This document shows, piece by piece, positions 1-32,500 of a stretch of 32,500 nt of DNA. Each line of letters starts with the position of its first letter. The first letter of the stretch is position 1. The stretch comes from Qipengyuania gaetbuli (GTDB taxonomy: Bacteria; Pseudomonadota; Alphaproteobacteria; Sphingomonadales; Sphingomonadaceae). The notes beneath the pieces are model-generated. The model made no database searches and was not told the origin of the DNA. It saw only the letters and a list, made by a program, of their open reading frames with translations. The stretch covers positions 1 to 32,500 of the forward strand of contig NZ_WTYF01000003.1 of the NCBI RefSeq assembly GCF_009827315.1, written 5' to 3'. A program made the translations under genes and the position numbers.

Positions 1-2
1 CG

Positions 3-21
3 ACCCGATTGGGGACATTTC
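3..21. repeat. Degenerate dispersed repeat, copy 1
   Basis: ACCCGATTGGGGACATTTC here matches 710-728 (ACCCCATTGCGGACATTCC) at 16 of 19 positions. The two copies flank the membrane protein gene at 39-548. Related GTCCGC / CGGAC-rich pieces occur at about 599-625, 649-672, 2109-2136 and 2169-2215. All lie in non-coding DNA of the accessory region. The function is unknown. Confidence 0.4.
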
Positions 22-38
22 TGGGGCGCGCGTTAGCC

Positions 39-548
39 TTACCCAAATGGCCGTGCTTTGGGTCGGTCTTCAGCGATTGCGGGAAGAGCGAGCGCCAATA
101 GCAAAGCAATGCCAGCAAACAGCGTAAGGCTCCAAGTTGCCCAGTCGAGAGCATACCAACTGCGTGCGCGTTCTTTCAATTCAGGATCGACCCAGTCATT
201 ATAACCACCCTCCGTAATGCGAGCGAACTCCGGCTCCAGAAGGATTCCTGCAAGAAGCCCACCTAAAATGAATAGGGCAAATGCGGTCACCATCAACCAG
301 CGGCGGGAAGTCTTCCAGTTCGCAGCTAATGCAATTACGATCAAAGCAGCGGTGATCGGCGGCAATGTTTCCCAGAATGCGCTACTGTCGTAGCTGTATG
401 CTCCTTCTAGCATCGCGAATGATCTAGGCGGTGCTTCCGTGATTGTGCTGACCAATACCGAGATTGCGAATAGCCCACCGCCAGCTTGCAGGAAGCAACT
501 CGTAATCGCCGCCATCAGAGTAAGATTTCGAATGCTCAGGCTTCCCAT
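39..548 (-). CDS. Small integral membrane protein, unknown function
   Basis: This 169-residue product is not recognised with certainty. It shows about four hydrophobic segments: near residues 8-28, a central pair around 62-105, and one near the C-terminus. A loop rich in charged residues and tryptophan (YNDWVDPELKERARSWYALDW) lies before the last segment. The architecture resembles the small four-helix DUF1772 class, but that is only an impression. The ATG at 548 is preferred over an upstream start at 614 because GGGAG lies 7 bases before it and the upstream extension (cysteine-rich, no Shine-Dalgarno) looks non-coding. The gene stands alone and points away from the neighbouring transporter. 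Its base composition is clearly less GC-rich than the chromosome to the right, in keeping with an acquired region. Confidence 0.6.
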   Translation of the reverse strand: MGSLSIRNLTLMAAITSCFLQAGGGLFAISVLVSTITEAPPRSFAMLEGAYSYDSSAFWETLPPITAALIVIALAANWKTSRRWLMVTAFALFILGGLLAGILLEPEFARITEGGYNDWVDPELKERARSWYALDWATWSLTLFAGIALLLALALPAIAEDRPKARPFG

Positions 549-789
549 GGTCCATCTCCCACTCAAAGGAGCTACCTGCCACAAACAGAAGCAAGAGCAA
601 TGTCCGCAATCCACCCCAATGGCGGTCTTACAAGAGCCTTGGAGGCCATGCTGAGAGCGGACAGGCCGCTTTGTCCCTAGACGGGCAAATAGCGGCTAGT
701 CAGCTTACGACCCCATTGCGGACATTCCAAAGCAATTCTCTCGCGATCAATTGCTTGCGTTTGCAATACACTAAGAGCAGTTACGACTG
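549..789. other. Intergenic region with degenerate repeat pieces
   Basis: These 241 bases separate two divergent genes. They contain GTCCGC/CGGAC-type repeat pieces at about 599-625 and 649-672, and the clearest copy at 710-728 (ACCCCATTGCGGACATTCC). I see no convincing sigma-70 promoter and no gene. Short ORFs across it on both strands lack ribosome binding sites. Confidence 0.5.
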
Positions 790-2028
790 ATGTCTGGGGC
801 AACTCGAATACTCGCAGCATTGGTCTTTGGACTGATCCTGGGGCTCACCTCTACCGCGATAGACGCAAGTTGGACCAAACGCGCAATTCCGGTTGCCGAA
901 CTGGTCGGAGGTATTTGGCTAGACGCCCTGAAGATGACCATCATTCCCCTTGTCGTTGCTCTCCTCGTGACCAGTATATCTGCCTCGACGGAGGTAGCGC
1001 GAACTAGCCGCCTCGCTGGAATATCTCTTATCTCGTTCGTTGCATTGCTGGGGATGTCGGCACTACTGTCGGCCTTCCTGACACCGGCACTTTTGCAGGC
1101 TTGGCCCTTATCCGCCGAGTTTGCAGCGGGATTAAGCTCTGGGCTCCCCGGTATTGAGAAGCGGCCAGAAGTTGTTGGTTTCGCTGATTTCTTGCGCGCT
1201 ATTGTCCCGTCAAATCCGATTGCAGCAGCTGCCAATGACGCCATCTTGCCAGTCATTGTGTTCACAATTGTCTTCGCATTCGCGTTGACGCGCCTGCCAG
1301 ATGAGCCTCGGCAGCAACTTTCCTCGTTCTTCAAAGCGCTGTCAGCGCTTATGTTGATTATGATCGGCTGGATTCTCTGGTTGGCCCCTATCGGTGTTTT
1401 GGCCTTGGCTTACACTTTGGGAGCACGAGCCGGCCTGTCCGCCTTCGGCGCATTGCTCCACTACATCGTCCTTGTCTCCTCCGTAGGGCTAGTGATTTGG
1501 CTGCTCGCCTATCTGCTTGCAGTATTTGGTGCCAAACTATCTTTTACGAAGTTTGCTAGTGCAGTTGCTCCAGCTCAAGCGGTAGCAATAAGCACGCAGT
1601 CTTCGCTTGCGTCCCTTCCCGCCATGCTGCGTGGTGCCGAAACACTAGGTGTCTCGCCGAACACTTCTGGGACAGTCCTGCCACTCGCTGTAGCTGTTTT
1701 TCGAGTGACCGGCCCTGCCATGAACCTCGCCGTCGTACTTTACATCGCACACTGGTTAGGGGTGGCGGTCGGCCCGGCCCAACTCGCAGCAGCGATTGTG
1801 ACCGCAGCGATCACCAGCATGGGTTCGCCTAGCTTGCCAGGTCAAATCGGTTTCATAACCGCAACAGCACCCATCGCAATTGCTGCAGGCGTTCCGATCG
1901 AGCCTCTCCTATTGCTCGTCGCGGTAGAGAACATACCGGACGTTGTTCGAACCTTTGGTAATGTCACAATGAATGTAGCCGCTACGGCCACATTCGCTCG
2001 CCGAGTGAAAAGCTCTCTGCCTGCTTGA
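790..2028 (+). CDS. SDF-family dicarboxylate/amino acid:cation symporter, divergent
   Basis: The 412-residue, strongly hydrophobic protein has the general layout of the GltP/DctA (DAACS, SDF) family of secondary importers for dicarboxylates or acidic amino acids. The serine-rich re-entrant loop is seen as QAVAISTQSSLASLPAM near residues 262-278. The family's D-x-x-R-T-x-x-N-V signature appears as DVVRTFGNVTMN near 382-393. Two sodium/substrate positions differ: NMDGT is replaced by RVTGP, and the Asp of NVTGD is replaced, giving NVTMN. Substrate and coupling ion therefore cannot be transferred from GltPh or DctA. The start at 790 has only a weak ribosome binding site, and no other in-frame start is better. 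It lies in the accessory region with no operon partner, and GC is lower than in core genes. Confidence 0.8.
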   Translation: MSGATRILAALVFGLILGLTSTAIDASWTKRAIPVAELVGGIWLDALKMTIIPLVVALLVTSISASTEVARTSRLAGISLISFVALLGMSALLSAFLTPALLQAWPLSAEFAAGLSSGLPGIEKRPEVVGFADFLRAIVPSNPIAAAANDAILPVIVFTIVFAFALTRLPDEPRQQLSSFFKALSALMLIMIGWILWLAPIGVLALAYTLGARAGLSAFGALLHYIVLVSSVGLVIWLLAYLLAVFGAKLSFTKFASAVAPAQAVAISTQSSLASLPAMLRGAETLGVSPNTSGTVLPLAVAVFRVTGPAMNLAVVLYIAHWLGVAVGPAQLAAAIVTAAITSMGSPSLPGQIGFITATAPIAIAAGVPIEPLLLLVAVENIPDVVRTFGNVTMNVAATATFARRVKSSLPA

Positions 2029-2564
2029 CCCTGCCCGCAGGCCAAACGGGATGGCTACACTGATGCAATTGGCAACCCGGTTACGGCCGTTTCCTGTTAG
2101 ATGGAAGCGTCCGCTTTCCACCCATAATCGGACGTTGGCGGTGCTCATTGCTGGAGCAAAGCTGCCGGTCCGCTTTCAGGTATTCTCAGGGGGCCCTGAA
2201 CGTCCGGAATGAGGGCGCATTGCTGCCCAACAGCTTTCGGCATGAGCAGTCTGACGGCAGTGGGGCCGCTTGCGGGCCCTCCGCTACTAGGGCGAACGCC
2301 TGGAAAGCGGACTCGGCGCATCGCCCAAATGCTTTCTCCCTCGGTCTCAGTGGTCGAAGAAGCTCTTCGCTACAAATTTGTTGGTCCGGGTCTGGCAGCG
2401 AGATTGCGAGCTTGCCCTCTCTTACTCCTGTATTTCAACCACCTTTTAGTTTGATTCGGTCGCCAAGAAAGCGGCGCTGTCGTAAAGTGCTCCGATGCAA
2501 CTACGGCAGATATCAAACACCATCAGTGCATGCTGGCTTTCCCTTACTATTGCGGGTGGCAGCA
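2029..2564. other. Long intergenic region before the NTPase-nuclease gene
   Basis: These 536 bases carry no gene I can support. The open frame running in from 2148 is in frame with the next gene, but its translation (serine- and arginine-rich, no domain) looks like read-through of non-coding DNA. Degenerate repeat pieces lie at 2109-2136 (GTCCGCTTTCCACCC followed by CGGACGTT) and 2169-2215 (GTCCGCTTTC, then CGTCCGGAATGAGGG). No good promoter was found; TACTAT at 2545-2550 is the only -10-like box near the start. Confidence 0.5.
2109..2215. repeat. Two degenerate GTCCGCTTTC repeat units
   Basis: GTCCGCTTTC occurs at 2109-2118 and again at 2169-2178. Each is followed 12-25 bases later by a CGGACGTT- or CGTCCGGAAT-like half. 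The second half resembles the 710-728 element in direct or inverted form. This looks like a decayed family of short interspersed elements; no coding content. Confidence 0.35.
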
Positions 2565-5500
2565 ATGATTGACCGTCCCGTACCGTTGGAGCGCCGTTTC
2601 GAAGCGGTCTCGCAAGATGTCGATGAAGCGCAGACAGCCGACTATCTGGAGATGATGGGTTACGGTAAGCCGATAGGCTGGCCGCAAATCGACGCGCGCT
2701 ACAGGACGGTTGTTCTGGCTGCGGGCGGAGCAGGGAAAACGTTCGAGTTCGAAGCCCGCGCCAGATATCTCGATGAACAAGGCCGCTATTCCTTCTTCAT
2801 TCGCATCGAGGATATCGAAGGGGATTTCGAAACGGCTTTCGAAATCGGCGATGCGGCGGCGTTCGAGAAGTGGCGCTTGTCGTCCGGAGAAGCATGGTTC
2901 TTTCTCGACTCGGTCGATGAGGCCCAGCTCAGCCATCCGCGCGCCTTTGAAAAAGCGCTGCGGGCATTCGGAGCCAAGATCGCGGGCGCACAGGATCGCG
3001 CGCATATCTGCATTTCCAGCCGGCCCTATGCCTGGCAGCCCCGCCGGGATTTTGACCTCGTGAATAAGCTGTTCCCATCGGTACAGCTGAAACAGGAGCC
3101 GACCGGGCAGGATGTCGATCCGGACGAAAAAGCGGCAACCGAAGGCACCGGCTTGAAGGTGTTTCAGCTCAAGCCGCTGGATATGGACGAGATACGTCTT
3201 TTTGCCGCGCACCGCTCGGCATCGAGGATCGACGATTTCGTAACGGCTATCGAACGCGCTGATGTTATGGACCAGGCCGGACGGCCGTTCGATCTGGAGG
3301 GCTTAATTGCCAAATGGAACAGCGATGGCGCATTGGGCGGCAGGCTGGCACTTCTTCAGAACGATATCAACGTGCGCCTGCGGGAAATCAGGCCGACGCG
3401 AGAGGCGCAGCAGCCGCTCGATCTTGAACGCGCCCGCGAAGGAGCAAGATTGCTCGCGGCAGCAGTCCTACTCACCGGCGAGCCGGGCATACATGTTCCT
3501 GATGAAAGTCACGAGAAGCCCGGAATCGATGGCGCGGAGCTATTGGCGGGTTGGGGCGATCAAAAAGATATTCGGGCGCTTCTCGAACGTCCATTGTTCA
3601 ATGATGTGCTGTATGGAATGGTGCGTTTTCGTCACCGCGACGTGCGCGAACTGCTGGCGGCCGAGTGGTTCGAAAGCCTGCTTAAAAAGGGCCATCGCCA
3701 CGCGGTAGAAGCCCTCATCTTCCGCGAGCAATATGGTGAGCAGATCATCACGCTGCGGCTACGCCCGATCTTGCCTTGGCTGGCCCTGTCCGACGCAGAG
3801 ATACGCAGCAAGGTTCTCGCTCTCGAGCCCGAAATTGCGATGGAAGGCGGCGATGTCGCCCGCCTGCCGATCAGTGAGCGTCGCAAATTGCTGCACAATG
3901 TTATCGAGCGCCTTATCAGCGGCGAAGGCAGCCGGTCGGTTAGCGACAACAGCGCCATCGCCCGGATCGCGCAGGAAGACCTCGCAGGCGATGCTCTGAA
4001 ACTGATCGAAAAATACGCCGATCATGACGACGCGATATTCTTTCTCGGCCGGCTCGTCTGGCAGGGAGATATGAAGGCCTGCGTGCCCGCCTTGCTGCGT
4101 ATTGCGGCAAATAGTGAGCGCGGGAAATACGCCCGTATCGCTGCGACCCGCGCGGTCATGACATGCGGTGATGCCGAACAGAAGCAGCGTCTGTGGGCTG
4201 CGCTAAAGGACTCTGCCGACGAGCTGCCTCGCGAACTGCTGTCGGAAGTCATTCTGAATTCCGCTGCGGATGGAGGGACGGTCGGGTTGCTTCTTGCCGG
4301 GCTGGAGAAGCTGCCGCCATACGAGCGTTTCGAAGCATCCGGCCTTACCCAGGCGATGCATGGCCTGATCGAACGGATGCCGGTCCATAAGAAGGACGCA
4401 GGCGGGCAGCCGCTGTCGGACCTGGTCGCCGGCCTCAACGCATTTCTCGAACGCGAGCCGCATATGGAGCGCCGCGAATGCCGCGTGTCGGAAGACCATG
4501 CCTGGCTGCTCGCGCATGTCAGCCACGCCGCCGAAAGGCTGGTCTCGGCGCAGGTCGATGCCGCGCTGTCGGACGATGTGATCTCCGTCATGCTCAAGAT
4601 CCCCGCCGTGCGTTTCTGGCGATCGGGGGATATCGACGAATATAGCACCAAATTGCATGAGCTGGTCCCGGCCTGGCACGAACTGAATGACAAATTGTTA
4701 TGGGCCAGCATTCATCAGGCGCGTGAACGAATGGAAACCAAGGATCAGCGTCTGACCACTCATCGTCAGGTCGCTTGGCTTGGGCATTACTGGAAATTTG
4801 GGCTCGAGCGCTTCGACGATGTGTTGGGCTTCATCCGCGACAATGTAGGTGGTCATCCCGACGACCCGCAGGTGGCGCTGTCGCTTGCCTTTCATATCTA
4901 TCTCGATGCCGGAAGGCCACAACCCTTGCTGGACGCGCTGCAGGAGGCTGTTGCGGGCGATCCGGTGCTGGAAACCTATCTGGCAAACTGTCTCAATCCT
5001 CAGGAATCCGAGGCAATGCGGCAAATGCGCGAGGACTCGCTCTCGCGCAAACAGAAGAGCGCGAAGGAAAAGGAAGAGCAGCAGCGCAATCGCTCCAAAT
5101 GGATTACCCGGATAAAGGCCAACCCGGATGTCGTTCGCGATCCGCCTGGTCTGAAACCCGATGAGTTCAGCAATGACCAATATTGGTTGATGCAGGAAAT
5201 CGAAAGGGACGAAAGCCGTGTCAGCCGGGGCGAAGCCGCCAGCAACTGGCGTTTCCTAATACCCGAATTCGGCGAAGAGGTTGCCCGCGCGTTTCGCGAT
5301 GCGGCAATTGCCTTCTGGCGGGCTTACAAACCCGGACTGCGCTCCGAAGGGGCCGACACCAGCACGATCCCCTATGCACTGATTTTCGCGATGACCGGCC
5401 TCTCTATAGAAGCGCAAGAGCGCGAGGATTTTCCGTCGGGCCTGGACCCCGAAGAGGTCGATCAGGCACTGCGATATCTGACCTCGGAGCTCAACGGCTT

Positions 5501-6890
5501 CCCCGAATGGCTGGAGAGTTTTTACACGGTCTTTCCCGAGCGGGTGTTGGCGGCGGTTCACAAGGAACTCGATTGGGAGCTCGACAATAGCGGCCCCGAC
5601 ACTGCGCATCACCATATTCTCCACGATCTGGTCTACTACGGATCATGGCTCCATGGCGCATTGGCACCGCGCCTGATCGAGCGTTTCATGTCGCAGAATT
5701 TTCCCAACGACGATGTGTTGCGCCATGTCCTGAACATCCTTGCAGGCGGCAAGACCGATCCGGCCAAGCTGCTGCAACTTGCCAAGCGGGGCATTGCCGC
5801 AAAGCCGGGATCGAACCGGCTTGCAACCTGGTACGCGCTGTGGGTCGACCTCGAACCGGAGACCGGAATTCCGGCTCTGGAAAGATGGTTGGCAAGCCTC
5901 AAAGCGCGCGAGGCCAAGGAGGTGGCCCAAAGCTTCATCACGCGGCTGGTCGGAACGCGCGGTATGCGCAGGGAAATCGAGCTTGGCGCGGGCAATTTCA
6001 AACAGCCGGCCCATCTGAAGTCGCTCTACGTCCTGATGCACAAATATATCCGCGCAAGTGAGGATATCGACCGCGTCGGTGGCGGCGTTTACTCGCCCGA
6101 GCTGCGCGACGATGCGCAGGACGCCCGCGATATGCTGTTCAACCTGCTGGTCGAGATGCCCGGCAAGGAGAGCTATATCGCGATCACGGAACTGATAACC
6201 GAGCATCCCGACGCGAGCTTTCGCGATTGGATGACGCACCAGGCACGCAAACGTGCGGTTCTCGATGGTGATCTGCCGCCCTGGACGGTCGAGCAAGTCC
6301 GCGAGTTCGGCAGGTCGCTGACGCTCGTTCCTACAACTAACCGCGAACTGTTCGAACAAGGTGTATTGCAGCTTCGGGAACTCAAGCACTGGCTCGAACA
6401 GGGCAATGAGAGCCCCTATGCCGCTTGGCAGGCGGTCAAGGGCGAGACGAAAATTCGCGGTCTGGTGGCCGGCGAGCTCAATCGGCGCGGGAAAACACTC
6501 TTCCGCTGCGCACAGGAGAACGAGTTTCCCAATCGTCAGCGGCCCGACATCTGGCTCTTGAACAACGATGTGCCGGCCCCGGTACCGATAGAGCTCAAGG
6601 TGCTTGATGAAGGCTGGAGCGGCCCCAAACTATGCGAACGGCTGCGCAATCAACTGGTGGGCGATTATCTGCGCGAGGACGGCGCGGAATGCGGCATCAT
6701 GCTGCTGGTCTGGCAGGGCCGGGCAGGGGCCAAGCAGTGGCGCATCGACGGCAAATTGGTGTCGCTCGACGAGCTTGCTGATGCCCTGAAACGATACTGG
6801 TCCAGCATCGCCAACGACTATCCGGGCGTATCGGCGATCGACGTCGTTGTCATCAACCTCACCCGGCGGGCGTCGAAGGCGGATGACTAA
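2565..6890 (+). CDS. NACHT/STAND-like NTPase with C-terminal PD-(D/E)XK nuclease-like domain
   Basis: The 1441-residue protein begins with an NTPase domain. Walker A is AAGGAGKT (52-59), Walker B is FFLDSVDEA (112-120), and a sensor-like CISSRP follows. FRHRDVRELLAAEW (355-368) matches the F-x-H-x-x-x-x-E-h-x-A-A motif that ends the helical part of NACHT/STAND ATPases. About 900 mostly helical residues follow, including a Lys/Glu-rich coil near 820-850. The C-terminus has RPD (1326-1328), then IELK (1342-1345) and QLVGDYL, the layout of a PD-(D/E)XK nuclease core. STAND proteins with nucleases commonly defend against phage or plasmids by self-destructive DNA cleavage; that role is inferred here. 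The nuclease is C-terminal, unlike the N-terminal effectors of Avs proteins. The ATG at 2565 is chosen because homology-like sequence starts there; its ribosome binding site (GGGTGG) is weak. The gene stands alone in the accessory region. Confidence 0.8.
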   Translation: MIDRPVPLERRFEAVSQDVDEAQTADYLEMMGYGKPIGWPQIDARYRTVVLAAGGAGKTFEFEARARYLDEQGRYSFFIRIEDIEGDFETAFEIGDAAAFEKWRLSSGEAWFFLDSVDEAQLSHPRAFEKALRAFGAKIAGAQDRAHICISSRPYAWQPRRDFDLVNKLFPSVQLKQEPTGQDVDPDEKAATEGTGLKVFQLKPLDMDEIRLFAAHRSASRIDDFVTAIERADVMDQAGRPFDLEGLIAKWNSDGALGGRLALLQNDINVRLREIRPTREAQQPLDLERAREGARLLAAAVLLTGEPGIHVPDESHEKPGIDGAELLAGWGDQKDIRALLERPLFNDVLYGMVRFRHRDVRELLAAEWFESLLKKGHRHAVEALIFREQYGEQIITLRLRPILPWLALSDAEIRSKVLALEPEIAMEGGDVARLPISERRKLLHNVIERLISGEGSRSVSDNSAIARIAQEDLAGDALKLIEKYADHDDAIFFLGRLVWQGDMKACVPALLRIAANSERGKYARIAATRAVMTCGDAEQKQRLWAALKDSADELPRELLSEVILNSAADGGTVGLLLAGLEKLPPYERFEASGLTQAMHGLIERMPVHKKDAGGQPLSDLVAGLNAFLEREPHMERRECRVSEDHAWLLAHVSHAAERLVSAQVDAALSDDVISVMLKIPAVRFWRSGDIDEYSTKLHELVPAWHELNDKLLWASIHQARERMETKDQRLTTHRQVAWLGHYWKFGLERFDDVLGFIRDNVGGHPDDPQVALSLAFHIYLDAGRPQPLLDALQEAVAGDPVLETYLANCLNPQESEAMRQMREDSLSRKQKSAKEKEEQQRNRSKWITRIKANPDVVRDPPGLKPDEFSNDQYWLMQEIERDESRVSRGEAASNWRFLIPEFGEEVARAFRDAAIAFWRAYKPGLRSEGADTSTIPYALIFAMTGLSIEAQEREDFPSGLDPEEVDQALRYLTSELNGFPEWLESFYTVFPERVLAAVHKELDWELDNSGPDTAHHHILHDLVYYGSWLHGALAPRLIERFMSQNFPNDDVLRHVLNILAGGKTDPAKLLQLAKRGIAAKPGSNRLATWYALWVDLEPETGIPALERWLASLKAREAKEVAQSFITRLVGTRGMRREIELGAGNFKQPAHLKSLYVLMHKYIRASEDIDRVGGGVYSPELRDDAQDARDMLFNLLVEMPGKESYIAITELITEHPDASFRDWMTHQARKRAVLDGDLPPWTVEQVREFGRSLTLVPTTNRELFEQGVLQLRELKHWLEQGNESPYAAWQAVKGETKIRGLVAGELNRRGKTLFRCAQENEFPNRQRPDIWLLNNDVPAPVPIELKVLDEGWSGPKLCERLRNQLVGDYLREDGAECGIMLLVWQGRAGAKQWRIDGKLVSLDELADALKRYWSSIANDYPGVSAIDVVVINLTRRASKADD

Positions 6891-7187
6891 AGGCTGGCGC
6901 ATTCGAGAGCGTGCGAAGCGTGCTCTATCGCTTCTAACAGATTGAGCGGCAGATTTTTGGGATGACTTAGATGCCACCTAGATGTCCGATATGGGGGCGC
7001 AAAGCTGACAAGCTTCTGGCTATATCGACGCCTTTTCTCGGCCCGGTTCCGCATTGCCGAACTAGCTTTGTCCCCATGGACACAAGCATAGAAAGCGTCG
7101 GTGACTGACCACGGGAAAGATGCTCTTCGAGCAGTCCGAAAGCGCGCGAATTCGCACCAAAACGAACTATTGAACTGAGTCTCTAAA
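6891..7187. other. Intergenic stretch, no supported gene
   Basis: This stretch holds a weak hairpin just after the NTPase stop (arms AGAGC 6906-6910 and GCTCT 6922-6926, no T-run). A 108-codon minus-strand frame (6887-7213) covers it, but its product resembles nothing and it would run through the promoter/operator at 7188-7216. I do not call it a gene. Confidence 0.4.
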
Positions 7188-7203
7188 TTGACCCGAGGGT
7201 CAA
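7188..7203. promoter_or_regulatory. Palindromic operator O1
   Basis: TTGACCC-GA-GGGTCAA is a perfect 7-base inverted repeat with a 2-base spacer. It overlaps the -35 box of the promoter at 7188-7216, so a bound dimer would block RNA polymerase. A close relative lies at 7790-7805, before the AlpA-RT operon. The likeliest binder is a regulator encoded in this element, such as the AlpA-like protein; that is inference. Confidence 0.55.
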
Positions 7204-7216
7204 ATTCCTGCATAAT
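7188..7216 (+). promoter_or_regulatory. Sigma-70-type promoter for the 149-residue gene
   Basis: The -35 box TTGACC (7188-7193) and -10 box CATAAT (7211-7216) are 17 bases apart, the optimal spacing. Transcription would start near 7223 and give a leader of roughly 138 bases before the ATG at 7361. The leader contains a perfect 12-base palindrome CCGCACGTGCGG at 7277-7288. Confidence 0.55.
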
Positions 7217-7360
7217 GGAGCCTCATCCAGAGAAGGTATTTCCTCACCAACCTGTCCGTTCCGGATAAGGTGGTTTCCGCACGTGCGGGATGTGGTCCTA
7301 GCGCAATCATCGGAATAGCAGCATTGCAAGCGATGCCTTCTCCAAGCCCAGGAGAATGGA

Positions 7361-7810
7361 ATGCACCAATCGCAAATAGAGTTGATCGTTGGATGCCGCG
7401 CAGAGAACGTGTGCGGTCAGTGGATCGAATGCACGATCTCCCTGGATCAGGAAGACAGATTCCTGTTTCAGGCGGATCTTTGTCGCCAATGCCCAGACGA
7501 TGATTTTTCCCTCTATAGATTGCAGGAGGAGGTAAATCTGCCCCTGACTGCAGAGTTGGTCTTGGGCCTATTGGTCTTGGTGGCTCAATCACCGTTCTAC
7601 CCAACCGAAGCCGGCTTCTCGGTCTCGATTGCAGGGGAAAGCCCCTCCGCGAATCGGGCAGCGATTCGGATGCTCGAACCTAAAGTTCGGGCATCTTTTC
7701 ACGTCCAGGATGTGCCGCGACAGATCTGTGAAAGTATCAGCAGAAAGTTATCTCGCATAGCCAAGTATCGAGAAACACAGTGTTTAGTTTTGACCCTGGG
7801 TTCAATTTGA
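7361..7810 (+). CDS. Hypothetical protein, 149 residues, accessory region
   Basis: I do not recognise this soluble protein. It has four cysteines (including CRQC near 41-44) in the first third, a hydrophobic leucine-rich segment near residues 60-78 (LPLTAELVLGLLVLVAQ), and a basic C-terminal third. There is no signal peptide and no obvious helix-turn-helix or catalytic motif. The start is well supported: AGGAG lies about 7 bases before the ATG at 7361. A good sigma-70 promoter with an overlapping palindromic operator lies 145 bases upstream. Its last codons overlap the second copy of that operator, which precedes the AlpA-RT operon. The shared operator links it functionally to that operon, perhaps as a partner or antagonist. 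It could also be a cargo gene that only shares the regulator. Confidence 0.6.
   Translation: MHQSQIELIVGCRAENVCGQWIECTISLDQEDRFLFQADLCRQCPDDDFSLYRLQEEVNLPLTAELVLGLLVLVAQSPFYPTEAGFSVSIAGESPSANRAAIRMLEPKVRASFHVQDVPRQICESISRKLSRIAKYRETQCLVLTLGSI
7790..7805. promoter_or_regulatory. Palindromic operator O2
   Basis: TTGACCC-TG-GGTTCAA has the same left arm, length and spacer as the site at 7188-7203, and differs in the spacer and two right-arm bases. It covers the last codons of the upstream gene and sits about 15-33 bases before the extended -10 box at 7820-7828, a position suited to repression or activation of the AlpA-RT operon. Confidence 0.5.
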
Positions 7811-7828
7811 CTAAGTATCTGATATAAT
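7801..7828 (+). promoter_or_regulatory. Extended -10 promoter of the AlpA-RT operon
   Basis: TGATATAAT at 7820-7828 is a perfect extended -10 (TG-n-TATAAT). The best -35 candidate is weak (TTCAAT, 7801-7806, 16-base spacing), which fits the extended -10 class. Transcription would start near 7835, about 40 bases before the AlpA start. Confidence 0.5.
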
Positions 7829-7875
7829 GTAGTTTTTATTGGACAGGGCGGAAATTTTCTGCATGCTTTATTGGC

Positions 7876-8100
7876 ATGAGCAAGAAGCCCTACAAACAGG
7901 ACCGTATCCTTCGCCGCCCGGAAGTCGAGCGGCTGACCGGACTTCGCAAGTCGACCATCTACCATCTCATGTCCGAAGGACTGTTCCCGAGGCCTATCCG
8001 ACTCGGCAGGCGCGCTGTTGGCTGGCGTAGGTCGGAGTTGACCGATTGGAACATCGCCCGCCCCCGCGGCGGAAGTTTTGCACCCGGGGACAATGCATGA
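7876..8100 (+). CDS. AlpA-family helix-turn-helix regulator
   Basis: The 74-residue protein matches the AlpA/prophage-regulator layout: RILRRPEVERLTGL, then the recognition-helix region RKSTIYHLMSEGLFPRPIRLG, then AVGWRRSELTDW. AlpA proteins are small winged-helix DNA-binding proteins, commonly found in prophages and integrative elements where they control excision or neighbouring genes. The ATG at 7876 has no strong Shine-Dalgarno, but the conserved region starts near residue 10, so the start is plausible. The stop overlaps the start of the reverse-transcriptase-like gene as ATGA (8097-8100), so the two are probably translationally coupled. It may bind the TTGACCC palindromes at 7188 and 7790 and so control its own operon; this is inferred from position only. 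Confidence 0.85.
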   Translation: MSKKPYKQDRILRRPEVERLTGLRKSTIYHLMSEGLFPRPIRLGRRAVGWRRSELTDWNIARPRGGSFAPGDNA

Positions 8101-9365
8101 AGACCTGGGGCAGAATTACCCGAGCTAAGAAGCTTTCTCTCGCGAACGTAGCGCACGCGGCAGCTGGCGGAGATGTGCAGCGAGCCCTTGATCTAGCTCG
8201 TTCCCACATTCGCCGAACGAGTGTGAAAGCCCACGCCTTTCGTAGGGCGACGAACTTCGGAGCAAGCAATCTCTACGCCACTCTGGAGCGTGCATCGTGT
8301 CTGGACCTATTCCGACCGGAGCCGCGCCCCATCGCTTGGCGGTACGAGGAAAAGAGGCGCGGGCGCTACCGAATTGTCTGCGACCCGCCGGTAGCAGTGC
8401 GCGTTGGTCAGCTCATAGCGAAGGAACTGCTGCGAGCTCAGTGGAACGCTCGACCGCACATCTTCGAATGGCCGGGTCACGGCGGCTGCCAAGGCGCGGT
8501 TGCGGCAGTGCGTGACGCACTCAACACTCATGGGCGCTACGTTGTGAGTGCGGACATCCGCGACTGCTATCCAACGTTCAACCCAGACTATCTCTACACC
8601 ACCAACATGCTCCCGCCTGAGTTTGTCGCAACTATGCTGGATAGTCGCCAGTTCAGGTACAGGGTCAAAGGGGATATTCCTTCCTCCATTGACCATACGG
8701 AGCAGACGCGCCCCCGGGGGCTTATGCAGGGCGGGGCGGCTTCCAGCACCTTCCTCGCTATCGCATTCGACGACCTTCCCGAGCACATGCCGGACGGTGT
8801 TGTACCGATCGTTTTTTCGGACAATATCATTCTGATCTGCCGGTCGGAAGTCGACTGCGAAGCCGCCGCCACCTCCCTCGGTCGGTATTTGGACGACAAC
8901 CCGGCGGGCGCGTTTTCTCCTTCGATCGAATTGGCTTGGGTCAGGTGTCACGCCGAGGATGCGGATAATCCGCACGCAGCGTCCCTTCCTCGTTCCTTCG
9001 AACAACTTGGCTATTGTTTCTGCACCAATAGCGCGGGCGACTGCATTGCAGTCCCCTCGGCTGCGAACGAACGCAAAGCCTGGCTGCGTGGGGCCCACTA
9101 CATTGCGGGGCAATCGCGCGGCCTTTCGCAGACGCCGACATTCCAGGACATCGTCCAGGAGGTGCTCGTCGGCTTCCCAGCGCGCTCTCCTGAAGCAGAC
9201 GAATATTTTGCCGGTGTTATGGAGCCAGAATACGTCGCTGTTTGCCGTGCGAGGCGGATGGTGGCCACGGGATCGACGCCCGATGGCTATGTCTGGATCG
9301 ATGGGCTCCCAGTGCGAAACCGCACCCGTAAGCCTCCCGCGCCACCTTGGACCTGTGAGGCATGA
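8097..9365 (+). CDS. Reverse-transcriptase-like protein with FSDN catalytic motif
   Basis: The 422-residue protein shows the reverse transcriptase blocks in order. RT1 appears as EKRRGRYRIVCDPP followed by VRVGQLIAKELL (85-112). Motif A is VVSADIRDCYPTF with Asp153. Motif B is RGLMQGGAASS (207-217). Motif C is IVFSDNIILICRS with Asp242, and the thumb-proximal block is FEQLGYCF (301-308). The usual YADD box is FSDN, so the first catalytic Asp is kept and the second is Asn. No intron maturase, HNH or integrase domain is seen, and I found no retron RNA or template/variable repeat pair. It therefore fits no RT class I can name; it could be an uncharacterised defence or element-borne RT. The start at 8097 is chosen for the ATGA overlap with alpA and the preceding GGGGA. 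The frame is open 51 bases further upstream, but that part overlaps alpA. Confidence 0.82.
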   Translation: MKTWGRITRAKKLSLANVAHAAAGGDVQRALDLARSHIRRTSVKAHAFRRATNFGASNLYATLERASCLDLFRPEPRPIAWRYEEKRRGRYRIVCDPPVAVRVGQLIAKELLRAQWNARPHIFEWPGHGGCQGAVAAVRDALNTHGRYVVSADIRDCYPTFNPDYLYTTNMLPPEFVATMLDSRQFRYRVKGDIPSSIDHTEQTRPRGLMQGGAASSTFLAIAFDDLPEHMPDGVVPIVFSDNIILICRSEVDCEAAATSLGRYLDDNPAGAFSPSIELAWVRCHAEDADNPHAASLPRSFEQLGYCFCTNSAGDCIAVPSAANERKAWLRGAHYIAGQSRGLSQTPTFQDIVQEVLVGFPARSPEADEYFAGVMEPEYVAVCRARRMVATGSTPDGYVWIDGLPVRNRTRKPPAPPWTCEA

Positions 9366-9721
9366 CTCGCCGCGCAGGATGGACCGAAGAAAGGCGAGAG
9401 CGCCAGCGGCAAGCGATTCAATGCTGGCGACCGTGGGATAAGTCGACCGGCCCCCGGACAAAAGAGGGCAAGGAGCGCTCGTCGCGGAACGCGACGCGCG
9501 AGCGAGAACTCCGGGAGGTTGAGACCTATATGCAACTGCTTAGCCTGCGGCGCGAAAGGGACGCAGGCGCACTCGGCGGCAAGATGCCATCCCCCGAACG
9601 TATGACTTGGTTGCAGGATGAGATCGCAGCCCTCGAAGCCGCTCTCGATCCGGATTCGGGCCTCGCCGAATTTCTTGCAGAATCCACCGAAAACGATGAT
9701 GATGCGTTTGACCCGATGTAA
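9362..9721 (+). CDS. Small STGPRT-motif protein, third gene of the AlpA-RT operon
   Basis: This 119-residue hydrophilic protein overlaps the RT stop as ATGA (9362-9365). The N-terminal half is very basic: WTEERRERQRQAIQCWRPW, then STGPRTKEGKERSSRNA (28-44). STGPRT-x-EGK-x-x-S-x-x-NA is a motif I have seen in many short proteins of bacteria and mobile elements, without known function. The C-terminal half is acidic and helical and ends ENDDDAFDPM. A basic head with an acidic tail suggests nucleic-acid or protein binding, possibly as a partner of the RT. The tight coupling suggests production in fixed ratio with it. Confidence 0.65.
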   Translation: MTRRAGWTEERRERQRQAIQCWRPWDKSTGPRTKEGKERSSRNATRERELREVETYMQLLSLRRERDAGALGGKMPSPERMTWLQDEIAALEAALDPDSGLAEFLAESTENDDDAFDPM

Positions 9722-9739
9722 CGCGCCGGAATTGTTGCG

Positions 9740-9759
9740 TTGTGGGGAAAATTGTGGGG
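9740..9759. repeat. Direct repeats TTGTGGGG beside tRNA-Ser
   Basis: TTGTGGGG occurs at 9740-9747 and 9752-9759, a 12-base period, about 60 bases from the tRNA 3' end. Short direct repeats in this position are typical of arm-type integrase binding sites next to an attachment site. No integrase gene is adjacent, so this is suggestive only. Confidence 0.35.
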
Positions 9760-9816
9760 GTGGCCTCCGGCTACAACGAAAAGTTCTCCACTTTTCAGGT
9801 GCATGCCTAGAAATGA

Positions 9817-9908
9817 TGGCGGAGACGGAGGGATTCGAACCCTCGATACCCGTTACCAGGTATGGCTCCTTAGCAGGGAGCTGGTTTCAGCCACTCACCC
9901 ACGTCTCC
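9817..9908 (-). tRNA. tRNA-Ser(GCU)
   Basis: The minus strand folds as a class II tRNA. The acceptor stem is GGAGACG with CGTCTCC and the discriminator base is G. The CCA tail is encoded in the DNA (9817-9819). The anticodon loop is CTGCTAA with anticodon GCT, the variable arm is long (TACC...GGTA), and the T loop is GGTTCGAATCC. The 3' end faces the accessory region to the left, the orientation expected if an integrative element entered at the tRNA 3' end. Confidence 0.95.
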
Positions 9909-9937
9909 GCATCGCAAGCCTCGGCTGCGAGGGGCGC

Positions 9938-9966
9938 GCTATAGCTAGGGGGGCACCGGCCATCAA
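9938..9966 (-). promoter_or_regulatory. Promoter of tRNA-Ser
   Basis: On the minus strand TTGATG (9961-9966) and TATAGC (9938-9943) are exactly 17 bases apart, about 30 bases before the mature tRNA. The region after the -10 is GC-rich (GCGCGCCCC), as expected of a stringently controlled stable-RNA promoter. Confidence 0.6.
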
Positions 9967-10132
9967 GTGCAATTCCTCCTTCCACGATTCACCGCTTCCC
10001 GGACTCGGTTCGGCGCGAATCCGATTCGGTTCATCGCCCTGTCATTGCCCGCCTGCTTGAAAGCGATTCTCCTGTCGCAGGTGACCTTCGTTGGCGCGCC
10101 TGCGGGCAGGGTCACGGGAAGGGAATATCGAG

Positions 10133-10927
10133 ATGAATACGGCACGCAGCATCCTAGTTAGCCTGGCCGCAGGGCTCGGCCTGCTTGCGACGCCCCTTGC
10201 GGCACAGGTCGAAACGGTCGATCCCGATGCCGCCTATGAAGCGGTCATCGACGGCGACCTGGAAGAGGCGCCGGGCGAGCCTTCGCCTTACGCGGACCCC
10301 GACACGCAGCCGACCATCGTGCTGCCCGAATTCGAGGACGAGGCTACTCCGGTCGAATCCGGCGCCCCGCCGGTCTGGTCCGAACAGTCCGCCGAAGAGG
10401 CAGCATCCGCCCGCGTCGCGAGCGCCAATATCGACGATCCGTCCACCACCTACCGCGAGGATGACCTCATCGGCGCGGCAGAGGGCGTGTTCGGCAAGGG
10501 CGCCGAAGGCCTGGCGCAGATGATCAAGAAACTGCTCGCCGACCAGGGCGAGCCAAACGGCTATATCGTCGGCCGCGAGGCAGGCGGCGCTTTCGTCGTC
10601 GGCGCGCGCTACGGTTCGGGCACGCTGTTCCACAAGGTGGAAGGCGAGATGCCGGTCTATTGGACCGGCCCGTCGATCGGCTTCGATGCCGGGGCGAACG
10701 CCGGCAGCACTTTCGTGCTGGTCTACAACCTCTACGACACGGAAGAGCTTTACGAGCGCTTCCCCGCCGCGGAAGGCCAAGCCTATCTGATCGGCGGCCT
10801 CACCGCGAGTTACGTGCGCAAGGGCGATGTCGTCCTCATTCCGATCCGCATGGGTGCCGGGCTCCGGCTCGGCGTCAACGCGGGCTACATGCGTTTTTCC
10901 AAGAAGCAGCGCTGGCTGCCGTTCTGA
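10133..10927 (+). CDS. EipA-family (DUF1134) envelope protein
   Basis: The 264-residue protein has a signal peptide (MNTARSILVSLAAGLGLLATPLAAQ) and an acidic, proline-rich linker to about residue 110. A well-conserved DUF1134 domain follows (YREDDLIGAAEGVFGKGAEGLA through FSKKQRWLPF). DUF1134 includes Brucella EipA, a periplasmic protein needed for cell-envelope integrity. The glycine-rich C-terminal half (GYIVGREAGGAFVVGARYGSGTL, WTGPSIGFDAGANAGS) is the family core. The ATG at 10133 is chosen over 10091 because it starts the signal peptide and GGGAA precedes it. It is monocistronic, with a strong terminator at 10983-11018. Confidence 0.85.
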   Translation: MNTARSILVSLAAGLGLLATPLAAQVETVDPDAAYEAVIDGDLEEAPGEPSPYADPDTQPTIVLPEFEDEATPVESGAPPVWSEQSAEEAASARVASANIDDPSTTYREDDLIGAAEGVFGKGAEGLAQMIKKLLADQGEPNGYIVGREAGGAFVVGARYGSGTLFHKVEGEMPVYWTGPSIGFDAGANAGSTFVLVYNLYDTEELYERFPAAEGQAYLIGGLTASYVRKGDVVLIPIRMGAGLRLGVNAGYMRFSKKQRWLPF

Positions 10928-10982
10928 GCCCCCAAAGGGCTGCCCCGAGCAGAGGTCGCACTCACAACAAGGGCTCCTATAC

Positions 10983-11018
10983 GGGCCGCAACCGAATTCC
11001 GGTTGCGGCCCTTCGTTT
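10983..11018 (+). terminator. Rho-independent terminator after the eipA-like gene
   Basis: A perfect 12-base-pair stem (GGGCCGCAACCG with CGGTTGCGGCCC) closes a 5-base loop and is followed by the T-rich TTCGTTTGTT. The aminotransferase start lies only 21 bases further on. Confidence 0.85.
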
Positions 11019-11038
11019 GTTGGGCGAAAGGGGCGCCC

Positions 11039-12220
11039 ATGCTCGATACACTTGACGCCCAGCCGCCAGACGCCCTCCTTGCCCTGATCAAAATGTACGC
11101 CGCCGACGAGCGCGCGGACAAGATCGACCTCGGCGTTGGGGTCTATCGCACCAATGAAGGCGCGACCCCGGTTTTCCGGGCGATCAAGCAGGCCGAACAG
11201 CGCCTGATCGACGAGCAGGACAGCAAATCCTATCTCGGCCCCGAAGGCGATACCGGCTTCGTGGAGGTGCTGCGCCCCTACATCTTCGGCAAGGACTGCC
11301 AGCTGACCGACCGCATCGGCGGCATGCAGACGCCGGGCGGCACGGGCGCAGTCCGGCTTGCCGTGGCGCTGGCCGCCAAGGCGGGCGTCACGCGCATCCA
11401 TCTCGGCATTCCCAGCTGGCCGAACCATGCCCAGATCCTCGATGACGTGGGCGTCGAAACCGTTCCCTTTCGCCATGCAACGCCCGAAGGCACGGCCGAT
11501 CTCGATGCCGTGCTCGGCGCGATCCGCACTGCCGGCCCCAAGGACGCGGTCCTGCTACACGGCTGCTGCCACAACCCGACCGGCATCGACTACACCGATG
11601 CGGAGTGGGGCGAGATTGCGAAGGCCTTCGCCGAAACCGGCGTGCTGCCGATCCTCGACATCGCCTATCAGGGCCTCGGCCACGGGATGGAGGAAGACGT
11701 CGCCGGTGTGCGCATCGTGCTGGATGCCGTGCCCGAAGCGCTGGTCGCCTACAGCTGCGACAAGAACTTCGGCCTCTACCGCGACCGCGTGGGTGCCTTC
11801 TATATGATGGCGAAGGAACCGGCGCAGCTGGCGGCCATCGTGTCGAATGCCAATGCGCTGGCCCGTGCGAACTGGTCGATGCCGCCCGATCACGGCGGCG
11901 CAGCGGTTCGCGTGGCGCTGAGCGACGCGGGCATGACGCAGGTCTGGCTGGACGAGCTCGACGAGATGCGCGCCCGCATGCGCCGCGTCCGCGACCGGCT
12001 GGCCGCCGCCGACAACGAAGTGCCGGGCCTCGGCCTTGCCGCGCTGGCCCAGCAGAACGGCCTGTTCGCCATGCTGCCGCTGTCCAAGGAGCAGATCACC
12101 AGCCTGCGGGAAGACCATGCCATCTACATGGCAGGATCGGGCCGGATCAACGTGGCCGGTCTCCATGCGGGCAATACCGACAAGTTCATCGCCGCGCTGG
12201 CCGACGTCACCAAGGGCTGA
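11039..12220 (+). CDS. Aromatic amino acid / aspartate aminotransferase, class I
   Basis: The 393-residue protein belongs to the PLP-dependent AspC/TyrB family, which transfers amino groups between aspartate or aromatic amino acids and 2-oxoglutarate. Family landmarks are LGVGVYRTNEGATPVFRAI (43-61), YLGPEGDTGF, the CHNPTGIDY loop, the LDIAYQGLGHG segment, and the PLP lysine in SCDKNFGLYRDRVGAF (Lys242). SGRINVAGL near the C-terminus belongs to the substrate-binding part. Length is normal for AspC/TyrB. Sequence alone does not separate aspartate from tyrosine preference. The ATG at 11039 fits the family N-terminus and has AAAGGGG upstream. The acetyltransferase gene follows after 6 bases, so they form an operon. 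Confidence 0.9.
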   Translation: MLDTLDAQPPDALLALIKMYAADERADKIDLGVGVYRTNEGATPVFRAIKQAEQRLIDEQDSKSYLGPEGDTGFVEVLRPYIFGKDCQLTDRIGGMQTPGGTGAVRLAVALAAKAGVTRIHLGIPSWPNHAQILDDVGVETVPFRHATPEGTADLDAVLGAIRTAGPKDAVLLHGCCHNPTGIDYTDAEWGEIAKAFAETGVLPILDIAYQGLGHGMEEDVAGVRIVLDAVPEALVAYSCDKNFGLYRDRVGAFYMMAKEPAQLAAIVSNANALARANWSMPPDHGGAAVRVALSDAGMTQVWLDELDEMRARMRRVRDRLAAADNEVPGLGLAALAQQNGLFAMLPLSKEQITSLREDHAIYMAGSGRINVAGLHAGNTDKFIAALADVTKG

Positions 12221-12226
12221 AGGCAC

Positions 12227-12766
12227 ATGGACCGGCAGCCGACCCTCGAGACCGAGCGGCTGCTGATCCGCCCGATGGCGCAAGACGACCGCGAGGCGCT
12301 CTTCGCGGTCGCCTCCGATCCGATGGTTTGGGAGCAGCATCCCATCCACGACCGCTGGCGGCGCGAGGTCTTCGACCGTTTTTTCGACGAATGCCTTGCC
12401 AGCGGTGGCGGCCTTGCTGTCATCCGCAAGGACACCGGCCGCGTGGTCGGCGCATCGCGCTATGACGTGTACGACCCCGAAGAGGGCGGCGTGGTCGAGA
12501 TCGGCTGGACCTATCTCGAACGCGCCTGCTGGGGGAAGGGCATCAACACCGAGATGAAGCGGGCCATGCTCGCCCATGCGCTGTCGCAGGTGGCGGTGGT
12601 CGAGTTCCGCGTGGGCGACACCAACTACCGTTCGCGCAACGCGCTCGAGGCCATCGGGGCGGAGCGCACGCGCAGCTACGAGGTCGACCGGTACCAGGGC
12701 AAGCGCGTGGTGCATCTGGTCTACGAGATCACCCGCGAGAGCTTCGCGTCAGGGCCACTGGCCTGA
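12227..12766 (+). CDS. GNAT-family N-acetyltransferase (RimJ/RimL type)
   Basis: The 179-residue protein has the GNAT acetyltransferase_3 layout: LETERLLIRPMAQDD at the N-terminus, a central VEIGWTYLERACWGKGINTEMK (acetyl-CoA loop, with W-G-K-G-I-N in place of the classic Q/R-x-x-G-x-G/A), then VEFRVGDTNYRSRNALEAIGAER, the motif B helix. Such proteins use acetyl-CoA to modify protein N-termini, small amines or antibiotics; the substrate here is unknown. It follows the aminotransferase by 6 bases with GAAGG just upstream, so the two are co-transcribed. It is followed by a long structured non-coding region. Confidence 0.8.
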   Translation: MDRQPTLETERLLIRPMAQDDREALFAVASDPMVWEQHPIHDRWRREVFDRFFDECLASGGGLAVIRKDTGRVVGASRYDVYDPEEGGVVEIGWTYLERACWGKGINTEMKRAMLAHALSQVAVVEFRVGDTNYRSRNALEAIGAERTRSYEVDRYQGKRVVHLVYEITRESFASGPLA

Positions 12767-12807
12767 TGTAGGATTGCGGCAGGACTTGCCGCAGGCAGGC
12801 TCCTACA
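12767..12807. repeat. Nested inverted repeat after the acetyltransferase gene
   Basis: The outer arms are TGTAGGA (12767-12773) and TCCTACA (12801-12807). An inner perfect 7-base pair, TGCGGCA with TGCCGCA, closes a 5-base loop. It starts directly after the acetyltransferase stop codon and is not followed by a T-run. It may be a weak terminator or an mRNA 3'-end structure. Confidence 0.4.
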
Positions 12808-13228
12808 GGCTGGAACACTTGGAACACGGTCCTGGCGGGAAAAACCTGGGACCTGTGCGAGATGCCGTTTTCGGTCGGTTTCGGGGTGGAATGCGGGCGA
12901 CGACATAGCCCGGTATCGTGCAGATTCGCGCCCGGTAGGAAACCCACGCGCAGCCTGCGATAAAGCCGTCCCCGGCTCGGTTCATCGCAGACTGTGCCCG
13001 AACCGCCCCCTGTGGTAACGGGGTATGCGAGGCTGTTAATAGGCTCGCAAGGTAGGCTTGCGCACGGGCTTCGCGGGCGGCGGTTCGTCTGTCCGTCCCA
13101 ACCAAAGCGATAAGAACCTACCAATTTGACGCGAAGGGGCTCTGACGGCCGGCGGGAATATCAGGGGAGCAGCGGTGCCAGCGGTACCGGACCTGCGTCG
13201 CCGGACGGTCAATCGAAGGAGCAAGATT
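12808..13228. other. Long non-coding region before the OmpA-family gene
   Basis: About 420 bases hold no gene I can support; the short frames lack ribosome binding sites. There are several dyads: GGTCC...GGACC around 12829-12853, TGCGAG...CTCGCA around 13025-13049, and a GC-rich palindrome-like stretch near 13005. The tandem GGAACAC at 12812-12826 does not fit a LexA box. The promoter of the OmpA-family gene must lie here, but I cannot place it. Confidence 0.45.
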
Positions 13229-14110
13229 ATGAAGTTCATTTCCAAGAGCGCTGTCGCCATTGCCGCGGTCAGCATGCTTGCCGTGCCGGTCGCCGGCGTT
13301 TCGGCACAGAATTACGACCAGCAGGAAGGCGAAGTGCTGACGACCGTTTATGGTGCAGCCCCGGCCGACCTGTCGGACATGCCGAAAGGCCCGGAAGTCG
13401 AAGGCATCATCTCGGCCCGCAAGGACGACAAGATCCAGGTCACGACCGCCGACGGCAACCGCACCGTGGTGACGCTCAGCGCGGCCACCGAAGTGCGTAG
13501 CAGCGGCGGCTTCCTCGGCCTCGACCGAGACAAGCTGGGGGCAGAAGCCCTGCTCAACGGCCTGCCGGTCACCGTGGAAACTGTCCAGTGGGGCGACCGC
13601 GGGCTGATCGCTGCCAAGGTCGCGGTCAAGAACAAGGACCTCAAGACCGCGCAGATGATCCAGAACGGTACCGACCAGCGCTTCACCGCCAATGAAGCGG
13701 CCACCGACGCGCTGCGCAGCCGTGTCGCCGACATCGACCAGTACAACGTCAAGGGCACGACCAACGTCTATTTCGACACCGGCAAGTACAACCTGTCGGA
13801 CGATGCGCGCCGCGACCTGTGCGATGCTGCCAACCAGGCGAATGCGACGGACAACGCGCTGCTTCTCGTGGTCGGCTACACCGATTCCACCGGCGATTAC
13901 GAGTTCAACCAGGAACTCAGCGAAAAGCGCGCCAGCCGCGTCGTGAACTACCTGCAGCAGCAGTGCGGCTGGAAGCCGTATCGCATGCTGACGCCGACGG
14001 GCATGGCTGAAGCCGACCCGGCAGCGGACAATTCGACCGAGGAAGGCAAGGCGCAGAACCGCCGCGTTGCCGTCAACATCCTCGTCAGCAAGAGCGTCGA
14101 CGGCCTCTAA
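13229..14110 (+). CDS. OmpA-family outer membrane / peptidoglycan-binding protein
   Basis: The 293-residue protein has a signal peptide (MKFISKSAVAIAAVSMLAVPVAGVSA). A middle domain of about 120 residues includes EGIISARKDDKIQVTTADG and VTLSAATEVRSSGG. The C-terminal OmpA-like domain spans about residues 175-290, with NVYFDTGKYNLSDDARRDL, VVGYTDSTGDYEFNQELSEKRA and NRRVAVNI. OmpA-like domains bind diaminopimelate in peptidoglycan; the TDSTGD and N-R-R-V residues of the fold are present. No beta-barrel is seen, so it is probably periplasmic or envelope-associated. The ATG at 13229 is chosen for AAGGAG 7-8 bases upstream and the signal peptide, not the longer frame from 13175. It is monocistronic with a strong terminator. 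Confidence 0.88.
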   Translation: MKFISKSAVAIAAVSMLAVPVAGVSAQNYDQQEGEVLTTVYGAAPADLSDMPKGPEVEGIISARKDDKIQVTTADGNRTVVTLSAATEVRSSGGFLGLDRDKLGAEALLNGLPVTVETVQWGDRGLIAAKVAVKNKDLKTAQMIQNGTDQRFTANEAATDALRSRVADIDQYNVKGTTNVYFDTGKYNLSDDARRDLCDAANQANATDNALLLVVGYTDSTGDYEFNQELSEKRASRVVNYLQQQCGWKPYRMLTPTGMAEADPAADNSTEEGKAQNRRVAVNILVSKSVDGL

Positions 14111-14136
14111 GGCCCGGCGCACAGCTTCGACTTCCG

Positions 14137-14172
14137 AGCGGGGCGGGCCATTGCGGCCTGCCCCGCTTTTTC
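14137..14172 (+). terminator. Rho-independent terminator after the OmpA-family gene
   Basis: A 13-pair stem with one G-T pair (AGCGGGGCGGGCC with GGCCTGCCCCGCT) closes a short loop and is followed by TTTTTCTTT. Confidence 0.88.
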
Positions 14173-14243
14173 TTTGTGCCGCCACCCCATTGCGCAGACG
14201 CGTTCGGGTGTTAGTCTTGCCCCCAATCACAGGGGAGATGATG

Positions 14244-15758
14244 ATGGTGCGGCTGACGACTTCATTCGGCGCGGTGGCGCTGCTGGCCTTCGCGGCTATT
14301 CCGGCGAATGCGGAAACGCCTGACCGTGACGAGATCCTCGGCACTGTGGTCGAACAGCGCGGGGCGACGGTGCAGGCGCTGCGCGACTGGATCGCCCTGC
14401 CGACCATCGCGGCGGAAAAGCGCAACACCACTGAAGGCGCGGAATACATGCGCAAGCTCGCGCTCGATGCAGGCTTCAAGCACGCCGAGATCATTCCTAC
14501 CGACGGCGTGCCGGGCGTGTTCGCCACGCTCGATGCGGGGGCCGACACCACGCTCGGCATCTATTTCATGTACGACGTGAAGCAGTACGACCCTGCAGAA
14601 TGGAGCTCGCCTCCGCTCGAAGGCAGGCTGGTCGACCGTCCGGGCGAAGGGCAGGCCATCATGGGGCGCGGCGCGGTCAACCAGAAGGGGCCCCAGACGG
14701 CATTCCTCGCCGCGATCAAGGCGATCCAGGCCAGCGGGCGCAAGCTGCCCGTCAACCTCGTGCTCGTGGCCGAGGGCGAGGAAGAGGTCGCCTCGACCAA
14801 TTTCCACCAGGTCGTTGCCGTGCCGCAGGTGCGCGAAGCCCTGTCCAAGACCATCGGCGTCTTCATCCCTTCTGCCGCGCAGAGCAAGGACGGCAGTGCC
14901 AACATCACGCTGGGGGCCAAGGGCGCGATCGAGTTCCAGCTGGTCGTGGGCGGCGAGACGTCGGACAAATATCCCAAGACCGATATCCACTCCTCCAACC
15001 ATGCGCGCATCGAAAGCCCCGTCTGGCGGCTGGTGAAGGCGCTCGACACGCTGGTCGCGGATGACGGGCACACGCCGGCCATCGACGGCTGGTTCGAAAA
15101 CGTGCGCCCGCTGACCGAGCGGCAAAAAGAGCTGATCGCGCAAGGTGCCAAGCTCAATCCCGAATCGGAAGTGAAGGCGCTGCTGGGCGTGGGCCGGTGG
15201 ATCGACGACGAACCCTATGTCACCAGCCTGGAGCGGCTGGTTTCGCAGCCCACGGTCAATATCCAGGGGTTGGTGGCAGGCTACATGGGGCCGGGCGGCA
15301 AGACCGTGCTGCCGGGCCGCGCGGAGGCGAAGCTGGAATTCCGCCTGGTGCCCGCGATGACCAAGGACGAGGCCGTGAGCAAGCTCAAGGCCCACCTCAC
15401 CAAGCGCGGCTTCGACGATGTGCAGGTGACGATTTCGGGCGGCTATGGCCCCAACGAGACCGAAGAGGACAGCACGCTGATCCGCGCGCAGAAGAAGCTC
15501 TTCGAACAGTCGGGCATCCCCTATTCGATCACGCCGCGCAGCGCGGGCAGCTGGCCGGGGGTCATCTTCAACGGCGCGCCGCTCAACCTGCCGGCCTCGC
15601 AGTTCGGCCTGAGCCGCGGGGGCGGGGCCCATGCGCCGAACGAATGGTTCCTGATCGAAAGTAGCGACCCCAAGGTGAACGGCATCGACGGGGCCACAAT
15701 GGCCTATGTCGATTATCTCTATGTGGTGGCGGAAGAGGCCGAAAGCGCCGCCGACTGA
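14244..15758 (+). CDS. Secreted M20-family metallopeptidase homologue with altered metal ligands
   Basis: The 504-residue protein has a signal peptide (VRLTTSFGAVALLAFAAIPANA) and the M20/M28-like dipeptidase fold. It keeps the VAEGEEEVAS motif (catalytic base and ligand Glu179/180), the dimerisation domain and a C-terminal GGAHAPNEW with the late metal His. Two canonical ligands differ. The H-x-D motif reads M109-Y-D111, and the bridging Asp of GRG-x-x-D-x-KG is Asn146 (GRGAVNQKG). It may be a conserved subfamily with another metal set, or an inactive homologue. Three ATG codons lie in a row (14238, 14241, 14244). The last is preferred because AGGGGAG (14231-14237) is then about 6 bases away. 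It converges with ribE. Confidence 0.8.
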   Translation: MVRLTTSFGAVALLAFAAIPANAETPDRDEILGTVVEQRGATVQALRDWIALPTIAAEKRNTTEGAEYMRKLALDAGFKHAEIIPTDGVPGVFATLDAGADTTLGIYFMYDVKQYDPAEWSSPPLEGRLVDRPGEGQAIMGRGAVNQKGPQTAFLAAIKAIQASGRKLPVNLVLVAEGEEEVASTNFHQVVAVPQVREALSKTIGVFIPSAAQSKDGSANITLGAKGAIEFQLVVGGETSDKYPKTDIHSSNHARIESPVWRLVKALDTLVADDGHTPAIDGWFENVRPLTERQKELIAQGAKLNPESEVKALLGVGRWIDDEPYVTSLERLVSQPTVNIQGLVAGYMGPGGKTVLPGRAEAKLEFRLVPAMTKDEAVSKLKAHLTKRGFDDVQVTISGGYGPNETEEDSTLIRAQKKLFEQSGIPYSITPRSAGSWPGVIFNGAPLNLPASQFGLSRGGGAHAPNEWFLIESSDPKVNGIDGATMAYVDYLYVVAEEAESAAD

Positions 15759-15773
15759 CGGCTGCGCGCGAGG

Positions 15774-16391
15774 TCAGCCCTGCAGGCTTTGCATCCGCTT
15801 GAGGTAGCGGGCGAGCACGTCGATCTCGAGATTGACGGTATCGCCTTCGCTTAAGTCGCCCAGCGTGGTGACTTCGCCCGTGTGCGGGATGATGTTGAGC
15901 GCGAAATCGCACGTCCCGTCGGTCCGGTCGCGCACGTCGTTCACGGTCAGCGACACGCCGTCTACGGTGATCGAACCCTTTTCGGCCACGAAGGGCGCGA
16001 ATTCGCGCCCGATACGGATGGCGAGCATGGTCGAACCACCCGCATCGCGCACTGCGACGACCTGTCCGACGGTGTCGACGTGGCCGGTCACGAGATGCCC
16101 GCCAAGCTCGTCGCCGAGGCGCAGCGCAGGTTCGAGATTGAGCTTGCGTCCCTCGGCCCACATGCCCGGGACGGTGCGGCGGATCGTTTCACCCGATACG
16201 TCGAAGCCGATGCGCGCCGCGCCTGCTTCACCGGCCAGTTCCACCACGGTCAGGCACACGCCCGAACAGGCGATCGATGCGCCGATATCGATGGTGGCCG
16301 GATCGAAAGGGCAGGCCACGGTCACGCGCGTGTCGCGCCGCGTCTCGACGCTTTCGATGGTGCCGATGGCGGTGACGATACCGGTGAACAT
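15774..16391 (-). CDS. ribE: Riboflavin synthase, alpha subunit
   Basis: The 205-residue protein is riboflavin synthase, which turns two 6,7-dimethyl-8-ribityllumazines into riboflavin and a pyrimidine. It has two lumazine-binding barrels in tandem, starting with the invariant MFTGIVTAIGTIE. The first has the SIACSGVCLTV motif and the second VTGHVDTVGQV followed by SITVDGVSLTVNDV. Length is normal. It follows ribD by 18 bases on the same strand, so it is last in a six-gene minus-strand run. I see no FMN riboswitch upstream because the operon starts with unrelated genes. Some genomes call this gene ribC. Confidence 0.95.
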   Translation of the reverse strand: MFTGIVTAIGTIESVETRRDTRVTVACPFDPATIDIGASIACSGVCLTVVELAGEAGAARIGFDVSGETIRRTVPGMWAEGRKLNLEPALRLGDELGGHLVTGHVDTVGQVVAVRDAGGSTMLAIRIGREFAPFVAEKGSITVDGVSLTVNDVRDRTDGTCDFALNIIPHTGEVTTLGDLSEGDTVNLEIDVLARYLKRMQSLQG

Positions 16392-16409
16392 GCGTGACGG
16401 GCCCCTTGC

Positions 16410-17384
16410 TTAACGCGTGCGGCGATAGGCGGTGAATTGGTCGCTGCCAAGGCGGCGGTGTTCGGTTTCCTCCCAGCGCCCGTGTGCATCCGCCAGCGAA
16501 CCGATAGCAATGTCGCCGATGCTGGGGCGCCCGCCGCCGATGACGATCGGGGCGCGGTAGATTTCGAGCCGGTCGACAAGGTCTTCGGCAAGGAAGCTGG
16601 CCGCCGTCTGCGCGCCGCCTTCGACATAGAGATATTGAACGCCCTCGAGGCCCGCGATCTGAGCAGGGCGGTTGATGATCGTCGCGCCTTCAAGCGGCAC
16701 GCCGCGAGTCAGCACGACCCGGCGGAGCGTGCGCCCTTCGAGACCCGGCAGGCGCACGTCGAGGCGCGGACGGTCCGCGCGCCACGTGCCGCCGCCGACG
16801 AGGATCGCATCCTGCTTGGCGCGGCGCGAATGGACATGGGCGCGCGCTTCCTCGCCGGTGATCCACTGGCTCTCGCCATCCGCTGCAGCGATACAGCCGT
16901 CGAGCGAGAGCGCGACCTTGAGCGTCACGAAAGGCCGGCCTTCCGCAGCGCGCATGAGGTAGCCGGCAAGGCTGTCGTGCGACGCGCGCGATGGCAGAAG
17001 CACGGCTTCGATGCCCGCCTCTTTCAGCCGCGCGATGCCGCCACCGGCGGTGCGCGGGTCGGGATCGCCAACGCCGATCACCACGCGGGCGAGGCCCGAA
17101 CCTGCCAGCAGGTCCGCGCAGGCGGGCCCGCGCTCAGACTTGTGGGCGCAGGGCTCCAGGGTGACATAGGCAGTGGCACCGTGCGCCCGGTCGCCGGCCT
17201 GTGCCAGTGCTACGGCCTCGGCATGGGGGCGGCCGCCCTCTGCGGTCCAGCCGCGCCCGACGACCATGCCGTCGTTCACGATAAGGCATCCGACCGCGGG
17301 ATTGGGGCACGACAGGGGCCGGCCGCGCGCGGCGAGGCGCGCTGCGGCGTCGAGCCAGTGCGCGTCAGTCGGCGGTGTCTGCAA
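16410..17384 (-). CDS. ribD: Bifunctional riboflavin deaminase/reductase
   Basis: The 324-residue protein carries out the second and third steps of riboflavin synthesis from GTP. The N-terminal zinc deaminase domain shows HAE (54-56) and EPCAHKSERGPAC (Cys79 and Cys89). The C-terminal reductase domain has KVALSLDGCIA, SQWITGEEAR, DAILVGGGTWRADRPRL and the late LYVEGGAQTAASFL. No ATG or GTG lies near the conserved start (DAHWLDAAARLAARGRPL). The frame to 17642 is open only because it reads through the preceding gene out of frame. A TTG at 17384 (TTGCAGACACCG) is the best start. It lies inside the last codons of the upstream gene, overlapping it by 20 bases, so translation is probably coupled and modest. 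Confidence 0.9.
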   Translation of the reverse strand: MQTPPTDAHWLDAAARLAARGRPLSCPNPAVGCLIVNDGMVVGRGWTAEGGRPHAEAVALAQAGDRAHGATAYVTLEPCAHKSERGPACADLLAGSGLARVVIGVGDPDPRTAGGGIARLKEAGIEAVLLPSRASHDSLAGYLMRAAEGRPFVTLKVALSLDGCIAAADGESQWITGEEARAHVHSRRAKQDAILVGGGTWRADRPRLDVRLPGLEGRTLRRVVLTRGVPLEGATIINRPAQIAGLEGVQYLYVEGGAQTAASFLAEDLVDRLEIYRAPIVIGGGRPSIGDIAIGSLADAHGRWEETEHRRLGSDQFTAYRRTR

Positions 17385-17835
17385 CCGGCTTGTCCGTAGC
17401 CTGCTGGCGTTCACCGAAGAGCCGTTCGAGCCGCTCGCGCTCGGCCTTTTCGGCGGCGGCGCGTTCGGCCTCGGCCTTGGCTTCGGCGGCGGTCGTATCG
17501 ACGCCAGTGGCAGCGCCCACACGGCGATAGAGATCACGCTTTTCCTGCTCGATCCGGTCGAGTTCCGCCTGGCGCTCTTCCTTGCGGCGCTGGTTCTCGA
17601 CGTTGGACTGGCGGATTTCCTCGTCGGTCCGGCCTTCGGCAAAGGTGCGGATATATTCGACCTCGAATTCCTCCGGCGGCATGAAAACGCGCTCGTGCGT
17701 CAGGATCGAAATCAGGCCGACGCAGAAAGCGACCGACAGCGCCAGGAACGCCCAGCGATAGGGCTGGGGCTGGCGGATATAGGACCAGAAGTCGGCCACA
17801 CCGCCGACTGGGTTCACTCGTCTGAAGTAACGCAT
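17365..17835 (-). CDS. Membrane-anchored coiled-coil protein, unknown
   Basis: The 156-residue product has one transmembrane helix (WAFLALSVAFCVGLISIL, about residues 28-45) after a short cytoplasmic N-terminus. A conserved-looking EEFEVEYIRTFAEGRTDEEIRQSN follows, then a long Lys/Glu/Ala/Arg coiled coil (RRKEERQAELDRIEQEKR; AEAKAEAERAAAEKAERERLERLF). No known domain is recognised. It sits between the YgjP-like gene and ribD in a minus-strand operon, and ribD starts within its last codons. The ATG at 17835 is used because the longer frame to 18153 is antiparallel read-through with an arginine-rich composition. A scaffold or envelope-associated role is only a guess. Confidence 0.7.
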   Translation of the reverse strand: MRYFRRVNPVGGVADFWSYIRQPQPYRWAFLALSVAFCVGLISILTHERVFMPPEEFEVEYIRTFAEGRTDEEIRQSNVENQRRKEERQAELDRIEQEKRDLYRRVGAATGVDTTAAEAKAEAERAAAEKAERERLERLFGERQQATDKPVADTAD

Positions 17836-17867
17836 GGGGCCGAGATAGTAGACGCAGCGGCTTTCCG

Positions 17868-18590
17868 CTAGCTGAAGCTGGCGTACAACTTGCGGCCGTG
17901 GCGCGAGAGCCAGGCGTTCGCCTCCTCCACCTCCCCTTCGAACAGGCGGTCGAGCAGCGCGTGGAAAGCCGGGCTGTGGTCGAAATGGACGAGGTGTGCG
18001 ACCTCGTGCGCAACCACCGAACGGCGCACGTGGTCGGGAGCCATTACCAGCCGCCAGTTGAGGCGCAGCACGCCTTCGCTCGAACAGCTGCCCCAGCGCC
18101 GCTTGGCGCGGGTCAGGCGGACGGGCGCGACGGCAAGGCCGGCACGGGCGCAATATTGCGCGGCATCATCGGAAAAGTGCCGCTCCGCCTCGGCTTCGAG
18201 CCAGCGCTGCAGGCGCCTTGCGAGCGTATCCTCCGGCCCGCCCAGCGTAAGCCTGCCGTCGGCCAGCACCGGCCTGCGCGGCGCATCGGCGCGCCAGTCG
18301 ATGGCGATTTCCTCCCCGCGATAGGGCAGGGTGCCGCTGGCAACCGGGTCGTGCGCTTCGGGCACCTTGGCCAGCTGGACTTCGAGCCATGCGGCGCGCG
18401 CATGGGCAAACGCGATGGCTTCCTTGCTGGCACACCAGCGCGGCAGGGTGATGCGCACGGCGCTGCCGTCTGGGGCAAGCCGCAAGGTCAGCCGCCGCGC
18501 GCGCGGATGGCGCCTTATCTCGATCGGGAGCGAACGGCCGGCGATGGTGATTTCCGGCTCAAGCGCCTCGCCCCGCAGCCACTCGATCAT
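17868..18590 (-). CDS. YgjP-like (DUF45) zinc metallopeptidase domain protein
   Basis: The 240-residue protein has the YgjP/DUF45 layout. An N-terminal beta-rich part (ITIAGRSLPIEIRRHPRARRLTLRL) is followed by KRRWGSCSSEGVLRLNWRLVMAP and the zinc motif HEVAHLVHFDHS (His195, His199, His205), as in the WSS1/M48-like family. Cellular targets of these proteins are poorly known. The start (ATG at 18590) overlaps the stop of the YcgN-like gene as ATGA, so the two are translated together. Confidence 0.88.
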   Translation of the reverse strand: MIEWLRGEALEPEITIAGRSLPIEIRRHPRARRLTLRLAPDGSAVRITLPRWCASKEAIAFAHARAAWLEVQLAKVPEAHDPVASGTLPYRGEEIAIDWRADAPRRPVLADGRLTLGGPEDTLARRLQRWLEAEAERHFSDDAAQYCARAGLAVAPVRLTRAKRRWGSCSSEGVLRLNWRLVMAPDHVRRSVVAHEVAHLVHFDHSPAFHALLDRLFEGEVEEANAWLSRHGRKLYASFS

Positions 18591-19057
18591 GCCGCTGCCT
18601 CTTCCCCGTCGTCCTCGCCGTCACCCCATTCGACGATGTGGTGTTCGAGCGGGCCTGCCTCGTCCTCGCTGATCACGCGTCCGGCAACGGATACGCCTGC
18701 GCGGATCACCGCCTCGCGGTCGCCCGTGAGCAGGTAATGCCAGCCTGGTAGCGGCCGGTCGTCGGCACGGCGGCGATAGGCGCAGGTATCGGGCAGCCAT
18801 GGCACCTTGTCGACCAGCTTCAGCGTCAGGCGCAGGCAGTCGGGCACGAAGGCCTTGCGGTTCTTGTAGTCCTTGCAGCGCGCGGTCTGGCAATCGAGCA
18901 GGGTGCAGGCGACGTTCGTCTCCTCGATCTCGCCCGTGTCCTCGTATTCGACCTTGTGCAGGCAGCAGCGGCCGCAGCCGTCGCACAGCGCTTCCCATTC
19001 CTCCTGGTTGAGCTTGGCCAGCGGCAGCTCCCAGAAGCGGTCTCTCAGCGCACCCAT
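18587..19057 (-). CDS. YcgN/UPF0260 cysteine-cluster protein
   Basis: The 156-residue protein matches the YcgN family (Zn/Fe-binding cysteine-cluster superfamily). Its cysteines are CDGCGRCC (25-32), then Cys51, Cys56, Cys61, Cys74 and Cys92, with the family's WLPDTCAYR near residue 90. The reaction is unknown. The start at 19057 is chosen because MGALRDRFWELPL is the family N-terminus. It lies 13 bases inside the end of the SCO1 gene. It ends with ATGA overlap into the YgjP-like gene, so three genes are coupled. Confidence 0.88.
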   Translation of the reverse strand: MGALRDRFWELPLAKLNQEEWEALCDGCGRCCLHKVEYEDTGEIEETNVACTLLDCQTARCKDYKNRKAFVPDCLRLTLKLVDKVPWLPDTCAYRRRADDRPLPGWHYLLTGDREAVIRAGVSVAGRVISEDEAGPLEHHIVEWGDGEDDGEEAAA

Positions 19058-19641
19058 TTGTCCAGTTCCGCCTTCACCGCTTCCGGCCCCTGGTCGGTCG
19101 GCAGCATGGCCAGTGGCGAGCCGTCCGGCGCAAAGAGGTAGGTGATGTTCGAGTGGTCCATCAGATATCCGCCGGCCTCGCTGTCGGCGCCGCGGGTGAA
19201 ATAGACCGCGAACTTGTCCGCCGTGGCCTTGATGTCCGCTTCGCTGCCGGTGAGGCCGATCAGGCGCGGATGGAAGGCGTCGGTGAATTCCGCGACCACT
19301 TCGGGCGTGTCGCGCGCAGGGTCGACCGTGACGAAGAGCGGCTGGATCTTCGCGCCGAGGTCGGGCGAATCCTCCTCGAACTGCTTGAGGCCCGCCATCG
19401 CGCGCTGGACATCGGTCGGGCAGATATCGGGGCAGAAGGCATAGCCGAAATAGACGATGCGGTACTTGCCCGAAAAATCGCTCCACGAAACGTCGCTGCC
19501 GTCTTCGCCGATGAGGGTGAAATCGCCCCCGATGGCAGCGCCGGCCAGCGGCGGTTCCTCTGCCGGTGCGGCATTGCAGGAGGCGAGAAGGAGGGCGGTC
19601 AGGGCAACAGTGAATTTGTGGGGCATGACAGCATGGTTCAT
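19045..19641 (-). CDS. SCO1/SenC-family copper chaperone lipoprotein
   Basis: The 198-residue protein is a thioredoxin-fold SCO protein, which delivers copper to the CuA site of cytochrome c oxidase. It has a lipoprotein signal (LLLASC, lipid Cys22), FGYAFCPDICPTD with the copper cysteines Cys70 and Cys74, and the metal-ligand His163 in DHSNITYLF. VTVDPARDTPEV is a family landmark. Length is typical. An alternative start is Met6; neither has a clear Shine-Dalgarno. It begins a minus-strand cluster and is divergent from the ankyrin gene, with 74 bases between them. Confidence 0.92.
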   Translation of the reverse strand: MNHAVMPHKFTVALTALLLASCNAAPAEEPPLAGAAIGGDFTLIGEDGSDVSWSDFSGKYRIVYFGYAFCPDICPTDVQRAMAGLKQFEEDSPDLGAKIQPLFVTVDPARDTPEVVAEFTDAFHPRLIGLTGSEADIKATADKFAVYFTRGADSEAGGYLMDHSNITYLFAPDGSPLAMLPTDQGPEAVKAELDKWVR

Positions 19642-19715
19642 GGTCTGCTAAGCGCCCGTATTCAAGGGCAGGCCAACTGTTCTCAGACGTAAATTCCGCA
19701 AGGAGAAAGTCCAAG

Positions 19716-20327
19716 GTGCGCGTAAATCCGGTATCCCGTTTCCTGGCCCTGGCATTCGGCATGGTCGCCCTCGTGGCCACCCCGGTGGCGGGGCAGCAAC
19801 GCTCGGACGGCTCGAAATTCCTCGAGGCGGTCCGCAAGCGCGACGGAGACACCGCGACGCAGCTGCTGGACGAGCCGGGCTCGACCATCGTCAATGCACG
19901 CGACATCACCACGGGCGAGACGGGCCTCCATGCCGTGGCCGAACGGCGTGACCTGACCTGGGTGCGCTTCCTGCTGCAGCGCGGCGCCAATCCGAACATC
20001 GCCGACCGCAACGGCGTCACTCCCTTGCAGATCGCCGCCCAGCTCGGCTTCGTCGAAGGGGTCGAACGGCTGGCCCAGGGCGGGGCGGATGTGGACGTGC
20101 GCAATGTCGCGGGTGAAACCCCGCTGATCAGCGCGATCCACCGCCGCGACGTCGCCATGATCGAAGTGCTCATCAAGGCCGGCGCCAATCTCGACCGGAC
20201 GGACAATTCAGGCCGCACGGCGCGCGACTATGCCAAGCTGATGGGCGACGACAGCAAGGTCATGGCGGCCATCACTGCCGCTGAAGAGGCGCGCGGCAAG
20301 CAGGCCGAAACCTACGGGCCGAACTGA
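19716..20327 (+). CDS. Exported ankyrin-repeat protein
   Basis: The 203-residue protein begins with GTG at 19716. AAGGAG lies about 10 bases upstream and there is no better start. A signal peptide (FLALAFGMVALVATPVAGQ) is followed by about four ankyrin repeats, clearest at GETGLHAVAERRDLTWVRFLLQRGANPN, then NGVTPLQIAAQLGFVEGVERLAQGG and GETPLISAIHRRDVAMIEVLIKAGANLD. Ankyrin repeats bind partner proteins; none is known here. The stop overlaps the COQ9 start by one base (TGATG), so it probably helps express COQ9, and the order ankyrin-COQ9 may be functional. Confidence 0.85.
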   Translation: MRVNPVSRFLALAFGMVALVATPVAGQQRSDGSKFLEAVRKRDGDTATQLLDEPGSTIVNARDITTGETGLHAVAERRDLTWVRFLLQRGANPNIADRNGVTPLQIAAQLGFVEGVERLAQGGADVDVRNVAGETPLISAIHRRDVAMIEVLIKAGANLDRTDNSGRTARDYAKLMGDDSKVMAAITAAEEARGKQAETYGPN

Positions 20328-21001
20328 TGGCTGACACCGCCGCTACCGATATCGCCGACCTGACGCTCGACGAACTGCGCCTCGCGCTGGCTCCGGCCAT
20401 TGCCGATGCCGCCATCTTCGACGGGTGGAGCGATGCCGCGCTCGAAATGGCGGCGGACCAGATGGGCGCGGACATCGATGTCGCGCGCCTTGCCTTCAAG
20501 GGCGGTGCGATCGACATGGTCTTCGCCTGGATCGAGGCGGTCGACCTGGCGATGGCCGCTGCCTTACCCGAAGACGTTATCGGCCCGATGAAGATCCGCG
20601 AGCGCATCCGCAGCCTCGTCCAGTTCCGCTTCGATGCGGTGGCAGGCCAGGAGGAGGCGCTGCGCCGCGCGCTCTCCATCATGGCGATGCCGCATAACGC
20701 ACCTGCTTCGGCGAAGCGCGGCTGGCAGACCGCCGACCTGATGTGGCGGCTCGCCGGCGATACGGCGACCGACTACAACCACTATACCAAGCGCGCGATC
20801 CTCGCCTCGATTTACGGTGCGACGCTGGCCGTGTTCGTCGAGGACGAGAGCGAGGGCAAGGCGGAAACACGCGCCTTCCTCGACCGGCGCATCGAAGGGG
20901 TGATGAAATTCGAGAAGGTGAAGGCCAAGTGGCTCAACCCCGAAAGAGAGACCTTCAGCCTGTCGCGCTTCCTCGGCCGCCTGCGCTATCCGGCGCGCTA
21001 A
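20327..21001 (+). CDS. COQ9-family ubiquinone biosynthesis protein
   Basis: The 224-residue protein has the COQ9 signature: helical N-terminal part (LDELRLALAPAIADAAIFDGWSDAALEMAA), GAIDMVFAWIEAVD, the IRERIRSLVQFR segment, and TATDYNHYTKRAILASIYGATLAVFVED. COQ9 binds lipid and helps the COQ7-type hydroxylase in ubiquinone synthesis. It follows the ankyrin gene with a 1-base overlap and precedes feoA by 56 bases that contain a dyad. Length is normal for bacterial COQ9. Confidence 0.9.
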   Translation: MADTAATDIADLTLDELRLALAPAIADAAIFDGWSDAALEMAADQMGADIDVARLAFKGGAIDMVFAWIEAVDLAMAAALPEDVIGPMKIRERIRSLVQFRFDAVAGQEEALRRALSIMAMPHNAPASAKRGWQTADLMWRLAGDTATDYNHYTKRAILASIYGATLAVFVEDESEGKAETRAFLDRRIEGVMKFEKVKAKWLNPERETFSLSRFLGRLRYPAR

Positions 21002-21005
21002 TCGC

Positions 21006-21033
21006 CGCTATTGATAACCAGTTGCAATAAGCG
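21006..21033. promoter_or_regulatory. Imperfect dyad before feoAB, possible iron operator
   Basis: The sequence reads CGCTATTGATAAC, CA, GTTGCAATAAGCG. The two 13-base arms match at 8 of 13 positions. It is the only AT-rich palindrome in the 56 bases before feoA, so an iron regulator (Fur or a relative) could act here. It does not closely match a Fur box I can quote. Confidence 0.3.
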
Positions 21034-21057
21034 CAGCGATCTGACAGGGCGGCCCGC

Positions 21058-21297
21058 ATGACTCTGGACGCTCTCGAAAGCGGAACAGCGGCGCGGATCG
21101 TCGCCGTGGATTGGCCCAGCCTGGCCGAGGACGAAGGCAAGCGCCTGCGCGCCCTCGGCGTGGACGAGGGGGCCGACGTCGCCGTAATCCACCGCGGAGT
21201 GTTCGGCACGCGCGACCCGCTGGCGCTGCGCCTCGGCAACATGACCATCGCTATCCGCCGCGTCCACGCGAAGGCGATCGAGGTGGAAGCAGCATGA
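21058..21297 (+). CDS. feoA: FeoA-type ferrous iron transport accessory protein
   Basis: The 79-residue SH3-like protein has the FeoA layout: LRALGVDEGADVAVIHRGVFGTRDPLALRLGNMTIAIRRVHAKAIEVE. FeoA binds and helps FeoB. It ends in an ATGA overlap with feoB (21294-21297), the classic coupling in feo operons. GGGCGG precedes its ATG. Confidence 0.92.
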   Translation: MTLDALESGTAARIVAVDWPSLAEDEGKRLRALGVDEGADVAVIHRGVFGTRDPLALRLGNMTIAIRRVHAKAIEVEAA

Positions 21298-23141
21298 GCC
21301 GCAAGCGCACCGCAGCCCTTTTAGGCAATCCCAATTCGGGCAAGTCCGCGCTCTTCAACGCGCTGACCGGCGCACGCCAGAAGATCGCGAATTATGCGGG
21401 CGTCACGGTGGAGCGCAAGGCGGGCCGCCTGGTCCTGCCGAGCGGCGAACCGGTCGAACTGCTCGACCTTCCCGGCTCCTACAGCTTCGATGCCGCCAGC
21501 CCGGACGAGGCGGTCACCCGCGACGTGGTCAAGGGCACATTCGAGGGCGAGGCTGTCCCCGACGTCATCATTCTGGTGCTTGATGCGGCCAATCTCGAAC
21601 AGCATCTCGTCTTCGCGCAGGAAGTGCTCGAACTGGGGCGGCCCACGGTTGTCGCGCTTAACATGGTCGACCTTGCCGAACGTGACGGGCTGACGCTCGA
21701 CCCGGCGGCGCTGTCTCAGGCGCTGGGCGTGCCGGTGATCCCGACCGTGGCAGTGCGCCGCAAGGGTCTTGCCGAACTGACCGACGCGATCGCCGAGGCC
21801 GAAACACACGCGGACGAGGAAGCGCACACGCGCTGGCATGTCACGCTGCCCGAACGGCGCCTGTCCGCCAAGCACATGGCCCGCGCCGCTATCCTGTCGA
21901 AATCGACCCGTCATACGATCGAGAACGGCGTTGACCGCGTGCTGCTCAATCCCTGGATCGGGCCGTTCATCCTGTTCAGCCTGCTGTTCGTGGTCTTCCA
22001 GGCCGTGTTCGCCTGGGCGACCCCCTTTGCCGATGCGTTGGAAGGCGGGGTGGGCGTCATCTCGCAAGGTGTCTCCGACACGCTGCCCGAAGGCCTGCTG
22101 CGCGATTTCCTGACCGAAGGTGTACTGGCGGGCGTGGGCTCGGTCGTGGTCTTCCTGCCGCAGATCATCATCCTGTTCTTCTTCATCCTGGTCATGGAAG
22201 CGAGCGGCTACATGGCGCGCGCGGCCTTCCTTATGGACCGGCTTATGGCGAGCGTCGGCCTGTCGGGCCGCAGCTTCATTCCGCTGCTGTCGAGCTTTGC
22301 CTGCGCCATTCCCGGCATCATGGCGACGCGCTCGATCTCTGATCCCAAGGACCGGCTGACCACCATCCTGATCGCCCCGCTGATGACCTGTTCGGCGCGC
22401 CTGCCGGTCTATGCCGTGGTCATCGCCGCAGTTATCCCGCAGACCAGCGTCGGGCTGGGCGTGGGCCTCCAGGGCCTTGTCCTGTTCGCGCTCTATGTCG
22501 CCGGTATCGTCGGAGCCATGGCGGTCGCGCTGGTGCTGCGCCGCACGGTCACCAAGGGCGCGGCCTCGGGCTTCATCATGGAGCTGCCGCGCTACCAGCT
22601 GCCGCGTCTTAAGGACCTCCTCATCGGCCTGTGGCAGCGCGCCTGGGTCTTCCTGCGCCGCGCCGGTACGATCATATTCGTCGCCACGATCGCGCTGTGG
22701 GTGCTCCTCAGCTTCCCCAAGGCGGAAGCCGGCGAGAGCCAGCTCGATGCGAGCTTTGCAGGCGCGATCGCCGATACCCTGCACCCGGTGCTCGCGCCCG
22801 TAGGCTTCAACCGCGAAATGAGCCTCGCCATCGTGCCGGCCATTGCTGCGCGCGAGGTGGCCGTCTCCGCGCTTGCCACGACCTACGCCGTCGATGCCGA
22901 GGACGAGGAACTCGCCGCGCAGGGAGTGACCGCCCAGATCGCCGCGCTGTGGAGCCTGCCGACCGCGCTGGCCTTCCTTGCGTGGTTCGTCTTCGCCCCG
23001 CAGTGCCTGTCGACCATCGCGGTCGCCCGGCGCGAGACGAACGGGTGGAAATGGCCCGCCGTCATGGTCGGCTATCTCTTCGCGCTGGCATGGCTGGCGG
23101 CGGGGGCGACCTACTGGATCGCGGTGAGCCTGGGGCTTTAG
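21294..23141 (+). CDS. feoB: Ferrous iron transporter B, GTPase permease
   Basis: The 615-residue protein imports Fe(II) across the inner membrane. The N-terminal G domain starts with G1 GNPNSGKS (11-18), then DLPGSYSF (G3) and NMVD (G4). After a helical spacer come about ten membrane helices, including the two Gate domains: SGYMARAAFLMDRLM / SFACAIPGIMATRSI with LMTCSARLPVY, then NREMSLAIVPAIAAREVAVSAL. The start is the ATGA overlap with feoA; the longer open frame from 21111 reads through feoA out of frame. FeoC is not seen. Length is shorter than E. coli FeoB, as usual in alphaproteobacteria. An iron-responsive site may lie at 21006-21033. Confidence 0.95.
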   Translation: MSRKRTAALLGNPNSGKSALFNALTGARQKIANYAGVTVERKAGRLVLPSGEPVELLDLPGSYSFDAASPDEAVTRDVVKGTFEGEAVPDVIILVLDAANLEQHLVFAQEVLELGRPTVVALNMVDLAERDGLTLDPAALSQALGVPVIPTVAVRRKGLAELTDAIAEAETHADEEAHTRWHVTLPERRLSAKHMARAAILSKSTRHTIENGVDRVLLNPWIGPFILFSLLFVVFQAVFAWATPFADALEGGVGVISQGVSDTLPEGLLRDFLTEGVLAGVGSVVVFLPQIIILFFFILVMEASGYMARAAFLMDRLMASVGLSGRSFIPLLSSFACAIPGIMATRSISDPKDRLTTILIAPLMTCSARLPVYAVVIAAVIPQTSVGLGVGLQGLVLFALYVAGIVGAMAVALVLRRTVTKGAASGFIMELPRYQLPRLKDLLIGLWQRAWVFLRRAGTIIFVATIALWVLLSFPKAEAGESQLDASFAGAIADTLHPVLAPVGFNREMSLAIVPAIAAREVAVSALATTYAVDAEDEELAAQGVTAQIAALWSLPTALAFLAWFVFAPQCLSTIAVARRETNGWKWPAVMVGYLFALAWLAAGATYWIAVSLGL

Positions 23142-23232
23142 CTCCGCTTCGGTGGAAAGCTTGCTCGCGCCCTAGAACCGACTCGCTCGCTTCGTTAGGC
23201 CACGTGCCAACAAGTTACGAAGGAACGATTCG

Positions 23233-23757
23233 ATGGCCGGTAGCCTCAACAAAGTCATGCTGATCGGAAATCTGGGCGCAGACCCGGAAATCCGCAGCTT
23301 CCAGAACGGCGGCAAGGTCGCGAACCTGCGCGTTGCCACCACCGAAACCTGGAAGGACCGCAACACCGGCGAACGCCAGGAGCGGACCGAATGGCACACC
23401 GTCGCGATCTTTTCCGAAGGTCTTGTCGGCGTGGTCGAACGCTTCCTGCGCAAGGGTTCCAAGGTCTACATCGAAGGCCAGCTGCAGACCCGCAAGTGGC
23501 AGGACCAGTCGGGCAATGACCGCTATTCGACCGAAGTCGTGATCCGCGGCATGAACGGCACGCTGACCATGCTCGACGGCGCCCAAGGTGGCGGCGGCAA
23601 CCGCGGCGGCGGTGGCGGCGGTGGCAGTTGGGACCAGGGCGGTGGTTCGTCGGGCGGTGGCTCGGGCGGCGGTTGGAACCAGGGCGGCGGGTCGTCCGGC
23701 AGCCAGTCTGGCGGCGGCTCGAACTACGACGATCTCGACGACGACATCCCGTTCTGA
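23233..23757 (+). CDS. ssb: Single-stranded DNA-binding protein
   Basis: The 174-residue protein has the OB fold ([16 protein letters not shown] through [18 protein letters not shown], about residues 5-113). A glycine- and serine-rich linker follows, then the invariant acidic tip DDDIPF, which binds partner proteins. SSB coats single-stranded DNA during replication and repair. GAAGGAA lies before the ATG. Upstream I searched for an SOS box (GTTC-N7-GTTC) and saw none. A terminator follows. Confidence 0.95.
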
Positions 23758-23778
23758 TCGCCGGCAGACACACAGAAG

Positions 23779-23809
23779 AGGGCCGCCATCGCGCGGCCCT
23801 TTTCTTTTG
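23779..23809 (+). terminator. Rho-independent terminator after ssb
   Basis: An 8-pair stem (AGGGCCGC with GCGGCCCT) closes a 6-base loop and is followed by TTTTCTTTT. It separates ssb from the convergent yceD gene. Confidence 0.8.
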
Positions 23810-23815
23810 CGCTCT

Positions 23816-24343
23816 CTATTTCTTCAGCGCCGCCAGCGCTTCTGCCAGCGGGCCGCTGGGCTTGCGGTCCTCGTCGCTTTCGATGCCCTTTGCCGCGCGC
23901 ACGCGGTCGGCGTCGGGGCCTTCGCGATAGGGGTCGATGGCAAGGCCCAGTTCCTGCGCGATTGCCTCGCCGATATCGAGGGCTTCGCCCTCGTATTCAA
24001 TCTCGTCGAGGTCGTCGGAGCTCAGTTCGAATTCCTCGTCCGCTTCGTGCGCCGCGGGCGCGCTCGCGGGGACGAAGCGCAACTCGAACTCCTCGGCCAC
24101 CTCGTAAACGAAATCCTCGCGGCTGACCGCGCAAGGCTGCTCGACGCTTGCCGCAAGACTGCCACGCGCAATAACTGCCTCGCCCTTGGGTTCGAAGGAC
24201 ACGCGGGCCGACAATGCGGGCAGGGCCGTGATGCCGAACCGGGCGGCGAGTGCAGCGCGCTCCACCTCGCTCGCCTCGATAGCCATCTCGCCCGGGGGAA
24301 GCGCGCGCGGCTTGATCATGCGCGAGAGTTCGGGTGCGCTCAT
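23816..24343 (-). CDS. YceD/DUF177 family protein (23S rRNA accumulation)
   Basis: The 175-residue acidic protein matches DUF177 (YceD), linked to 23S rRNA accumulation and often next to rpmF. Seen are LPALSARVSFEPKGEAVIARGSLAASVEQPC, EFELRFVP and the acidic stretch ending EALDIGEAIAQELGLAIDPY, the family's most conserved block. No rpmF lies within the window. The gene start overlaps the end of the upstream chaperone gene as ATGA (24340-24343). Confidence 0.85.
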   Translation of the reverse strand: MSAPELSRMIKPRALPPGEMAIEASEVERAALAARFGITALPALSARVSFEPKGEAVIARGSLAASVEQPCAVSREDFVYEVAEEFELRFVPASAPAAHEADEEFELSSDDLDEIEYEGEALDIGEAIAQELGLAIDPYREGPDADRVRAAKGIESDEDRKPSGPLAEALAALKK

Positions 24344-24858
24344 GCGGCGAACTCGCCCTTGCGCAACTCGTCGGCGCTGGTCCGCGAAAGGCGCTTGTCG
24401 AGGCGGATCATGCGTTCCGCCAGCGCCTCGGCCTCGTCTTCCTGCGCCATGGTGACGTTGCGGCGGACCGCATCGGCCAGCGCCGCGCGGTCCTCATCGG
24501 CCAGCGCCTTGCGATAGGCGCCGAGGCGCCCGCCCATGGTGCTCATGAGAGTGCCGATTTTCTTGCCCACCGTGGGATCGCCGATGCCCGCTTCACGCAG
24601 CTGGCCTTCCATGTCTTCGACGAACAGTTCGGTCAGCAGGGCGGTGTGGGGTGCGAGGTCCGCATCCTTTTCCATCCGCAGCAGTGCGAGGCTGAGGGCA
24701 AGCGTGACCATGTCGAACCGGCCTTCGACCGTGTCGGCAACGCCGCACATCCGGTACCAGTCGGGATCGCGCGCTTCTTCCACGACGCGGTGCCACAGGG
24801 GGCGCCACTGTTCGCGCGGGTCGGCTTGCGTTCCGAAAAGACGGGATAGGAAGGACAT
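24340..24858 (-). CDS. Ubiquinol-cytochrome c chaperone family protein (CBP3/UQCC1-like)
   Basis: The 172-residue protein matches the bacterial CBP3/UQCC1 family, an assembly helper for the cytochrome bc1 complex. Seen are WYRMCGVADTVEGRFDMVTLALSLALLRM, LTELFVEDMEGQLREAGIGDPTVGKKIGTLMSTMGGRLGAY and an arginine/glutamate-rich C-terminus. The start MSFLSRLFG is the usual N-terminus. It is divergent from the BamE-type gene across 170 bases and is coupled by ATGA to yceD, forming a two-gene operon. Confidence 0.88.
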   Translation of the reverse strand: MSFLSRLFGTQADPREQWRPLWHRVVEEARDPDWYRMCGVADTVEGRFDMVTLALSLALLRMEKDADLAPHTALLTELFVEDMEGQLREAGIGDPTVGKKIGTLMSTMGGRLGAYRKALADEDRAALADAVRRNVTMAQEDEAEALAERMIRLDKRLSRTSADELRKGEFAA

Positions 24859-25028
24859 CTAATGCTTCTTTCTGTTCAATCGTTCAGCGGCAATTCAAGC
24901 CGCCATCCCCACCGCAGCACGACACGCACGTTGCAAGCTACGTCCCAGCGGTTTAGGGCGTGGGCCGCATATAGGATGCGCTGGCGACAAGGCCAAGCGC
25001 GCCGCCAGGATGGAGACACGCTGTTCCC

Positions 25029-25499
25029 ATGAACAGGTCCAAGATTTTCGGTATCGCCGCGGTCCTCGCGGCAGGCCTCGCCACCACCGCCTGCAGTTCG
25101 ATCAACGAATCGCGCGGCTATATCGTCGACAGCATCCTGGTCGGCACGGTCCAGCCGGGCATCGACAACGAGCGCAGCGTGGCCGCCACGCTTGGCCGCC
25201 CGACCTTCACCAGCCAATTCGGCGATCCGACCTGGTATTACGTGTCGAGCACGACGGGCCGTAAGCCCTTCGTGCGCCCGAGCATTCGCGAACACCAGGT
25301 GCTGGCGGTCAAGTTCGATGCGTCCGGCAACGTGATCTCCGCCGACCGCACGGGCCTCGAAAAGGTCGTCTATCTCTCGCCAGATGGCGACGAGACGCCG
25401 ACGCTCGGCCGCGAGCGCGGTTTCCTCGAAGACCTGTTCGGAAATATCGGCACCGTGGGCCAGCCGGGCCTCGGAGGACAGCAGGGTCCGGGAAGCTGA
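25029..25499 (+). CDS. BamE/SmpA-family outer membrane lipoprotein
   Basis: The 156-residue protein has a lipoprotein signal with Cys22 (LATTAC-S) and the SmpA/OmlA fold: GIDNERSVAATLGRPTFTSQFGDPTWYYVS and REHQVLAVKFDASGNVISADRTGLE. BamE helps the BAM complex insert outer-membrane proteins. The glycine-rich C-terminal tail (GNIGTVGQPGLGGQQGPGS) lies outside the domain. The start is at 25029, where MNRSKIFGIAAVLA begins the signal. The hslV promoter lies directly after its stop. Confidence 0.88.
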   Translation: MNRSKIFGIAAVLAAGLATTACSSINESRGYIVDSILVGTVQPGIDNERSVAATLGRPTFTSQFGDPTWYYVSSTTGRKPFVRPSIREHQVLAVKFDASGNVISADRTGLEKVVYLSPDGDETPTLGRERGFLEDLFGNIGTVGQPGLGGQQGPGS

Positions 25500-25502
25500 T
25501 CG

Positions 25503-25530
25503 CTTGACCCTGTTGCGGCGCACCCCATAT
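25503..25530 (+). promoter_or_regulatory. Sigma-32-like heat-shock promoter of hslVU
   Basis: CTTGAC (25503-25508) and CCCCATAT (25523-25530) are separated by 14 bases. This matches the heat-shock consensus CTTGAA, N13-17, CCCCATnT well. It lies just before hslV, a typical RpoH target. Transcription would start about 25536-25538, so the hslV message would have almost no leader. Confidence 0.7.
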
Positions 25531-25538
25531 CGCGCCGC

Positions 25539-26099
25539 ATGGACGATAGAGAAAACCGCCACGGCCTGACCAAGTGGCACGGCACCACCATCATCGGGGT
25601 ACGCAAGGGCGATCGCATCGTCGTTGCCGGGGACGGACAGGTCTCCATGGGCAACACGGTCATGAAGCCCAATGCCCGCAAGGTTCGCCGGATCGGTGAA
25701 GGCGGCAAGGTCGTCGCCGGTTTCGCCGGTGCCACCGCCGATGCCTTCACCCTGTTCGAACGGCTGGAAAAGAAGCTCGAACAGTACAGCGGTCAGCTGC
25801 TGCGCGCCGCGGTCGAGCTGACCAAGGACTGGCGCACCGACAAGTACCTGCGCAATCTCGAAGCGCTGATGATCGTGGCGGACAAGGACAACCTCCTCGT
25901 CCTGACCGGCAATGGCGACGTGCTGGAACCGGAAGGCGGCATCACCGCCATCGGCTCGGGCGGGAATTACGCGCTCGCCGCGGCCAAGGCGATCGCCGAA
26001 TACGAAGACGATCCCGAAGTCATCGCGCGCAAGGCCATGAAGGTCGCCGCCGACATCTGCGTCTTCACCAATGGCAATGTGACCCTCGAAGAGGTCTGA
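25539..26099 (+). CDS. hslV: HslV peptidase subunit of the HslUV protease
   Basis: The 186-residue protein is the N-terminal threonine hydrolase of the HslVU (ClpYQ) protease. After a 15-residue propeptide ([15 protein letters not shown]) the mature enzyme starts at Thr16 ([19 protein letters not shown]), the nucleophile. [15 protein letters not shown] and [17 protein letters not shown] are family landmarks. No Shine-Dalgarno precedes the ATG, and a sigma-32 promoter puts the transcript start within a few bases, so translation may be leaderless. hslU follows after 8 bases. Confidence 0.95.
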
Positions 26100-26107
26100 G
26101 CACTTAC

Positions 26108-27406
26108 ATGGACAATCTGACACCCAAGGCGATCGTCGCCGCGCTCGACGAGCATATCATCGGGCAGAAGGACGCCAAGCGCGCCGTTGCCGTGGCGCTG
26201 CGCAACCGCTGGCGCCGCCAGCGCCTTGCCGCGGACCTGCGCGACGAGGTGACGCCCAAGAACATCCTCATGATCGGCCCCACGGGCTGCGGCAAGACCG
26301 AGATCAGCCGCCGCCTCGCCAAGCTGGCCGAGGCACCGTTCGTGAAGGTCGAAGCGACCAAGTTCACCGAGGTCGGCTATGTCGGCCGCGACGTCGAACA
26401 GATCGCCCGCGACCTCGTCGAAGAGGCCATCCGGCTGGAAAAGGAACGCCGCCGCGAAGCCGTGCGCGAAGCGGCCAGCCAGGCGGCGATGGACCGCCTG
26501 CTCAACGCGCTCGTCGGCGAGAATGCCAGCGAGGCGACGCGCGAGGCTTTCCGCGAACGCATCGTCCAGAACGCGATGAACGAGACCGAGGTCGAGATCG
26601 ACGTCAAGGACCAGCCGGCCAGCAACATGGAAATTCCCGGCATGCCCGGCAATGTCGGCATGATCGACCTGTCCGACATGCTCGGCAAGGCGATGGGCCG
26701 CACGCCGACCAAGCGGCGCAAGCTCAAGGTCCCCGATGCGTGGGACAAGCTGGTCGAGGAAGAGGCCGAGAAGCGCATGGACCAGGACGACGTGCACCGC
26801 GTCGCGCTGGAGAATGCGGAAACCAATGGTATCGTCTTCCTCGACGAGATCGACAAGATTGCCGTTTCCGACGTGCGCGGCGGTTCGGTCAGCCGCGAAG
26901 GCGTGCAGCGCGACTTGCTGCCGCTGATCGAGGGCACGACGGTGGCCACCAAGTACGGCCCGATGAAAACCGACCATGTGCTTTTCATCGCTTCGGGCGC
27001 GTTCCACGTCGCCAAGCCGTCGGACATGCTGCCCGAACTCCAGGGTCGCCTGCCGATCCGCGTCGAACTGCGCGCGCTGACGGAAGAAGACTTCGTGCGC
27101 ATCCTCACCGAGACGCGCGCCAACCTCGTCGAACAGTACCGCGCCCTGATCGGGACCGAAGAGGTCACGCTCGAAATCACCGACGATGCCATTGCCGAAG
27201 TCGCCAAGATCGCGGCGCGGGTGAACGAAAGCGTCGAGAATATCGGTGCGCGGCGCCTGCAGACTGTGATGGAACGCCTGCTGGAAGACATCAGCTTCGA
27301 GGCGGAAGAGCACAAGGGCGAGACGGTGACCGTGGATGCCGCCTATGTCCGCGAACGGCTCGACGACCTTGCGGGCGACGCCGATCTGAGCAAGTACATC
27401 CTCTGA
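26108..27406 (+). CDS. hslU: HslU ATPase subunit of the HslUV protease
   Basis: The 432-residue AAA+ unfoldase feeds proteins to HslV. It begins with the family's [34 protein letters not shown]. Walker A is GPTGCGKTE, Walker B is [10 protein letters not shown], and the sensor-2 region is [25 protein letters not shown]. The C-terminal DADLSKYIL docks into HslV and is intact. The helical I domain is about 110-240. It is co-transcribed with hslV, and its stop overlaps the next start (TGATG). Confidence 0.96.
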
Positions 27407-27813
27407 TGCCCGAAACCATCTTCCAGACCCAGGCAATGATCGCGGCCATGGCGCCGCGGCTCGACACACAGCTCTGGAGGTTCGTGACGGTCACGCCCGA
27501 CAAGGCGCCCGAATTGCTGGGCGCCGCCATCGGCACTTTCCGCGAGGACGAGGGCGTGACCGCCATCGTTCCGGCAGAACTGGCGGATGAGGCGGGACTG
27601 GACGGCCCCGACTTCGCGCGCATCACGCTGATGGTGCATTCCGACCTCGAAGGCGTGGGGCTTACTGCGGCTGTTGCCACCGCGCTCGCCGATGCGGGCA
27701 TTGCCTGCAACATGGTCGCAGCCTTCCATCACGACCACGCTTTCGTGCCCGCCGCGCACAGCAAGCGGGCGATGACAGTCCTCAAGATCCTACAGGACAG
27801 CGCCGACCTCTAG
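27406..27813 (+). CDS. ACT-domain protein, third gene of the hslVU operon
   Basis: The 135-residue protein contains a predicted ACT-like fold in two halves (RFVTVTPDKAPELLGAAIGTF and ITLMVHSDLEGVGLTAAVATALADAGIACNMVAAFHHDHAFVP). ACT domains bind amino acids as regulators; this type is uncharacterised (similar to DUF2241-type proteins). It starts at 27406, overlapping the hslU stop by one base. The open frame from 26740 runs through hslU out of frame. Co-expression with hslVU suggests no specific role. Confidence 0.75.
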   Translation: MPETIFQTQAMIAAMAPRLDTQLWRFVTVTPDKAPELLGAAIGTFREDEGVTAIVPAELADEAGLDGPDFARITLMVHSDLEGVGLTAAVATALADAGIACNMVAAFHHDHAFVPAAHSKRAMTVLKILQDSADL

Positions 27814-27820
27814 GCGGACT

Positions 27821-28597
27821 TCACAATCCCAGCAGCGCGTCCAGTCGCTCCTGCAATTCGGTCAGGATGGCTTCGCGCTCGTCGTAGCCCATCAGTACGT
27901 GGTTCCTGCGCCCCATGTTGTCGAACAGCTCGTTGAGGAATTGCTGGTTTGAGCGCATGCGGGCAACATCGCATTGCGGGGTCCACTTGGTCTCTTCGTC
28001 GCTCATGAATCCGAAATCGGGACTTGTATCCTCTTCCCTCGGAACCAGCGTGATCCGGATCGCTTCTGGGTGGCGGCTGTAGAGGCGGAACAGCTCGTTC
28101 GTCCTCTCCTCGTGATTGCCGCGCTGTCGGTCGCGGAAGATGATGTAGCTGCGCAGCTGGCTTTTGATCGTCTCGTCTTGCACGCGGTCGAACCGCCCGG
28201 TGGCCAGCATCTCCTCGAGGATCGGCAACTGATCGGCTTCCCGGCGATAGACGTGGGAGCCGGCTACGGCCCTGCATTCCGCTTCGGTAAGCGGGCGCGA
28301 CTCGGCCTGCGAGAAGATGACGGACCTGGCCTGCGCCATGGTGTCTGCATTCGCCTGGAGGTATTCCCTCTCCTCGCGCACCGCGCCGAGCAACGTGGCA
28401 GTCTCGTCCTGGAGCCGCGCCAAGATGGCTTCCTCGTCCTTGCGGTCCTGCCGCTCCTCGTTCCAGTTCGCAGCCTGCAGGCCGAGAAAAACGCCGAGCA
28501 CGACGATCACGAATTCGGCGCCGAGCGCGAACCAGTTCTGTTCGCGCAAATGTGCCGCGATCCTGCCAAGGAATACCGGTACTTTCCTCTCGCCCAT
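27821..28597 (-). CDS. Hypothetical single-pass membrane protein
   Basis: The 258-residue protein starts MGERKVPVFLGRIAAHLREQNWF and has one membrane helix (ALGAEFVIVVLGVFLGLQAANW, about 25-46) followed by a long helical, Glu/Arg-rich part. The N-terminal LREQNWFALGAEFVIVVLGVFLGLQAANWNEER appears conserved in hypothetical proteins of related bacteria, judging from memory. No catalytic motif is seen. It converges with the hslVU operon across 7 bases and follows SulP on the same strand. Confidence 0.7.
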   Translation of the reverse strand: MGERKVPVFLGRIAAHLREQNWFALGAEFVIVVLGVFLGLQAANWNEERQDRKDEEAILARLQDETATLLGAVREEREYLQANADTMAQARSVIFSQAESRPLTEAECRAVAGSHVYRREADQLPILEEMLATGRFDRVQDETIKSQLRSYIIFRDRQRGNHEERTNELFRLYSRHPEAIRITLVPREEDTSPDFGFMSDEETKWTPQCDVARMRSNQQFLNELFDNMGRRNHVLMGYDEREAILTELQERLDALLGL

Positions 28598-28645
28598 GGG
28601 CGGGAGTATGAGGCACCGGCCAGCAGGTGCAAGGGCAAATTCCCC

Positions 28646-30139
28646 CTAGGGGTGGGGTGCCAGGCCGATCTCCACCCCCGTCTTGTCGGTCAGCGCGAAC
28701 TTGTCGACCAGGTCGGCGCTTGCACGATTGAGGCCGACGACCTGCACACTACGACCATTGCGGCGCATGCGTTCGACCACCTTGTCGAGCGCGCCCACGG
28801 CCGAGATGTCCCAGAAGTGCGCCTTGCTGACATCGATGATCACATGGTCTGCCGGATCGGGCATCTGGCTCTCGGGGCCTAGCGCGGCTTCGAAGCGCTC
28901 GACGCTGGCATAGAAGATCTGGCCCTTGGCCCAATAGGTCGCAGTGTCTCCCTCGCGGGTGCGAACGACATCGAACATAGTCATCACCTTGTGTGTGAAG
29001 AACACGCCCGACAGGACGACGCCGGCCAGCACGCCGAGCGCGAGGTTGTGCGTCGCGACCACGACCACGACAGTCGTGACCATCACCACGCTCGACTGCC
29101 ACGGGTGCTTGCCGATGTTGGGGATCGAGTTCCACGAGAAGGTGCCGATCGACACCATGATCATGATCGCCACCAGCGCGGGCATCGGAACCTGCCCGAC
29201 AAGGTCGCCCAGCACGGCCAGCAGGACCAGTAGCGCAAAGCCGGCGGTAAAGGTCGACAGGCGCGTGCGGCCGCCGCTGGTCACGTTGATGACCGACTGG
29301 CCGATCATCGCGCAGCCGCCCATCCCGCCGAACATGGCGGCCACGATATTGGCGACGCCTTGCCCCGCGCTTTCGCGGCGCTTGTCCGATCCCGTGTGCG
29401 TCATGTCGTCGACGATCTGCGCAGTCAGCAGCGATTCGAGCAGGCCGACCGCGGCCATGGTCGCCGAATAGGGGGCAATGATGGCCAGCGTTTCCCACGT
29501 CAGGGGCACGTCGGGCAGCATGAAGTACGGCAGGCCTTCGGGCAGTTCGCCCATGTCGGCGACCGTGTTGACCGGCGCGTCGATATAGATGCTAAGCGCG
29601 GTGAGCACGATGATCGCCACCAGCGGGCTCGGCACGGTGGTGGTCAGCTTGGGGAAGAGATAGATGATCGCCAGCGCGGCGGCGACCATGGCATAGGTTT
29701 CCCAGCCCATGTTGGTCAGCTGCGGCAGCTGCGCCATGAAGATCAGGATCGCGAGCGCGTTGACGAAGCCGGTGATGACCGAGCGCGAGACGAACTGCAT
29801 CAGCAGGTCGAGGCGGAGCAGGGCGGCAATGCCCTGGAACACGCCCATCAAAATGGTCGCGGCGAAGAGATATTCGACCCCGTGGTCCCGCACCAGCGGC
29901 ACGACGACGACCGCCACGGCGGCCGTCGCGGCGCTGATCATGCCGGGCCGCCCGCCGGTAAAGGCGATGACCATGGCGATCGCGACCGAGGCATAGAGGC
30001 CTACGCGCGGATCGACGCCCGCGATGATCGAGAATCCGATCGCTTCCGGGATGAGGGCCAGCGCGACGACGATGCCTGCAAGCACGTCGGCGCGGATGTT
30101 GGAGAGCCAGTCGCGGCGAAGCGCGCTGAGGTCGAGCAT
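28646..30139 (-). CDS. SulP-family anion transporter with STAS domain
   Basis: The 497-residue protein has the SulP layout: [46 protein letters not shown], about ten to twelve hydrophobic segments, then a C-terminal STAS domain ([27 protein letters not shown]). SulP proteins carry sulfate, bicarbonate or other anions, often with sodium or protons; the substrate is unknown. The ATG at 30139 is preferred to GTG at 30175 because [14 protein letters not shown] is the family start. A palindrome lies about 74-88 bases upstream (30213-30227). Confidence 0.88.
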
Positions 30140-30212
30140 GACGAATATCCGTTCGTGAAAGGATTGGGCGCACACGGGCGCGCGCGAAGAATGTTGCTCG
30201 CCCGTTTAAGGA

Positions 30213-30227
30213 TGTTGCAGTGCAACA
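30213..30227. promoter_or_regulatory. Perfect palindrome upstream of the SulP gene
   Basis: TGTTGCA-G-TGCAACA is a perfect 7-base inverted repeat with a single centre base. It lies between the ABC exporter stop and the SulP start, 74 bases before the SulP ATG. It could be an operator; I cannot assign a regulator. No clear promoter overlaps it. Confidence 0.4.
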
Positions 30228-30250
30228 CAACCCCGCGGGGGGCAGAATTC

Positions 30251-32071
30251 CTATTCCGCCGCCTCGCTCTCGGCTTCGCTTTCGGCCTGCTGGCGCGCCC
30301 ACATCTCGGCATAAAGGCCGCCTTGGCGCAGCAGCTGCGCGTGCGTCCCGCTCTCTGCAAGGCGCCCCTGGTCGAGTACCAGGATGCGGTCGGCATCGGC
30401 GATGGTCGAGAGGCGGTGCGCGATGGCGAGCGTGGTGCGATCCTCGCTCACACGGTGCAGCGTGCGCAGGATGTCCTGCTCGGTTCGGCTGTCGAGCGCG
30501 CTCGTCGCCTCGTCGAGCAGCAGGATCGGCGGGTTCTTCACCAGCGTGCGCGCAATGGCGACGCGCTGCTTCTCGCCGCCCGAAAGCTTCAGGCCGCGTT
30601 CGCCCACTTCGGTGTCGAAGCCCTGCGGCAGGCGTTCGATGAAAGGCAGGATGGCCGATGCCTGCGCCGCGGCGTTGACTTCTTCCTCGGTGGCGCCCTC
30701 GCGCCCGTAGGCGATGTTGTACCCGATCGACTCGTTGAACAGCACGCTGTCCTGCGGGACGATACCGATCTGGGCGCGCAGGCTCTTCTGGGTGACCTGC
30801 GCAATATCCTGCCCGTCGATCAGGATGCGCCCCGACTGCGGGTCGTAGAAGCGGAACAGCAGGCGCGCGATAGTGCTCTTGCCTGCGCCGGAGGGACCGA
30901 CGATGGCGACATGGTTGCCCGCCGGCACTTCGAAGCTGAGGCCCTTGAGGATCGTGCGATCCTGCTCGTAGCCGAAGACGACATCCTCGAAGGAGATGGT
31001 CGGGCGCTTCACCACAAGGGCAGGGGCGCTGGGTGCATCGCGCACCTCCACGTCGGTATCGATCAGGTCGAACATGGCGGCCATGTCGATGATGCCCTGC
31101 CTGACCGTGCGATAGACCATGCCCAGCATGTCGAGCGGGCGGAAGAGCTGGATGAGATAAGTGTTCACCAGCACGAGGTCGCCCGTGGTCAGCTGGCCCT
31201 TGCTCCAGCCCCAGACCGTAAAGGCCATCGCGCCGCCCATCAGCAGGTTCATGATCATGGCCTGGCTGATGTTGAGGAGGCCCAGCGAGTTTTCGGACCT
31301 GATGGCAGCCTCGGCCCAGGCATGGGTCGCCTCGCCGTAACGGGCACGCTCGCGCTCCTCGGCGGAGAAGTATTTGACCGTCTCGTAATTGAGCAGGCTG
31401 TCGACCGACCGCGACAGTGCCGTTCCGTCGAGTTCGTTCATCCGGCGCCGCAGCTCGTTGCGCCATTCGGTGATCTTGCGGGTGACGACGATATAGGCGG
31501 CCACGGTCACGCCGGTCGCGGCCACCAGTTCCCAGCCGAAGTTGATGTAGAAGATGACACCGACCGCCAGCAGTTCGATCGCGGTCGGCGCGATGTTGAA
31601 GAGCAGGAAGTAGAGCATGACGTCGATGCTCTTGGTGCCGCGCTCGATGGTCTTGGTGATCTCGCCGGTCCGGCGCGAGAGGTGGAAGCGGAGCGACAGC
31701 TGGTGCAGCCGCGCAAAGACGTCCTCGGCCAGCTGGCGCGTCGCGTCCTGCCCGACGCGCTCGAAAGTGATGTTGCGCAGATTGTCGAATGCCACGCCGG
31801 CAAAGCGGCCGGCGGCATAGGCAATGACGAAGGCGAGGGCGACCATTGCCGCCTCGTTCGCCGGCGTGGTCATGGAATCGACTGCGCGCTTGTAGGCAAA
31901 GGGCAGGGCGAGCGTCGTCGCCTTGGCCGCTAGCACGAATACCATCGCGCCGATGATGCGCCGCTTCAGGCGCGGATTATCCTTCGGCCAGAGATAGGGA
32001 AGGAAACGCCGCAGCGTCGCCCAGCTTTCGGCGTCGGCGGTCTCGTCCTGCGGTTTCGTCTCGGGCGGCAT
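30251..32071 (-). CDS. Atm1/HMT-type ABC exporter, half-transporter
   Basis: The 606-residue protein fuses six membrane helices (about residues 40-320) to an ATPase domain. The ATPase has GPSGAGKST (Walker A), LSGGEKQRVAIA (signature), ILLLDEATSALD (Walker B) and the switch His in LAIAHRLSTI. The membrane part, RLKRRIIGAMVFVLAAKATTLALPFAYKRAVDSM, and FYINFGWELVAATGVTVAAYIVVTRKITEWRNELRR match Atm1/ABCB7-type exporters, which move glutathione-linked sulfur or metal compounds out of the cytoplasm. The C-terminus is Glu/Ala-rich. It is upstream of SulP on the same strand. Confidence 0.92.
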   Translation of the reverse strand: MPPETKPQDETADAESWATLRRFLPYLWPKDNPRLKRRIIGAMVFVLAAKATTLALPFAYKRAVDSMTTPANEAAMVALAFVIAYAAGRFAGVAFDNLRNITFERVGQDATRQLAEDVFARLHQLSLRFHLSRRTGEITKTIERGTKSIDVMLYFLLFNIAPTAIELLAVGVIFYINFGWELVAATGVTVAAYIVVTRKITEWRNELRRRMNELDGTALSRSVDSLLNYETVKYFSAEERERARYGEATHAWAEAAIRSENSLGLLNISQAMIMNLLMGGAMAFTVWGWSKGQLTTGDLVLVNTYLIQLFRPLDMLGMVYRTVRQGIIDMAAMFDLIDTDVEVRDAPSAPALVVKRPTISFEDVVFGYEQDRTILKGLSFEVPAGNHVAIVGPSGAGKSTIARLLFRFYDPQSGRILIDGQDIAQVTQKSLRAQIGIVPQDSVLFNESIGYNIAYGREGATEEEVNAAAQASAILPFIERLPQGFDTEVGERGLKLSGGEKQRVAIARTLVKNPPILLLDEATSALDSRTEQDILRTLHRVSEDRTTLAIAHRLSTIADADRILVLDQGRLAESGTHAQLLRQGGLYAEMWARQQAESEAESEAAE

Positions 32072-32109
32072 GGCGCGCTATGTGGGGCGCGGAGCGCTCG
32101 CGGGCAAGC

Positions 32110-32500
32110 TCAGGTCCCCATGCGGGTGGCGTTGAACCTGCGGTTGAGGATCGAATTGGGCGTCGCATCGCGCGGCAGGTCGAACAGGACGCGCTGGGTC
32201 GAGAAGTCAATCGCCACCCGCTCGAATAATGCAAGGTTGTGCATGCCAAGGATCAGCGCCGGCTTGTCGGTATAGCCCAGCGCCTTGAACGCCGGGCTGT
32301 CGGCAAAGCCGATGGTCGCATTGGTGATGGTCGCGCCGCCGATGATGATCTCCTTGGCGAAGGCGAGGTCGCTGCGCAGCATCTCGCCGTGGACGTCCGA
32401 CGTCACCAGCTCGTTGCGGTCGCCCGCGCGCGAACGCTTCATCATCCTGCGCAGCAGCGCCGGGTTGCCAAAGGAGTACTGAGCGCCGGTATCGAGGATG
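32110..32500 (-). CDS. Retropepsin-like aspartic protease, C-terminal part (cut by window edge)
   Basis: The frame continues past the window end. At the edge the minus strand encodes ILDTGAQYSFGNPALLRRMM, so the D-T-G active-site motif with its hydrophobic flank is present, as in retropepsin-like aspartic proteases. Downstream are ELVTSDVHGE, ITNATIGFADSPAFKALGY and the second-lobe-like PALILGMHNLALFERVAIDF. It ends before the ABC exporter gene with 38 bases between. The N-terminus, and so signal peptide or other domains, cannot be seen. Confidence 0.75.
   Translation of the reverse strand, partial: ILDTGAQYSFGNPALLRRMMKRSRAGDRNELVTSDVHGEMLRSDLAFAKEIIIGGATITNATIGFADSPAFKALGYTDKPALILGMHNLALFERVAIDFSTQRVLFDLPRDATPNSILNRRFNATRMGT

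Follow-up and report, generated by a model that had tools for sequence, protein, structure and literature searches.

The window, by which we mean the whole stretch of 32,500 nucleotides analysed here, holds a three-gene operon beside a tRNA-Ser gene, with an antiphage gene and two palindromes lying upstream of it:

2148..6890, forward strand: HyoA, a NACHT-domain antiphage protein (NF058534, 1590 bits, cut-off 1200)
7188..7203, no strand: perfect palindrome resembling an operator, TTGACCC-GA-GGGTCAA; it overlaps the -35 of the promoter-like site that precedes ORF 7361
7361..7810, forward strand: ORF 7361, 149 aa, between the two palindromes, no family match
7790..7805, no strand: second copy of the palindrome, with one mismatch, 70 bases upstream of alpA
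7876..8100, forward strand: alpA, an AlpA-family, MerR/HTH_17-like excisionase/regulator of 74 aa (PF05930 Phage_AlpA, 7.6e-21; PHROG excisionase families)
8097..9365, forward strand: reverse transcriptase (RT) of 422 aa (RVT_1, 2.7e-7; motif A ADIRDCY with D153; motif C FSDN with D242 and N243)
9362..9721, forward strand: STGPRT protein of 119 aa (ORF call, homologues, alignment)
9817..9908, reverse strand: tRNA-Ser(gct) (ARAGORN, Rfam), whose 3' end (9817) is the island boundary, on the attR side

The gene alpA runs from an ATG at 7876 to a TGA stop at 8098-8100, the RT gene from an ATG at 8097-8099 to a stop at 9363-9365, and the third gene from an ATG at 9362-9364 to a stop at 9719-9721. 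Both junctions (8097-8100 and 9362-9365) read ATGA, as the initial annotation had described them, and the roughly 95 bases that it gave between the third gene and the tRNA are exactly 95 (9722-9816) with the tRNA placed by ARAGORN. Overlaps of the ATGA type are as such commonplace in bacterial operons. The RT scores 30.9 bits against RVT_1, barely above the Pfam cut-off of 29.6, and the STGPRT protein has no match at E ≤ 1 in Pfam, PADLOC, NCBIfam or PHROGs. Since protein searches returned homologues of both (11 proteins for the RT, including the window's own cluster, and six for the STGPRT protein, one of them at 97%), we regard both as real genes. The NF058534 match of HyoA begins at residue 147 (about base 2586); HyoA is probably cargo of the same island as the operon, and our literature search found no paper on HyoA and antiphage function.

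The palindrome, TTGACCCNNGGGTCAA, is perfect at 7188, before ORF 7361, and carries one mismatch at 7790, before alpA. Allowing two mismatches, there are two matches in the window against a shuffle mean of 0.05, and no shuffle out of 100 had as many as two. If one mismatch at most is allowed, three sites are left in the whole genome (two for a reversed control pattern), and the palindrome is absent from 11 of the 12 other genomes scanned. One promoter-like site lies in 6800-10100, where shuffles average 1.3. A common repressor for ORF 7361 and the operon seems likely, and the product of ORF 7361 may possibly be a regulator of the module.

By sequence and by predicted structure, the RT appears nearest to group II RTs yet inside no class that we tested. 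The nearest PDB sequence profile was that of a group II RT (6me0_C, E 2.5e-16), and the predicted fold (mean pLDDT 76.5) had RTs as its best matches, group II enzymes again being nearest (6me0_C, 9d4s_A). Unlike the group II intron RT/maturase and G2L4, to which profile and fold bring it closest, the window RT has no maturase-type Pfam match and no intron RNA (a scan of the window at Rfam gathering thresholds returned tRNA only), carries SDN at motif C, and adjoins AlpA and a tRNA. Against the NCBIfam model for group II intron RTs (TIGR04416, cut-off 300 bits) it scores 32.3; its relatives L064 and L061 score 42.5 and 66.9 and L011 has no match, while among the controls L068 (355.6) and L190 (345.1) pass and L192, L193 and L200 (121-147) fall below. 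A group II intron remnant was rejected on this score and on the missing intron RNA and maturase domain.

Defence-type classes gave no better fit. The best PADLOC match of the window RT was a generic RT model at 26.7 bits; across the 14 scanned of 23 lineage RTs (defined below), window included, best scores ran from 22 to 62 bits, and no other DRT, UG, Abi or retron class in PADLOC was a clear best match for the window or the other 13. This is not unique to the lineage: four control RTs of unclear class (L192-L195) likewise have the generic model as their best match, with 111-143 bits. DRT10 (UG17) was ruled out, the window RT having no UG17 match at E ≤ 1 and L064 and L071 scoring 41.6 and 54.7 bits against 442.8 (residues 18-451) for the DRT10-type control L200. 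UG17 is a weak best or second match for some lineage members, and a UG17 profile scan of 200 genomes matched 65; many of these matches are group II introns by our reading, so that weak UG17 scores mean little. DRT10 resembles our locus in that its RT sometimes stands beside a tyrosine recombinase (PMC12632851, available excerpt), but no SLATT match was found by Pfam among the six window proteins scanned. The control L200 itself (7734-9095) is an RT, probably of DRT10 type, in the same bacterial family. DGRs were ruled out as well, there being no template/variable repeat pair near the RT in window positions 1-10300, which hold no direct repeats above 22 nt. NCBIfam retron RT models had no match to the window RT, and a search for structured ncRNA in three stretches, a weak test, gave no 120-nt stretch with z below -1.8. 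Membership of a known class, which the initial annotation had named as what would overturn its reading, was therefore not found for group II, DRT10, the other DRT/UG/Abi classes or DGRs.

The RT apparently belongs to an undescribed lineage with an altered catalytic site. Its close relatives (11 proteins, window cluster included) all have [FSQ]SDN at motif C. More distant relatives were retrieved by whole-genome profile searches across Alphaproteobacteria, the window's class, from which the lineage is known; the profile, which was trained on most of the members that it retrieved, exceeded 200 bits in 13 of 296 family genomes. The A5 protein search, in which the 7998 candidates sharing most words were scored, added three proteins (P0018-P0020), and two viral-contig scans and the first genome-contig scan found no relative. 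Searches by tblastn with the window RT gave nothing in a phage collection and one weak 23% group II match among plasmids, and, for the RTs of L064 and L004, two weak group II matches and none among plasmids; these results speak against a phage or plasmid origin.

In an alignment of 47 RTs, the second Asp of motif C is Asn in 23 of the 31 lineage rows and Asp in eight, whereas all 16 non-lineage RTs have Asp; none of the 25 RTs in the diverse alignment A5 departs from D153 or D242. The lineage parts from the 16 other RTs with 100/100 support, in a tree whose comparison set is without references for most UG, Abi, retron and DGR classes and which gives no placement among all RTs; also omitted are L188, L189, L191, L196, L199, L201, the second RT of L074, and P0001 (the window's own cluster), P0003, P0010, P0011, P0019 and P0020. 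The tree that the initial annotation had proposed thus delivers the separation of the lineage from other RTs, and not its position relative to most of the classes named there. The Asn character needs four changes on the main tree, three of them forced by strongly supported branches, and two on a quick tree built without the motif columns. One single Asn group is rejected on the quick tree, with long branches present (AU p 0.00034), so the character seems to have arisen or changed more than once. Values of dN/dS (Nei-Gojobori) are 0.23 for L012/L059 and 0.26-0.43 in four other pairs, the distant ones near saturation. Among published variants of the YADD motif, YIDD and YVDD types are named in PMC4244168, and the available part of that paper names none with Asn.

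Such a substitution might mean that the xDN members no longer catalyse, and act as RNA- or DNA-binding scaffolds regulating expression of the integrase, the excisionase or the cargo. Loss of a metal-binding Asp in 23 of 31 rows, and more than once, speaks for that reading, and the truncated, 346-aa P0003, which stands outside A5, also has Gly in place of the motif A Asp. We nevertheless think it improbable, given the invariance of the motif A Asp and the first motif C Asp throughout A5 and the eight rows that keep the second Asp in similar contexts. Moreover, the D211N mutant of Ty1 RT still polymerises: according to the available part of PMC2148107, it kept polymerase activity in vitro, at a strongly reduced rate and with a marked preference for Mn2+, and lost transposition in vivo. 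By analogy with this mutant, activity of the altered site is plausible, and N243 in place of the second catalytic Asp would give a slow, Mn2+-favouring polymerase and not a dead enzyme. GDN-type polymerases occur in some RNA viruses.

To see what accompanies these RTs, we compared 23 lineage loci (22 independent ones, L069 and L070 being near-copies) with 19 other RTs from the same searches. The counts rest on lineage matches whose flanks were fetched; neither set includes L188 (RT with an internal stop) or L189 and L201 (short RT frames), and controls with short flanks (L073, L076, L171 and L191, on one side) were kept among the 19. A tyrosine integrase lies within 4 kb of the RT in 17 of 23 lineage loci and 1 of 19 others, a serine recombinase within 4.5 kb in 17 of 23 and none of 19, an excisionase-like HTH gene directly upstream in 11 of 23 and none of 19, and a tRNA within 500 bp of the integrase or RT in 13 of 23 and none of 19. 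Either recombinase is found in 21 lineage loci against 1 of 19, the two loci with neither being the window and L072. These contrasts come from small sets and are to be read with the training of the models in mind: the integrase model was trained on the genome's own integrases and first-round matches, the serine recombinase model on seven family loci and the HTH model on four, and because the RT and neighbour models were thus partly trained on lineage loci, recognition is favoured in the lineage set. Six loci lack an integrase within 4 kb and 12 lack an upstream HTH gene; the integrase of L062 is a 204-aa fragment, the HTH gene of L014 lies downstream of the RT, and of six HTH genes sampled, all but that of L016 exceed the HTH_17 cut-off. 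In L061, L065 and L066 a recurrent set of three genes stands beside the RT, a small serine recombinase and two small genes of unknown kind; the set occurs also in L010, about 5-6 kb downstream of the RT.

The training of the models, together with the fact that the best solved relative and the best fold are group II intron RTs, leaves some room for an RT whose place near integrases is accidental, be it as plain cargo or as what is left of a group II intron. We consider such chance hitch-hiking very improbable: the group II score and the missing maturase domain and intron RNA speak against it, as does an integrase association of 17 loci against 1, seen though many of these RTs are only 14-25% identical to that of the window.

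Evidence that the RT sits within bounded elements comes from five of the 23 loci, where direct repeats of a tRNA 3' end, 17-56 bp long, bracket it: 46 bp over 11.0 kb in L011, 17 bp over 12.8 kb in L013, 56 bp (96%) over 8.4 kb in L069, 42 bp (86%) over 10.8 kb in L070, and 17 bp over 9.7 kb in L187. The same five have their own integrase and a second att copy. No tRNA-derived repeats were found around the RT in the other 18 loci, several of which have no tRNA in the fetched stretch; in L010 and L060 a tRNA-Lys fragment lies upstream of the integrase. L069 and L070, which come from two genera, have 4,227 bp in common at 98.2%, a block comprising tRNA-Leu, integrase, a small ORF, HTH gene, RT and serine recombinase. 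Their other common stretches of at least 200 bases are 70-78% identical and the cargo differs: in the 8.4-kb tRNA-Leu element of L069 it holds IteA/IteS-like ATPase and protease genes (locus positions 4523-7922; 235 and 97 bits, well under the equivalog cut-offs of 510 and 900), and in L070 ATPase- and methyltransferase-like genes by our reading. Because the RT block is near-identical while the cargo differs, the RT reads as part of the element backbone in this single pair of elements.

A backbone position would also suit an antiphage RT of a new, DRT-like class, regulated by AlpA or an HTH protein and making cDNA upon infection. RT-based defence is already known, and nearby cargo includes HyoA, the IteA/IteS-like genes, Hsd-like genes (HsdR-like in 7 and HsdM-like in 6 of 23 loci within 9 kb, as read by us), and a TIR protein and a PtuB-like HNH gene that are both far below their cut-offs. 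DRT10, too, may have an adjacent tyrosine recombinase, whose deletion left defence unaffected (PMC12632851, available excerpt). We see this as a close contender, if a less likely one than our main reading: the neighbours of the RT include neither an effector nor an ncRNA that recurs as a constant partner, recombinases are the commonest of them, and in L069 and L070 the RT goes along with the recombination genes, whereas the cargo is different. Other neighbours within 9 kb, again named by our reading, are Dcm-like (5 of 23) and Vsr-like (3 of 23) genes. The PtuB-like gene (retron Ec78; L010, 12787-13398) is convergent with an xDN RT and scores 32.5 bits against a cut-off of 150.

In the window, the operon occupies one end of such an island. 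The tRNA-Ser and its right flank are matched in all 60 genomes of the genus, its own included (G966 and G969 by short matches only), and the window aligns with all nine same-genus stretches fetched only from 9811-9817, that is, from the 3' end of the tRNA. With L110, L111 and L114 as queries against the rest, the left sides differ. Since the same-genus alignments start at the tRNA 3' end, the operon is taken as the tRNA-proximal end of an island; the boundary falls exactly where that of a tRNA-targeting element would, as judged from the nine stretches, and the tRNA-Ser site is an integration hotspot at which the operon closes this genome's island. In L110 (G947), whose right flank is 97% identical, this tRNA-Ser (16001-16092) holds a different island (8757-15847), which has an integrase adjoining the tRNA and also a TraI/MobP-like relaxase; neither reaches its NCBIfam cut-off.

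The far end of the island lies beyond the window, which begins at a contig end. Contig C1 overlaps its first 538 bases exactly, but because the ends of contigs C2 and C4 also resemble the window start (99.7 and 97.4%), the join to C1 is probable only. On C1 an integrase gene occupies 1655-2821, preceded at 1508-1522 by 15 nt that repeat the 3' end of the tRNA-Ser (E 0.016). A search of the genome with the 24-nt tRNA 3' end at up to three mismatches found only three other places, on C4, and did not pick up this 15-nt copy. The genome has seven tyrosine-recombinase matches, none inside the window, and the C1 integrase is the candidate partner; if the join is right, the island would span about 20.5 kb. 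The ends of the genome's four contigs (window 1-616; L119-L123, L125) have 500-800 bp repeats in common, with scattered copies of an approximately 85-bp repeat at 72-93% identity that occur also in same-genus L112, L113 and L115, and may perhaps be a cassette-like array.

The third gene behaves differently from the other two. The initial annotation had taken all three proteins as one module whose stoichiometry coupling would fix; a constant three-gene composition is not supported: of 296 family genomes, 14 have a match to the N-terminal STGPRT motif (a weak one in five, with E over 1e-5), and just two of these (G000, G259) are among the 13 with an RT above 200 bits. Within 5 kb of the RT it was found in three of 23 lineage loci (window, L010 and L066). 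As a constant RT partner the STGPRT protein was ruled out, its motif lying mostly in family genomes without the RT; from contig sizes in common (2950, 11673) we infer that it is only among close relatives that the complete 119-aa protein accompanies the RT. The expected co-occurrence survives as an HTH-RT order that recurs, often near a tRNA or integrase, largely without the third gene. What stands of the first interpretation is an RT that no class model tested fits and whose pairing with AlpA or another HTH protein recurs in 11 of 23 loci. The association of the RT's kin with integrase, HTH and serine recombinase genes, and the alteration of the catalytic motif, had been invisible to that first reading.

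As the best explanation, tentative and a little short of an even chance, we propose that the operon supplies the AlpA-RT portion of an integrative element which targets tRNA-Ser and has HyoA as phage-defence cargo. As to the RT itself, our leaning, similarly guarded, is towards an element-encoded polymerase acting in excision, transfer or maintenance of the element. A polymerase step is favoured because recombination genes are the commonest neighbours and because the RT often trails an excisionase-like gene, with codons overlapping or abutting. Since the RT gene overlaps the excisionase-like gene, the RT would be made when the element is activated, and would copy, for example, element RNA or a single DNA strand, which would make its role comparable to PolB's in pipolins.

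Pipolins have a tyrosine recombinase and a tRNA target, P4-like satellites have AlpA and tRNA targets, and to our knowledge no P4-like satellite or tRNA island has an RT directly behind AlpA. In the available excerpts, pipolins are integrative elements with their own polymerase (PMC7385651), which is PolB where ours is a reverse transcriptase, and P4-like satellites and tRNA islands with AlpA are hotspots of antiviral genes (PMC9122126). DIRS-like eukaryotic retrotransposons combine an RT and a tyrosine recombinase in one element (PMC6681497, available excerpt), whereas the elements described here are bacterial, have separate genes and tRNA 3' ends as targets, and show no sign of movement through RNA. 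Our literature searches turned up no paper on the RT lineage or an integrase-excisionase-RT module among the titles and abstract starts listed (in one case the best 12 of 243), and a name from the UG/Abi classification could have been missed. A bolder version of our proposal, which we rate unlikely, has RT-driven integrative elements in which the natural Asp-Asn RT, translationally coupled to the excisionase, synthesises DNA from the excised element or on its behalf, for instance by copying an element RNA or converting a single strand, before the integrase inserts it into a tRNA gene; if true, bacteria would have in these elements an equivalent of pipolins or of tyrosine-recombinase retroelements.

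These loci point to an unplaced bacterial RT lineage tied to the recombination modules of tRNA-targeting elements, several of them with defence-type genes. In this lineage the second catalytic Asp of an RT has been replaced by Asn in nature, and more than once by the tree test used. The association suggests that a polymerase step may belong to the life of integrative elements, and the tolerance of RT chemistry for Asn becomes directly testable.
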